This document shows positions 1 through 51,659 of a stretch of 51,659 nt of DNA, piece by piece (positions within the stretch are counted from its first letter, which is position 1; every line of letters begins with the position of its first letter). Source of the stretch: Donghicola tyrosinivorans (GTDB lineage: Bacteria > Pseudomonadota > Alphaproteobacteria > Rhodobacterales > Rhodobacteraceae); the NCBI RefSeq assembly GCF_003003355.1, contig NZ_PVTQ01000021.1, positions 1-51,659 on the forward strand, given 5' to 3'. The notes under the pieces were generated by a model. That model made no database searches and was not told the DNA's origin. It saw only the letters and a program-made list of their open reading frames with translations. Made by a program: the position numbers and the translations under genes.

Positions 1-665
1 GTGCGCAAGGCAGAGGCAGCGCGCATCTTGGGGATCAGACTGGCGTCCGCGTGGTCGTGAATGGTGTTCAGGTTGCATCCGGTATTGGCCATGAAGGCGA
101 CTACCGCAGGGTCAAGGCGCGTCATGTCGGCGATCTGTCCGCCAATTTCCGACAGGGTTTGTCTGGTCATGCTCTCTTCAAAGAGGGTAAAGGGCCGGTC
201 TTGGAAATGGTTCCGCACCACAACCCAGTCGGGTTGGTGGCCTGCGAAGACCGCCAGTTCGTCGCGAAGCGCCGCAAGAACTTCGCGGCTTTGGTCGATC
301 ACGAAGAGCATCACCGCGCGGGCGTCGATCTGATCTAGCAAGAATGCAAGATCGATCATGCCCTCGGCAGACCCGTCAGAGGTCATCTTTGCGGTTGCGT
401 CCGACCCTCCGGCGGGCAGGTCTATCAGCACGTCATCTGGGCTGCTGACGATGGTTTCGAGCATCTCTTCCATGCCCACCGCAGTCCGTAGGTCCACACA
501 TGTGGTTCGGTCTTCAAACAGCATGTGAAGGCCTGGGTTTTTGACGTCGCCGTCGATTAGCGTGAGCGGTCGCCCCGCAGCTTCAAAAGCTGCCGCAGTC
601 CGCGTGGCGCATTGCGTCTTGCCCACGCCCCCTTTGTCGCCATGGATAAAAATTACACTCTTCAT
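1..665 (-). CDS. ParA/MinD-like P-loop ATPase, TraL/StbB-like (partial, runs off left edge)
   Basis: The reverse-strand frame is open from an ATG at 665 to the window edge, giving at least 221 residues of the N-terminal part. Residues 7-17 carry the Walker A motif IHGDKGGVGKT (deviant Walker type, with the signature lysine replaced), followed by LIDGD near residue 40, where the family keeps an aspartate. Such ATPases segregate plasmids or assist mobilisation (ParA, IncP TraL, IncW StbB). The start overlaps the stop of the upstream gene by ATGA, so the two are translationally coupled. The pairing of a small upstream protein with a short P-loop ATPase fits TraK/TraL or StbA/StbB better than a ParA/ParB pair. 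The family is clear; the exact role is inferred. Confidence 0.75.
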   Translation of the reverse strand, partial: MKSVIFIHGDKGGVGKTQCATRTAAAFEAAGRPLTLIDGDVKNPGLHMLFEDRTTCVDLRTAVGMEEMLETIVSSPDDVLIDLPAGGSDATAKMTSDGSAEGMIDLAFLLDQIDARAVMLFVIDQSREVLAALRDELAVFAGHQPDWVVVRNHFQDRPFTLFEESMTRQTLSEIGGQIADMTRLDPAVVAFMANTGCNLNTIHDHADASLIPKMRAASALR

Positions 666-1087
666 AGGTCACCTTTCATGTTTCGACCGTTCGTCTTTTG
701 AGTAGGAATCTGGCGCGCCACGTGCGCGTCAGGGCGGGTGTGCGGCCGAGCAGTTGGCTCGGGTTGCACAAATTTGCTGTTGGTTTTGACGGGCCTTGTC
801 TGCGTCGGCTGCGCGCGTTTGGGCTGCACTGGCGCGAGACCCTGTTCAGCCCGAGCCTTCTGGAGATAGTTCCTGAAGGTCTGCGGGTTGATCTGCTGAT
901 CTGCGTCGCGGTTTGCGTTCAGCGCAGCCACGATGTCTGTCAGAGTATGCCCCTCCAACATCGCTGCACGGATGTCTTCGGCAAGCTCACGCACCAGGTC
1001 CATCAGCGGACTGCCGCGTTTGGGGGGCTGTGTCTTTAGATGCTCTAACGCCTCTCTGGCGCTGGTGATATCTGTGTCTTTACTCAT
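662..1087 (-). CDS. Small TraK/StbA-like plasmid protein (putative DNA-binding)
   Basis: 141 residues. The N-terminal half (about residues 25-80) is helical and holds a segment reading AALNANRDADQQINPQTFRNY, which looks like a helix-turn-helix or ribbon-helix-helix type DNA-binding region. The C-terminal half is basic, rich in Pro, Gln and Thr, and probably disordered. This layout matches small plasmid accessory proteins that bind near oriT or stb sites. The stop overlaps the start of the P-loop ATPase by 4 bases (ATGA). I do not recognise it by name; role inferred from layout and partner. Confidence 0.55.
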   Translation of the reverse strand: MSKDTDITSAREALEHLKTQPPKRGSPLMDLVRELAEDIRAAMLEGHTLTDIVAALNANRDADQQINPQTFRNYLQKARAEQGLAPVQPKRAQPTQTRPVKTNSKFVQPEPTARPHTRPDAHVARQIPTQKTNGRNMKGDL

Positions 1088-1211
1088 GGTGAACTCGCAT
1101 TCAACTTTCCATGAGTGTAGAATCGATTAGCGAAAAACCTCAGAAAAACTTATAAAAATCTGATGTTTACTGGAGCAGTTAATTTTCGGGCGCCACAGGG
1201 TTCGAATATGG

Positions 1212-1355
1212 TCAACGGAGAGGTATACTCAGGGTATTCGGCAGATCGACATGCGCATCGACCCGTAAATCGCTGCCAAGCAGGGTATGGCGACGGTAAA
1301 CCGTCACCCCTGCTTTTATCGCGGCGGCCCTGACGGCCTTCTTGATAAAAGACAT
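1212..1355 (-). CDS. Small hypothetical protein, possible FkbM-methyltransferase N-terminal remnant
   Basis: 47 residues from an ATG at 1355 preceded directly by GGGAG. The start MSFIKKAVRAAAIKAGVTVY resembles the basic amphipathic N-terminus seen in many FkbM-type methyltransferases of Rhodobacteraceae, but the frame stops before any SAM-binding motif. It may be a broken gene fragment. A longer in-frame extension to 1487 is possible but looks non-coding. Weak call. Confidence 0.25.
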   Translation of the reverse strand: MSFIKKAVRAAAIKAGVTVYRRHTLLGSDLRVDAHVDLPNTLSIPLR

Positions 1356-1521
1356 CTCCCGCACCGCCCGAGATGCCGTTTGGTGTGGATGTGGGCAGTA
1401 GATCGGGTGGGGTGTACTTCGGAAAAATTTGTGTTTGCGCGTCGCAGAAGGCGGTGCGATCGCGGTCAAATCGCAACGTTTCGCCAAACTCAGGACAGTG
1501 AGTCACAGCATGCCAGAATCA

Positions 1522-1549
1522 AAAGGACCGCGTTGATCAGCGCGCGGCC
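1522..1549 (-). terminator. Rho-independent terminator of the parDE pair
   Basis: GGACCGCG and CGCGCGGCC form a GC-rich stem around TTGATCAG. Read on the minus strand the stem is followed by TTTT. It lies directly after the toxin stop codon. The core CGCGTTGATCA is shared with the terminator at 2170-2199. Confidence 0.7.
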
Positions 1550-1858
1550 TCAGCTTTCCTGTAAATAGGCAAATAGATTTTGGTGGGCGTGTAGTAGGCG
1601 AATGATGTCGATGCCCTGATCGGTCATCTGATAAATTACCAGATGGGTCCCGCTGGGATGGATGCGCACGGGCGGGGTGAACTCGGATCTCACCGGTGTC
1701 ATTTGGGGAAAGTCAGCCAACAGATCGAAAGTCGCAAACAACGCATCTACATAGCTATCCGCTTGCTGAGGCCCCCATGTCACAGCACTGTGCCGCCAGA
1801 TTTCGCTGAGGTCAGCCTCGGCTGCGGGCCGCAGACCCCATGCTTTATACTCCGCCAT
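1550..1858 (-). CDS. parE: ParE/RelE-superfamily toxin
   Basis: 102 residues from ATG 1858 (MAEYKAWGL). The sequence has the ParE fold landmarks: an early alpha-helical hairpin (AEADLSEIWRHS), a PVRIHP strand region, and a C-terminal strand IDIIRLLHAHQN, matching the RVLHxRxD end of the family. ParE toxins inhibit DNA gyrase; RelE members cleave mRNA on the ribosome; sequence alone does not settle which applies here. It overlaps the antitoxin gene by 14 bases, the usual antitoxin-first order. The open frame extends upstream to 1978, but that part is the antitoxin gene in another frame. Confidence 0.85.
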   Translation of the reverse strand: MAEYKAWGLRPAAEADLSEIWRHSAVTWGPQQADSYVDALFATFDLLADFPQMTPVRSEFTPPVRIHPSGTHLVIYQMTDQGIDIIRLLHAHQNLFAYLQES

Positions 1859-2090
1859 TCGGGTCGCGCATCCGGCGCTTGAACGCGTCCCGGTCCAGCG
1901 GAGTGGCGGCCCCGCTGGAAAGGCCCGCATCGACAGCCGCCTGAATCTCGGCAACCGCTTCGACACGAGCCCGATCACGGCGGATCAGGTCCCTTACATA
2001 ATCGCTAGAATTGGCGTAGCGGCCTGACTTCGATTGATCTTCGACCCAAGACTTCATCTGATCAGGTAGCGAGATATTCATAGTGCCCAT
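1845..2090 (-). CDS. parD: ParD-type antitoxin (ribbon-helix-helix)
   Basis: 81 residues from ATG 2090 (MGTMNISLP), with GGAG upstream; the ATG at 2081 is an alternative. MNISLPDQMKSWVEDQ followed by GRYANSSDYVRDLIRRD is the classic CopG/ParD ribbon-helix-helix N-terminus. The C-terminal tail (DRDAFKRRMRD) would wrap the toxin. The family normally binds its own promoter together with the toxin. A longer start at 2132 adds an atypical N-terminus and is less likely. Confidence 0.88.
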   Translation of the reverse strand: MGTMNISLPDQMKSWVEDQSKSGRYANSSDYVRDLIRRDRARVEAVAEIQAAVDAGLSSGAATPLDRDAFKRRMRDPNGGV

Positions 2091-2169
2091 GACGATCTCC
2101 TTTTCCAGCAAGGTTATGACAAACTTTGCCAAGAGGCAACGCAGGTGAAGCCGTGGAATGCTTCAAAGA

Positions 2170-2199
2170 AAAGGGCCGCGTTGATCACACGCGGCCCTT
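2170..2199 (-). terminator. Rho-independent terminator of the GIY-YIG gene
   Basis: AAGGGCCGCG and CGCGGCCCTT pair around TTGATCACA. On the minus strand the stem is followed by TTTTCTTT. It sits 12 bases beyond the stop of the gene at 2211. Confidence 0.75.
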
Positions 2200-2210
2200 G
2201 GGAGGCAGAC

Positions 2211-3200
2211 TTAACTGGCCTCTTTGGTCACGACGCGATCAAAGAGGGTGAGGATGGTTTGCAGCCGATCTGGTCGATAGACTTCGGAGACCACATTGAT
2301 GCGGTCTTCCAGCTCTGGTCGGGGAACCACCTGATCGGGATGGGCTTCGCGCAAGGTCGCGTGGAGCTTCTTCTCCACGCAGCAGGCTTCATGTCCGGTT
2401 TCAAACGGTACGTTCCGAAGCAAGTCCACGTCGACATCCTCGGCCAAGCCCAACTGATGGCGGAACCGCTTTTCGGGATGGTTGCTGAAGCCGAGCTTGA
2501 TCCACGGCTGATCCTGATCGGGCCACGTCAGTTGCAACAGGTAGATGTTCGACGGGCGCGAGGTCCAGCTTTGCCCGCAGCCCGCGCAGTCCACCTGACC
2601 CCAATGCATATTCGTGCGGGCGACGCGCTGAACATGGCCGCAGCTGTGCTGGTAGATCCGATAATTGGCGTCATCAGGGTCTCTGCAAAGCAGGTTCCAG
2701 CCGATGCTTTGGGCCTCAGCGCGGTCCCGATCCTCGAGGCAGTATTCGCAGCGATGGGCGACTTCGCCGGCGGTGATACGCTCTAGAAACGCGAACTGTC
2801 GGGATATCTTGTGCCCGCAAGGGGCGCGAAAAATCCCATAGTGGCGGTTCGAAGGATCGCGGTGCAGGAAGGACAGACCTGCCGCCTGCGCAAGGTCTTC
2901 GCGGGCCTGACATTGGCAGGCAACGCAGGCAGGCTGCGCGGTGCGCAGTGTGAAGACTTTCTGGGCAGTGAGGGCGCCGCAGGTCTGGCACTGGAGGCAC
3001 AGATGGAACTTGTCACGAATGCGGCTGTGAATGGCGAAGCCTTTTGCCTCGGCGATGGCGTGCCAGTCCTTCGGGATTGGGCCGGGGTAGGGCACCCAAA
3101 CTTCTGCGGGAACATGGTTGCTGCCGCGGGGCAGGTAGAGGCGCAGGCCGCTCTCGGGCAGGATGACGTAGTCGGGTGCGGGTGTGTTGCCTTTGGGCAT
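2211..3200 (-). CDS. GIY-YIG (T5orf172/MUG113-like) protein with N-terminal zinc-ribbon repeats
   Basis: 329 residues. The first two thirds carry repeated cysteine pairs and CGH motifs: CLQCQTCG near 68-76 with CVACQC near 92-97; CGH with CEYC near 128-153; CGH with CAGCG near 188-208. Together they look like three zinc-ribbon or treble-clef modules. From about residue 219, NIYLLQL followed by WIKLGFSNHPEKRFRHQLG is the GIY-YIG core of the T5orf172/MUG113 type, with a later VEKKLHATL helix. Such proteins are common on phages and plasmids; a nuclease role is plausible but unproven here. Isolated gene with its own terminator, in an accessory strip. Confidence 0.7.
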   Translation of the reverse strand: MPKGNTPAPDYVILPESGLRLYLPRGSNHVPAEVWVPYPGPIPKDWHAIAEAKGFAIHSRIRDKFHLCLQCQTCGALTAQKVFTLRTAQPACVACQCQAREDLAQAAGLSFLHRDPSNRHYGIFRAPCGHKISRQFAFLERITAGEVAHRCEYCLEDRDRAEAQSIGWNLLCRDPDDANYRIYQHSCGHVQRVARTNMHWGQVDCAGCGQSWTSRPSNIYLLQLTWPDQDQPWIKLGFSNHPEKRFRHQLGLAEDVDVDLLRNVPFETGHEACCVEKKLHATLREAHPDQVVPRPELEDRINVVSEVYRPDRLQTILTLFDRVVTKEAS

Positions 3201-3811
3201 AGGGTATCCTCCTCGGAATCTGAGGTTAGTGAGATCAAGGCCGGAACGGCCAAATAGCTTGGGAAAGTCAGATCGCTGGACGCAGCAGGACGGATCGCTG
3301 CCGGAGGGCAGTGGCCTGTGCTGAAGGCGCAGAGCGGGTCTGATTAAGACTGCAAATGCCGCCTGATGGTATCAGGCGACGGAGGTGATCCCGGATGTCC
3401 AAGAGGGGGCGCGATATTGCGAACGCTCGCGCATGCGTTTAGGGAGGCCATAGCCATGACGTTGTCTCCATACGACACGTTACGGTCAGGGCGGGGTGGA
3501 GGTTGCAGCCTCCATGTCGCCCGCTTATTCGGGCGCCCGATAACCATATTCCCAGAATAAGAGACCGCAAATGCGCTCGCAATGCAGCAATGTGATAGTG
3601 TTTGTAACGGTTTGAATATGGATCGTTTAGGTTCCAATGTATTCATGGCATTTGAAACAACGACAGCAGGCGCTGACGTGATGGTCGGCAGAGATCTCGT
3701 CTGACGTGATCTTTGGAATGCGCGACATTCCATGACCCAACGTTGGGGTAGGCGGCCCGTCCACCCTAAGCTACCGTTCGCGCAAACACTCACCTTGAAA
3801 GGACCGCGCCC
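3201..3811. other. Non-coding interval with several inverted repeats
   Basis: I see no credible gene in these 611 bases. Structures include CGCCTGA-TGGTA-TCAGGCG (3361-3379); a hairpin with arms TGGAGGT and CCTCCA inside GGGCG/CGCCC near 3490-3525; a near-palindrome TTCGGGCGCCCGA inside CTTATTC/GAATAAG near 3523-3560; a direct repeat CTGACGTGAT at 3673-3682 and 3701-3710; and the operator-like palindrome listed separately. It may contain a small RNA, a replication or transfer site, or just promoters. Confidence 0.4.
3715..3731. promoter_or_regulatory. Operator-like palindrome upstream of the MDR gene
   Basis: GGAATG-CGCGA-CATTCC is a perfect 6+6 inverted repeat 80 bases before the start codon at 3812. 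No regulator gene is adjacent, so the binder is unknown. Confidence 0.4.
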
Positions 3812-4924
3812 ATGGCCACCACCGGCAAACAGTTGTTCACCACGCTGGAGGCGGACGGCACGCTGACCGTCGCGCTTGAGGATGTGACGCTGCCTGATCC
3901 CACCGGCGCTCAGGTGCTGGTCCGGATGGAGGCCGCGCCGATCAACCCCTCGGATTTGGCCATTCTGGTCGGTGGCGCGGATGTGGAGAACGCCGAATAC
4001 TCGGCTGGCAAATTCGTGGCCAAGCTGCCTGCGCCGGTGAACGCCGCTTCAAAAGCGCGGCATGGGTTGAAGCTGCCCGCAGGCAACGAAGGCGCAGGCA
4101 CGGTGATCGCCGCTGGCGACAGCTCCGCTGCGCAGGCGCTGGTGGGGCAGCGGGTGTCTTGCGTGCCGGGCAGTGCCTACAGCGAGTATTGTTTGGCGGA
4201 TGCCAATCTGTGCCTGCCCTTGGGCGATCACACCGCAGAAGAGGGGGCCAGCGCCTTTATCAACCCGATGACTGCTTTGGGGTTTGTGGAGACCGCCAAG
4301 GCGGACGGGGCCAAGGCGATCTTGCACACAGTGGGGGCCTCGAACCTAGGGCAGATGTTGACGCGCATCTGCCTTGAGGACGGGATTGAACTGGTGAACA
4401 TTGTCCGCAAGGCCGAGCATGTGGACCTGCTGAAAGGGCAGGGGGCAAAGCATGTGGTGAATGCCTCGGACAGTGATTTCTTTGAGCAACTGACCGATGC
4501 GATCCGCGAAACAGGTGCGTTTTGCGGCTTTGACCCCATCGGGGGCGGCACGCTGGTGGACACGGCCTTCAAAGCGATGGAGCGCGTCGCCTATGAGCAG
4601 ATGACCGAATATTCGCGCTATGGCTCGAACCAGATGAAGCGGATGTATATCTACGGCCGCCTTGATAACAGCCCCACGACCCTGACCCGCAGCTATGGGT
4701 TCGGGTGGAGCCTTTCGGGCTGGTTGATGTTCCCCTTCCTGCAAGCTATCGGGCGGGACACCGTGATGCGGATGCGCCAGCGGGTGCGGGATAATCTGAC
4801 CACCACTTTTGCCAGCCACTACAAGACCCGCGTCACGCTGGAACAGATGCTGACCCGCGATGCGGTGCTGGACTATCGCGCCATGAAAACGGGCGAGAAA
4901 TACCTTGTGACCCCTTGGGGCTAA
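3812..4924 (+). CDS. Zinc-independent MDR-family oxidoreductase (quinone/enoyl reductase-like)
   Basis: 370 residues. N-terminal GroES-like fold (APINPSDLAILVGG, residues 41-54, and GNEGAGTVIAAG near 91-102), then a Rossmann region with ILHTVGASNLGQM near 170-182 and a CGFDPIGGGTLVD segment. The APINPSD motif and the lack of the catalytic zinc cysteines place it with quinone oxidoreductases or 2-enoyl thioester reductases using NAD(P)H. An AAAGGA Shine-Dalgarno precedes ATG 3812. It stands alone between a palindrome and a terminator. The substrate is not evident. Confidence 0.8.
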   Translation: MATTGKQLFTTLEADGTLTVALEDVTLPDPTGAQVLVRMEAAPINPSDLAILVGGADVENAEYSAGKFVAKLPAPVNAASKARHGLKLPAGNEGAGTVIAAGDSSAAQALVGQRVSCVPGSAYSEYCLADANLCLPLGDHTAEEGASAFINPMTALGFVETAKADGAKAILHTVGASNLGQMLTRICLEDGIELVNIVRKAEHVDLLKGQGAKHVVNASDSDFFEQLTDAIRETGAFCGFDPIGGGTLVDTAFKAMERVAYEQMTEYSRYGSNQMKRMYIYGRLDNSPTTLTRSYGFGWSLSGWLMFPFLQAIGRDTVMRMRQRVRDNLTTTFASHYKTRVTLEQMLTRDAVLDYRAMKTGEKYLVTPWG

Positions 4925-4932
4925 GGGGGTAG

Positions 4933-4955
4933 GCGCCGCCCCAATCGGGCGGCGC
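4933..4955. terminator. Bidirectional hairpin between convergent genes
   Basis: GCGCCGCCC and GGGCGGCGC form a 9-base stem around CAATC between the stops at 4924 (+) and 4961 (-). The flanking sequence has no long T-run. An almost identical hairpin lies at 8498-8521. Confidence 0.6.
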
Positions 4956-4960
4956 ATGAC

Positions 4961-5707
4961 CTATTTCATGAAGAACAGCGCGGCCATAACAAAGCCCACC
5001 GTGATGATGAAAACGCGCAGCAACGCGGTGTTCTTGATCTTGCGCGCAAAGTTCGCGCCCAGATATCCGCCGATCGCGCAGGACACCCCGACCACGACAA
5101 GCGAGCCCCAGTCGATCAGGCCAGCGGCGGAGTATGTTGCCACCGACACCACCGACAGCACAAAGGACATCAGGTTCTTCAGCCCGTTCATGTGGTGCAG
5201 GTTCGTCATGCCGATCAGGCCAAAGGCCGCCAGCAGCAGGATACCAAGCCCGCCGTTGAAATAGCCGCCGTAGATCGCCACGCTGAGAACGATCACCAAG
5301 GCCACAGGAACCGAGGTCTGACGCCCCGTCTTGGTCAGATACCGCAGGAACGACGGCCCTACTGCAAAGGCAATGGTCGCCAGCAGCAAAAGCCACGGGA
5401 CAACGCCGGAGAACAGCTCTTCGGGGGTGACCAGCAGCAGGCCCGCGCCGATCAGGCCGCCCAACACAGCCATCGCCATCAGTTGGCGCAGCGAAGGTTT
5501 GCCGCCGCCCGCGATCTCTTTGCGGTAGGCCCACGCGCTGCTGGCATAGCCGGGTAGGGCGGCAAATGTTGCCGTCGCGTTGGCCATGATCGGGGGCACG
5601 CCTGCCCAGACAAGGGCGGGGAACGACAGGAACGTGCCGCCTCCTGCGATGGCATTCAGCACGCCGGCCCCCAGTCCTGCGACGGCCAGTACGACATATG
5701 TCAGCAT
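4961..5707 (-). CDS. TauE/SafE-family sulfite/anion exporter
   Basis: 248 residues from ATG 5707 (MLTYVVLAV), preceded by GAGGA. The sequence is almost wholly hydrophobic with about eight membrane segments. The GAGVLNAIAGGGTFLSFPAL start is the hallmark TauE/SafE repeat, and a second repeat occurs in NGGLGILLLAAFGLIG. The family moves organosulfonates, sulfite or other small organic anions across the inner membrane. It diverges from the GntR regulator at 5786, which probably controls it. The open frame extends upstream to 6205, but that part opposes the regulator gene and is not coding. Confidence 0.85.
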   Translation of the reverse strand: MLTYVVLAVAGLGAGVLNAIAGGGTFLSFPALVWAGVPPIMANATATFAALPGYASSAWAYRKEIAGGGKPSLRQLMAMAVLGGLIGAGLLLVTPEELFSGVVPWLLLLATIAFAVGPSFLRYLTKTGRQTSVPVALVIVLSVAIYGGYFNGGLGILLLAAFGLIGMTNLHHMNGLKNLMSFVLSVVSVATYSAAGLIDWGSLVVVGVSCAIGGYLGANFARKIKNTALLRVFIITVGFVMAALFFMK

Positions 5708-5785
5708 GTTTGTCCTCCTCGTGACGGCGCAGTCTGTTGCATGCCGCTGGATTGGTCTGCAAATTGGTCTGGTGGGGGAGAGCCG

Positions 5786-6475
5786 ATGACACGCAGACAA
5801 CAGATCACCGAGGCGCTGGAGCGCCATATCACCAAGGCCGGTCTGCGCGTCGGGGACAAGCTGCCGCCGGAACGGGAACTGTCGCGTATTCTTGGGTGCA
5901 GTCGCGAAACCCTGCGCCGCGCCTTGGCCGAGATGGAAATGCGGGGCGAGCTTTGGCGGCATGTGGGCCAAGGCACCTTTCTGGGCGCGCGCCCATCGGG
6001 TCATCCGGTTCGCGATGCGATCCTTGTGCAAGGGGCGACGCCGCTCCAGTTGATGCAGGCGCGGATGACAATTGAACCATCCGTCGCCGCAGACGCTGCA
6101 GTTTTGGCCTCGCCCGCGCAGATCGCTTGGCTGAACCATCTGATCGCCCGCGGACGCGCCGCCACTACCCGATCTGAATGTGAACAACTGGATGCCGCAT
6201 TCCATCGCGGTCTTGCCGAGGTGACCGGCAACCCGATCCTATTGGGCCTGCTGGACTACCTGACTGGCGTGCGCCGCCACGCCGCTTGGCAGCGGGAATG
6301 GGAACAGACCTACCGCCGGCTTGGGGTGTCGACCTTCACGACGTTTCACTGTGAGCAGCATGCAAAGGTCGTCGCTTGTATCGCGCAGGGGCAAGGGGAT
6401 GAGGCCGCAACGGCCATGCGCCAGCATCTGGAGACGATCTTTGAGGCGATGAAGGGGGCCGGTCCGGTTTCCTGA
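5786..6475 (+). CDS. GntR-family regulator, FadR (FCD) subfamily
   Basis: 229 residues from ATG 5786, which follows GGGGGAG; the frame could start at 5741 but without a ribosome site. The winged helix lies at residues 1-70 (GLRVGDKLPPERELSRILG, then SRETLRRALAEMEMRGEL). The C-terminal helical FCD domain (MTIEPSVAADAAVLA, then FHRGLAEVTGNPIL and FHCEQHAKVV) supplies the ligand and metal pocket. The divergent position suggests control of the TauE/SafE exporter; the effector is unknown. Confidence 0.88.
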   Translation: MTRRQQITEALERHITKAGLRVGDKLPPERELSRILGCSRETLRRALAEMEMRGELWRHVGQGTFLGARPSGHPVRDAILVQGATPLQLMQARMTIEPSVAADAAVLASPAQIAWLNHLIARGRAATTRSECEQLDAAFHRGLAEVTGNPILLGLLDYLTGVRRHAAWQREWEQTYRRLGVSTFTTFHCEQHAKVVACIAQGQGDEAATAMRQHLETIFEAMKGAGPVS

Positions 6476-6603
6476 GCGCCGCTGCCTTAGCTTTCAACAG
6501 CAAACAGTCCAGTCACGAAACTTACAATTAATGTGATCTCGATCCGTCATCCTTTTCTCTGAACCCTGCGTATTCAAAGTACAAACCCTGGAGGAAAACT
6601 CAG

Positions 6604-7170
6604 ATGAAGACTTTGATTGTTGCTGCCGCTCTGGCTCTGACCTGTGCCACTGGTGCCTATGCCGCTTCGCATTCGGAAACCGGCAATCCGATGGTGGGTG
6701 GTGCGCCCATGTTCATGGACAAGAACATCGTCGAGAATGCCGTGAACTCGGCCGATCACACCACGCTGGTTGCCGCAGTACAGGCCGCTGGCCTTGTGGA
6801 TACCCTGCAAAGCGAAGGCCCCTTTACCGTCTTTGCACCGGTGAACAGCGCCTTTGACGCTTTGCCCGCTGGCACCGTGGACACGCTGCTGAAGCCTGAA
6901 AACAAGGATATGCTGACCAAAATCCTGACCGCCCATGTGGTTGCAGGCAATTGGAGCGCCGCTGACATCGTCGCCGCCGCCAAGAGCTCGTCCGATGGGT
7001 TCTACCATTTCAATGCCGTGTCGGGCGATGCGCTGTCTGCGCAAGTCACGCCGTCGGGGAGCGTGTTCATCTTTGATGAAAGCGGCAATGCCGCCGAAGT
7101 CACCACCGCCGATGTCAAACAGTCGAACGGTGTGATCCACGTCATCGATAAAGTGCTGCTGCCGAAGTAA
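6604..7170 (+). CDS. Secreted fasciclin (FAS1) domain protein
   Basis: 188 residues with a clear signal peptide (MKTLIVAAALALTCATGAYA, cut near residue 20). A single FAS1 domain covers about residues 39-187, with TVFAPVNSAFDALPAGTVDTL and the C-terminal NGVIHVIDKVLLP block. FAS1 proteins are periplasmic or surface adhesion-like proteins. GGAGG precedes the start at a slightly long spacing. Stand-alone gene followed by a strong terminator. Confidence 0.92.
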   Translation: MKTLIVAAALALTCATGAYAASHSETGNPMVGGAPMFMDKNIVENAVNSADHTTLVAAVQAAGLVDTLQSEGPFTVFAPVNSAFDALPAGTVDTLLKPENKDMLTKILTAHVVAGNWSAADIVAAAKSSSDGFYHFNAVSGDALSAQVTPSGSVFIFDESGNAAEVTTADVKQSNGVIHVIDKVLLPK

Positions 7171-7192
7171 TCGGCTCGCTCTTGCGAACAAT

Positions 7193-7228
7193 GGCCGTGG
7201 CAGATCCGTTCTGCCGCGGCCTTTTCTT
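7193..7228 (+). terminator. Rho-independent terminator of the FAS1 gene
   Basis: GGCCGTGGCAGA and CTGCCGCGGCC form a long stem around a short loop, followed by TTTTCTT. Confidence 0.85.
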
Positions 7229-7377
7229 ATGAAGCGCTTGTCTTGAACCCTGCGGCTAGCCCATAAAATCAGCGTATTTTATGCATTTTTATCATCGGAC
7301 CGCAAAAGCCATCCGATATTTATTGACTGGATGGTCAAAAACTGTCGATCCTGAAGGTCGGTCCAAGGGGAATTATT

Positions 7378-8484
7378 ATGTCAGACAAGCTGATCACGCA
7401 GTTTACCGGCCTTACCTTCGTTAACCCGTTCATCCTTGCCTCGGCACCTCCCACCGAGAGCAAGCGCAAGATCCTGAAGGCATTTGAGGCCGGATGGGGC
7501 GGGGTTGTCACGAAAACCATCGGCTTGCATCCGGTGGAAAACGTGGCCGGTCCAAAGACGATCTACCAGCGGGCCAGCGAAGAGAAACCCTATGTGTCGC
7601 GCTACAAACGCCCCGACACGGTGTCCCATTCCTCTTGGAACTGGGAACTGATCTCGGACCAGCCGCTGGAACAGTGGCTGCCTGATCTGGAAGAGATCAA
7701 GACCACCTATCCCGACCGGATGCTGATCGGCTCGATCATGGCGGGGGCTGGCGGCGAGGCAGAGATGGAGAACTGGCGCAAACTGGCCCGCGCTTGCGTG
7801 AACGCGGGCTGCGATGCGCTAGAGCTGAACATGTCCTGCCCCCACATGGACCGCAAGGATATGGGCGCCCATATCGCCAACGACGAAGATATCATCCGCG
7901 CGGTTTTGAAGGCCGTCACCAGTGCGGTGGATGTGCCGATCTGGGTGAAACTGACGCCCGCGACCTCGACGTTGGTGGATGCCGCAGGCGCGGCCTATGA
8001 GGCAGGCGCGGCCTCAATATCCTTGTGCAACACCTTCCCCTCTTTGCCCCTGATGGACCCCGAAACCATGAAGTTCGAGGTTGAGGTCGATGGCCTTGTG
8101 ACCTCTGGCGGTTTGGGCGGATTGGCCATTCTGCATCAGGCATTGCAGCGGGTGAACGACATTTCCCGCGCCTATCCGGACAAGGCGATTTCGGGCATCG
8201 GCGGGATCAAGGGCTTCCGCGAGGCGTTCAACTTTATCGTCCACGGGGCGGGCAATTTGCAGGTCTGCACGGCGGCGATGGAAGAGAAGGGCAGCGGCGG
8301 GGTCGGCGTGCAACTGATCCAAGAGCTGACCAGCGATCTGTCGGACTATCTGGACCGCAAGGGCTTTGCCTCGATTGAGGAGTTCCGCGGCGCGGCCCGT
8401 GATCGGGTGGTCGAACACTCAAAAGTCCGCCGCAAGAGCGAGAGCTACAACGGCGGCTATGTCCAAACCGAAGAAACGGTTTAA
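7378..8484 (+). CDS. Dihydropyrimidine-dehydrogenase PreA-like flavoprotein lacking the ferredoxin domain
   Basis: 368 residues with the FMN-binding TIM barrel of the dihydroorotate/dihydropyrimidine dehydrogenase family: FVNPFILASAPPT at the start, the active-site block ELNMSCPHM near 153-161 with the catalytic cysteine, WVKLTP, and SGIGGI near 270. PreA proteins are usually about 410-440 residues and end in two 4Fe-4S clusters; here the tail ends in NGGYVQTEETV with no CxxCxxC motif. No PreT-like partner is adjacent. So it either uses another electron donor or acts on another substrate. It is preceded by AGGGG and followed by a terminator. Confidence 0.82.
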   Translation: MSDKLITQFTGLTFVNPFILASAPPTESKRKILKAFEAGWGGVVTKTIGLHPVENVAGPKTIYQRASEEKPYVSRYKRPDTVSHSSWNWELISDQPLEQWLPDLEEIKTTYPDRMLIGSIMAGAGGEAEMENWRKLARACVNAGCDALELNMSCPHMDRKDMGAHIANDEDIIRAVLKAVTSAVDVPIWVKLTPATSTLVDAAGAAYEAGAASISLCNTFPSLPLMDPETMKFEVEVDGLVTSGGLGGLAILHQALQRVNDISRAYPDKAISGIGGIKGFREAFNFIVHGAGNLQVCTAAMEEKGSGGVGVQLIQELTSDLSDYLDRKGFASIEEFRGAARDRVVEHSKVRRKSESYNGGYVQTEETV

Positions 8485-8497
8485 GCCGGATTAAGAT

Positions 8498-8525
8498 GCG
8501 CCGCCCCTAATCGGGCGGCGCTTTT
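8498..8525. terminator. Bidirectional terminator between the PreA-like gene and operon A
   Basis: GCGCCGCCC and GGGCGGCGC pair around CTAATC, followed by TTTT on the plus strand. It separates the stop at 8484 (+) from the kduD stop at 8529 (-). The stem matches the hairpin at 4933-4955. Confidence 0.8.
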
Positions 8526-8528
8526 CGT

Positions 8529-9257
8529 TTACCTTGACAGCCATCCGCCATCGACGTTCAGGATCGCACCGTGGACGTAGTTTGAGGCGGGTGCAGCCAG
8601 ATAGGTGGCGGTGTCTGCGATGTCGCGGGGATCGCCCCAGCGGCCTGCGGGGATACGCTCCAAAATCGCCTGATTGCGGGCGGGGTCAGCGCGCAGGGCC
8701 TCGGTGTTGTTGGTGGCGATATACCCCGGTGCGATGGCGTTCACGTTGATGCCTTTTGCCGCCCATTCATTCGCCAGCAGCTTGGTCAGACCCGCAACGC
8801 TGTGCTTGGACGCGGTGTAGGACGGCACGCGGATGCCCCCTTGGAACGACAAAAGCGAGGCGATGTTGACGATTTTGCCTGTGCCTTCGCGGGCAAAGAC
8901 CGCCTTGGCAAAGGCCTGACAAGTGAAGAACAGCGCCTTGGCGTTCAGGTCCATCACCGCGTCCCAGTCCTCTTCGGTAAAGTCTACCGCGTCGGCGCGG
9001 CGGATGATGCCTGCGTTGTTCACCAGAATGTCGACCTGACGATCCGCGAAGATATCCTTCGCGGCCATGGGATCGGACAGATCCAGCAGCAGCTCTTCGC
9101 CGCTGCCCATGGCGGCCACGGTCTCGGCGCAGCTGCGGCGGCCTGCGGCGATCACATGGGCTCCGTTTTCCGCCATCGAGACCGCAATCGCTTGACCGAT
9201 GCCTGTGTTGGCGCCGGTCACAAGGGCGGTTTTGCCTGCAAGGGAAAAGCGGCTCAT
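8529..9257 (-). CDS. kduD: 2-dehydro-3-deoxy-D-gluconate 5-dehydrogenase (copy 1)
   Basis: 242 residues, short-chain dehydrogenase. TGANTGIGQ (residues 14-22) binds NAD(H), NNAG is near 80, and the catalytic YTASK is near 147-151 with a serine upstream. KduD interconverts 2,5-diketo-3-deoxygluconate (DKII) and KDG, the last shared step of unsaturated uronate breakdown. The start overlaps the kduI stop by ATGA. It is the last gene of operon A. Its DNA is nearly identical to the copy at 16832-17560; the only protein difference seen is Ser versus Ala at the penultimate residue but one (LSR/LAR). Confidence 0.93.
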   Translation of the reverse strand: MSRFSLAGKTALVTGANTGIGQAIAVSMAENGAHVIAAGRRSCAETVAAMGSGEELLLDLSDPMAAKDIFADRQVDILVNNAGIIRRADAVDFTEEDWDAVMDLNAKALFFTCQAFAKAVFAREGTGKIVNIASLLSFQGGIRVPSYTASKHSVAGLTKLLANEWAAKGINVNAIAPGYIATNNTEALRADPARNQAILERIPAGRWGDPRDIADTATYLAAPASNYVHGAILNVDGGWLSR

Positions 9258-10081
9258 CGCAGATCCTCGGGCTGGATAAAGTCCATGTCGGTGTAATCGA
9301 CGTTATCGCCTGCCATCGCCCAGATGAAGGTATAAGCCCCGATGCCCGCGCCCGAGTGGATCGACCACGGCGGCGAGATCGCGCCCTCTTCGTTGCCGAT
9401 GAAGAGGTGACGGGTCTCCTGCGGCTCGCCCATCAGGTGCAGCACGCGGGATTCAGGGGCCATGCCGAAGTAGAGATACGCCTCCATCCGGCGATCATGG
9501 ATGTGCGAGGGGATCGTGTTCCAGACCGAGCCGTCGTGCAGCGTGGTATAGCCCAAGATCAGCTGGCAGCTTTCCATCACCAGCGGGTGGATGAACTGCT
9601 TGATGGTGCGCTTGTTGCTGGTCTCGCTCGCGCCCATATGGACCTCTTTGCACTCGGCCATGGTGATCAGGCGGGTGGGATAGGCCTGATGGGCAGGGGC
9701 CGAGGTGATGTAGTAGCGGCCCGCGCCGCTGAAAGTCACCGCGCCGGTGCCCATGCCCAGATAGAGGACTTCGCCGTGCTCCAGCGTGTGGGTCTGGCCA
9801 CCCGCAGTGATGGTGCCGGTTTCGCCAATGTTCACAACGCCCATCTCGCGGCGCTCAAGGAAGGTGGCGGTCTTGGTCTCGGCCACCACATCAAGGGTCA
9901 GATCACCCCCCGCAGGCACCGCGCCGCCCATGACGAAACGGTCGTAATGGGTGTAGATCAGGCGGATTTCGCCGTCCTTGAACATGTCCTGGGCCAGGAA
10001 GTTGTCCCGCAGGGCGGCGGTGTCCATGCCCTTGGCGTGCTCGGGGTGAATGGCGTGGCGGGTGGTGACGGTCAGGGTCAT
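9254..10081 (-). CDS. kduI: 5-dehydro-4-deoxy-D-glucuronate isomerase (copy 1)
   Basis: 275 residues from ATG 10081, preceded by AAAGGA. It carries the cupin metal site of KduI: IPSHIHDRRMEAYLYF gives two histidines and a glutamate, and WSIHSGAG gives the final histidine. KduI turns DKI (5-keto-4-deoxyuronate) into DKII in the cytoplasm. It follows dctM after a 23-base gap and overlaps kduD. Copy 2 differs at only a few residues, for example Glu/Asp in HPEHAKG and Gly/Asp in AGGQTH. Confidence 0.93.
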   Translation of the reverse strand: MTLTVTTRHAIHPEHAKGMDTAALRDNFLAQDMFKDGEIRLIYTHYDRFVMGGAVPAGGDLTLDVVAETKTATFLERREMGVVNIGETGTITAGGQTHTLEHGEVLYLGMGTGAVTFSGAGRYYITSAPAHQAYPTRLITMAECKEVHMGASETSNKRTIKQFIHPLVMESCQLILGYTTLHDGSVWNTIPSHIHDRRMEAYLYFGMAPESRVLHLMGEPQETRHLFIGNEEGAISPPWSIHSGAGIGAYTFIWAMAGDNVDYTDMDFIQPEDLR

Positions 10082-10104
10082 AGGCTGGTCCTTTGAGGGG
10101 TGGG

Positions 10105-11403
10105 TCACAGGCCAAGGGCCCGCGGCAGCGCCATTGAGATGGCAGGGACGTAGGTCACCAGCATCAGCACTGCAAAGAGAAGTAGGTAGAAGGGGCCAAG
10201 GGCGCGGATCGCGCGTTCGACCCGAACACCGGCGACACTGGCGCCAACGAACAGGCCGGTGCCAACGGGCGGGGTGATGGTGCCGATCGCAAGGTTGAAC
10301 ACCATGATCGTGCCGAAATGCACCGGATCGACACCCACTTTCTGGGCGATGGGCAGCAGGATCGGGGTAAAGATCAGGATCGCAGGGCCGATGTCCATAA
10401 AGCAGCCAACCACCAAAAGGATCATGTTGATGATCAGCATCACGATGATGGGGTTTTCAGACACGCCTAACACCAGCGCGGTTACGGCTGCGGGAATGCC
10501 AGTGAAGGCCATGGCAAACGATAGGGTCGCCGAGGCCGCCAGCAGCAGCATGATTGTGCCAGTGATCATTGAGGTTTCGATCAAAAAGCGTGGCAGGGCG
10601 CTGATCGGCATGGTCCGGTGGATCAGAAAGGCCAGCGCCATAGTATAAAGGACCGCGATGCCAGAGGCCTCGACCGGTGTGACGATGCCAAAGAGGATGC
10701 CGCCGATGATCAGGACGATCAGCATGAGGCTAGGAATGGCTTGCCACGTGACATTCAGCGCCTCGCGTATCGACGGGCTTGGGGCCAGCGGATAGTTCCG
10801 TCGCTTTGCAATCGCGACTGTCAGGGCCATCATGCCGATGCCCCAAAGGGTGCCCGCCACAGCGCCTGCCATGAACAGGGCTGCAATCGACGTGCCGCCA
10901 GAGATGAGCGAGTAGATGATAAAAGCGGTCGTGGGTGGGATCAGCATGCCCGTGGGCGCAGAGGCAATGTTCACCGCCGCTGCAAAGTCGCGATCATAGC
11001 CTTCTTTGGCCTGAATGGGCACCATGACGCCGCCAATTGACGTGGACGCCGCAATCGCCGAGCCGGAAATGCTGCCGAACAACATGTTGCCCGCGATGTT
11101 TGTCTGCGCCAGCGATCCGGGGATTCGGCCCGCAATCAGCTTGGCAAAGTTCACCAGCCGTAGGGCAATCCCGCCTGAGTTCATCATGACGCCGGAGAGA
11201 ATAAAGAACGGTACAGCCAGCAGGGAAAAGCTGTCCAGCGAGGCGACGATCTTTTGGGCGGCCGTAAAGACGGCCATGTCGAAAGGTAGCACCAGAGCTA
11301 CGGCGGCAAAGGCGGCGGCGACAATCGCCACCGCAAGGGGCAAGCCCAACAGGGCCAATACACCGAAGACGGCAATCAGGATGAACGAGGCTTCTCCGGC
11401 CAT
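10105..11403 (-). CDS. dctM: TRAP transporter large permease (DctM)
   Basis: 432 residues, about 12 hydrophobic segments. Typical DctM blocks are present: PFFILSGVMM, NMLFGSISGSAIAASTSIGGVM, NIASAPTGMLIPPTTAFIIY, and a second-half TPPVGTGLFVGASV. It forms the Na+-driven membrane channel with DctQ. It lies three bases after dctQ, with kduI following after 23 bases. From its operon partners the cargo is probably an oligogalacturonide or a free uronate. Confidence 0.93.
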   Translation of the reverse strand: MAGEASFILIAVFGVLALLGLPLAVAIVAAAFAAVALVLPFDMAVFTAAQKIVASLDSFSLLAVPFFILSGVMMNSGGIALRLVNFAKLIAGRIPGSLAQTNIAGNMLFGSISGSAIAASTSIGGVMVPIQAKEGYDRDFAAAVNIASAPTGMLIPPTTAFIIYSLISGGTSIAALFMAGAVAGTLWGIGMMALTVAIAKRRNYPLAPSPSIREALNVTWQAIPSLMLIVLIIGGILFGIVTPVEASGIAVLYTMALAFLIHRTMPISALPRFLIETSMITGTIMLLLAASATLSFAMAFTGIPAAVTALVLGVSENPIIVMLIINMILLVVGCFMDIGPAILIFTPILLPIAQKVGVDPVHFGTIMVFNLAIGTITPPVGTGLFVGASVAGVRVERAIRALGPFYLLLFAVLMLVTYVPAISMALPRALGL

Positions 11404-11406
11404 GGG

Positions 11407-11919
11407 TCAGTCTCCGGCGGCCACGGCACGTTCTGCCGCGTCGGGCAGATCGCGGGTGCCAGTGATTAAATCGTATAGGTTTAAAAGGCAGTAGAGGATC
11501 ATCAGCGTGCCGCCGACGGGCAGCGCCAGATAGACCCAGCTCATGGGGATTTGCATGACAGAACTGACTTGGCGGGCGGCAATCGCCGTTGCCTTGTATC
11601 CACCGTAGATCAAGGTGACGCTGGCAAAGGCCATCAGACCCAGCGGGACCAGAAATTCCAGCGCTCGTTTGCGCCAGCCACTGCTGAATTCCCGCAGCAG
11701 GTCCACACACATATGAGTGCCTTGGCCTGTGGCATAGGCCGCCCCAAGAAGGGACAGCCAAATCACACCGTAGCGCAGGATTTCCTCGGAATAGGTCGAG
11801 GGCGCATTCAGGGCGTAGCGGCTAAGCACTTGCCATGTCAGCACCCCGACCAGCGCCAGAAGGAGGGCTGCGCACAGCCCCCCAACCACCCGATCCAGAA
11901 GATCACGCAGGTGCTTCAT
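11407..11919 (-). CDS. dctQ: TRAP transporter small permease (DctQ)
   Basis: 170 residues with four membrane segments. The DctQ signature region appears as VLTWQVLSRYALNAPSTYSEE near residues 25-45 and WLSLLGAAYATGQGTHMCVD near 53-72. It bridges the binding protein and DctM. Its ATG directly abuts the dctP stop codon. Confidence 0.92.
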   Translation of the reverse strand: MKHLRDLLDRVVGGLCAALLLALVGVLTWQVLSRYALNAPSTYSEEILRYGVIWLSLLGAAYATGQGTHMCVDLLREFSSGWRKRALEFLVPLGLMAFASVTLIYGGYKATAIAARQVSSVMQIPMSWVYLALPVGGTLMILYCLLNLYDLITGTRDLPDAAERAVAAGD

Positions 11920-12900
11920 TTACTTGGCCGGTGCCACAGCGCGGATGGCTTCGAACACGGCGTATTTCTCGGGCTCGGCCTTCAGTTCATCATACATCGG
12001 GGCCACGGCTGCCTGGAATTCGGAGACATCAGGGTAGAGGAATTCGATGCCGAACTGCTCTTCGCATTCCTTTTTGGCCGCGTCGATCGAGGCACCCCAA
12101 GCAGCTTTGTGGAACTCGGTGGATTCCTTGGCGGCTTCCATCACGGCGGTGCGGTGTTCGTCCGACAGGCGGTCCAAGGTGGCGCTGCTGATCAGCATGA
12201 TGTCGGGGATGCGGGTGTGCATGTCATAGGACATGTACTTGCTGACCTCGCCATGGCGGGCGATGGTTAGGGCGAATTCGTTGTTCTCTGCCCCATCCAG
12301 AACCCCCTGCTGCAGGGATGTGTAGACCTCGGCCTGCGACATGGCCACGGGGGTCGCTCCCAGCATTTCGACCATCTTGATCGAGGTCGGGCTTTGCAGG
12401 ACACGGAACTTCAGGCCTTTGAGGTCGGCGACGCCATTGATCGGCTTGTTGGCGGTGTAAAAGCTGCGCGCACCGCTATTGTAGTAGGTCAGCCCCACGA
12501 AACCGGTATCGCGGCTGGCCTCATAGATCGGTCCCATGATGTCGGCGTTGTCCATCGCCGCGTAGAAATGCTCTTCGTTGTCAAAGAGGTAGGGCATCGG
12601 GAAGACGCCGTAGACGGGGGTGAAACTCTCCAAGAGGCCGCCCGAAACCTTGGTCATGTCCAGACTGCCCGCCTGTACCATCTCGACCAGTTCGCGTTCG
12701 CCGCCAAGTTGCCCGTCGGGGAAATAGGTGACGGTTACTTCGCCGCCGGTCTTTTCCGACACCAACTCGCCGAATTTCTGCATTGCCTCGACGGTCGGAG
12801 TGGCGTTGCTGGCATAGGCAAAGCGCAGGGTCTCGGCCATAGCGGGGGTGACGGCGATGGTGGCAGCCAAAAAGGCCAGCGTGGATAGGGGTTTATTCAT
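11920..12900 (-). CDS. dctP: TRAP transporter substrate-binding protein (DctP)
   Basis: 326 residues from ATG 12900, preceded by GGAGGAG. Signal peptide MNKPLSTLAFLAATIAVTPAMA. The mature protein shows the DctP pattern: KFGELVSEKTGGEVTVTYFPDGQLGGERELVEMVQAGSLDM (shown here in family terms, residues about 39-79), DLKGLKFRVLQSP and a conserved arginine there that salt-bridges a carboxylate ligand. This fits an acidic sugar as cargo. First transporter gene after GH105. Confidence 0.92.
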   Translation of the reverse strand: MNKPLSTLAFLAATIAVTPAMAETLRFAYASNATPTVEAMQKFGELVSEKTGGEVTVTYFPDGQLGGERELVEMVQAGSLDMTKVSGGLLESFTPVYGVFPMPYLFDNEEHFYAAMDNADIMGPIYEASRDTGFVGLTYYNSGARSFYTANKPINGVADLKGLKFRVLQSPTSIKMVEMLGATPVAMSQAEVYTSLQQGVLDGAENNEFALTIARHGEVSKYMSYDMHTRIPDIMLISSATLDRLSDEHRTAVMEAAKESTEFHKAAWGASIDAAKKECEEQFGIEFLYPDVSEFQAAVAPMYDELKAEPEKYAVFEAIRAVAPAK

Positions 12901-12941
12901 TGGTTCTCTCCTCCTGAAACCAAAAAATTTCTGAAAACGGG

Positions 12942-14066
12942 TTAGATGTAGGATCGTAGGAATTCCGACAGGCAAAGCATGGCCATCGCCTGCCCATAGG
13001 GCATCGAGGTCAGGGGGATCTGACGGTAGTAGTTCAGGTCGCTGCCCATTGCGGTGCCGAAGGACACCTGCTGTAGCTCTCCTTCGGGGTTGATGTTGTC
13101 GATCACACCTTTCACGGCACTTTCGGCCACAGGCAGGTAGTCGGCGGGCAGATAGCGTTTGCGCACGGCCTTCATCAGACCATAGGCGAAGCCTGCGGTG
13201 GCCGAGGCCTCAAGGTAGCTATCAGGGTCATCGAGCAGCGTGTGCCACAGCCCGCTGGTGTGTTGGCACCCTTTCAGCGTCCGCGCCTGCCGCCCCAGCA
13301 GGGAGAGCAAGTGGCGGCGGATCGGATCGTTGGGGGCAAGGTCCAGCAGCTCGATGAACTCGGGGATGGCGATGGTGATCCAGCTGTTTCCACGCGCCCA
13401 AAGCGCGCGGGCAAAGTTGTGATCGCCGTCAAAGGTCCACCCGTGAAACCACAAGCCTGATGAGTTATCAGACAAGTACTGCGCGTGGACTAGAAACTGG
13501 TATTTCGCCTCTTCCACATACTCGGGGCGGTTCAGAACCAGTCCGATTTTGGCCAGCGGCATGACACTCATCATCAAGGTGTCGTCCCACATCTGCTGGT
13601 CGTTCACGCTGTTGTAGACGATGTGTTGTAGACCGTCTTCGTGGGTGCGGGGCATTTCGTGCATGACCCACTGGGCCCATGCTTCCAAGTAAGGCACCCA
13701 GACCGGATTGGGGTCTTGTTCGTAAAGGCATGCCAGCGTCAGGAAAGGGGCAACCGTGTTGATATTCTTGGTGGGGGTGCCCTCGGATAAACGCGCCTCA
13801 AACCAATCAGTTATGATCTTAAGCGCGTCCTTGTTGCCGGTCTGCTTCCAGTAGTTCAACAAGCCATAAAGGCCAATGCCGTGGGTCCATTCCCAACCGG
13901 CCCATCCCTTGGTGTCGATGACGCGGCCATCCTCTAGCCGCAGCAGAAATTCGCCCGTTTCGTCGGTGATATTGATCAGGTTATCGGTCAGCCGGTCGAT
14001 CAGTTCGATCACTCCGGCGCGATTGATAAAGCGATCCTTCTGCCGCAAAAGCGGGTGCATGGTCAT
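12942..14066 (-). CDS. GH105 unsaturated galacturonyl/rhamnogalacturonyl hydrolase
   Basis: 374 residues from ATG 14066, preceded by GGAGGAG. It is an (alpha/alpha)6-barrel hydrolase of the GH88/GH105 type: WEWTHGIGLYGLLNYW near 58-73, NSVNDQQMWDDTLMMSVMPLA near 150-170 with the catalytic aspartate pair, RALWARGNSWITIAIPE near 219-235, and EASATAGFAYGLMKA near 287-301. These enzymes hydrate the 4,5-unsaturated end residue of pectin-lyase products. No signal peptide is visible, so it acts in the cytoplasm. It is the first gene of operon A and diverges from the IclR regulator. Confidence 0.88.
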   Translation of the reverse strand: MTMHPLLRQKDRFINRAGVIELIDRLTDNLINITDETGEFLLRLEDGRVIDTKGWAGWEWTHGIGLYGLLNYWKQTGNKDALKIITDWFEARLSEGTPTKNINTVAPFLTLACLYEQDPNPVWVPYLEAWAQWVMHEMPRTHEDGLQHIVYNSVNDQQMWDDTLMMSVMPLAKIGLVLNRPEYVEEAKYQFLVHAQYLSDNSSGLWFHGWTFDGDHNFARALWARGNSWITIAIPEFIELLDLAPNDPIRRHLLSLLGRQARTLKGCQHTSGLWHTLLDDPDSYLEASATAGFAYGLMKAVRKRYLPADYLPVAESAVKGVIDNINPEGELQQVSFGTAMGSDLNYYRQIPLTSMPYGQAMAMLCLSEFLRSYI

Positions 14067-14103
14067 GGTCAGAACTCCTCCGGAACGGCCTTTACTATTT
14101 TCG

Positions 14104-14262
14104 GAATGCCGTTTCGAAAATTAAGAATGCACAGTCCAAATATTTAATCAAGCCCTATCTTGTCATTGGGGTTTCTGCTAGTTGTCGTATGAATATCAGG
14201 GTGTTCGGGCGCTCAAATGGTCGCCTTGACTTAATTTCCCAAGAAAAACAGAATGCTGTTCC
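14104..14262. promoter_or_regulatory. Paired IclR-type operator sites between GH105 and the IclR gene
   Basis: GAATGCCGTTTC (14104-14115) and GAATGCTGTTCC (14251-14262) differ at two pyrimidines and flank the divergent promoters. Each has a GAA...TTC inverted pattern as IclR/KdgR boxes do. The first lies 38 bases before the GH105 start, the second 22 bases before the regulator start. Confidence 0.5.
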
Positions 14263-14283
14263 AGAATTTTCAGGACACCGACC

Positions 14284-15096
14284 ATGGCTCAGAAACCACA
14301 AAAAACCGAAAACGCCGCCGCTGTTCTCAAGGTCTTTGCTGTTCTCGAATCGCTGGTTGATGAAAAACGCGTTGGTTTGGCCGAGCTGGCGCAGACCGCG
14401 ATGACGTCAAAGACCACGGCGCACCGGCTGCTGCAGACCATGATTGAGCTTGGATATGTCGAACAGGACCCCGAGACCGAGAAATACAGTCTGACGCTAA
14501 AACTGTTCTCTCTGGGCGCGCGGACGCTGTCGGGGCAGGCGGATTTGCTGCGGGTCGCCGACCGCGAAATGGGAAAACTGTCCCGCGCTACGGGCGAGTC
14601 CATCAATCTGGGGGTTCTGGACGGCACCGATCATCGGGTGGCTTACATCCACAAATATGACTCGGCTTATAGTCTCTCGATGCATTCGACCTTGGGCAAA
14701 CGGAACCCGATTCATAGCACTTCGTTGGGTAAGGCCCTGTTGGCGTGGCGCAGCGAGGACGAGATCAATGACCGTCTTGCCCAGATGGATCTGGTCAAAC
14801 TGGCCCCGAAGACAATCACTGATACTGAAGCCTTGCGATCAGAACTGATCCGAATTCATGCTCAGGGTTACGCCGAAGAGATTGAGGAATCCGAGGCAGG
14901 CGTGCGCTGTATGGCAACACCGGTTCTGGACCACGCGGGCCGGTCAGTGGGGGCTATTTCCATCGCCTTCCCTCTGTTCCGCTTCGATGAGGCGAAAAAG
15001 CCTGAGTATGTGGCGCTGCTACGTGAAGCCGGTCGCGCAGCCTCAGCTTCGCTGGGATTCACCGGAGAGATCGGCGCGGGTGCGATAACCGTTTAA
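14284..15096 (+). CDS. IclR-family regulator, probable KdgR-like
   Basis: 270 residues. N-terminal winged helix (AAVLKVFAVLESL, then GLAELAQTAMTSKTTAHRLLQ, residues about 12-56) and a C-terminal effector domain with SLGKALLAW near 145-153 and GVRCMATPVLDHAGRSVGAI near 206-225. Divergent from operon A. KdgR of this family senses KDG and represses pectin genes in enterobacteria; the same logic is plausible here, with the paired boxes upstream as targets. Assignment to KdgR is inference from context. Confidence 0.85.
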   Translation: MAQKPQKTENAAAVLKVFAVLESLVDEKRVGLAELAQTAMTSKTTAHRLLQTMIELGYVEQDPETEKYSLTLKLFSLGARTLSGQADLLRVADREMGKLSRATGESINLGVLDGTDHRVAYIHKYDSAYSLSMHSTLGKRNPIHSTSLGKALLAWRSEDEINDRLAQMDLVKLAPKTITDTEALRSELIRIHAQGYAEEIEESEAGVRCMATPVLDHAGRSVGAISIAFPLFRFDEAKKPEYVALLREAGRAASASLGFTGEIGAGAITV

Positions 15097-15127
15097 CCTA
15101 AGGCAGCAGTGGTCCGGCCTTGGCTGT

Positions 15128-16681
15128 TCACGGCTGATCACCCTGAAAAACCTCTTGATAGATCGCCGCAAAATCTTCGGCCTCTACATCGGTCAGCATG
15201 GCAAACTCTGCCCGCCGTGCCCGCTTTGAAAGCTGGCCGTTGTTCTGCTTGAGGAAGTTGAACAAGAGATCGATCATGGAGGCGGGCATATCGACATGCG
15301 CCTCGATACGGGATCGGAACAGATCATAGCGCCGGAGGAAGTCTGCTTCTTCGGGTAAGTCATGGGTGATCGTGCGTTCCACGCATTGAAACAGGAATTC
15401 CGCTTGGGGCGTTGCGTCGAAGAAACGGTAAAAGTCGCCCGTATCATTCAACACCTCAACATTCATCTTGGCTGTCGGGCGCCAGTCGATGTGGGGCAAG
15501 GCCCGCTTAGAGTAGCTTTCCAGCACCGCACGATAGTCAAGAATGCGGTCAAGAATGGCCGAAGAGACCGGAAAGGCCAAGCCCGGCGGATTAAAGCCGC
15601 GGGCGCTTAGGGTGTGGTGGATCAGGTAGCGGTGGATGCGTCCGTTGCCGTCTTCGAACGGGTGGATATAGATGAAGCCGAAGGCCAGAATGGTGGCTGC
15701 GATCACCGGGTCCAGATCGGGCGCATGGTCCTGATCAAAGGCGATCATGCCACGGATCAGATCGGGCAAATCATTTGGCCGCGCGCTGATATGGTCCGGC
15801 AGGGGCATCCGCGTGTCTTGCTCATGCTCGCCGACAAAGCCGCCATCCTTTCGAAACCCCATCTTGATAAAGCGGTTGTCTTTGCCAAGGACGATCTGTT
15901 GCAGACGCAGGAATTCGGTCTCGTTCAGGGGGTATTTTCCGGCCTCACCGATGGCTTTGCCCCAGCGCTGGATGCGGTCATGCGGAGGGGCTTCGCCCTC
16001 GATCGCGTAGCTGGATTTTGAATCCTTCAGCAAAAGGAAGGCTGCGGTGCGGGCCAAGAGGCTGCCGGAAATCTTCCCAATGATCGCCTGCGCCTGCGCA
16101 TCCAGTTTCATCTGCACAAATTGGTCCAAGGTGTCTGACCGGCGCACCATAGGGCAAAAATCTGGCGTGCCTGGCAGGTTGTTGCGGACACGGTGGCGGG
16201 TCGAAGTCGTTCCCTTGCCCGCCCATTGCATTTTGGTGTCGACGATGTCGGCATAGGTTGCTGATTTCGCGTCCGGCAAGTCCAGCGCCCGCCCCAGCAA
16301 CCATTCATATAAGAACCAAATCCGCCGCATATAGGCGCTGGTCGGCTTGGCTGCGATCATTGCCTCAAGATCCGACGGTTCAACCGCCTGAAACAAGCGT
16401 TTTAGTACCGCCAGATCAAGGCCCTCATATTTCAGGGCAAAGGTCAGATGTCCTTCCAGCGTCGCGGCGGGGGCGTGCCTTGGTGTGTAGATGCGCCAAC
16501 CTTCGGCTTCAAACACCTTGTGGCGTGACCCTATCGCGCACATGGTTAGTGGATGCGGGACGCGCAGATCATACGCCTCGATCAAGGCTGCGTAGCCAGA
16601 GGGCACCGCAGGCTCTGGCAAGCGCATTTCCCGAAAAACGCTGACGGCGTCTGAAAAACGGTGATGATCGCGGGCATCCAT
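15128..16681 (-). CDS. Fic-domain AMP-transferase with N-terminal inhibitory motif
   Basis: 517 residues from ATG 16681; a GTG at 16690 would add three. The Fic active site HPFEDGNGRIHR lies near residue 340, with the catalytic histidine and phosphate-binding GNGR. An upstream SYAIEGE near 228-234 fits the (S/T)xxxE(G/N) inhibitory helix, so the enzyme is class II, autoinhibited from its own N-terminal side. The C-terminal part looks like a winged helix (LSKRARRAEFAML). It is unrelated in function to the pectin operons on both sides. Its upstream region holds a run of palindromes that may be its own operator. Confidence 0.87.
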   Translation of the reverse strand: MDARDHHRFSDAVSVFREMRLPEPAVPSGYAALIEAYDLRVPHPLTMCAIGSRHKVFEAEGWRIYTPRHAPAATLEGHLTFALKYEGLDLAVLKRLFQAVEPSDLEAMIAAKPTSAYMRRIWFLYEWLLGRALDLPDAKSATYADIVDTKMQWAGKGTTSTRHRVRNNLPGTPDFCPMVRRSDTLDQFVQMKLDAQAQAIIGKISGSLLARTAAFLLLKDSKSSYAIEGEAPPHDRIQRWGKAIGEAGKYPLNETEFLRLQQIVLGKDNRFIKMGFRKDGGFVGEHEQDTRMPLPDHISARPNDLPDLIRGMIAFDQDHAPDLDPVIAATILAFGFIYIHPFEDGNGRIHRYLIHHTLSARGFNPPGLAFPVSSAILDRILDYRAVLESYSKRALPHIDWRPTAKMNVEVLNDTGDFYRFFDATPQAEFLFQCVERTITHDLPEEADFLRRYDLFRSRIEAHVDMPASMIDLLFNFLKQNNGQLSKRARRAEFAMLTDVEAEDFAAIYQEVFQGDQP

Positions 16682-16693
16682 GAAATGCACTTA

Positions 16694-16757
16694 CTTTCCA
16701 TGAAAAAGGGTTTCTATTTCACCTTTTCATGAAAAGTAGTGATTTTCTATGAATTTC
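16694..16757. promoter_or_regulatory. Cluster of TTTTCATGAAAA-like palindromes upstream of the Fic gene
   Basis: Three similar sites occur in 64 bases: CTTTCCATGAAAAAG (16694-16708), the perfect palindrome CTTTTCATGAAAAG (16723-16736) and TTTTCTATGAATTTC (16743-16757). A weaker copy, CCATGAAATG, overlaps the start codon. The spacing of about 20-30 bases suggests a cooperative operator for autoregulation. Confidence 0.55.
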
Positions 16758-16778
16758 TTTGTGGGCTGGAGGCCCGAG

Positions 16779-16814
16779 CGTACGCGCAGGATCGGGTTGG
16801 CCCCCGCGCGTACG
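16779..16814. other. Hairpin at the end of operon B
   Basis: CGTACGCGC (16779-16787) and GCGCGTACG (16806-16814) form a perfect 9-base stem 17 bases beyond the kduD copy-2 stop. No T-run follows on either strand, so it may stabilise the 3' end rather than act as a classic terminator. Confidence 0.45.
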
Positions 16815-16831
16815 GAAATCATGGGTGCCGT

Positions 16832-17560
16832 TTACCTTGCCAGCCAGCCGCCATCCACGTTCAGGATCGCGCCGTGGACGTAGTTTGAGGCTGGTGCAGC
16901 CAGATAGGTGGCGGTGTCCGCGATATCGCGGGGATCGCCCCAGCGGCCTGCGGGGATACGCTCCAAAATCGCCTGATTGCGGGCGGGGTCAGCGCGCAGG
17001 GCCTCGGTGTTGTTGGTGGCGATATACCCCGGTGCGATGGCGTTCACGTTGATGCCTTTTGCGGCCCATTCATTCGCCAGCAGCTTGGTCAGACCCGCAA
17101 CGCTGTGCTTGGACGCGGTGTAGGACGGCACGCGGATGCCCCCTTGGAACGACAAAAGCGAGGCGATGTTGACGATTTTGCCTGTGCCTTCGCGGGCAAA
17201 GACCGCCTTGGCAAAGGCCTGACAAGTGAAGAACAGCGCCTTGGCGTTCAGGTCCATCACCGCGTCCCAGTCCTCTTCGGTAAAGTCTACCGCGTCGGCG
17301 CGGCGGATGATGCCTGCGTTGTTCACCAGAATGTCGACCTGACGATCCGCGAAGATATCCTTCGCGGCCATGGGATCGGACAGATCCAGCAGCAGCTCTT
17401 CGCCGCTGCCCATGGCGGCCACGGTCTCGGCGCAGCTGCGGCGGCCTGCGGCGATCACATGGGCTCCGTTTTCCGCCATCGAGACCGCAATCGCTTGACC
17501 GATGCCTGTGTTGGCGCCGGTCACAAGGGCGGTTTTGCCTGCAAGGGAAAAGCGGCTCAT
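16832..17560 (-). CDS. kduD: 2-dehydro-3-deoxy-D-gluconate 5-dehydrogenase (copy 2)
   Basis: 242 residues with the same SDR motifs as copy 1 (TGANTGIGQ, NNAG, YTASK). It is the last gene of operon B and overlaps kduI copy 2 by ATGA. DNA differences from copy 1 cluster in the last 230 bases of the gene; the rest looks identical by eye. Both copies are intact, so both operons can complete the pathway to KDG on their own. Confidence 0.93.
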   Translation of the reverse strand: MSRFSLAGKTALVTGANTGIGQAIAVSMAENGAHVIAAGRRSCAETVAAMGSGEELLLDLSDPMAAKDIFADRQVDILVNNAGIIRRADAVDFTEEDWDAVMDLNAKALFFTCQAFAKAVFAREGTGKIVNIASLLSFQGGIRVPSYTASKHSVAGLTKLLANEWAAKGINVNAIAPGYIATNNTEALRADPARNQAILERIPAGRWGDPRDIADTATYLAAPASNYVHGAILNVDGGWLAR

Positions 17561-18384
17561 CGCAGATCCTCGGGCTGGATAAAGTCCATGTCGGTGTAAT
17601 CGACGTTATCGCCTGCCATCGCCCAGATGAAGGTATAAGCCCCGATGCCTGCGCCCGAGTGAATTGACCACGGCGGCGAGATCGCGCCCTCTTCGTTGCC
17701 GATGAAGAGGTGACGGGTCTCCTGCGGCTCGCCCATCAGGTGCAGCACGCGGGATTCAGGGGCCATGCCGAAGTAGAGATACGCCTCCATCCGGCGATCA
17801 TGGATGTGCGAGGGGATCGTGTTCCAGACCGAGCCGTCGTGCAGCGTGGTATAGCCCAAGATCAGCTGGCAGCTTTCCATCACCAGCGGGTGGATGAACT
17901 GCTTGATGGTGCGCTTGTTGCTGGTCTCGCTCGCGCCCATATGGACCTCTTTGCACTCGGCCATGGTGATCAGGCGGGTGGGATAGGCCTGATGGGCAGG
18001 GGCCGAGGTGATGTAGTAGCGGCCCGCGCCGCTGAAAGTCACCGCGCCGGTGCCCATGCCCAGATAGAGGACTTCGCCATGTTCCAGCGTGTGGGTCTGG
18101 CCATCGGCAGTGATGGTGCCGGTCTCGCCAATGTTTACAACGCCCATCTCGCGGCGCTCAAGGAAGGTGGCGGTCTTGGTCTCGGCCACCACATCAAGGG
18201 TCAGATCGCCCCCCGCCGGCACCGCGCCGCCCATGACGAAACGGTCGTAGTGGGTGTAGATCAGGCGGATTTCGCCGTCCTTGAACATGTCTTGCGCAAG
18301 GAAGTTGTCACGCAGGGCGGCGGTGTCCATGCCCTTTGCGTGGTCTGGGTGAATGGCGTGGCGGGTGGTGACGGTCAGGGTCAT
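17557..18384 (-). CDS. kduI: 5-dehydro-4-deoxy-D-glucuronate isomerase (copy 2)
   Basis: 275 residues, metal-binding IPSHIHDRRMEAYLYF and WSIHSGAG as in copy 1. AAAGGA precedes ATG 18384. It follows the GH105 gene after 23 bases. The first 300 bases of the gene carry most of the silent differences from copy 1, while the rest is almost identical. Confidence 0.93.
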   Translation of the reverse strand: MTLTVTTRHAIHPDHAKGMDTAALRDNFLAQDMFKDGEIRLIYTHYDRFVMGGAVPAGGDLTLDVVAETKTATFLERREMGVVNIGETGTITADGQTHTLEHGEVLYLGMGTGAVTFSGAGRYYITSAPAHQAYPTRLITMAECKEVHMGASETSNKRTIKQFIHPLVMESCQLILGYTTLHDGSVWNTIPSHIHDRRMEAYLYFGMAPESRVLHLMGEPQETRHLFIGNEEGAISPPWSIHSGAGIGAYTFIWAMAGDNVDYTDMDFIQPEDLR

Positions 18385-18407
18385 AGGGTCGTCCTTTGAG
18401 GGGTGTT

Positions 18408-19481
18408 TCAGGCGTGAGCGGCGGCTTGAATTCGTTCGGTCAAGGCGTAGGCGAAGGGGCCGACACCTTTGATATCGTCGGGTTGAATGCGTTCGGTCAC
18501 GTAGTATTCGGGCGTGCCGTCTCGATAAACTCCGTCAAATCCGCCAAGCCCTGCGACACAGCAAATGTCGGTCAGTTGGGTGCGGCCATCGATAGGGGAC
18601 AACTTGCCTTCAAGGGCTGTCAGGGCGCGTAGGCCTTGGGCGTTGTCGGGGATCAGGCCCAGACGTGCGCCCTTGAGGATGGCGTAAGAGAACATGGCAC
18701 TGGCCGAGCTTTCCTCATAGTTGCCCTTCAGGTCAGGCATGCACATCACCTGATGCCAGAGGCCAGAGGGTTGCTGTTGTGCGATCACCGACTCCAGCAG
18801 GGCGCGGGCAGCCTCGCGCGGGGCGCGGGGATCGTCGGGCAGCAGTTCCACCAGATCAACCAGCGCCATCGCAAGCCAGCCGACAGCGCGGCCCCAAACA
18901 GCGGGCGAAAGGCCGGTTTCCGGATCGGCCCAAGGCTGCTGGCGGGCATCATCATAGCCGTGGATGTAAAGACCGGCGGGGCCTTTGGTGAAGGCCAGTG
19001 CGGTCTGAACTTGGGCCAAAGCGTCTTGGACCAGCGCGGCATCGCCTCGGCGCAGACCGTATTCCAACTGAAACGGCAGACCCATATAGAGGCCGTCTAG
19101 CCAGACCTGATGGGGATAGCGCTGTTTGTGCCAGTAGTTGCCCGCATCAATGCGGGGGTGGCTGGCCAACTGGCCCGCCAGCACATCGGCGGCGGCTTCA
19201 TAGCGGGCATCGCCAGTGGTGTCGGCCAGATGGAACAGGCTGCGGCCCGACAGGATGTTGTCGATGTTATACTCACCCACCTCATAGTCGCGGATTTGGC
19301 CTTCGGGGGTGACTTGCGCATCTACCAGACGGCGCAGATGGTCCAGCCAACGCGCCTCGCCTGTGGTGCGGTGCAGGCGCACCAGCGCCAGATACAGCAG
19401 GCCGTCCTCATAGCACCAGCGCCCGTCTTTATAGGCGCGGTAGTCGCGGGCATAGGCATCAAAGTAGTCAAGCAAGTCCAT
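18408..19481 (-). CDS. GH105 unsaturated rhamnogalacturonyl/galacturonyl hydrolase (YteR-like)
   Basis: 357 residues. GH105 landmarks: WCYEDGLLYLALVRL near 22-36, YPHQVWLDGLYMGLPFQLEY near 121-140 with the catalytic Asp in WLDGLYM, AVWGRAVGWLAMALVDLVELLP near 194-215, and EESSASAMFSYAILKGARLG near 258-277. It is only distantly like the other GH105 in this window and closer to the YteR/YesR type. No signal peptide. The start is TAATG, overlapping the GH28 stop, so translation is coupled. Confidence 0.9.
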   Translation of the reverse strand: MDLLDYFDAYARDYRAYKDGRWCYEDGLLYLALVRLHRTTGEARWLDHLRRLVDAQVTPEGQIRDYEVGEYNIDNILSGRSLFHLADTTGDARYEAAADVLAGQLASHPRIDAGNYWHKQRYPHQVWLDGLYMGLPFQLEYGLRRGDAALVQDALAQVQTALAFTKGPAGLYIHGYDDARQQPWADPETGLSPAVWGRAVGWLAMALVDLVELLPDDPRAPREAARALLESVIAQQQPSGLWHQVMCMPDLKGNYEESSASAMFSYAILKGARLGLIPDNAQGLRALTALEGKLSPIDGRTQLTDICCVAGLGGFDGVYRDGTPEYYVTERIQPDDIKGVGPFAYALTERIQAAAHA

Positions 19482-21016
19482 TAGTCTGTCCTTTCCGAAA
19501 GCAGGGTCAGCCCGCCTTCTTCGATCGGAATGTCGGTGTCCGCGATGATCTGCGCATACTCATGCGCGATGCCCGCGTGGCGCAGGGGGCGGATGTGATC
19601 GGCCATAACGGGGGCCGTAGGAATGGCATCGGGGTTCAGATCCTGCACGGTGATGCGGGTCAGGTGGATTGGGCCGATGGGCTGTTCAGGCAGGCCGATG
19701 AAGGCCCCAAGCGCGTGGGATATTCCGGTGATCGAGACGTCTGATACCTCGATCCGGCCGATCTGCGGGGTCAGGTGCGTGACAGGCGCGGGATCGCGGG
19801 TCTGCACCCAATCGTCGTGGCCATCGTGATCGCAGTAGTAAAAGGCGTTGGCGCTGAAGGCGGTCTCTACATCTGTCATCGCCACATCGCGGAAGGTGAT
19901 GCGATCAATCCTGCCACCCCGCCCGCGGCGGGTCTTGAGGCGCAGGCCGCGATCGGTTCCCCGCATTTCACAGGCGGCAACGGTGATGTCGGTGATGTCG
20001 CCGCTCATCTCTGATCCAAGGACAACGCCGCCGTGGCCAGCCTCCATCAAGCAATGAGAGATGGTGATGTCGCGGGTGGCGGTCAGGTGATCCTCTTCGC
20101 CCGCATCGCCGCGCTTGCCTGCTTTGATGGCGATGCAGTCGTCGCCCACGGAAAAGCGCACGCCGGTCAGGCGCACGTTCTGGCACATTTCGGGGTTGCA
20201 GCCGTCGGTGTTGGGGCTGTCATCGGGGGCGCTGATGTGCAGGCCCGCGATGGTCAGGTCCTGGCAGCCCTGCGGGTGCACGGTCCATGAGGGCGCGTTG
20301 CGCACGGCGAACCCGATCAACTGCGTCTGTTGGCAGTTCACCAGATGCAGCCCACGGGGGCGGTGGGCGCCTTGGCGGGTCTCTTTCGGCCAGGTCCACC
20401 AGTCGCCGCGATCCCCGCCGCCTTCCAAAGCGCCGGGGCCAGCGATGGTCAGACAGTTGGTGCCCACAGCGTAAAGCGGTGCGGCAAAGCAATCGGCGGG
20501 CAGCCCTTCCCACGATCCAAGCATCTTACCGGCGTGGTTGCGGGCGGGCAGGATCGGCCAACCGGTCCGATCTGCGGGGGCCTTCAACGTTCCTTTCAGC
20601 CACAGGGTCAGATCGCTGCGCAGGGCGACGGGGGCGCTAATCCACGTTCCTTCGGGGATCAGCACCGTGCCGCCCTTGGGCGCGGCGCCGATGGCGCGGA
20701 TGATCGCGCGGGCATTCTCGGCGGCGTGTTCGGCGGTGTCGGGGCCATCTGCGACCGCGCCATGATCGGCGATGTTCACCAGACCGGCGCAGGCGGGCGT
20801 CTGGAACGACAGCACCTTACCCTGCACCATCAGCGTGTAATCGGTATCGGGCCGCAGATCATCCACCACGGTCAGGGCGGTACGGGTCTGGCCCTGACGC
20901 ACCATGCCCGCGCCGCTCAAGGTCCATTGGACTTCTGCGGGCAGGGCATAGCGCGCCCCGTCCGGAGCATAGCAAAAGGCGATTGTACGCACCGAAAGTG
21001 CGGTCAGCGAAAGCAT
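19481..21016 (-). CDS. GH28 exo-polygalacturonase-like enzyme, probably cytoplasmic
   Basis: 511 residues from ATG 21016; an ATG at 21040 is an alternative. An N-terminal fibronectin-III-like region (residues 1-85) precedes the right-handed beta-helix. GH28 active-site blocks are all present: SPNTDGCNPEMC, SVGDDCIAIKAGKRG, AGHGGVVLGSEMSG and GLRLKTRRGRGG. The layout (FN3 plus beta-helix) matches exo-acting polygalacturonases that release short units from oligogalacturonides. No signal peptide is visible. Operon B places it after the ABC importer, so it probably trims imported oligomers. Confidence 0.9.
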   Translation of the reverse strand: MLSLTALSVRTIAFCYAPDGARYALPAEVQWTLSGAGMVRQGQTRTALTVVDDLRPDTDYTLMVQGKVLSFQTPACAGLVNIADHGAVADGPDTAEHAAENARAIIRAIGAAPKGGTVLIPEGTWISAPVALRSDLTLWLKGTLKAPADRTGWPILPARNHAGKMLGSWEGLPADCFAAPLYAVGTNCLTIAGPGALEGGGDRGDWWTWPKETRQGAHRPRGLHLVNCQQTQLIGFAVRNAPSWTVHPQGCQDLTIAGLHISAPDDSPNTDGCNPEMCQNVRLTGVRFSVGDDCIAIKAGKRGDAGEEDHLTATRDITISHCLMEAGHGGVVLGSEMSGDITDITVAACEMRGTDRGLRLKTRRGRGGRIDRITFRDVAMTDVETAFSANAFYYCDHDGHDDWVQTRDPAPVTHLTPQIGRIEVSDVSITGISHALGAFIGLPEQPIGPIHLTRITVQDLNPDAIPTAPVMADHIRPLRHAGIAHEYAQIIADTDIPIEEGGLTLLSERTD

Positions 21017-21083
21017 GTCCGTCTTAACCTTTGATCTCATAAATCGCCCTGCCGCGCTGGGAGGTCGCGACAGGGCAGGGGGC

Positions 21084-22349
21084 TTAGCTGGGGTCGAAAC
21101 CGCGCAGCACTTTGTTGGCACCGTCGATGATGACCTCTGCGGCCTCATCGGCGCTGATCATGCCGTAGGCATATTCTTCCAGCGTATCGATGAAGATGCC
21201 GCGCACCTCGGGATGCTCGTTAAAGGGCGAGATGGTCGGGCCGCTGGCCGCCATCACGATGGCATTTGCCGCTGCAACGTTGGGGTTGATCGCCCCGGCG
21301 TCGGTCAGGCGCTTGGCCGCGATGGCCGAGGCAGGCAGACCACGGGTGTCACCCAATGCATCGATGCCTTCGGCTTCGTTCAGCAGGCAGTTCACGATCT
21401 GCGCGGCTGCCTTGGGGTCCTTGGCATTGGCCGAGACCGCAAAGAACATCGAAGGCTTGGCGTAGATGCCATCCACAACCGCATCGTCAAAGCGCAGGTG
21501 CGCAACTGCTTGCAGGTTCTGACCTTCGTTCAGCGGCTTCGCGTATTTGCTGTAGGTCGAGTCCCACTCGTACGAGCCAGCAATCTTGCCCTCGGCCCAT
21601 TCGGGCTTTTCATAGAGGTTCACGTTGCCCGCAGCCGCATCTTCCTGCATCGAGCGGATGGCTTTGGTTTCAACCATCTTGCCGTAATGCGCGATACCGG
21701 CGGCCAGTTCTTCGGCGGTCCATGCCACGCGGTTGGTCGCGGGGTCCACCAGATCCTTGCCGGTTTTCTGAACCACTGCCAGCGTCACCAACAACTGCGC
21801 GGTTTCTTTCACAGCGTTGAAGAGGGTGTATTCGTCGCCCTTGGCGGCGCGCAGCGCCTCGGCAGCGGCGAAGAATTCATCCCAAGTGGTGGGAACGGCA
21901 ACGCCTGCCTCTTCCAGCGTGGTCAGGTTAAAGAAGAATACGCGGCCAGAGGTGGACAGGGGCAGGCCGTTCAGCTTGCCATCTACGGTCACGGCGGCGC
22001 GCTGTTCTTCGGTCAGCTGGGTCAGGTCGATCACATCGGACAGGCCGTTCAGATCGGCAAAGCCGTTACCGTCCTTGGAGAACAGCGGCAGCCACGGCCA
22101 GTTGACCTGCACGATGTCCGCCTCGGTGCCGCCCGCCATCTGGGTGGTCAGCTTTTCAAGGTAGCCGTCAAAGCCGGTGAATTCGGGCGCGATGGTGTGG
22201 CCGTGCTTTTCGCCGCAAATTTTCAGCGCCTCTTGGGTCGCGACATGGCGGCTTTCACCGCCCCACCACGACATGCGCAGATCGGCGGCAGACGCGGCAC
22301 TGGTGGTCATCATGGCCGCAAGGGCGGCAGTCGTCATCAGGGTCTTCAT
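21084..22349 (-). CDS. togB: Oligogalacturonide-type ABC transporter substrate-binding protein (TogB-like)
   Basis: 421 residues with signal peptide MKTLMTTAALAAMMTTSAASA. The mature start LRMSWWGGESRH and the following FDGYLEKLTTQMAGGTEAD and NWPWLPLFSKDGNGFADL blocks are those I know from TogB of pectinolytic enterobacteria. It catches oligogalacturonides in the periplasm for the TogMNA complex. The gene order here is permease, permease, ATPase, binding protein, the same as togMNAB. Confidence 0.85.
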   Translation of the reverse strand: MKTLMTTAALAAMMTTSAASAADLRMSWWGGESRHVATQEALKICGEKHGHTIAPEFTGFDGYLEKLTTQMAGGTEADIVQVNWPWLPLFSKDGNGFADLNGLSDVIDLTQLTEEQRAAVTVDGKLNGLPLSTSGRVFFFNLTTLEEAGVAVPTTWDEFFAAAEALRAAKGDEYTLFNAVKETAQLLVTLAVVQKTGKDLVDPATNRVAWTAEELAAGIAHYGKMVETKAIRSMQEDAAAGNVNLYEKPEWAEGKIAGSYEWDSTYSKYAKPLNEGQNLQAVAHLRFDDAVVDGIYAKPSMFFAVSANAKDPKAAAQIVNCLLNEAEGIDALGDTRGLPASAIAAKRLTDAGAINPNVAAANAIVMAASGPTISPFNEHPEVRGIFIDTLEEYAYGMISADEAAEVIIDGANKVLRGFDPS

Positions 22350-22377
22350 TTCGGAGCTCCTCCTCTATCTTCCGAAA

Positions 22378-23484
22378 TCACGCGGCCCCTTGGGGCAGCG
22401 AAACATTCGCACCGCTCTCGCGGTCGAAAATGTGCATGTGGGCAGGGTCTGGTTGCAGCGTCAGGTGGTCCGCGCTGCGGTCCATCGCGTCAAATTCCGC
22501 GGTCGAGGCCACGCAGACAACGTCCGTTCCATCCAGATTGGCGTAGAGGTAAACCTCATGGCCCATGAACTCGACGTTCTTGAGGGTGGCGGTCAGGCCG
22601 GTTGTCGCCAGCCGCAGGTGCTGGGGCCGGATGCCAAGCACCGCCTTTTTGGGATAGCTGGACAGGCGTCCCAGTAGATGCGGGGGCAGCTCGACCTGCT
22701 GGGTGGCGGTGGTGAAGGTGTTGCCGTTCAGGCTGCCGTCGATCAGGTTCATCTCGGGGCTGCCGATAAAGCTGGCCACGAACAGGTTCGCGGGCTGATC
22801 GTACAGTACCTTGGGGGTGGCCACCTGCATGATATGGCCCGACTGCATCACACAGATGCGGTCGCCCATGGTCATCGCCTCGGTCTGGTCGTGGGTCACA
22901 TACACCACGGTCGAGGCTTTGCCTTCCGCCTTCAGGCGGCGGTGGAGATCGGTGATGCGCACCCGCATGGATGCACGCAGTTTCGCGTCTAGATTCGAGA
23001 GCGGCTCATCGAACAGGAAAACTTCGGGCTTCTTGATCAGGGCGCGGCCCAAGGCCACGCGCTGCGCCTGTCCGCCCGACAGCTGCTTGGGCAGACGGTC
23101 CAAAAGGGGCTCGATTTCAAGGATGCGGGCAACTTCATCCACGGCCTTGGCGCGTTCGGCCTTTGGCACACCCGCCAGACGCAAGCCGAACGACAGGTTC
23201 GAGCGGACTTTCATATGGGGGTAAAGGGCGTAGTTCTGGAACACCATTGCGATGTGGCGCTTGCCCGGTTGCAGATCGTTGACGATCCGGTCACCGATGC
23301 GCACCTCGCCACCGCTGATCTCTTCCAGTCCGGCGATCATCCGCAGAGTGGTGGATTTCGCGCAGCCCGAGGGGCCGACGAAAACCATGAACTCTCCCTC
23401 TTCGATATCAAGGTTGATGCCATGCACGGCGCGGAACCCGTTGCCGTAGGTTTTCTCAAGGTTATGCAGTTGAAGACGTGCCAT
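22378..23484 (-). CDS. togA: Sugar ABC transporter ATPase (TogA/UgpC/MsmX-like)
   Basis: 368 residues. Walker A reads GPSGCAKST near residues 37-45, with Ala where most have Gly, a variant common among alphaproteobacterial sugar ATPases. The signature LSGGQAQRVALGRAL is near 134-148, Walker B VFLFDEPLSNLD near 156-167, and the switch histidine in VTHDQTEA. The C-terminal 120 residues form the MalK-type regulatory OB domain. It abuts the second permease gene with a one-base gap. Confidence 0.9.
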   Translation of the reverse strand: MARLQLHNLEKTYGNGFRAVHGINLDIEEGEFMVFVGPSGCAKSTTLRMIAGLEEISGGEVRIGDRIVNDLQPGKRHIAMVFQNYALYPHMKVRSNLSFGLRLAGVPKAERAKAVDEVARILEIEPLLDRLPKQLSGGQAQRVALGRALIKKPEVFLFDEPLSNLDAKLRASMRVRITDLHRRLKAEGKASTVVYVTHDQTEAMTMGDRICVMQSGHIMQVATPKVLYDQPANLFVASFIGSPEMNLIDGSLNGNTFTTATQQVELPPHLLGRLSSYPKKAVLGIRPQHLRLATTGLTATLKNVEFMGHEVYLYANLDGTDVVCVASTAEFDAMDRSADHLTLQPDPAHMHIFDRESGANVSLPQGAA

Positions 23485-23485
23485 T

Positions 23486-24382
23486 TTATCCTTTGATCCC
23501 CCCGGCGGAGATCCCTTCGATGAAGTATTTCTGGGCAGCGAAGAACACGGCGAGCGCAGGCGTGATGGTCAGGACTGACATCGCCAGAATGCGGTTCCAC
23601 GCAAAGGCTTCGGTGGTGTCGATGGACAGTTTCAGGGCAAGGCTGACGGGGTATTTGTCGACCGAGCTGATGTAGATCAGCGGCCCGAGGAAATCGTTCA
23701 TGGTCCACATGAACTGGAACAGCGCGACCGAGATCAGGGCAGGGGCCAGCATGGGGACCACAATGAACACCAGCGTCTGCCAGCTGTTGGCACCATCCAC
23801 ACGGGCGGCCTCTTCCATGTCGCCGGGAATGGCGCGCAGGAACTGCACCAGCATGAAGACAAAGAACGCATCCCCTGCCAGTGCCGAGGGCACCCAAAGC
23901 GGCAGAAAGCTGTCCAGCCAACCCAAATCCCGAAACAGGATGTACTGGGGAATCCGCGTCACCACATTGGGCAGCAGCAGGATCGCGATGACCGAGCCAA
24001 AGAGGATCTTCTTGAACGGAAAATCAAAGCGGGCAAAGCCATAGGCCACGAAGGTACAGCTGATCACGGTGCCGATCACCTTGGGCACGATGATTTTGAA
24101 ACTGTTCAGGAAAAACGTCCCGAAGGTGTAAGGGGTCGAGGTCTTCCACCCCTCGATATAGCCGTCCGCTGTGGGGTTTTGCGGCAGAAAACCGGGGTTG
24201 GCGAAAATCTCGCTGTTGGTCTTGAATGATGCGCCCACCAGCCAGATCAGCGGGTACAGCATCACCAGCCCCACAATGCCAAGGACGACATAGCGGATTG
24301 CGGCGTTGATGCGGGCTTTGCGGATGCGGGCATTCGCGTGTTGGCGGGCAAGGTCTAGAGTTGTGTCGGTCATTTGGGTCAT
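23486..24382 (-). CDS. togN: ABC transporter permease, CUT1 MalG type (TogN-like)
   Basis: 298 residues, six membrane segments. The cytoplasmic EAA loop reads EEAARVDGANSWQTLVFIVVPML near residues 187-209 in two parts. It ends in the MalG-type C-terminus GISAGGIKG. GGAG precedes ATG 24382; a second ATG lies at 24373. It is three bases after the first permease. Confidence 0.9.
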   Translation of the reverse strand: MTQMTDTTLDLARQHANARIRKARINAAIRYVVLGIVGLVMLYPLIWLVGASFKTNSEIFANPGFLPQNPTADGYIEGWKTSTPYTFGTFFLNSFKIIVPKVIGTVISCTFVAYGFARFDFPFKKILFGSVIAILLLPNVVTRIPQYILFRDLGWLDSFLPLWVPSALAGDAFFVFMLVQFLRAIPGDMEEAARVDGANSWQTLVFIVVPMLAPALISVALFQFMWTMNDFLGPLIYISSVDKYPVSLALKLSIDTTEAFAWNRILAMSVLTITPALAVFFAAQKYFIEGISAGGIKG

Positions 24383-24385
24383 GGG

Positions 24386-25267
24386 TCAGCTCCGCTTATC
24401 GCCGGCGTAGAACACCCACTTTTTCGACGACCAGAAGGCGACCAGCGTCAGGACCATGATGATCACAAACAGCACCCATGCGATCGCCGAGGCATAGCCC
24501 ATGTCGAACCGCTTGAAGGCCTCATCATAGATATAAAGGGGCAGCAGGTAGGTGGATTTCAGCGGGCCACCGCCGGTGATGATGTAGGGGCCGTTAAACT
24601 CTTGGAACGCCTGCACCATCTGCATGATCAGGTTGAAAAAGATCACCGGCGTCAGCAGCGGAATGGTGATGAAGATAAAGCTGTGCAGCTTGGACGCGCC
24701 ATCAATCGCTGCCGCTTCATAGAGCGATTTGTCGATGGATTGCAGCGCCGCCAGAAAGATCACCATAGCCGAGCCGAACTGCCAGCAGCGCAGCAGCGTG
24801 ATGGTGAACAGGGCATTGCCGGGATCGCCGAACCAGTTGACGGCCTCGAACCCCATGGCAGTGAGGCCCATATTCACAAGGCCATCGGTGGCAAAGATAT
24901 AGCGCCACAGCACCGCAATCGCGATGGATCCGCCAAGAATTGACGGCACATAAAAGGCGGTGCGGAAGAAATTGATGCCCCGTAGGCGGTAGTTCAGGAT
25001 GTAGGCAATGAACAGCGCGAAGGCCAGTTTCAGCGGCACCGTGGTGAACACATAGATCAGCGTTACCGTCAAAGACCGGCGGAATGTGCGGTCCGAGGTG
25101 AACAGATCGATATAGTTCTGAAGACCCGTCCAGACGGGGGCCGACATCAGGTTATAGTCGGTAAAGCTCAGGTACAGAGACGCCAGAAACGGCACCATCG
25201 TGAAGACCAGCAGGCCGGCGATATAGGGCGCCAGATAGCCCAATCCCAACATACGACGCGCTGTCAT
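24386..25267 (-). CDS. togM: ABC transporter permease, CUT1 MalF type (TogM-like)
   Basis: 293 residues from ATG 25267 (MTARRMLGLGYLAPYIAG), with six membrane segments and the EAA loop YEAAAIDGASKLHSFIFITI. No good ribosome site lies just upstream of this ATG. Instead it overlaps the stop of a 16-codon reading frame that has a strong one, so it is probably translated by coupling. First structural gene of operon B. Confidence 0.88.
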   Translation of the reverse strand: MTARRMLGLGYLAPYIAGLLVFTMVPFLASLYLSFTDYNLMSAPVWTGLQNYIDLFTSDRTFRRSLTVTLIYVFTTVPLKLAFALFIAYILNYRLRGINFFRTAFYVPSILGGSIAIAVLWRYIFATDGLVNMGLTAMGFEAVNWFGDPGNALFTITLLRCWQFGSAMVIFLAALQSIDKSLYEAAAIDGASKLHSFIFITIPLLTPVIFFNLIMQMVQAFQEFNGPYIITGGGPLKSTYLLPLYIYDEAFKRFDMGYASAIAWVLFVIIMVLTLVAFWSSKKWVFYAGDKRS

Positions 25268-25314
25268 GGCGCACCAAGCCTGCCGCCCAGTGACGGCACT
25301 GCAATTTGATCCAT
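25264..25314 (-). CDS. 16-residue leader peptide coupled to togM
   Basis: ATG 25314 lies about 8 bases after GGAGGA. The frame encodes MDQIAVPSLGGRLGAP and stops with TGA that overlaps the togM ATG as ATGA. It could be a translational-coupling leader. Alternatively, a one-base change has split an original longer togM start, since an extension of this sort would suit a permease N-terminus. Confidence 0.5.
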   Translation of the reverse strand: MDQIAVPSLGGRLGAP

Positions 25315-25738
25315 CAAAACTTCTCCTCCGTGGCTGCGTGGGCGGGCTCAGCTTGTGGCTGGGGCCCGCGCCGCGGCAGATCGGGTTGTGCCTTTCCTGC
25401 ACGATTCCCGATGTTGTCAGACAAATTAGCAGATCATATGGGATATGTTGGATACACGATTAGGGAAAAAAAGATGGACGAAATTGAACGTCCTTTGGTG
25501 TGAGTTGCTGGGGGCGTGCAGAGGGAGTTGTGTGGCTGAATTGGCCCTATATCTCTGGAAAATTTGGGGTATTACCATAATTAACCGGTTTAATCCTACG
25601 GCGAGCAGGTATCTGGCATGCCCGAAAGTGCTAGGTTCGAAAATGTCCAGAACGGGGATGCCTCGCATCCTCTGTTGACGGCAAGCGCAATTCAGGTGGT
25701 ATGATGAGTCGCAACCCATCAGACAGGAAGGGCAGGGG
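25315..25738. other. Divergent promoter region between operon B and the AraC gene
   Basis: 424 AT-richer bases with no credible gene. It contains the palindrome TTGTCAGACAA at 25414-25424 and presumably the promoters for togM and the AraC regulator. Confidence 0.5.
25414..25424. promoter_or_regulatory. Perfect palindrome matching FadR/FCD GntR operators
   Basis: TTGTC-A-GACAA fits the TnGTnnnACnA pattern of FCD-type GntR sites. It lies 100 bases before the leader start of operon B. The GntR regulator at 26656-27387 is the nearest candidate binder. Confidence 0.5.
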
Positions 25739-26659
25739 ATGGAGGAAATCGAAGGCGGTGTTCTGGACCGTGTGCCGGTGGGTGCGCTGAGCCTGTCGCT
25801 GACACGCTCGACCATCCGGATGCAGCACGCGCCCTCATGGCAGGTGGATAAATCGAATGAGGTTTATGACCTGATCATCGCGCTGGACGGGCAGGGGGAA
25901 TACCTGATGGACGGCCAACGCCTGACCCTGCGGGCGGGCCAAGCGATGTTGATCCCGCCGCACACCCGCTTTGAGGGCTGGATCGAGCATTGCGATGAAT
26001 ACATCGGCATCGCGCAGCATTTCACCCTGCGGGCCTTTGGCGAACACGATCTGCTGTCCCTGATGGAGCTGCGCCCGATTGCCGATCTGGCCCCCTGGCC
26101 GGTGCACGAACCGCTAGCTCGTCATTTCCGGTCCCAATCGCCGCCCGGCTCGGTCACCTTGCCCCAGCACCATCAGTTCATGGTGCTGCTGAATGCCTAT
26201 ATTAACGCGGCGTTTATTCGTTGGCGGCCCGATACGGCGCAACCCATTGAAGGCACAGCGGGCATCGATCTGGCGGTGATGCAGGCGGCCTCAAAGATCA
26301 GCGCCCACCCGCTGGACGCCGCTATCGTGCAAGCCGCGATGGATGAGGCGCCCTATAACCGCGACTACTTCCAGCGGTCTTTTCAGAAACGCATCGGCCG
26401 TACCCCGCGTCAGTACCAGCAGTTCTGCTTGATGGAGCGGGCGATGGAGTATCTAGAGTCCGGCCATTCCGTCACCGAGGCCGCCGCGCGGGTGGGCTAC
26501 AGCGATCCCTATTACTTCTCGCGGATGTTCAAACGCATCATCGGCCTCAGTCCCCGCGCCCATGTCGAGCGGCTGAAGATCAGCCGATCCGGTCAGTTGT
26601 TCCAGTTTGACGAGGGCGAACAAAAGGCACGGTTGGAAGGCGTTGTTGACGAAGGTTAA
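25739..26659 (+). CDS. AraC-family regulator with N-terminal cupin
   Basis: 306 residues. The N-terminal cupin part holds DLIIALDGQGEYLMDGQRLTLRAGQAMLIPPH, in line with a sugar-sensing pocket (residues about 41-72). The C-terminal double helix-turn-helix shows RDYFQRSFQKRIGRTPRQY and AARVGYSDPYYFSRMFKRIIGLSP. It is divergent from operon B, which it most likely activates. The stop overlaps the convergent GntR gene by four bases. Confidence 0.88.
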   Translation: MEEIEGGVLDRVPVGALSLSLTRSTIRMQHAPSWQVDKSNEVYDLIIALDGQGEYLMDGQRLTLRAGQAMLIPPHTRFEGWIEHCDEYIGIAQHFTLRAFGEHDLLSLMELRPIADLAPWPVHEPLARHFRSQSPPGSVTLPQHHQFMVLLNAYINAAFIRWRPDTAQPIEGTAGIDLAVMQAASKISAHPLDAAIVQAAMDEAPYNRDYFQRSFQKRIGRTPRQYQQFCLMERAMEYLESGHSVTEAAARVGYSDPYYFSRMFKRIIGLSPRAHVERLKISRSGQLFQFDEGEQKARLEGVVDEG

Positions 26660-27387
26660 CGATATGACTTGCGCAAAAGGGCGCGGTAGCGGTCCAGACC
26701 GCCTTCAAGATGCGCCTTCATGGCGCTTTCGGCGGCATCGGGATCGCCTTGGATGATGGCGTCGATGATGCGGTTATGCTCGTTCACCAGATCGGGGTTC
26801 GGGATATAGGCCCGGGGAGGGCCGTCGCCTGCCTCAAGTTCCACGCGGGGCACAAGGCCGGGGCGGATCAGAGTCAGAAATTCGGCAAAGCGCTTGTTTT
26901 GCGAGGCTTCGGCGATGGCCACGTGAAAGGCAAAGTCGGCCTCGCGGGTCGATGCGCCAGTCTCGAAACACTTGGCCAGCTCTTCTTGCGCCCGCACGAT
27001 CTTTTCGATTTGCGCGCCAGAGCGGCGCATCGCCGCCAAGCCTGCGGCGCGAATTTCAAAGGCCGAGCGCAGTTCGAACAGCTCGATCACCCCCGACAGC
27101 CGTTCGGTGTCCAGATCGGAAAACGGGCGCTGTTGGGTTTGCGCGGGGTCCAAAGCGTAAACGCCCGAGCCCTTGCGGGCCTCGACCAGTCCTTCGGTGC
27201 GCAGTTGGGCGAACGCCTCTCGGACCACGGTGCGGCTGACGGAATAGGTCCGCGTCAGTTCGGCCTCGCTTGGCAGGCGGTCGCCTGGGGCAACCTCGCC
27301 CGACAGAATCGCGGCCCGCAAGGCGTCCGCGATGACGGTCACACGGGTGCGCGGCGGAGTGTTCTGAAGGTTTGTCGTCTCGATCAC
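26656..27387 (-). CDS. GntR-family regulator, FadR (FCD) subfamily
   Basis: 243 residues. Winged helix (GEVAPGDRLPSEAELTRTYSV, then SRTVVREAFAQLRTEGLVEARKG, residues about 31-75) and FCD domain with ELRSAFEIRAAGLAAMR, DFAFHVAIAEASQN and EHNRIIDAI giving the metal-binding Asp and His residues. It resembles regulators of hexuronate use (ExuR/UxuR). It is divergent from the enolase-superfamily gene; the strong palindrome at 27511-27537 lies between them, and a half-site CTGTAATA (27408-27415, reverse) lies near its own start. Confidence 0.88.
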   Translation of the reverse strand: MIETTNLQNTPPRTRVTVIADALRAAILSGEVAPGDRLPSEAELTRTYSVSRTVVREAFAQLRTEGLVEARKGSGVYALDPAQTQQRPFSDLDTERLSGVIELFELRSAFEIRAAGLAAMRRSGAQIEKIVRAQEELAKCFETGASTREADFAFHVAIAEASQNKRFAEFLTLIRPGLVPRVELEAGDGPPRAYIPNPDLVNEHNRIIDAIIQGDPDAAESAMKAHLEGGLDRYRALLRKSYR

Positions 27388-27510
27388 GCGCGCCTCGTTC
27401 TTTCATATATTACAGGTTTTATTCATAGCGGGCTTTGCGGGCTTAGGTCCAGCGGCAAATTCGGGCAGTTCGGTGAGAGTTTTGAAGAAGCCTGTTGACC
27501 GATTCACAAA

Positions 27511-27537
27511 TGCTGTAATACAACTTGTCATACAGCA
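27511..27537. promoter_or_regulatory. Operator-like inverted repeat upstream of the enolase-superfamily gene
   Basis: Arms TGCTGTAATACAA and TTGTCATACAGCA pair around one C with two mismatches, an imperfect 27-base palindrome 42 bases before the start codon. The right half ACTTGTCATACAG recurs with one change upstream of the DppB-type operon at 35000-35012. Probable site of the adjacent GntR regulator. Confidence 0.6.
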
Positions 27538-27578
27538 ATTGACCCGTGCGGTACGCCGCGCGGACGGAGGAGAATACA

Positions 27579-28727
27579 GTGATCATCACCGACGTCTCAG
27601 CGCGGGTTTTCCGCCATAAGACTCGCCGCCATTCGGACAGCGCAGGACACGCCCACCCCGGACCCGAACATGAGGTCGAACAGGGCATTCTGACCATCCG
27701 CACCGAGGACGGCAACGAGGGCCACAGCTTTGCCCCGCCCGAGGTGATGCGCCCCCATGTGCTGGATAAATTCGTGCGCAAGGTGTTGATCGGACAGGAT
27801 CACCGCGACCGCGAACGGTTGTGGCAGGACCTTGCCCATTGGCAGCGCGGTTCGGCGGCGCAGCTGACCGACCGGACCCTTGCGGTTGTCGATTGCGCCT
27901 TGTGGGACTTGGCCGGACGCACTTTAGGCCAGCCGGTCTACAAGCTGATCGGCGGCTATCGCGATAAGGTCCGCGCCTATGGCTCGATCATGTGCGGGGA
28001 CGAGCTAGAGGGCGGTCTGGCGACCCCTGACGACTATGGCCGCTTTGCCGAAACGCTGGTTGCGCGGGGCTACAAAGGGATCAAGCTGCACACATGGATG
28101 CCGCCCGTCAGTTGGGCGCCCGATGTGCGCATGGACCTGAAAGCCTGCGCCGCCGTGCGCGAGGCCGTTGGCCCCGACATCAGCCTAATGATCGACGCTT
28201 TTCACTGGTATTCGCGCACCGATGCCTTGGCGCTGGGGCGGGGTCTGGAGAAGCTGGATTTCGACTGGATCGAAGAGCCGATGGATGAACAATCCATGTC
28301 ATCCTATCGCTGGCTGTCAGACAACTTGGACATTCCTGTGATAGGTCCGGAAAGCGCCGCCGGAAAACACTGGCACCGCGCGGAATGGATCACCTCGGGG
28401 GCCTGCGACATCCTGCGGACCGGCGTGAATGACGTGGGCGGGATCACCCCTGCGCTGAAGACCCTGCATCTGGCCGAGGCTTTCGGCATGAACTGCGAGG
28501 TTCACGGCAACACGGCGATGAACCTTCAGGTCGTGGCGGCGGTCAAAAACTGCCGCTGGTATGAGCGCGGGTTGCTGCACCCGTTCCTCGAATACGACGA
28601 CGGGTTCGACTACCTGAATGCGCTGTCCGATCCGATGGACGCAGACGGATTTGTCCATGTGCCCGACCGCCCCGGTTTGGGCGAGGACATCAATTTCGAC
28701 CACATCGAAAACAACCGCGTGGCTTGA
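27579..28727 (+). CDS. Mandelate racemase/muconate lactonizing family enzyme (sugar-acid dehydratase-like)
   Basis: 382 residues from GTG 27579, seven bases after GGAGGAG; an upstream in-frame start at 27546 has no such site. Enolase-superfamily residues: IKLHTW near 166-171 (catalytic Lys region), LMIDAFHW (first metal Asp), DWIEEP (Glu), IGPES (Glu) and CEVHGN (general base His). The His/Asp pattern fits the mandelate-racemase subgroup, which includes many acid-sugar dehydratases. Context (GntR of hexuronate type, ABC import, pectin genes) suggests an aldonate or uronate-derived substrate. I cannot name the substrate. Confidence 0.85.
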   Translation: MIITDVSARVFRHKTRRHSDSAGHAHPGPEHEVEQGILTIRTEDGNEGHSFAPPEVMRPHVLDKFVRKVLIGQDHRDRERLWQDLAHWQRGSAAQLTDRTLAVVDCALWDLAGRTLGQPVYKLIGGYRDKVRAYGSIMCGDELEGGLATPDDYGRFAETLVARGYKGIKLHTWMPPVSWAPDVRMDLKACAAVREAVGPDISLMIDAFHWYSRTDALALGRGLEKLDFDWIEEPMDEQSMSSYRWLSDNLDIPVIGPESAAGKHWHRAEWITSGACDILRTGVNDVGGITPALKTLHLAEAFGMNCEVHGNTAMNLQVVAAVKNCRWYERGLLHPFLEYDDGFDYLNALSDPMDADGFVHVPDRPGLGEDINFDHIENNRVA

Positions 28728-28772
28728 CGCGCCCGCTTTTTAACTAGTCCAAAACTCTCAGGGAGGAGATTT

Positions 28773-30365
28773 ATGAGACATTTGCTTGCAAGCGCTGCCG
28801 TGGCCGTATTGATGGCCGGCACCGCGCCGGTTCTGGCTGAAACGCCTGCGGACCAGCTGATCGTTGCGTTCGACATGACCAACGTGCTGACGATGGATCC
28901 TGCGGCCATCACCGGCGGCGAGGCGGTTCAGATCCTGAACAACGTCTATGACACGCTGGTTCAGTTGAACCCCGAAACCCGTGCGCTTGAGCCGCGTCTT
29001 GCGGAAAGCTGGGAGGTCGCGCCCGACAACATGTCGGTGACCTTCAAGCTGCGTCCCGATGCTAAATTCGCGTCCGGCAATCCTGTGACTGCCGATGACG
29101 TGGTTTACAGCTTCAAGCGGATGATGACCCTTAGTCTGGCGCAGGCCTCGGCCCTGAATTCTCGCGGCTTTGTGGTCGAGGATGTGGACAGCTATTTTCA
29201 GGCGGTCGATGCCCATACGTTCAAGCTGACCCTGCCGCAGGCGGACGACCCCAAGCTGATCATGATGAACCTTGCGGAATCCGGTCGCGGTTCGATCCTT
29301 GATAGCAAGCTGGTTCAAGAGAACGAGAAAAACGGCGATGCGGGGCAGGAATGGCTGACCAACAACGCGGCAGGCTCGGGTGCGTTCACGCTGGACAATT
29401 GGCGGGCGAATGAATTCGTGATCCTTGGTCGCAATGACAATTTCTGGGACGATGCGCCCCAGATGTCGCGCGTTCTGATGCGCCATTTGCCTGAAAGCCA
29501 GTCGCAGCGTTTGGGGCTGGAGCAGGGCGATCTGGACGTCGGTTTCTCGCTGGCGGCACCTGATCTGAAGGCGCTGGAAACCAACGAAGAGATCACCGTG
29601 GAAACGGTCCCTTCGGCTGGTTTCTATTACCTCGCCGTGTCGATGGAGGACGAGCGTTACGCCAATCCCAAGGTCCGCGAAGCGCTGCGCTACCTGATCG
29701 ATTATGAGGGGATCAACGGGGCGATCATGCCGTATTTCGGGGTGCCGAAGCAGCGTCCGATCAACTCTGGCGCTTTTGCCCTGCTGCCCGATCCGGGCTA
29801 CACGCTGGACGTGGAAAAGGCCAAGGGCCTGCTGGCTGAGGCGGGCTATCCCGACGGGTTTGACACCACGCTGCGCGTGATCTCGACCCAGCAGTTTCTG
29901 GACAGTGCGACGGCCATTCAGGGCACGTTGGCCCAAGCGGGCATCAATGCCGAGATCATCACCGGCGATGGTGGCCAGATTTACGGCGCGATGCGCGAGC
30001 GCAAGTTTGAACTGCTGGTTGGTCGCGGCGGCGGCGGTCAGCAGCCGCACCCTGACAGCAACCTGCGGGCGATGATCTATAACCCCGACAACTCGCAGGA
30101 CGCGGGACTGACCAACTATCAGGGCTGGCGCACCTCGTTCCAGAATGAAGAGCTTAACGCGATGATCGAACAGGGGTTGATTGAACCGAACACAGACGCG
30201 CAGGCCGATATCTACAAGGCCATTCAGGACAAGATCGAAGAGGTTGTCCCCTCGATCCTGCCGTTCTCGGAGCGGGTTGTGACGGCGGCCTATCAGGACG
30301 ACATCGAAGGCATCATCGTTGACCCGTGGGTCACGCGGTTTGAGGATGTGGTTAAGAAACGCTGA
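28773..30365 (+). CDS. Family-5 (peptide/nickel/oligosaccharide type) ABC substrate-binding protein
   Basis: 530 residues with signal peptide MRHLLASAAVAVLMAGTAPVLA. Family blocks: LDPAAITGGEAVQILNNVYDTL type start (residues about 45-65), PRLAESWEVAPDNMSVTFKLRP, ADDVVYSFKRM, and VREALRYLID near 300. Strong site GGGAGGAG before the start, 45 bases after the enolase-superfamily gene, so both are probably one operon. The matching permeases and ATPases are on the opposite strand at 31427-34942. Family-5 binders can carry oligosaccharides as well as peptides. Confidence 0.9.
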   Translation: MRHLLASAAVAVLMAGTAPVLAETPADQLIVAFDMTNVLTMDPAAITGGEAVQILNNVYDTLVQLNPETRALEPRLAESWEVAPDNMSVTFKLRPDAKFASGNPVTADDVVYSFKRMMTLSLAQASALNSRGFVVEDVDSYFQAVDAHTFKLTLPQADDPKLIMMNLAESGRGSILDSKLVQENEKNGDAGQEWLTNNAAGSGAFTLDNWRANEFVILGRNDNFWDDAPQMSRVLMRHLPESQSQRLGLEQGDLDVGFSLAAPDLKALETNEEITVETVPSAGFYYLAVSMEDERYANPKVREALRYLIDYEGINGAIMPYFGVPKQRPINSGAFALLPDPGYTLDVEKAKGLLAEAGYPDGFDTTLRVISTQQFLDSATAIQGTLAQAGINAEIITGDGGQIYGAMRERKFELLVGRGGGGQQPHPDSNLRAMIYNPDNSQDAGLTNYQGWRTSFQNEELNAMIEQGLIEPNTDAQADIYKAIQDKIEEVVPSILPFSERVVTAAYQDDIEGIIVDPWVTRFEDVVKKR

Positions 30366-30385
30366 CCCGGTTTAGGGCGAAAAGG

Positions 30386-30419
30386 AAGGGGCGCTGAGAT
30401 TACTCAGCGCCCCTTTTTT
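30386..30419. terminator. Strong rho-independent terminator
   Basis: GGGGCGCTGAG and CTCAGCGCCCC form a perfect 11-base stem around ATTA, followed by TTTTTT on the plus strand. It ends the binding-protein operon and may also serve the convergent esterase gene. Confidence 0.92.
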
Positions 30420-30444
30420 GATGCAAGAATGACAGCCGTTGGTG

Positions 30445-31443
30445 TCAGAGGTGTCGGCTGAGGAAGGTGATAGCCTCGTCCAATGACTTTCGCGGGCATG
30501 TGTGCCCTGCATCATGCATGGCGGTGTCGGGCGCAGGGGCACCTGCCGCCTTCGCGATCCGCGCAATTTGGGTCCAAGCCTTTTGGACGCTGGCCTCGGG
30601 CATATGCCGATCCCCGCGTCCCGAGCGGTAGAATTGGGGTTTCTGCACGCCAAGTCCCGCCAGATCGGCGAAGTCTGCGCGGGCGGCGATCGTGGGGTGC
30701 AGCATGTAAAAGGCAGATTGCCCCGCCAAAAGCGGCGCGTTTTCCTGCATCAGATCATTGCGGCAAGCCATCCAAGACAGGCTGGCATGGGCTGCGATAT
30801 CGGGGCTAAGCGCGGCCACTTGCCATGCGCGGAACCCTCCGAAGGAAAAGCCAAAGGCACCGATCCGCATAGCGTCGATTTCAGGCTGTTTGGCCAGCCA
30901 TGCGGCGGCTTGGGCGTCTTCGCCCGCGACCAGTCCGGCCAGTGACCAGCCAAGCCCAAGGGCGTTGGCGGCAAGGGCTTGTTGGCCCTCATAGCCGCCC
31001 GCTTGCCGTGCGCCCCATCCCAACGCATCAAGGCAAAGCACCGCAAATCCCGCCTCTAGAAATGCCGAGGCAGGGGCGGCACCGTCATAGTGACGGGCGC
31101 GGGTTTCTGTGCTGGCGGGATCGTCAAAGAGCTTGCGCAAACCGTGTTCGAACGCGCCGCCGTGGTCGTGCAGCAGCAGAACGGCGGGGAAGGGGCCTAT
31201 GCCTTTGGGCAGGACAAACCGGCCAGAGGCTGTCGCGCCGGTGGCAAACTCCAACGTCACTTCCGTACCATCGTGCCGCCCTTTTGCCGCGCCGTCCATC
31301 GGGGGCAGGCCCGCCCGCCAAGCGCGCATCAAGCGATCTGCCCAAACGGAATATGGCCCCCGCGCAGAGGCGAAGGACAGATCCATCGGCAGCGCGTCGC
31401 GCCGCGCCGCCAAGAAGGGGGGCAGGTCAGACGGCGTGTTCAT
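30445..31443 (-). CDS. Alpha/beta-hydrolase, dienelactone hydrolase/acetyl-esterase-like
   Basis: 332 residues from ATG 31443; a TTG at 31449 is an alternative. Nucleophile elbow GFSFGGFRAW near residue 198 (serine), acid SGRGDRHMP and base DAGHTCPR near the end make a full triad. HDHGGAFEHG supplies the oxyanion-hole region. No signal peptide. Its start overlaps the end of the ATPase gene, so it is the last gene of the DppBCDF-type operon. An esterase inside an uptake operon near pectin genes suggests removal of acyl groups from the imported sugar; this is inference. Confidence 0.8.
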   Translation of the reverse strand: MNTPSDLPPFLAARRDALPMDLSFASARGPYSVWADRLMRAWRAGLPPMDGAAKGRHDGTEVTLEFATGATASGRFVLPKGIGPFPAVLLLHDHGGAFEHGLRKLFDDPASTETRARHYDGAAPASAFLEAGFAVLCLDALGWGARQAGGYEGQQALAANALGLGWSLAGLVAGEDAQAAAWLAKQPEIDAMRIGAFGFSFGGFRAWQVAALSPDIAAHASLSWMACRNDLMQENAPLLAGQSAFYMLHPTIAARADFADLAGLGVQKPQFYRSGRGDRHMPEASVQKAWTQIARIAKAAGAPAPDTAMHDAGHTCPRKSLDEAITFLSRHL

Positions 31444-32173
31444 ACTCAAGGCTCGCGGCGATCAGCTCTTTCGCGTAGGGCTGGGTTGCGCCGCCTTGGG
31501 TGATCGCCTCACGCGGCAGCACCTCAACGACCCGCCCGTGCTGCATGATCGCGAAGCGGTCGCACATGTGATCGACCACGGCCAGATCGTGGCTGACCAT
31601 GAGGTAGGTAAAGCCCTTTTCCTTTTGCAGCCGGACCAAAAGGTTCAGAACCTCTGCCTGAACCGAGACATCAAGGGCTGAGGTCGGCTCATCCAGCAGC
31701 AGCACGTCAGGCTCTAAGATCAGCGCCCGCGCGATGGCCACCCGCTGACGCTGACCGCCAGAAAGCTGGTGCGGATAGCGGTCAAGGAATTCCACCGGCA
31801 GGCCCACATCGCGCATGGCCTGCGCCAGACGGGCGTCGCGGTTGCCTATCCCGTTGATGCGCAGCCCTTCCTCTAGCGTTGTGCGGATCGAGTGGCGGGG
31901 ATGCAGCGAGCCGTAGGGGTCTTGAAAGACCATCTGCATGGCGCGGCAACGCTCGGCCACGGACATATCGCGCACGCTTTTGCCGCCGATTTCGACCGTT
32001 CCGGTCCATTTCTGGTTCAGCTGCGCGGCGCAGCGCAGGATCGTGGATTTCCCCGAGCCGCTTTCGCCCACAAGGCCGAAACATTCGCCTGCGGCGACCT
32101 CTAGCTGGATGTCGTGCAGCACCTGAAGCGCACCAAAGCTGACGCAGAGATCGCTGATTGTAACGGATTTCAT
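31427..32173 (-). CDS. Oligopeptide-type ABC transporter ATPase (DppF-like)
   Basis: 248 residues from ATG 32173. Walker A GESGSGKST near 37-45, signature LSGGQRQRVAIARAL, Walker B VLLLDEPTSALD, switch His in MVSHDLA. It is shorter than typical DppF/OppF (about 320) because the C-terminal extension is absent. It overlaps the DppD-like gene by ATGA. Confidence 0.9.
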   Translation of the reverse strand: MKSVTISDLCVSFGALQVLHDIQLEVAAGECFGLVGESGSGKSTILRCAAQLNQKWTGTVEIGGKSVRDMSVAERCRAMQMVFQDPYGSLHPRHSIRTTLEEGLRINGIGNRDARLAQAMRDVGLPVEFLDRYPHQLSGGQRQRVAIARALILEPDVLLLDEPTSALDVSVQAEVLNLLVRLQKEKGFTYLMVSHDLAVVDHMCDRFAIMQHGRVVEVLPREAITQGGATQPYAKELIAASLEYEHAV

Positions 32174-33018
32174 AGGGCGTCTCCTTGGGCCTGCGGTGTC
32201 AGCCAACTGTCCTGCCGGTTCAGGACCGGCAGCGGGGCGCGAGATCCGCCGATGCGCGGCTGTGCGGCCAAAAGGCCACGCGTGTAGGGGTGCTGTGCGT
32301 TGTTCAGATCACGGGCGTCCAGCGTTTCCACAAGTCGGCCCGCATACATGATCAGCACGCGGTCGCAGAAGGCACGGACAAGGTTCAAGTCATGGCTGAT
32401 CATCACCAGCCCGATCCCCTTGTCCTTCACCAACCCGTCCAGAATACGCAGCACTTGCAGGCGCACGGTCACATCTAGGGCCGAAGTCGGCTCGTCCGCG
32501 ATGACCAGATCAGGCGAGGTCAGCAGCATCATGGCAATCATCACCCGCTGGCCCATGCCGCCAGAGACTTCGTGCGGGTACAGATCATAAACCCGTTCGG
32601 GGTCGCGGATATGGACCTGTTCCAGCATCTTGACCGCCTTGGCGCGGGCCTCGGCCTTGGAGCAGCGGACATGGGTGCGGTAAGCCTCGGCGATCTGGTG
32701 GCCGCAGCGCTGGATCGGGTTCAGCGAGAACTTCGGGTCCTGCAAGATCATCGACATCCGCTTGCCGCGCACCTTCAGCATTTGGCGCTCTGATGCGTTC
32801 AACAGGTCCACGTCCTCAAAGCGCATGGTGTCTGCGGTGATCTCGGCGCTGTCGATCAGGCGCATGATGGCGCGGCCGACGGTGGACTTGCCCGACCCGC
32901 TCTCGCCCACGATCCCCAGCCGTTCACGGCCCAAGGTAAAGCTGACGTTGCGCACCGCTGGCTCGGGTGCACCGTGGTACCGGATCGACAGGTTTTTCAC
33001 CTCAAGAATAGGGTCCAT
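32170..33018 (-). CDS. Oligopeptide-type ABC transporter ATPase (DppD-like)
   Basis: 282 residues. Walker A GESGSGKST near 38-46, signature VSGGMGQRVMIAMML, Walker B LVIADEPTSALD, and the family tail block HPYTRGLLAAQPRIGG. Pairs with the DppF-like protein as a heterodimer. It starts two bases after the permease stop. Confidence 0.9.
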   Translation of the reverse strand: MDPILEVKNLSIRYHGAPEPAVRNVSFTLGRERLGIVGESGSGKSTVGRAIMRLIDSAEITADTMRFEDVDLLNASERQMLKVRGKRMSMILQDPKFSLNPIQRCGHQIAEAYRTHVRCSKAEARAKAVKMLEQVHIRDPERVYDLYPHEVSGGMGQRVMIAMMLLTSPDLVIADEPTSALDVTVRLQVLRILDGLVKDKGIGLVMISHDLNLVRAFCDRVLIMYAGRLVETLDARDLNNAQHPYTRGLLAAQPRIGGSRAPLPVLNRQDSWLTPQAQGDAL

Positions 33019-33020
33019 GA

Positions 33021-33923
33021 TTACCCCCGGTTCATCTGTTTGGGGTCCAGCGCATCGCGCAGGCCGTCGCCCAAAAGGTTAAAGGCAAGGCTAACGCAGA
33101 GGATCGCAAGGCCGGGGAAGGTCACCAGCCACCAGCTGTCGATCATGTAGCGGCGGCCCGTGGCGATCATCGCGCCCCATTCGGGCAGGGGCGGCTGTGC
33201 GCCAAGTCCCAGAAAGCCCAGACCTGCGGCGGTCAGGATCACGGTGGCCATGTTCAGCGTCAGGCGGATCAGGACCGAGGGCAGGCACATGGGCACGATC
33301 GACCGCCAGATGATCCGCGCTGACGATGCCCCTTGCAGCTTTGCGGCGGCGATATAGTCTGCCTGCCGGAAGGTCATCGTCTCGGCCCGCGCAAGTCGCG
33401 CAATGGGCGGCCATGCGGTCAGCGAAATCGCGATGATTGCGTTGTTCAGGCTTGGCCCGAGGGCGGCGACAAAGGCCAGCGACAGGATCAAGGACGGGAA
33501 GGACAGGAAAATATCGGTGATCCGCATCAGCACTGTATCGACCTTGCCGCCGTAGTATCCCGCGACCGTGCCGAAAAACAGCCCTAGCGGGCCGACCACG
33601 ATGGTCACCAGAAAGATGATCGAGAGGGTAATTCGCGAACCGGCGACCAGACGCGAAAAGATATCGCGTCCCAATTCATCTGTGCCGAAAAGATGTGCGG
33701 CAGAGGGCGGCTGAAGCGTGTTTTGCAAGTTCTGCACATAGGGATCATGGGTCGCGATCAGCGGCGCGAAAACCGCAAGGGTGATCAGCAGCCCCAGCAC
33801 GATCAGCCCGAACAGCGAGGTCGGCGCACGCATAAGAAACAGCAGGATATTGCGGGCAACGATCAGCCCGTGGGGCAGGCGGCGCGGCGCAGGGGCGCTT
33901 GAGAGGCGGTCGGTCATACTCAT
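33021..33923 (-). CDS. ABC transporter permease, DppC type
   Basis: 300 residues from ATG 33923 (MSMTDRLS), which overlaps the DppB-type stop by ATGA. N-terminal cytoplasmic tail, a first membrane helix, then the HLFGTDELGRDIFSRLVAGSR block typical of DppC and four to five more helices with AETMTFRQADYIAAAKLQGAS as the coupling loop. The frame is open upstream to 34349, but that part is the DppB gene in another frame. Confidence 0.92.
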   Translation of the reverse strand: MSMTDRLSSAPAPRRLPHGLIVARNILLFLMRAPTSLFGLIVLGLLITLAVFAPLIATHDPYVQNLQNTLQPPSAAHLFGTDELGRDIFSRLVAGSRITLSIIFLVTIVVGPLGLFFGTVAGYYGGKVDTVLMRITDIFLSFPSLILSLAFVAALGPSLNNAIIAISLTAWPPIARLARAETMTFRQADYIAAAKLQGASSARIIWRSIVPMCLPSVLIRLTLNMATVILTAAGLGFLGLGAQPPLPEWGAMIATGRRYMIDSWWLVTFPGLAILCVSLAFNLLGDGLRDALDPKQMNRG

Positions 33924-34942
33924 CTCGTTCTCGGGTCGAATACGCGGTAAAGGATGTCGGACAGGATATTCAGGCCGATAAAGATGACGCCGACGATCAG
34001 CACGCAGGTCATCACGGCGTTCATGTCCCCGATCAGTAGGTTCGAGGTCAGATATTGGCCAAAGCCGGGCCATGCGAAGACAGTCTCGATCAGCACGGCT
34101 CCTTCCAGCAGCGCGCCATAGGCCAGCGCCACGATGGTCACCAGCTGCACGCGGATATTGCCGAAAGCGTGGCGCCAGATGGTTTGCCGACGGCTGAGGC
34201 CCTTGACCCGCGCGGTGGTCACATATTCTTGGTTGATCTGGTCCAGCATGAAGCTGCGCGTCATCCGCGTGATATAGGCCGAGGATGAATAGCCAAGCAG
34301 GCTGGCGGGCAGAATGATGTGGTTCAGGGCGGATCGGAACACGTCCCACTGGCCGGCCAATGCACTGTCAATCAGTAGGAAATTCGTCCGCTCCGGCACA
34401 AGGCCGATGTAAAACTGGCTCATCCGGCCAGAGCCGCCGACCCAGCCCAGATTGGCGTAGAACACCAAAAGGGCAATCATCCCCGTCCAGAAAATCGGCA
34501 TCGAATGCCCCATCAGGCTGAACACGCGGATCAGCTGATCCTGCCATTTGTCCTTATTGGTGGCGGCGATGACCCCCATCGGCGTGCCAAGGCCCGCCCC
34601 GATGATGATCGCAAAGGTCGCCAGCTCGATCGTGGCGGGCAGGACGCGGGCGATGTCCTCTAGCACCGGTTTGCCCGTGCGGATCGAGGTGCCGAAGTCA
34701 AACGTAGCGATATCGCGCAGGTAGATCAGGAACTGCTGCCACATGGGTTTGTCGAGGCCCAGTTGGCGATAGACGTTCTCATACACCTCGCGCGTTGCAT
34801 CCTCACCGACCATGGCGCGCACCGGATCGGTGGGCATGATGCGCCCGATCACGAAGGTCAGGATCAACAGCCCAAACAAGGTGATCAGGATCGACACGCC
34901 CTGTTCCGCGACCCCCGCGTAACGGCGTTTGCTTTGCCGCAT
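33920..34942 (-). CDS. ABC transporter permease, DppB type
   Basis: 340 residues, six membrane segments. Family blocks: ITLFGLLILTFVIGRIMPTDP near the N-terminus, FDFGTSIRTGKPVLEDI, and the coupling loop DQINQEYVTTARVKGLSRR. First gene of a minus-strand operon dppB-C-D-F-esterase, all overlapping or within three bases. Its binding protein is probably the one at 28773. Promoter region shared with divergent kdgF. Confidence 0.92.
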   Translation of the reverse strand: MRQSKRRYAGVAEQGVSILITLFGLLILTFVIGRIMPTDPVRAMVGEDATREVYENVYRQLGLDKPMWQQFLIYLRDIATFDFGTSIRTGKPVLEDIARVLPATIELATFAIIIGAGLGTPMGVIAATNKDKWQDQLIRVFSLMGHSMPIFWTGMIALLVFYANLGWVGGSGRMSQFYIGLVPERTNFLLIDSALAGQWDVFRSALNHIILPASLLGYSSSAYITRMTRSFMLDQINQEYVTTARVKGLSRRQTIWRHAFGNIRVQLVTIVALAYGALLEGAVLIETVFAWPGFGQYLTSNLLIGDMNAVMTCVLIVGVIFIGLNILSDILYRVFDPRTR

Positions 34943-34999
34943 AGTCCCCTCCCGTTTCGGCCGAATCTGATTGGCCGGTTAGTCATACATCTTGTCCAT

Positions 35000-35041
35000 A
35001 CTTGTTATACAGATATTGATCTGTCAAGTTCTCATGAGAAC
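35000..35041. promoter_or_regulatory. Operator-like sites between the DppB-type operon and kdgF
   Basis: ACTTGTTATACAG (35000-35012) matches the right half of the palindrome at 27511-27537 with one change. GTTCTCATGAGAAC (35028-35041) is a perfect 14-base palindrome of a different type. Both could control the divergent genes. Confidence 0.5.
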
Positions 35042-35167
35042 AACCAGTAACCGCGCAGATTCGGGCCAAGCCTTCGGGATGCTGTTCTCTTGGCTAAAGA
35101 ATTCTTGTCATGCATGTTTTGATACTTATATGATGAATGCGCATCGCCAAACCGATTGAGGTGCAAG

Positions 35168-35488
35168 ATGACAGAAATTCTCCGCAGCTTTCCGATCGTG
35201 TCGCCCGACAAAGGCGTGACACGCCAAGTTCTGGCCGACGCGCCCGATCTGATGGTGGTCTCGTTCCGCTTTGAGGTCGGCGCGGAGGGCGCGCTGCACA
35301 ATCACCCGCACGTGCAATCGACCTACGTCGAAAGCGGCCGCTTTCGTTTCCACCTGAATGGGGAAGAGTTCGAAGTCGGGGCAGGGGACAGCTTTGTCAT
35401 CCCCTCCGGCGCTATGCACGGTTGCATCTGCCTTGAAGCGGGCCAGCTGGTAGACTGCTTCACCCCGCGGCGGGATGATTTTTTATAA
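35168..35488 (+). CDS. kdgF: Cupin protein KdgF, unsaturated uronate to DKI conversion
   Basis: 106 residues from ATG 35168, with GAGGTG five bases upstream. Small cupin: GALHNHPHVQSTYVESGRF supplies the His/His/Gln metal ligands, and VIPSGAMHG the last histidine. The KGVTRQVLADAPDLMVVSF start matches KdgF of pectin degraders. KdgF speeds opening of 4,5-unsaturated galacturonate into DKI, the KduI substrate. It thus links the GH105 enzymes to KduI. It is the only copy in the window and lies some 10 kb from operon B. Confidence 0.88.
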   Translation: MTEILRSFPIVSPDKGVTRQVLADAPDLMVVSFRFEVGAEGALHNHPHVQSTYVESGRFRFHLNGEEFEVGAGDSFVIPSGAMHGCICLEAGQLVDCFTPRRDDFL

Positions 35489-35522
35489 AGCACGCCCCGC
35501 GCATTTGGTGTGCCCGAAGGGG

Positions 35523-36422
35523 CTAGACGCCAAATTGCGCGGCGGTTTCCTTCAGAGGGGGCACCAGCAGATCGGGCCCATCACCGGCCTGAGAACGCTC
35601 GGGCAGCAACAGGCTGATCGCGCGGTCCGCGTCCGGCACGTTGAGGGGGATGATCTTGACCTCTTCCCGGTGCACCGCTTGGCGGCGGGCGAAAAGGTCG
35701 GGCAGCACAGCCACGCCCGCGCCGGTCGCCGCCATCAGCAGGATCGAGTCCAGCGACGTCCCCTCATAGTCATTCGAGACAATCCCGCCGTTCTGCCCCG
35801 CGATCGCGTAAACGATCCGCGCCAGCCGGTGGCCCGTGTCCAGCGTCAGCAACCGCTGGCCTGCCAGATCCCCCGCCGTGATCTCATCCAGTTCTGCCAG
35901 TGGATGGTCACGCGAGACCGCCGCCCACAGCTGTTCCCGAAACAGGAAATGTTGCTGGGTGTTCGGGTGATCCTCGGGGGTCGAGATGATGGCGTCGAAC
36001 CGCCCGTTCCTGATCCCTTCATCAAGGCTGAGGGTGTTTTCCTCACGCACCACAACGCGCAGGTCCGGTTGCGTCTGGTGCAGGCTGCGCACCACTTGCG
36101 GCAATAGATACGGCCCGATTGACGGCAAAACCCCTAGGCGCAAACGCCCACCGAACGGGATTTTGCTGGTCATGGCGGCATTCAGCGCCTCGACCTCGGC
36201 CAGAATACGGCGGGCGCGGGTGACGAATTCCAGCCCCTGCGATGTGGTCGTGACACCGCTGCGACCCCGTTGAAACAGGCGCACGCCCAGTTCGGCCTCA
36301 ACCGTGGCGATCTGGTTGGACAGGCTTGGCTGGCTGACATGCAGCATCTCTGCGGCAAGGCCAAAGTTGGCCAGCTGGTGGACGGTCACCACATATTCCA
36401 TCTGTCGCAGGGTCGGGCGCAT
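35523..36422 (-). CDS. LysR-family regulator, divergent from sbtA
   Basis: 299 residues from ATG 36422 (MRPTLRQMEYVV). An ATG at 36443 is possible, but the palindrome at 36425-36439 would then be coding. N-terminal helix-turn-helix: LANFGLAAEMLHVSQPSLSNQI near 16-37; the rest is the periplasmic-binding-like effector domain. Divergent from the SbtA-type permease with a T-N11-A box between, so it probably controls that gene. Confidence 0.87.
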   Translation of the reverse strand: MRPTLRQMEYVVTVHQLANFGLAAEMLHVSQPSLSNQIATVEAELGVRLFQRGRSGVTTTSQGLEFVTRARRILAEVEALNAAMTSKIPFGGRLRLGVLPSIGPYLLPQVVRSLHQTQPDLRVVVREENTLSLDEGIRNGRFDAIISTPEDHPNTQQHFLFREQLWAAVSRDHPLAELDEITAGDLAGQRLLTLDTGHRLARIVYAIAGQNGGIVSNDYEGTSLDSILLMAATGAGVAVLPDLFARRQAVHREEVKIIPLNVPDADRAISLLLPERSQAGDGPDLLVPPLKETAAQFGV

Positions 36423-36424
36423 AC

Positions 36425-36439
36425 ATAGCCTCAGGCTAT
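36425..36439. promoter_or_regulatory. LysR-type T-N11-A operator
   Basis: ATAGCCT-C-AGGCTAT is a perfect palindrome containing T-N11-A, two bases upstream of the LysR ATG at 36422 and about 80 bases before the permease start at 36518. Confidence 0.6.
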
Positions 36440-36517
36440 TCATAACAAGATCAGTTTGTATTTATGCTATCGCAGAATTTCGGGCAAGAGGCGCGGGCCA
36501 TTCGCTAGGAGATCCCG

Positions 36518-37489
36518 ATGCCGCTTATTTTCGACAGTCTTGTTGGCAACCTCATGGTGCCGACCATCATGTTTTTCGCCCTTGGTTTGCTGGCCGCTGT
36601 GTTGCGCAGCGACCTATCCATTCCCGAAGGGGCGGCCAAGTTCATGTCCCTTTATCTGCTGCTGGCGATCGGGTTCAAAGGCGGCAATAGTCTGGCGCAG
36701 CACGGATTGCGGGCCGATCTGTTTCTGGCCATCGGGGCAGGGCTGGCACTGTCATTCCTGATCCCGTTCGTGGCCTTCATGTTGCTGCGGGCGATGACGC
36801 GGCTGGACGCCATGAACGCGGCGGCGGTGGCGGGGCACTACGGGTCTATCTCTATCGTGACCTTCGTCGCCGCCTCTAGTCTGCTAGAGCTGACGGGTAT
36901 TGCCGCCGACGGCTACATGGTGGCCGTTGCCGCCGCGATGGAGGTCCCTGCGATCCTATCTGCCCTCTGGATTGCCGCCCGCTTTGGCCGGTCTGCGGGA
37001 GAGACCGCTTGCGTGCCGATGCGAGAGCTGTTCGCCAATGGCTCGATCGTGCTGCTGACCGGAGCCTTCGTGATCGGGGCCGTCACGCAGGACAAAGGCA
37101 TGCAGATGATTGCCCCCTTCGTGGTCACGCCATTCACGGGGATTTTGTGCCTGTTCCTGTTGGATATGGGCCTGTCGGCGGGGCGTAGTCTGCTGAAAAA
37201 CAAGCATATGCTTAGCGCGGGCCTCTTTGCCTTTGGTTTGGTGATGCCTGTTGTGGGGGCGGCTTTGGCTTGGGGCGTAGGCAGCGTGATCGGCTTGCAG
37301 ACGGGCAGCCTGTTTCTGCTGATGGTGCTGGCGGCATCGGCCTCATACATCGCTGTGCCTGCGGCGATGAAGATCGCCCTGCCCAAGGCCGAGGCAGGTG
37401 TCTACCTGACCCTGTCGCTTGGGGTGACCTTTCCCTTCAACATCACGCTGGGTTTGCCCCTTTATCTGTGGCTGGCGGGGCTTGGATAG
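36518..37489 (+). CDS. SbtA-type sodium-dependent bicarbonate permease
   Basis: 323 residues, about ten membrane segments in two inverted halves. SbtA blocks: LLLAIGFKGGNSLA near 49-62, AGHYGSISIVTFVAA near 106-120, AVAAAMEVPAI, and the second-half SASYIAVPAAMKIALPKA. The family imports bicarbonate with sodium in cyanobacteria and is found in many other bacteria with less certain cargo. No PII-like SbtB gene is next to it. It is probably controlled by the divergent LysR regulator. Confidence 0.82.
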   Translation: MPLIFDSLVGNLMVPTIMFFALGLLAAVLRSDLSIPEGAAKFMSLYLLLAIGFKGGNSLAQHGLRADLFLAIGAGLALSFLIPFVAFMLLRAMTRLDAMNAAAVAGHYGSISIVTFVAASSLLELTGIAADGYMVAVAAAMEVPAILSALWIAARFGRSAGETACVPMRELFANGSIVLLTGAFVIGAVTQDKGMQMIAPFVVTPFTGILCLFLLDMGLSAGRSLLKNKHMLSAGLFAFGLVMPVVGAALAWGVGSVIGLQTGSLFLLMVLAASASYIAVPAAMKIALPKAEAGVYLTLSLGVTFPFNITLGLPLYLWLAGLG

Positions 37490-37527
37490 TGATTGGCTGG
37501 CGGTTGAGGGCCGCCGCGCACCCATAG

Positions 37528-37560
37528 AAAAAGGCGCACGGGGGGTGTTGCGTGCGCCTT
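37528..37560 (-). terminator. Terminator facing the small peptide gene and sbtA
   Basis: AAGGCGCACG and CGTGCGCCTT form a perfect 10-base stem. On the minus strand it runs into TTTTT, on the plus strand only a short TTTA, so it serves mainly the minus-strand peptide gene. Confidence 0.75.
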
Positions 37561-37582
37561 TACCCCTTCCGGAGAAGATCTG

Positions 37583-37666
37583 TCAGATCATCATCACAAG
37601 CGCGGCGGGCAAAGCGACCATACCGCCCAAGATCAATGCCATTGCCAGTCCCAGTCCTTTGAACAT
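37583..37666 (-). CDS. 27-residue hydrophobic membrane peptide
   Basis: ATG 37666 is preceded at good spacing by GGGAGGA. The product begins MFKGLGLAMALILGG, has one charged residue (Lys3) and is otherwise hydrophobic, long enough for one membrane span. A strong terminator follows 22 bases after the stop on the same strand. The gene is divergent from a LysR regulator and convergent with sbtA. I do not recognise the family. Confidence 0.6.
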   Translation of the reverse strand: MFKGLGLAMALILGGMVALPAALVMMI

Positions 37667-37786
37667 CGCTATCCTCCCTGTTCATTCCGTTGTCGCACCG
37701 CGCATTTCAGGTCTTTGTGCGGTGCAGGCGTTTTTTTGACGTGGGGCCGGTTTGCGCTAAGAAAAGACAATGAAATGCAAAAGTAG

Positions 37787-37803
37787 GATAGGATTTTCCT
37801 ATC
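37787..37803. promoter_or_regulatory. LysR-type T-N11-A operator
   Basis: GATAGGA-TTT-TCCTATC is a perfect 7+7 palindrome containing T-N11-A. It lies 22 bases before the LysR ATG at 37825 and 120 bases before the start of the small peptide gene on the other strand. Confidence 0.6.
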
Positions 37804-37824
37804 AAAATTAGCGGCGGAGAACCG

Positions 37825-38748
37825 ATGGCAGAGATCACCCTGCGCCAATTGCGCTATTTCGCGACGCTTTCCCGCGTGCTGCAATACCGCCGCGCGGCGC
37901 AGCAGTTGGGGATCAGTCAGCCCTCGCTCAGCCTGCAAATCAGCGCTTTGGAAGAGGCCGTGGGCGCGCCGTTGCTTGAGCGTAAACGCAATGGCCTAAT
38001 CCTGACCCCAGCGGGCCGCGATGTGGCTGTGCGCGCTTTGCACATTCTGGCCGAGGTAGATGGTTTGATGCACCGCCCGCTCTCTGCCCATGAGGGGCTA
38101 AGCGGGACGTTGCGCCTTGGATCGTCGCCTTCAATCGCGCCCTATCTGATGCCGCGGGTGCTGCGAAAACTGCATGAAATCTATCCCGATTTCAGACTGA
38201 TCATCCGCGATGGCCCGTCAAAAGCGCTGATCGAGGATCTTCTGGCGGGAACCCATGACCTGATCCTGACCCAAGCGCCTGTCGGCCATGACGACGTGCG
38301 CTTTTATCCGCTGTTCCGCGAGCCTTTGTTGCTGGCGGTTGATCACGGAAACCCGTTGGCGCAGCAGACAAGCGCACGCCTTGAGGATCTGTCTGCCCTG
38401 ACCTTCATCACACTGGACCCAGCCTACACGTTACACCGTCAAATCAAGGACTTGAGTGAGCTGTCCGGTGCGCAATTGCGTCAGGATTTTGAGGGAACCA
38501 GTCTGGATGCCCTGCGCCAGATGGTGGCTTTGGGGATGGGCGTCACCTTGCTGCCCGCGCTCTATTCGAGATCCGAGGTCGAGCGCGCCGACAGCGACGT
38601 TTGCACTATCCCCCTAGCGCCCCCGCGAATGCGGCAGATCGGCCTGGCCTGGCGCCGCTCAAGCGGCGAGCCCGCAGCCTTTCTAGAGATGTCGCAGCAG
38701 ATCAGCCAAGTGGCGCGGGCCGAGTTTTCGGGATGTGTGAGGTTTTAA
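37825..38748 (+). CDS. LysR-family regulator
   Basis: 307 residues. N-terminal helix-turn-helix YRRAAQQLGISQPSLSLQIS near 21-40, then an effector domain beginning TLRLGSSPSIAPYLMP. It resembles the other LysR protein at 35523 in its effector part (SIxPYLxP, then FEGTSLD), so the two may be paralogues. Likely target: itself and the small membrane peptide gene. Effector unknown. Confidence 0.87.
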   Translation: MAEITLRQLRYFATLSRVLQYRRAAQQLGISQPSLSLQISALEEAVGAPLLERKRNGLILTPAGRDVAVRALHILAEVDGLMHRPLSAHEGLSGTLRLGSSPSIAPYLMPRVLRKLHEIYPDFRLIIRDGPSKALIEDLLAGTHDLILTQAPVGHDDVRFYPLFREPLLLAVDHGNPLAQQTSARLEDLSALTFITLDPAYTLHRQIKDLSELSGAQLRQDFEGTSLDALRQMVALGMGVTLLPALYSRSEVERADSDVCTIPLAPPRMRQIGLAWRRSSGEPAAFLEMSQQISQVARAEFSGCVRF

Positions 38749-39178
38749 AGGATTTTGCTTTCAAAGCGGTGTGTGTATCTCGCGCAATCTGATTCTTTGC
38801 CAAGAGCAAAACCGGCGAGTTTGGAATTCCTGAAAGACGATAAGGCGCTGCTTTTCGACCGCAAACACGCAACTCGCCCATGGGGTTTAAGGCAGAGCGA
38901 ACAAAAATTGTTCCAAAATGCTAAATTCAGTGGGTTGCTTTTTTGCGAACAATTCACGCTTGGGGATTGAGGTTGTGCGCTGATTCAATCTTGAGCTGCA
39001 TTGCAAGTACCTTCAAAAGACGTGTTTTTTGGCAGAAAGTGCCTGTTTGAAGTAACGTGGCCTTTCGTTGTTTCTCTACAGAAGGTTCCCCAGAAAGCTG
39101 ATCTATTGCCTTTCAAAATGAGAGTTTCCCCATTAGTACGACCACAACGGTGCTTTCAGATTTGTCGAGAATTTTCTT
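38749..39178. other. AT-rich promoter region of manC
   Basis: 430 bases with no credible gene. GGAACAATTTTTGTTCG (reverse strand, near 38900) is an inverted repeat, and GCGAACAA recurs near 38945. Composition shifts here from the GC-rich metabolic genes to the polysaccharide locus. Confidence 0.4.
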
Positions 39179-40624
39179 ATGAACCAATCCATTCATCCAG
39201 TCCTTCTTTGTGGTGGCTCGGGCACGCGTCTTTGGCCTTTGTCGCGCAAGTCCTATCCTAAACAGTTCGTGAATCTTTCTTGTGATGAAAGCCTCTATCA
39301 AGCGTCAGCGCGGCGTTTGTCTGGCGCGGGTTATGCTGCACCTATTATTGTGACAGGCGCGGATTTCCGTTTCATCGTCATCGAACAACTGGCTGCCGTT
39401 GAAATGGCGCCTGCAGATATCTTGATCGAGCCGTCCGCCAAGAACACCGCTGCTGCGATCTGTGCCGCAGCCCTAGCGCTTGAGGCACGGGAAGCGGGCG
39501 CATTGATGCTGGTTGCGCCGTCGGATCACGTGATCCCCGATGCCGCGCAGTTCCGAGATGCTGTTGCCGCTGCCGCACCGGCGGCGAAATCGGGCCAGCT
39601 GGTGACTTTCGGCATTCGCCCTGACCGCGCCGAAACCGGCTATGGTTGGCTGGAACTATCGCAACCAACCGACGATTTCGGCCCTGTTCCTCAGCCGTTG
39701 AAGAGTTTTGTCGAAAAGCCAGACCGCGAGAAGGCCGAGGCGCTATTGGCTGGTGGTATGCATTTGTGGAATGCGGGTATATTCCTATTCTCGACCACGA
39801 CCATTCTGGAAGCCTTCGCAAAACACGCGCCCGAGGTTCTGGATATTACTCGCGCAGCCTTTGGGGCGGCTGAGAAGGATCTGTCCTTCACACGGCTTGA
39901 TGCAGATGAGTGGGCTAAGCTGCCCGACATCTCAATCGACTATGCGGTGATGGAGCGGGCGGACAATTTGACGGTCGTTCCTTATTCCGGCGCTTGGTCC
40001 GATCTGGGCGATTGGCAGGCGGTCTGGCGTGACGGAGATGCGGATGCGTCAGACACCGTGTTGACTGGGCCCGCGACGGCTTTGGACTGCGAAGGTACGC
40101 TATTGCATGCCACAAGTGAGGCGCAGGAACTGGTCGGCATCGGCCTTAAAGATATCGTCGCGGTTGCCATGCCTGATGCGGTGCTAGTTGCCCACAAAGA
40201 TCGCGCCCAAGAGGTAAAAGCCGCCGTTGCCAAGCTAAAAGAAAAGGCCGTGCCGCAGGCGGAAACTCTGCCGCGCGATTACCGCCCTTGGGGCTGGTAT
40301 GAGAGCCTTGTTGTGGGCTCGCGCTTCCAAGTGAAGCGGATCGTTGTGCATCCGGGTGCCGCATTGTCGCTGCAAAGCCATCACCACCGCGCCGAGCATT
40401 GGATTGTGGTCGAAGGCACCGCCAAGGTAACCGTGGATGATACGGTCAAATTGGTGACCGAGAACCAATCAGTCTACATCCCTCTGGGCGCCGTGCATCG
40501 GATGGAGAACCCGGGCAAAGTGCCCATGGTGCTGATCGAGGTTCAGACCGGCAGCTATCTGGGTGAGGACGACATCATCCGCTACGAAGATGTCTATTCC
40601 CGCGGACAAGGAGCAAAGGGATGA
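39179..40624 (+). CDS. manC: Mannose-1-phosphate guanylyltransferase / mannose-6-phosphate isomerase
   Basis: 481 residues. N-terminal nucleotidyltransferase with VLLCGGSGTRLWPLSRKSYPKQF (signature GGSGTRLWPxSR, residues 8-20) and FVEKP near 175. C-terminal cupin isomerase domain with RPWGWYESLVVG, QSHHHRAEHWIVVEG and YIPLGAVHR metal ligands. It makes GDP-mannose for surface polysaccharide. Only a weak GAGA site precedes ATG 39179. It overlaps manB by ATGA. Confidence 0.93.
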   Translation: MNQSIHPVLLCGGSGTRLWPLSRKSYPKQFVNLSCDESLYQASARRLSGAGYAAPIIVTGADFRFIVIEQLAAVEMAPADILIEPSAKNTAAAICAAALALEAREAGALMLVAPSDHVIPDAAQFRDAVAAAAPAAKSGQLVTFGIRPDRAETGYGWLELSQPTDDFGPVPQPLKSFVEKPDREKAEALLAGGMHLWNAGIFLFSTTTILEAFAKHAPEVLDITRAAFGAAEKDLSFTRLDADEWAKLPDISIDYAVMERADNLTVVPYSGAWSDLGDWQAVWRDGDADASDTVLTGPATALDCEGTLLHATSEAQELVGIGLKDIVAVAMPDAVLVAHKDRAQEVKAAVAKLKEKAVPQAETLPRDYRPWGWYESLVVGSRFQVKRIVVHPGAALSLQSHHHRAEHWIVVEGTAKVTVDDTVKLVTENQSVYIPLGAVHRMENPGKVPMVLIEVQTGSYLGEDDIIRYEDVYSRGQGAKG

Positions 40625-41988
40625 GCGCGCTAACCTGCTTCAAAGCCTACGATATTCGCGGTCGCCTTGGCATCGATCTGGACGAAGAGATCGCATATCG
40701 GGTCGGGCGTGGTTTTGCCCGTGCTTTGGCAGCCAAAACCGTGGTGCTTGGCCGCGACGTGCGCGCCTCATCTGAATCCCTCGCGGCGGCAGTCGCTCGC
40801 GGCTTGATGGACGAAGGCTGCACCTTGCTGGATCTTGGCCTGTCGGGTACCGAAGAAATGTACTACGCCACCACCCACTTTGCCGCCGACGGGGGGATTT
40901 GCGTCACTGCATCGCACAACCCGATGGATTACAACGGGATGAAGATGGTGCGCGCCGGCTCTGCGCCTTTGGATGCGGCGACGGGCTTGGCTAAGATCAA
41001 AGAACTGGCCGAGGCGGATGCCTTCGGCGACGCAAAATCCGGCGAGACGCGGGACGTTGCCGCCGAGGCGCGTGCCGCTTACGTCGAATGCGTTTGTTCT
41101 TTCGTGGATGTCCTCGCTCTGAAGCCGCTGAAAATTCTGGTGAACGCAGGTCACGGTGCGGCGGGTCCGACCTTCGACGCGATCTCCGCACGTTTGGCCG
41201 AGACAGGAGCGCCTCTCGTATTCGAACGGATGTTCCACGAGCCCGACGGCACCTTCCCGCAAGGCATCCCGAACCCGCTTCTCCCCGAAAACCGCCCCGC
41301 GACTGCAGAAGCTGTTGTCGCCGCTGGCGCAGATTTCGGCGTAGCATGGGATGGCGACTTCGACCGCTGTTTCTTCTTCGATCACACCGGCGCTTTCATT
41401 GATGGCGAATATGTCGTGGGCCTGCTGGCGGAAGCGTTCCTGAAAAAAGAACCGGGCGCCACGATCATCCACGACCCCCGTGTGATCTGGAACACGCAGG
41501 ATGTGGTCGCAAAGGCAGGGGGTAAGGCGGTCCAATCCCGCACCGGCCACGCGTTCATTAAACAAGCAATGCGCGACGAGAATGCAGTCTACGGCGGCGA
41601 AATGTCAGCCCACCACTATTTCCGCGATTTCGTCTTTTGTGACAGCGGCATGATCCCGTGGTTACTGGTGGCTGAATTGGTGAGTCGAAATGGGCCATTG
41701 GCAAATCAGATTGCCGGTCGGAAGGCAGCATTCCCAAGTTCGGGTGAGATAAATTTCACGTTGGAAGACCCGAAAGCCGCGATAGCGCGCGTCCGCCGCG
41801 AATTTGAGCAAAAAGCGAAAGAGATCGACGAGATGGATGGCCTTAGCTTTGATATGGGGGATTGGCGGTTCAATTTGCGGAGTTCGAATACGGAGCCGAT
41901 TGTGAGGCTTAATGTGGAAGTGAAAAATACAAAGTACTGCATTGGAAGTGTTTCGCAGAGAGTGATAGCGGCGCTCACTTCTGATTGA
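40621..41988 (+). CDS. manB: Phosphomannomutase/phosphoglucomutase
   Basis: 455 residues. FKAYDIRGRLG at the start, the phosphoserine loop CVTASHNPMDYNGMK near 97-111, the metal loop AWDGDFDRCFFFD near 240, GGEMSAHHYF near 330 and the phosphate-binding LRSSNTEPIVRLN near 420. It makes mannose-1-phosphate for ManC. The last 300 bases or so, from about 41690, are visibly poorer in GC at third positions than the front. An IS element begins right after the stop. Confidence 0.92.
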   Translation: MSALTCFKAYDIRGRLGIDLDEEIAYRVGRGFARALAAKTVVLGRDVRASSESLAAAVARGLMDEGCTLLDLGLSGTEEMYYATTHFAADGGICVTASHNPMDYNGMKMVRAGSAPLDAATGLAKIKELAEADAFGDAKSGETRDVAAEARAAYVECVCSFVDVLALKPLKILVNAGHGAAGPTFDAISARLAETGAPLVFERMFHEPDGTFPQGIPNPLLPENRPATAEAVVAAGADFGVAWDGDFDRCFFFDHTGAFIDGEYVVGLLAEAFLKKEPGATIIHDPRVIWNTQDVVAKAGGKAVQSRTGHAFIKQAMRDENAVYGGEMSAHHYFRDFVFCDSGMIPWLLVAELVSRNGPLANQIAGRKAAFPSSGEINFTLEDPKAAIARVRREFEQKAKEIDEMDGLSFDMGDWRFNLRSSNTEPIVRLNVEVKNTKYCIGSVSQRVIAALTSD

Positions 41989-41989
41989 G

Positions 41990-42690
41990 GGTAATCCCCC
42001 TGATCTTAAATGGATGCGGAAGTAGAATTTTATCGGCAGGATGAACGAGGAGATTCCAATGAAGAAGACACGCTTCACAAAAGCCCAGATCATGGGTGTG
42101 CTGCGCCAGATGGAAGGCGGCGTTCCTGCTGAAGAGCTTTGTCGCGAGCATGAGATGAGCAGCGCCACGCTTTACAAATGGCGCGCCAAGTATGGTGGCA
42201 TGGCTGCGAGCTTAATTAGCGAGATGAAAGCGATGGCCGAGGAGAACCGGCGGCTGAAGCGCATGTATGCCGATGTCAGCATGCAGAATGATCTGCTCAA
42301 GGAGGCCCTTGGAAAAAATGAAGCGGTCAGCTCAGCGCCGAGAGTTGGCCATGAAAGTGGTGGCGATAAAGGGCATCAGCATTGCGCTGGCGTGCCGAGC
42401 GTTCGATGTTAGCGAGACGTGCTACAGGTACAGCCCCAAGCTGGACGACGAGAACGAGCAGATCGCCGATCTTCTGCTTGGACTGACGAAGGCGAAGAAG
42501 ACTTGGGGTTTCGGCCTGTGCTTTCTGTACTTGCGCAACGTCCAAGGACACGTCTGGAGCCACAAGCGGGTCTACCGGATATACCGTGAATTTGAGCTGA
42601 ACTTCCGTATCAAGCCGCGCAAGCGTCATAAGCGGGAGAAGCCCGACGAATTGGCCGTGCCAGAACTGCCGAACGATTGTTGGATGTCAC
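41990..42690 (+). mobile_element. Truncated IS3-family element (left part)
   Basis: It starts just after the manB stop and holds orfA and the front of orfB. orfB breaks off near 42690 where IS110-type sequence begins, so the right end is lost. Exact left boundary not determined. Confidence 0.65.
42059..42412 (+). CDS. IS3-family transposase OrfA
   Basis: 117 residues from ATG 42059 (MKKTRFTKAQIMGVLRQ), the helix-turn-helix orfA of IS3-type elements, with EELCREHEMSSATLYKWRAKYGG as DNA-binding part and a coiled stretch MAEENRRLKRMYADVSMQND. The frame runs past the usual orfA end into orfB, suggesting the original stop or frameshift site has changed. Confidence 0.8.
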   Translation: MKKTRFTKAQIMGVLRQMEGGVPAEELCREHEMSSATLYKWRAKYGGMAASLISEMKAMAEENRRLKRMYADVSMQNDLLKEALGKNEAVSSAPRVGHESGGDKGHQHCAGVPSVRC

Positions 42691-42692
42691 CG
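42318..42692 (+). pseudogene. IS3-family transposase OrfB, truncated
   Basis: Frame from ATG 42318 (MKRSAQRRELAMKVVA) gives about 125 residues up to NDCWMS near 42690, where homology to OrfB ends just before the catalytic core. It lies in the +1 frame relative to orfA, while IS3 elements use -1 slippage, so an indel or an independent start must be assumed. None of the DDE residues remain. Confidence 0.75.
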
Positions 42693-42779
42693 AGAACTGA
42701 TGGGGTGGATACCCCCTCCCGACGGCATCGCAACGTGCCAAGGTGATGTGGGTCACATCAGCTGAATGAGGAAGTATCC

Positions 42780-42881
42780 ATGGAACAAGTTAGCATCATC
42801 GGCATGGACTTGGCAAAAAGGGTTTTTCAAGTCCATGGCGCCACAGCGGATGGCCAAGTCGCATTCCGCAAGAAGCTTTCG
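42780..42881 (+). pseudogene. IS110-family transposase, N-terminal fragment
   Basis: The frame MEQVSIIGMDLAKRVFQVHG and onward is the start of IS110 transposases, including the first catalytic Asp in GMDLAK. After about 34 codons it is cut by the left end of the next IS. About 80 bases of IS110-type leader precede it. Confidence 0.8.
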
Positions 42882-42931
42882 TGTAACGACCCACTGATTT
42901 CCTGCTCATGCTATAAAGGAAGAAAATAGCC

Positions 42932-43249
42932 ATGAGTAAAAGTATGGACGAGACCGTCAAACGCTGGACAGCCAAGCGAAAGACCGCCCTGGTGATCGAA
43001 ATCATTCAGGGCAAAACCACGGTGGCGGAAGCCAGCCGGACCTTTGATCTGACGCCGTCCGAGATTGAAACTTGGATCGACGATGCGAAGAAGGGGATGG
43101 AGAATTCCCTGCGCGCCACGCCGCAAGATATCCACGCGCAGTACGAGAAGCAGCTCAAAGACCTGCAAGAAGCCTATGGCGAGGCCATGCTTGAGCTGCG
43201 CGCTCGAAAAAAGTTCCAGGCCCTCATGGAGCGGGAGGACGGCAATTGA
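42932..43249 (+). CDS. IS3-family transposase OrfA
   Basis: 105 residues. Helix-turn-helix region WTAKRKTALVIEIIQGKTTV and EASRTFDLTPSEIETWID, followed by a coiled-coil KQLKDLQEAYGEAMLELRARKKF. Start ATG 42932 after AAGGAAG. Its stop overlaps the TTG start of orfB. Confidence 0.87.
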   Translation: MSKSMDETVKRWTAKRKTALVIEIIQGKTTVAEASRTFDLTPSEIETWIDDAKKGMENSLRATPQDIHAQYEKQLKDLQEAYGEAMLELRARKKFQALMEREDGN

Positions 43250-44067
43250 TCCGGACGCTCCATGAGGGCCTTTTGGCGGACGGGATCAAGGTCTCGATCG
43301 CCAAACTCTGCGCTTGGTTCGGCGTCCCGCGGCGAACCGTTTACTATCGACCGACAAAGTCGGCGCCCAAGGTTGATCCCCGTTTCGCAGAGCCGATCAA
43401 AGCCATGATCGAGGAAGAGCCTTCCTTCGGCTATCGAACCGTGGCCTGGCTGTTAGGGTTCAACAAGAACACTGTGCAGCGGATTTTCCGCATAAAAGGC
43501 TGGCAAGTGCGTAAGCGTGCCATCGGGATGCGCCCTCGCATTCAGGCTGTGCCCTCAGTTGCCACGGCGCCAAACGAGCGCTGGTCCACGGATCTGGCCC
43601 GCGTCTGGACTGGAAAAGACGGTTGGGCATCACTGGCCTTGGTCATCGATTGCCACACGCGGGAACTTCTGGGCTGGCACATCTCCAGATCCGGCAAAGC
43701 AACCACTGCCAGCGCAGCCTTGGAACATGCTTTGATCAGCAGGTTCGGGACCCTTGGCCGCGTCCAGAACGAATTCCTGCTTCGCTCAGACAACGGCCTC
43801 ATTTTTACAAGCAGGCACTTCACAGCATTGGTCCGCAGCTATGGAATGAAACAGGAGTTCATCACCCCGCATTGTCCGCAGCAAAATGGCATGGTCGAAA
43901 GGGTCATTCGTACTCTCAAAGAACAATGCACCCACCGTCACCGCTTCGAGAGCATCCAGCACGCCACGCGCGTCATCGGCGACTGGATCAGTTTTTACAA
44001 TAACCGCCGCCCTCATCAGGCCCTAGCAATGCGCACGCCTGCCGAGGCATTCAGATTAGCGGCTTAA
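43246..44067 (+). CDS. IS3-family transposase OrfB (DDE integrase)
   Basis: 273 residues from TTG 43246. The DDE triad can be read: WSTDLARVW (first Asp), LLRSDNGLIF (second Asp) and MVERVIRTLK (Glu), with FYNNRRPHQALAMRTPAEAF at the end. Looks functional. Confidence 0.9.
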   Translation: MIRTLHEGLLADGIKVSIAKLCAWFGVPRRTVYYRPTKSAPKVDPRFAEPIKAMIEEEPSFGYRTVAWLLGFNKNTVQRIFRIKGWQVRKRAIGMRPRIQAVPSVATAPNERWSTDLARVWTGKDGWASLALVIDCHTRELLGWHISRSGKATTASAALEHALISRFGTLGRVQNEFLLRSDNGLIFTSRHFTALVRSYGMKQEFITPHCPQQNGMVERVIRTLKEQCTHRHRFESIQHATRVIGDWISFYNNRRPHQALAMRTPAEAFRLAA

Positions 44068-44163
44068 ACTGAGCAGATTCAGCTGGGTCATTACACTTAC
44101 AACTGTCCTATTGACCCTGACGGTCGACAAATGCCATGCTAGGTCACAGTTTATCCCATTAGC

Positions 44164-45255
44164 TCAAGAAACTCCGAACTTGCGCCGTGCGAGTTCTGCG
44201 AGGTGGTGACGTTGTTCAATTGGCAAAGGTTTGGTGTCTTTAAGCGCGGCTTGCAATCCTGCTTGAGTTGGCGGCACGACCACGCCTATTCCGTCAAGTT
44301 TGGAAATTACCTCGGGTAATGCGTTCACATCTGTTACGATTGAGGGGCAGCCCCAGAAAGCGGCTTCTACAACTACGAGCCCGAAACCTTCCAAGCCTAT
44401 GGTAGGCACTACATTGAAGTTGGAAGTCGCGAATAACCTGTCTCGCTCTTCTTGCGAAACGTGTCCCAATAGCTCCACAGAATCTGATAGATCTTTGTTC
44501 TTGATTTTTTCTTCAAGTATAGGTCGCTGTGGACCATCGCCTACAATTCTGAGTACAGCACCACTTGGCAGACTTTTGGAGGCCTTAGCGGCAAGGAAGG
44601 CATCTAACAATTGGGCCGTGCCAGTCCGCTCTACAAGTCTGCGAACGCAAATATAGCTAAGCCGCTCACTCTCGGGCGTTTGGGCTGTTGGAGTGTCCAA
44701 TTCATGTGGTAATTTGATCCTGGGGTAACGGATCGCGACTTTTCTAGATCGGCGAACAAGAAAGGAGTGTTCCTCAAGCAGAACATTGCGGAAAGCCTGC
44801 GAAACGCAATAGTTGACGCGACTTCGGCGCAAACAAAAGTGCTCTAGATAATACCTGAGAGTATACCTTATGCGGCTCGCACCTTCGATCTTGGCCTCAA
44901 GTCGAGCGGGGCCATGAAAAAAATAGGTGGGTTGCGTCATGCCGAAGAGTGGGAACAGCGCAAAAATAGGTAGGCCCACAGGTATATTATGAATTTCAAT
45001 CACGTCAGGACGCCAACTCCGGATTTCTCTCAAGAGACGCATCCAGGTGAATAGAAAGTTCTTCTTGAAATTTTTTGAAGGCCCCAAGCTAACCTGTTTG
45101 TATTGCGCAGAGCTATCTCCGGAATCCACCTGACCTAATGCGTAGACTCGCACGTCTACTTTTCGTGAAAGAAAGGTGGCTCGGCCGTCAACATATGTGG
45201 GTACTCCGCCTGGCTTTTCGGTTGGAAAGGTTGATGAGATAATTGCAATTTTCAT
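44164..45255 (-). CDS. Glycosyltransferase family 4
   Basis: 363 residues. GT-B fold: N-terminal STFPTEKPGGVPTYV glycine loop, and the GT4 donor-site block EGFGLVVVEAAFWGCPSIV near 295-313 with the E-x7-E pair. The C-terminus ends early, at ARRKFGVS; another frame would continue EFLELMG before stopping, so a one-base loss near the end is possible. Last gene of the wzx-wzy operon, 68 bases from the IS3 element. Overlaps the next gene upstream by ATGA. Confidence 0.85.
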   Translation of the reverse strand: MKIAIISSTFPTEKPGGVPTYVDGRATFLSRKVDVRVYALGQVDSGDSSAQYKQVSLGPSKNFKKNFLFTWMRLLREIRSWRPDVIEIHNIPVGLPIFALFPLFGMTQPTYFFHGPARLEAKIEGASRIRYTLRYYLEHFCLRRSRVNYCVSQAFRNVLLEEHSFLVRRSRKVAIRYPRIKLPHELDTPTAQTPESERLSYICVRRLVERTGTAQLLDAFLAAKASKSLPSGAVLRIVGDGPQRPILEEKIKNKDLSDSVELLGHVSQEERDRLFATSNFNVVPTIGLEGFGLVVVEAAFWGCPSIVTDVNALPEVISKLDGIGVVVPPTQAGLQAALKDTKPLPIEQRHHLAELARRKFGVS

Positions 45256-46262
45256 GACAGAATTGTTTTCTTGATGAAGGATTGTGCATCTGTTCCGGCT
45301 AATAGCGCCAGAGCCTGTTGGATCGAGGCAAGGTTCGTTCGTCGATTGGGATCACTCTCCAAACGTTTGACTTTTTCAGCAAGATCCTCGGCGTTCTCGT
45401 ACATAAGATCGTCATGATCGCCAAAGATAGCGGCTGCTGTTGGGGTTTTCTTGTGTAATAACAGACCGCCATAAGAAGGAACAAGTATTGTGCGTGATGT
45501 TATTTCGTCACCAGTTCCGTGAGCTCCGACTGCTTCCATCAACAATCCTAGTACACAGGTTGAACGCTGGTAAACATCATTGACTGCTCTGCCATAAAGA
45601 GCGGGATGTATAACGATGTCTGCCTTGGCATTGCGGAACATATTTGCCGACCACCGATCACCGTAGATTGAAACCCTACCGGAATAGAGTGACGCAAACT
45701 CAGCGATACTTTGTTCCTTACCCGGTGAGTGGTGGCCGATAAAGCTCACGCCGATTTCTGGATCTGCTTGCGCTATTGGCGCTACCAGAGCTGGATCATA
45801 AAATGGCCCAATGGCTTGAGAATATTTGTTTATGCTATCTCGGAAATAATCTGATAGGTTTGGTTTAGTATGAAAGAACAGATCAATTTCGGACAGGGCA
45901 TCAACATACTCAGCGCCGTATACAGCAGGATCGAGATCAGGGTATATTCCCACTGTCTTTGCGCCAACAGATTTTGCCGCCAATACAACTTTCCGCGACA
46001 GCGATGGCGACTTGAAGATCAAAAAATGTGTCGGTCGTGTTTTTTCTAAATAGTATATTAGCCGCTCGTCAAGCGCTGTTGCCAGAGCACGGCGGTTCCA
46101 TCGGCGGGCTAAACGGTGTGACTTCGTCGGAACTTCGTGCCAACAGTAAAGCCGGTCATCAAAATTCACCACATCTAGATCACTCGAAACCAAGGCTCTG
46201 AAAAGAGGGTATTCATCCAGCCCCGAGGAGGTCCGCAATAAGGAAAGTACAGATGGCTTCAT
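45252..46262 (-). CDS. CgeB-like glycosyltransferase
   Basis: 336 residues. The C-terminal half holds GTGDEITSRTILVPSYGGLLLHKKT, matching the (E/D)xxxR-FExPAxGxxLL pattern of CgeB-type GT-B enzymes (residues about 249-273). FIGHHSPGKEQSI starts the second domain. No N-terminal signal. It overlaps its neighbours by four bases on both sides. The sugar is unknown. Confidence 0.65.
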   Translation of the reverse strand: MKPSVLSLLRTSSGLDEYPLFRALVSSDLDVVNFDDRLYCWHEVPTKSHRLARRWNRRALATALDERLIYYLEKTRPTHFLIFKSPSLSRKVVLAAKSVGAKTVGIYPDLDPAVYGAEYVDALSEIDLFFHTKPNLSDYFRDSINKYSQAIGPFYDPALVAPIAQADPEIGVSFIGHHSPGKEQSIAEFASLYSGRVSIYGDRWSANMFRNAKADIVIHPALYGRAVNDVYQRSTCVLGLLMEAVGAHGTGDEITSRTILVPSYGGLLLHKKTPTAAAIFGDHDDLMYENAEDLAEKVKRLESDPNRRTNLASIQQALALLAGTDAQSFIKKTILS

Positions 46263-47470
46263 GTGTGTAAGAGTACCTTCTCGATTGTTGTCATCTCGGC
46301 GCTGTGTAATGCTTCGACATAGCCACGAATTTCTCTGCGGTTGTTGCGTTGGGCGGCGGCCAACAATATTCTTGCCGCGTGGTCAGGCTCCGCGAGCTGA
46401 TCGAATTCTAGTACAGTTCCTGTTTTAGCCACGCTGTCACGCATCCCTGAAATGTTGCTTGCGACAACAGGACAGCCCGCTGCGAGTGCCTCGAAAATGA
46501 AAACGGAATTTGCCTCCCGCCAACTGGTAACAAGTACAGCATCAAACTGGCTCAACTTTGTCAAAAAATCTAAACGTGTCAGTCCTTGCAAATGTGTCAA
46601 TTGCGGGCTGGAGACAGACTTTATTTCCTCAATTAACCGATTTTCAAGAGGTCCTTTTCCCACCATGAGAGCTTCGGTCTTGGGCCCGAGTTGTACTGCT
46701 TTGGCTAAAACTCGAAGCGCAGCTGTGGGGTTCTTTCTCTGATTCAAGGCACCGGACCAAAGCAGGCATGTGGTTTCTTTGTGGGGTTTCTGGGCGTTGG
46801 GATGTGGGACTGAAGCGAGAATACCTTCGAGATCAACTTCACTGTAAAGAGCATCACGTATGAGATGAGGGCGCATTGCAATGGTCCGTGCGAAAACACT
46901 ACGGTCAGTTTGGGTGGCAAAGAGCAGGGTGAGCGGCTGGCGCCGCAAGCGAATTGCAAAATGAAAGACCGCTCGCTCCAAAAGTATTAAAATGGCGTAA
47001 AGGCTGTATTTTACTAAAAGTGATCGGGGGCCGTAGCGCGCAATTGCCCTCAAAGGTGGATATTCTAGTCCAGAAATCGCACCTAGGATGATTTTCTTTT
47101 GTACAAACAAGAATGGCAGGTAAAATAAAGCGTTAACCTGACCAGATTTCCAAATCACTGTCTGTGCGTCATTCGTGCGTAAGGCCGCACTATATAGTCG
47201 CAACAGGTCGGCGAGAAAATGCAATCGTGTTGGGTGATCTCCATTACTTTTGGCAAAAATCATCGAGACGAAGTTCAGTTTAACCCGATTTGCAAGTCCT
47301 TTGTCCACAAGCCACTTGATAATTGATTGACGGTTATCGAGCCGTTCTAGGGTCCACAAGTCGATTGTGGCGCTAGGCTGACGCGCGATCGCCGAAATAG
47401 CCTTCAAAGCAATTTGAAATTCAGACCCACGCTCAGGATCTAATAGGTCAGTTATAAGTAGAAAGCGCAT
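46259..47470 (-). CDS. Glycosyltransferase family 4
   Basis: 403 residues. Donor-domain blocks: LLWSGALNQRKNPTAALRVL near 237-256, MVGKGPLENRLIEEI near 272-286, and VFIFEALAAGCPVVASNISG near 330-349. The first half contains hydrophobic stretches suggesting membrane association. Its start overlaps the preceding gene by 23 bases. Confidence 0.85.
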   Translation of the reverse strand: MRFLLITDLLDPERGSEFQIALKAISAIARQPSATIDLWTLERLDNRQSIIKWLVDKGLANRVKLNFVSMIFAKSNGDHPTRLHFLADLLRLYSAALRTNDAQTVIWKSGQVNALFYLPFLFVQKKIILGAISGLEYPPLRAIARYGPRSLLVKYSLYAILILLERAVFHFAIRLRRQPLTLLFATQTDRSVFARTIAMRPHLIRDALYSEVDLEGILASVPHPNAQKPHKETTCLLWSGALNQRKNPTAALRVLAKAVQLGPKTEALMVGKGPLENRLIEEIKSVSSPQLTHLQGLTRLDFLTKLSQFDAVLVTSWREANSVFIFEALAAGCPVVASNISGMRDSVAKTGTVLEFDQLAEPDHAARILLAAAQRNNRREIRGYVEALHSAEMTTIEKVLLHT

Positions 47471-48443
47471 TCAGCATCTGCTTTAGTATCGAGTAACTGT
47501 GCGAGCCAGTATGGACGAAATGTATGTTAGAGAACAGTGAAGTTAAGTCTGAGGGAAAAGCTGAATTTACAAAAACAGGTTTTCCCGCTTGGGCGGCTTC
47601 ATATGCTGAAAGGCCGAAGCCCTCATAAACTGAAAAAAAGAAAAATGGGCCATTCTCGTCACGAAGCCAATTTGAATTGAAGCCGCCAAAGGAAAGTACA
47701 TCCTTGTACTTTGCGAAACGGACGCAGATTTGAGGGTCTACATCGCCATAATGCTGCACGGAATATTGGATGCCGCCTTGAGCATTGAGGGCCCGACATT
47801 CTGTCAAAAGCTGCTCCAGTGCGTCCAGATCTTTGGACCCACGGCCCCGTTCGGGATAGAGCCGGCAGGCCGTTACAAAAACCATATTCTTGTCGTGGCA
47901 CAGTGAATTTTGCATAGGAGAGTCTTCAGGGAGAGATTTCTCAGGTAAATCTATAATCGGCAAAACTATTTCCGCTGGACGGGAAAAGCTACGGGCAGTG
48001 GTCTCTGAATTAGCAATCCTTATTTGGGACGCTAATGAGGACACCTTGACGTAAACCATGACCGCAATTGCATGAATGGGGTCGCGCCAAGTGACGGCCA
48101 AAGTGTAGGGTACCTGCATATAGACGGCGAATGGGATCCTGTGCCGTATAGCAAACAATATTAAGGGCAAGTCTCGAGGGCCCGAGCTAAAAAGCACTAG
48201 TGCACTGGTTCTCTTGACGGTTCCGTTGCTGCAAAGCAGATGCTCCTTCAACTCGAGCAACGCCTTCTTCGCTTCTCGAGCGGTAGTTACCACAAGGGTG
48301 ACACCTCGTTCGACATAGGCAGTTTCGATCAGTCGCGCGACACTCTCTCCGCCCCCTCGTCCCTCTCCGTGAACGGTTAAGAGAGCGAGATTGGGCAGAA
48401 TTTCAGGCAGATTGGTAAGGTTTTTTGTTTGTGGCACGGCCAA
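47448..48443 (-). CDS. Glycosyltransferase (GT4-like)
   Basis: 331 residues counted from a TTG at 48443; a GTG at 48437 or a later start is equally possible, and the start overlaps wzy by up to 41 bases. GT-B donor blocks: VFVTACRLYPERGRGSKDLDAL near 190-211, VLSFGGFNSNW, and SVYEGFGLSAYEAAQAGKPVFVNS near 275-298, with the E-x7-E pair. No ordinary ATG start is available near the beginning. Confidence 0.78.
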   Translation of the reverse strand: MAVPQTKNLTNLPEILPNLALLTVHGEGRGGGESVARLIETAYVERGVTLVVTTAREAKKALLELKEHLLCSNGTVKRTSALVLFSSGPRDLPLILFAIRHRIPFAVYMQVPYTLAVTWRDPIHAIAVMVYVKVSSLASQIRIANSETTARSFSRPAEIVLPIIDLPEKSLPEDSPMQNSLCHDKNMVFVTACRLYPERGRGSKDLDALEQLLTECRALNAQGGIQYSVQHYGDVDPQICVRFAKYKDVLSFGGFNSNWLRDENGPFFFFSVYEGFGLSAYEAAQAGKPVFVNSAFPSDLTSLFSNIHFVHTGSHSYSILKQMLNALSTYN

Positions 48444-49656
48444 TTAACCTTATGATCGTAGCGATTGTAAAAATTATAATTATATCACGAAACAACTCGT
48501 ATCCAAGATACAAGAACGCACCGGAGAGGGTCTTGGGGTAAATCGTAACGGCTTTGCTCAATTGATAGGCGAGCAGTGCAATAATAGTACTTGGTGAGAA
48601 ATGCAGAATTCGCAGTAGATAGCGATTCAGTGCGGTTGCAAATGCCGCGACAATGAAGAAATTTAAGAATACGCCAATATAGCCACCAGCCAGAAGCCCG
48701 TGCCCTAACAGCGTCAAGGGTAGAGAAACACCTTCTTTGTAGTCGATCCCGAGGTATCTATCTAGAAAATACTCTGCACCGTCAACGCTGCCTTCGAACT
48801 GAACCCCAAACCACCGCATCGGGATCGAGCCAATTCTTTGAAGGGCGTCGGTGAACAGCGACGGGTCTGCCCCCCTAGTTTGCCATGCTGAATAGCTAAA
48901 ATGCCAGTAGGGTTCAGATAGGCGAAAAAGAAAAGAGAAAGAAGTGCTTTCATAGTTATCTCGTTGGGCCCCCCATATCGCGATCAGTGCTAGTGCCATA
49001 CCAGCTAAAATCATTGTCTTTCCGAGATTCGCGAATTTGCGCATAGCGATCGCAAGGAAATTTGAGTAGGTGACACGTGCTGAAGGCCCATTTTCGGCGC
49101 GATTCTTCAATAAGTTTCCCAGAAAAATGGATATTAACGTCGATAAAACTAACCCTCTAGAGCCCGAGGCAGCCAAGACTCCCAGAAAAGTAAAGACGGA
49201 AACGTCGATAAGAATTCGTTTCGTTGCTTTGGCGTGTTGCCGTGCCAGGAAAATATAAGTTGCTCCAACTATCGCAGCGCCGTTTGAAATGATCGCAATG
49301 CGCAAGAGCCCGCTGCGGTTCGCGATGCCAGTGGATACGTCGTCTTGGCGATAACTCAGGCCACCGCCCGCTAAATCAATCATACACCACAAAAGCAAAA
49401 GAAATGCCACGAAGTTTGCATTAGGAAAGCGAAATTGTCTAACAATAAGACCTCTTTGTCTTTCTCGGAAAGCCCAAGAAGCTATTGAGATTGCAGAATA
49501 AATAACCACTCCATTGATAAGGGGCGTGGCTATGTTTAGTTCATCCCGTGAAAAAATGATACCCGCAAAACCGCTGTAGACAACTACTATTGGAATGAGT
49601 CCAAATATCGCGATGGACGACCATAGGAACATTCGGATGCCAATTAGAGATATCAT
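48403..49656 (-). CDS. O-antigen/polysaccharide polymerase-like membrane protein (Wzy-like)
   Basis: 417 residues, about ten to eleven membrane segments with a larger extracytoplasmic loop before the last third (residues about 225-310). No conserved motif; Wzy proteins are very diverse, so the call rests on topology, length and position between a flippase and glycosyltransferases. Low third-position GC compared with the pectin genes. Confidence 0.65.
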   Translation of the reverse strand: MISLIGIRMFLWSSIAIFGLIPIVVVYSGFAGIIFSRDELNIATPLINGVVIYSAISIASWAFRERQRGLIVRQFRFPNANFVAFLLLLWCMIDLAGGGLSYRQDDVSTGIANRSGLLRIAIISNGAAIVGATYIFLARQHAKATKRILIDVSVFTFLGVLAASGSRGLVLSTLISIFLGNLLKNRAENGPSARVTYSNFLAIAMRKFANLGKTMILAGMALALIAIWGAQRDNYESTSFSFLFRLSEPYWHFSYSAWQTRGADPSLFTDALQRIGSIPMRWFGVQFEGSVDGAEYFLDRYLGIDYKEGVSLPLTLLGHGLLAGGYIGVFLNFFIVAAFATALNRYLLRILHFSPSTIIALLAYQLSKAVTIYPKTLSGAFLYLGYELFRDIIIIFTIATIIRLIGRATNKKPYQSA

Positions 49657-49683
49657 GAAGCCGCTCTTGTTGCCAATTTTCTG

Positions 49684-50922
49684 CTACGCGCTTTTAGTTT
49701 GCATTTTCTTACGCCACCGCAGATAGCTAAACGAAAGTCCAATCGTAAATCCTGGGGCTGCGGCCCAAAGCGGCCATACTTCTTTAGAAAGCTGTTCTCC
49801 AGTCCACAATGATTGAAAAGCCGCTGCGAGACAAAGCAGAATTGATGTACTTATTGCAAGGGAAAACGCTAGAAGCCTAACCTGGGAAGTTGGTAAGTAG
49901 TCGGCAAATGCAAATCCGAGCGTCAGTGGGTAAAGTGCAACATATACGGCCAGAGCTCGTAGAATAGTGCGCGTCCCCCCGTTTTCAAGGTCCGGCAAAA
50001 TAAGAAGATGCTGCTCGGTGAAAGATTCAAAGTTCCAGAGAAGAAGGGCTACAATCTGGCAGATGATACTAATGATAGCGAACCTACCTGAGGACTTTTC
50101 GCCAAGAAAGTTCTCGCGTTCGCTAGAGGCAAAGACCTGACGGAGCGCTGTTGCCTCAGCATTTAGAAACCCAGTCGAGGTATATGCGGCTTCGCTTTTG
50201 TTGTTCTCATGCAAGAATGCGAAGTCTGACACTACAATGAATGCCATCATAAGCTGTTGCTCATAGCTCAACCTGAAAGCGCGAAGGATACCGTCCAGTC
50301 GAAGCAGTGATCTATTATAAGTAATTGCCAGACGCAGATCGCGTATTAAATCAGTCAGATTAAAACGGAGGTTCCTATATAGCAGAGCAATCGTTGCCGC
50401 GGCAAAAGCATTAGAAATAAGAACACCTAAAAACGACAGGTTGAATCCGACAACGAGTACTATTACTGCAGCCAGCCTTGTCACTGCTCCGATGAGTTGA
50501 AACCTCCAGAACCGCGCAAGATCAACAACTTGTTGCTGACTGCTGGCGGTAAAGCTCAATAGCTGAAGAGTGAAAGCGAGGAGAAACAGGGTAACGAAGA
50601 AAAACAGTTTTTGTTCGCTGGTTGTGTACCAGATGATGAATGTAAGTATTGCAAAAATAACTGTGCAAGATGCAGAAATGGCTATACTGATTGACGAACG
50701 TAAATGAATCTGACCAACTTTCCAACCGTTCAGAAGGCGGCTCTTATGATTGGAGGCGATTGAAATAAGTAAAGTTTGGATAATGAGTGAAAGCAAACCA
50801 GCTTGCACAAAAAACTCGGTTTCGGAAGGGGCGTTTTTAACGGCCCAAGAATAACCAAGTACTCCTGATAACATAGAGATTGCAGTGCATAGCAGGCGTG
50901 TGAGTAAGTTAAGAAGTTTCAT
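49684..50922 (-). CDS. Polysaccharide flippase-like membrane protein (Wzx-like)
   Basis: 412 residues, about twelve membrane segments, consistent with the MOP/Wzx fold. It is the first gene of the minus-strand polysaccharide operon; wzy follows after 27 bases. A long cytoplasmic stretch near 215-260 is slightly unusual. Wzx identity is inferred from topology and context. Confidence 0.65.
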   Translation of the reverse strand: MKLLNLLTRLLCTAISMLSGVLGYSWAVKNAPSETEFFVQAGLLSLIIQTLLISIASNHKSRLLNGWKVGQIHLRSSISIAISASCTVIFAILTFIIWYTTSEQKLFFFVTLFLLAFTLQLLSFTASSQQQVVDLARFWRFQLIGAVTRLAAVIVLVVGFNLSFLGVLISNAFAAATIALLYRNLRFNLTDLIRDLRLAITYNRSLLRLDGILRAFRLSYEQQLMMAFIVVSDFAFLHENNKSEAAYTSTGFLNAEATALRQVFASSERENFLGEKSSGRFAIISIICQIVALLLWNFESFTEQHLLILPDLENGGTRTILRALAVYVALYPLTLGFAFADYLPTSQVRLLAFSLAISTSILLCLAAAFQSLWTGEQLSKEVWPLWAAAPGFTIGLSFSYLRWRKKMQTKSA

Positions 50923-51430
50923 CGCTTATTATTTTGGATCGTGTGCATTTGCGATCAGTAAGCGCTCCATCACGAAGTCTTTCTTGTTTAATTTGCAATC
51001 GCCAGCTCGAAAGGATCCGAGAAATACCACGGTTAGGAGCTTTCGAACTGGAGAAGTCTCGTTCGCTCGATTTTGGGTGTGCTCTTCTATAATCGTGGGT
51101 GTGGTCAGACTGAAGCGAAGGGAAATCAGTCAACTATCATATCAATAATAATTCAGATTAAGGCCTAGTTATTATTGAATAAAGCGACTTTCTTTTCAAG
51201 TGCTTTATATTTCTCCAATCAGCGATCTAAAAACCTTCGGGCACGTGATTTCCAGTCGCATACCTTTTGGCGTCTGTCAACGGCAGAGTAAGATCTGGCC
51301 ACAGAGCGGCGCAAAATTAGCGCGCTTTAATGCATGTACCTGAGGTCGTTGGGAGGGGGTAGCTTGACTAGGGGTCTTTGGGTGCGTTGCGGTTTTGCTG
51401 TGCCTACCAACTCTGGACCACCCGAAGCTG
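50923..51430. other. AT-rich upstream region of the polysaccharide operon
   Basis: About 500 bases with no credible gene. It should carry the wzx promoter. Near 51275-51320 a stretch beginning CTGTCAACGGCAGAGTAAG looks like an IS end, but I cannot assign it. Confidence 0.35.
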
Positions 51431-51446
51431 GAGTTTCGGACCTTGC

Positions 51447-51542
51447 TCACGATGACGGGCTGGTTGCGTCACCGGGAAAGTGCAATGCGCTCGGGACGTT
51501 ATATCCGATGGCGCTGTGTGGTCTGTCGTCATTGTAGAGAGG
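51447..51542 (-). pseudogene. IS3-family transposase OrfB, C-terminal remnant
   Basis: The minus-strand frame reads PPLYNDDRPHSAIGYNVP and then stops at 51447, the typical C-terminal YNxxRPHSAxG end of IS3-type integrases. It is followed outward by TGGAGTTTCGGACC, a terminal repeat. It is cut at about 51542 by the left end of another element of the same type. Confidence 0.75.
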
Positions 51543-51659
51543 TGGTCGCGGGATTTCGGACCAAGTGCTAAGCTGTAGCGCCTGAGGAAGAACGCACAGA
51601 AATGACCAAACGGAAACGCTATTCGGCAGAGTTCAAGGCGAAGGTGGCTTTGGAGGCCA
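51543..51659 (+). mobile_element. IS3-family element entering from the left border (partial)
   Basis: The left terminal repeat TGGTCGCGGGATTTCGGACC (51543-51562) shares TTTCGGACC with the remnant's end. It continues past the window edge. Confidence 0.7.
51602..51659 (+). CDS. IS3-family transposase OrfA (partial, runs off right edge)
   Basis: The frame begins MTKRKRYSAEFKAKVALEA, the standard start of IS3-type orfA helix-turn-helix proteins. GAGGAAG lies upstream. Only 19 residues are inside the window. Confidence 0.85.
   Translation, partial: MTKRKRYSAEFKAKVALEA

Follow-up and report, generated by a model that had tools for sequence, protein, structure and literature searches.

How can two copies of one gene pair, each closing a different operon, be identical in the middle and different at the ends? 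The question is raised by a 51,659-nucleotide stretch of Donghicola tyrosinivorans DNA (contig NZ_PVTQ01000021.1), hereafter the window. A BLAST comparison of the window with itself revealed one direct repeat of 1577 bp at an offset of 8303, in which positions 8526-10102 (copy 1, or A) match positions 16829-18405 (copy 2, or B), both on the minus strand, with 98.16% identity, 29 mismatches, and no gaps. The limits of the homology block are almost exactly those of the kduI-kduD pair; comparison of the leaders showed that the block also includes a 21-bp leader with the ribosome-binding site, and it extends 3 bp beyond the kduD stop. In copy A, kduD (8529-9257, minus strand) encodes 2-dehydro-3-deoxy-D-gluconate 5-dehydrogenase (TIGR01832 equivalog, 365.3 bits; cut-off 338.85), and kduI (9254-10081, minus strand) encodes 5-dehydro-4-deoxy-D-glucuronate isomerase (NF002091 equivalog, 394.3 bits; cut-off 250); these curated cut-offs were applied to copy A only. 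On the same strand, copy B has kduD at 16832-17560, one residue unlike copy A, and kduI at 17557-18384, two residues unlike. No further full copy was found in the 61 contigs of the genome. BLAST and Pfam agree with the initial annotation, which described a 1553-base kduI-kduD pair present twice in the same orientation, each time at the end of a different uptake operon.

Operon A (10105-14066, minus strand; Pfam), in which copy A is last, carries a GH88 gene (12942-14066) and the TRAP genes dctP (11920-12975), dctQ (11407-11919), and dctM (10105-11403). Operon B (18408-25402, minus strand; Pfam), in which copy B is last, codes for two ABC permeases (24386-25402 and 23486-24382), an ATPase (22378-23484), a solute-binding protein (21084-22349), a GH28 polygalacturonase (19481-21148) that passes the PglA model NF051860 (772 bits; cut-off 600), and a GH88 protein (18408-19481). 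Two genes lie between operon A and copy B. One encodes an IclR-family regulator (14284-15096, plus strand; PF01614, PF09339) passing the KdgR equivalog model (NF011671, 295.5 bits; cut-off 275), and the other a Fic-domain protein of 520 aa (15128-16690, minus strand; PF02661) that was not found in the three congeners compared. A mobile repeat beside the Fic gene was ruled out, the 138 bp separating it from copy B being single in the genome. A terminator-like hairpin (8498-8521; nine G-C pairs, −24 kcal/mol in its flank), with its T-run on the plus strand, separates kduD of copy A from a converging dihydroorotate-dehydrogenase-like gene.

The coding part of the pair (1553 bp) contains 27 mismatches; 25 are at third codon positions, and 24 of those are silent. 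Three amino acids differ (KduI E14D, KduI G94D, and KduD S241A). In copy-1 coordinates, the mismatches fall at 8537-8622 (seven), 8760 (one), 9347, 9359, and 9362, and 9776-10087 (18, including two in the leader). Two cores on the minus strand show no differences and are probable conversion tracts: core 1 of 586 bp (8761-9346; 17064-17649 in copy B) and core 2 of 413 bp (9363-9775; 17666-18078 in copy B). They are divided by a 16-bp island (9347-9362, minus strand) whose three silent differences suggest separate or patchy tracts, and a third identical stretch of 137 bp occupies 8623-8759. The diverged edges, on the minus strand, are the kduI 5' end (9776-10102), with 18 differences (the leader accounts for two) and 9 of 58 fourfold sites changed, and the kduD 3' end (8529-8622), with seven differences and 5 of 18 fourfold sites changed. 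The copy alignment therefore bears out the clustering of mismatches at both ends around an identical middle that had been noticed at the outset, with limits only a few bases away from those first given.

At fourfold sites the copies differ in 0/176 positions of the cores (95% upper bound 1.7%) and in 14/76 of the edges, a divergence at least about 10 times higher; this comparison omits the island (2/4) and pair positions 1322-1459 (1/27). The outer half of the pair holds 24 of the 27 coding differences, against 49-59% in five between-species comparisons. The 27 differences were also placed at random, 20,000 times in each of three pools: all sites, sites variable in the four sequences, and sites at which two congeners (or the copies) differ. 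The 999 bp taken up by the two longest observed gaps was not attained once in any pool. Fisher tests of cores against edges gave 1.2e-11 over variable sites and 2e-8 over fourfold sites, values that are optimistic because the core limits were taken from the same data. An even spread along the repeat would have spoken against conversion; it is excluded by the placement trials and the outer-half share. Of the differences that could be polarised, 8 are derived in A and 7 in B, and therefore neither copy is decaying.

An overlapping code or a structure in the core could in principle place its DNA or RNA under selection and so keep the middle identical in independent old copies, and antisense open frames do cover both cores. 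This explanation has almost nothing left to it, since the two congeners differ at 61/586 sites of core 1 and 40/413 of core 2, and a congener and the window differ at up to 84/586 sites of core 1. Constraint on the core was accordingly ruled out, the congeners diverging normally there. It is also very improbable that an assembler wrote one consensus over the central parts of two repeats that in reality differ there. The identical cores are longer than usual short reads and the genome is a 61-contig draft, but if the cores had diverged as much as the edges, about 32 fourfold differences would be expected, and copies so unlike are normally assembled separately, as happened with the edges and the three-base island. 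The draft state of the assembly was counted against the conversion reading.

We consider, with a probability of about 0.8, that the two kduI-kduD cassettes, each forming the last two genes of another operon, stay alike through non-reciprocal homologous recombination (gene conversion). More than one event is likely, because a single tract over both cores needs three later mutations within 16 bp (P ~0.0006); the repeated conversion first proposed finds its support in this island. The same picture of identical core and diverged edges would arise if a recent full-length duplication, or one full-length conversion, had been followed by exchange with other strains in which the outer parts of one copy, or of both, were substituted along with the adjoining operon DNA, with no partial conversion at all. 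Exchange between lineages may indeed have touched the ends, since the branching of the edge tree is not that of the host, and the comparison of one genome per species cannot separate strain exchange from conversion within a genome. We nevertheless judge this course of events unlikely: it requires separate exchanges ending within kduI and within kduD, it leaves the 16-bp island unexplained, and with import into a single copy the polarised differences should pile up on one side, whereas they are split evenly.

The relatives bear on the age of the copies. The GH88-kduI junction of operon B and copy 2 is common to the window and Donghicola mangrovi (G2 in the trees), and the dctM-kduI junction of operon A and copy 1 is common to the window and a congeneric MAG (G3); the gap at both junctions is 22-23 nt. 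Copies A and B are 98.3% identical to each other and 87-89% identical to the congeners, the MAG (89%) being a little closer to both than D. mangrovi is (87%). Trees of kduI-kduD were built with 8 outgroup loci picked from 80. The whole-pair tree is ((A,B),(G2,G3)), with A+B at 99/99.8, and grouping with the positional partner is rejected (A+G3, p 0.0007; B+G2, p 1.8e-5). Over the whole pair, each copy following its own positional partner was thus ruled out; over the whole length the copies are closest to each other and not each nearer a different relative. Copies that are 98% alike yet 87-89% identical to relatives, without positional grouping, fit concerted evolution. Relatives on plasmids were discarded, as the 20 records reached 60-80% identity at most.

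Individual segments gave other groupings. In the edge tree, A and B go with G3 (99/98), G2+G3 is rejected (p 0.016), A+B reaches just 75/72, and A+G3 is not rejected (p 0.28). In the kduI tree without A, B+G2 is not rejected (p 0.14). In the core at pair positions 736-1321, A and B are placed outside G2+G3 (100/98.8). At the kduD 3' end (pair positions 1322-1553), A and B go with the MAG (92/92), and without A, B+G2 is rejected (p 0.019). A conversion from A to B at this end was dropped as a proposal once rooted host trees had placed the window outside the other congeners; import into D. mangrovi accounts for the segment groupings equally well. The disagreement among the edge tree, the whole-pair tree, and the kduI tree without A was counted against the conversion reading.

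The host order was obtained from rooted trees, with rpoB unavailable as a species marker since it was not found in the MAG. In the parE tree the other three congeners group to the exclusion of the window (92/96) and window+G2 is rejected (p 0.025); gyrB gives the same position with weaker support (69/84; window+G2, p 0.17), and its positions 1+2 leave the order unsettled, which was counted against the conversion reading. The window thus lies outside G2 and G3 in the host tree too, and therefore the cassette follows species, not position, as concerted evolution predicts. An earlier proposal, that copy B does not group with D. mangrovi although its host does, came from unrooted gyrB/parE counts and was rejected, as the rooted trees put the window outside. 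The core placement of A and B outside G2+G3, unlike the edges, could suggest that homologous recombination brought a foreign allele into one copy, from which conversion carried it over to the other. We find this quite improbable: with the same order in the rooted host tree the core needs no foreign source, and outside the genus no compared locus exceeds 79% identity to core 736-1321.

From the edges, with 14/76 fourfold sites changed, it follows that the copies are older than the cores suggest, and from the junctions both positions probably predate the split of the congeners. Of the initial claim that conversion joined two older copies, the first point stands, the copies being older than the cores would indicate; an origin before the species split is less sure and relies on the junctions. 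The main alternative on age keeps conversion and makes the copies younger than the species: a cassette single in the ancestor of the genus was duplicated in the lineage of the window after the split, and conversion later cleaned the middle only. This is a possibility to be taken seriously, if not the one we favour. The whole-pair tree matches the rooted host order, and the edge fourfold divergence between copies (14/76) is lower than that between species at the same sites (18/71 to 26/72). Against it, each of the two junctions is found in the window and one congener, so one of them must have arisen twice or been exchanged between lineages. A tree in species order is equally expected from duplication after the split, and this was counted against the conversion reading. 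A loop-out of the 8.3 kb between the repeats, with loss of operon A, is only possible: D. mangrovi has operon B, a single kduI-kduD, and no operon A, the layout that a loop-out would leave, and ancestral absence of operon A accounts for it equally well.

For gene conversion between the cassettes, the following mechanism may be proposed. RecA-dependent repair would occasionally copy an internal tract from one cassette into the other. An event reaching the end of the homology would not be completed, so tracts would seldom take in the last 100-300 bp, and the ends would therefore be homogenised less often than the middle. This would have taken a minimum of two tracts, or a single patchy one. Any benefit would probably lie in both operons feeding one pair of enzymes, but conversion would happen without selection. 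The available text of PMC5485169 describes such a model for Salmonella tuf, with a processivity of ~0.998 and abortion at the ends of homology. When we simulated it, patterns at least as extreme as ours appeared in 18-29% of comparable samples, against 0-2.3% without the end effect and 0/20,000 without conversion; these ranges cover 17 of 30 settings, those with 100 or more comparable samples; 13 settings with fewer are not counted. In the portions of the literature found, the end-abort rule has so far been inferred from selected Salmonella tuf mutants. We suggest, tentatively, that the pair could be a natural record of this rule, with silent divergence rising toward the homology ends; should both positions be older than the split, homogenisation of the cassette would have proceeded independently in the congeners, two of which would later have lost one copy.

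In the family survey, a KduI match at the set limit was present in 78 of 394 genomes, and 10 had two matches; the search scored up to six protein candidates and up to two DNA candidates per genome. Both copies were at least 99% identical to the query only in the genome of the window, and in the 393 other genomes no second copy was a close match to the query. The pattern was seen once and therefore has no independent repeat; homogenised copies in several species, as in recurrent concerted evolution (PMC6053082), were not found. In two of the other nine two-copy genomes the copies were compared directly: one pair had 71% DNA identity over 373 bp plus a 24-bp match, and the other had no DNA match. 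The literature search returned kduI/kduD papers without the term "gene conversion"; among the matches listed there was no Rhodobacter case, and nothing of use for Donghicola and pectin.

Gene conversion is a known process, here in ordinary metabolic genes, and the case is ordinary in kind. It offers a clean example of homogenised catabolic cassettes that are neither rRNA nor tuf. It is also a caution: trees built from the genes of such cassettes can mask the history of the operons, and simple recombination could remove an operon that has the cassette on either side. The type A isomerase-reductase clusters (PMC12838403) have the gene order and enzymes of kduI-kduD here; the available part of that paper is a survey of cluster types in different phyla, in which conversion between two copies of the same genome is not discussed. 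The ammonia-oxidation operons of Nitrosomonadales (PMC6053082) are likewise multi-gene metabolic units near-identical within a genome, and their paralogues resemble each other more than they do the orthologues. They are recurrent, in 8 of 8 species analysed, whereas kduI-kduD is homogenised in one species and comprises only the last two genes of otherwise unrelated operons. The tuf genes are highly expressed and important for growth, and they show concerted evolution in 29 orders (PMC6053082); unlike them, kduI-kduD is a two-gene catabolic cassette in direct orientation, 8.3 kb apart, alike only in 1 of 394 family genomes. The resemblance to tufA/tufB of Salmonella and other Proteobacteria, as given in the available texts, lies in two near-identical chromosomal copies in different contexts, kept so by homologous recombination (PMC5485169, PMC8262849, PMC6053082). 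The tract behaviour modelled for tuf in the accessible part of PMC5485169 (processivity ~0.998, abortion at the ends) reproduces the kduI-kduD pattern. A divergence profile of this shape, identical in the middle and diverged at both ends, lends itself to comparison with a conversion model whose kinetics are published.

Comparison of the window with itself by BLAST showed a single long direct repeat, 8526-10102 (copy A) and 16829-18405 (copy B), of 1577 bp with 29 mismatches and no gaps; no BLAST similarity between the copies was found outside this block. The repeat comprises the minus-strand genes kduI and kduD, a 21-bp leader with a ribosome-binding site, and 3 bp past the kduD stop. The copy A proteins exceeded the curated KduI and KduD cut-offs, and the genome had no third full kduI-kduD copy. 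The repeat and the operon annotation agree with the initial annotation, in which the 1553-bp pair occurs twice in the same orientation, each time ending a different uptake operon.

Operon A, ended by copy A, encodes a GH88-family hydrolase (12942-14066) and the TRAP transporter genes dctP, dctQ, and dctM. A regulator of the IclR type, divergently oriented and passing the KdgR model, lies beside it, and between this regulator and copy B is a Fic-domain gene (15128-16690, 520 aa). The Fic gene was found in none of three congeners (the contig of one, a MAG, stops at that place); matches of 46-64% identity occurred in 5 of the 40 other genomes searched in all. Operon B, ended by copy B, encodes an ABC sugar transporter, a GH28 polygalacturonase, and a second GH88-family hydrolase. 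Presumably both operons supply unsaturated uronates to the same enzymes, KduI and KduD. The operon A hydrolase passes the NCBIfam beta-galactosidase BglB model (525.5 bits, cut-off 420) and that of operon B fails it (84.5 bits), which counts against a simple substrate call; the two may act on different substrates.

The copies differ at 27 of 1553 coding positions (25 third positions, 24 silent changes, three amino acid differences). These differences are concentrated at both ends, and the interior holds identical cores of 586 and 413 bp separated by a 16-bp island with three silent changes; another identical stretch of 137 bp adjoins the kduD end of the repeat. The two-gap sum of 999 bp was reached in none of 20,000 random placements in each of three pools, including ones restricted to sites known to vary, so the impression of diverged ends around an identical middle holds. 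The outer half of the pair contains 24 of the 27 differences, compared with 49-59% in between-species comparisons. With the island (2/4) and pair positions 1322-1459 (1/27) left out of both classes, 4-fold sites differed at 0/176 in the cores and 14/76 in the edges; at the edge rate, the cores would have shown about 32 differences.

Conversion tracts in Salmonella tuf genes are described as starting anywhere, with a processivity of ~0.998, and aborting at the end of homology (Paulsson et al., 2017; PMC5485169). We simulated two 1577-bp copies under mutation and tuf-type conversion (processivities 0.997, 0.998, and 0.999; five rates), counting samples with 22-36 differences; 13 of the 30 settings yielded too few of these and were excluded. 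The model takes mutation as uniform along the block and disregards mismatch repair. When tracts aborted at the ends, 18-29% of samples were at least as extreme as the window in both gap sum and outer-half share (eight settings), versus 0-2.3% when tracts were simply truncated there (nine settings); none of the 20,000 simulated without conversion attained either value. Internal tracts would be copied between the cassettes and those reaching the end of homology would abort, leaving the ends less homogenised. A clean middle would also result from one recent conversion event acting on older copies, but the three differences in the 16-bp island between the cores have a probability of about 0.0006 under such an event. 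The island therefore points to at least two tracts, or to a single patchy one, in line with the repeated conversion proposed earlier. In Salmonella, recombination between repeated genes is reported to depend on RecA and to occur each generation in a few cells per million (PMC8262849), so special machinery is unnecessary here.

The relatives compared were three congeners: Donghicola mangrovi B5-SW-15, the MAG, and a third genome (G001). The copies differ from each other by 1.7% and from D. mangrovi or the MAG by 11-13%. At the same edge 4-fold sites species differ at 18/71 to 26/72, so the edges of the copies (14/76) have reached roughly half to three quarters of the divergence seen between species. 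Between species, too, no part varies more than the kduD 3' end, and this edge by itself would therefore be weak evidence; the same does not apply to the kduI 5' edge. D. mangrovi and the MAG are furthest apart at the kduD 3' end (pair positions 1401-1553), with 25 differences in 100 bp followed by 12 in 53 bp. Their outer-half share, 59%, is the highest of the five between-species comparisons; such a pattern would be compatible with their ancestor having had an older, homogenised pair.

D. mangrovi has operon B, a single kduI-kduD, and then the gene found at 3.8 kb in the window; a close operon A is absent. The MAG carries the regulator, operon A, and kduI-kduD together on a 9.5-kb contig, and a close operon B was not found in this 89% complete genome. 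In G001, kduD has a match at 77%, with no kduI beside it within the 40 kb examined. The GH88B-kduI junction is common to copy B and D. mangrovi, and the dctM-kduI junction to copy A and the MAG, with 22-23 nt between the genes in each case. Among 80 named loci, only D. mangrovi has GH88B immediately before kduI, and only the MAG and locus L070 have there a dctM that resembles operon A's at 77% or more. The flank downstream of kduD is unlike in all four contexts compared; in the MAG the following gene (L146, 6612-7640), which we take to resemble the proline racemase family, is oriented toward kduD. In two Neomegalonema records (L074, L091) the pair seems split, the best kduD-like gene (61-62%) lying ~7 kb from kduI on the opposite strand.

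The whole-pair tree joined copy A with copy B (99/99.8) and D. mangrovi with the MAG, and the positional partners were rejected (copy A with the MAG, p 0.0007; copy B with D. mangrovi, p 1.8e-5). Host trees were rooted with Tritonibacter and Paracoccus replicons (parE) or rhizobial replicons (gyrB). parE placed the window as sister to the other three congeners (92/96; window with D. mangrovi rejected, p 0.025); gyrB gave the same position more weakly (69/84; p 0.17), and its positions 1+2 did not settle it. All four host trees rejected window plus MAG. The whole-pair tree agrees with the host tree, so the cassette tracks species and not operon position. This is the prediction of concerted evolution if both positions are older than the split, the reading we favour. 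Duplication of a single ancestral cassette later in the window's lineage, our second choice, yields the same species-order tree, but it requires one of the two shared junctions to have arisen twice or been exchanged. The divergent edges indicate that the two copies are older than their cores suggest, as proposed earlier. That they also predate the species split is less sure: the shared junctions favour it, and the species-order tree fits it and later duplication alike.

Segments of the pair conflict. Core 736-1321 matches the host order (D. mangrovi with the MAG, 100/98.8). The edge tree groups both copies with the MAG (99/98) and rejects D. mangrovi with the MAG (p 0.016); copies A and B join at 75/72 in that tree, and copy A with the MAG is not rejected (p 0.28). 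The signal comes mostly from kduD 1322-1553 (copies and MAG, 92/92), where, without copy A, copy B with D. mangrovi is rejected (p 0.019); in kduI without copy A it is not (p 0.14). Either copy B once acquired operon-A-type sequence in that segment or the D. mangrovi end was imported. No direction of conversion is readable in the cores.

If the repeats recombined with each other, 8303 bp would be lost, comprising one cassette, operon A, the regulator, and the Fic gene, and operon B would be left with one cassette. The D. mangrovi layout is of this type, yet it also lacks the 4957-8500 block at that place, and matches to the block genes sit on different congener contigs; the comparison thus does not demonstrate deletion. 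This block beside copy A (tauE, gntR, fasciclin, and a dihydroorotate-dehydrogenase-like gene) is not together in the congeners. In D. mangrovi an adh gene directly adjoins kduD; in the window, the hairpin after adh (about 4932-4955) is nearly identical over 24 bp to that beside copy A (8498-8521). Past copy B kduD, 16736-16830 forms a strong GC-rich inverted repeat (-33 kcal/mol) without a clear T-run, in a 138-bp spacer that occurs once in the genome. An rve (integrase core) type transposase (43246-44064) lies near mannose-1-phosphate guanylyltransferase, phosphomannomutase, and glycosyltransferase-run genes.

KduI had a match at the set limit in 78 of 394 family genomes and two matches in ten, and only in the window's genome were both at least 99% identical to the query. 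The copies were compared directly in two of the nine other two-copy genomes: the first gave 71% DNA identity over 373 bp and a 24-bp match, the second no DNA match. In the library searched, no paper linked kduI or kduD to gene conversion. Prokaryotic genes known to evolve in concert include tuf and amo (PMC6053082), and kduI-kduD is probably a further example of this known phenomenon.
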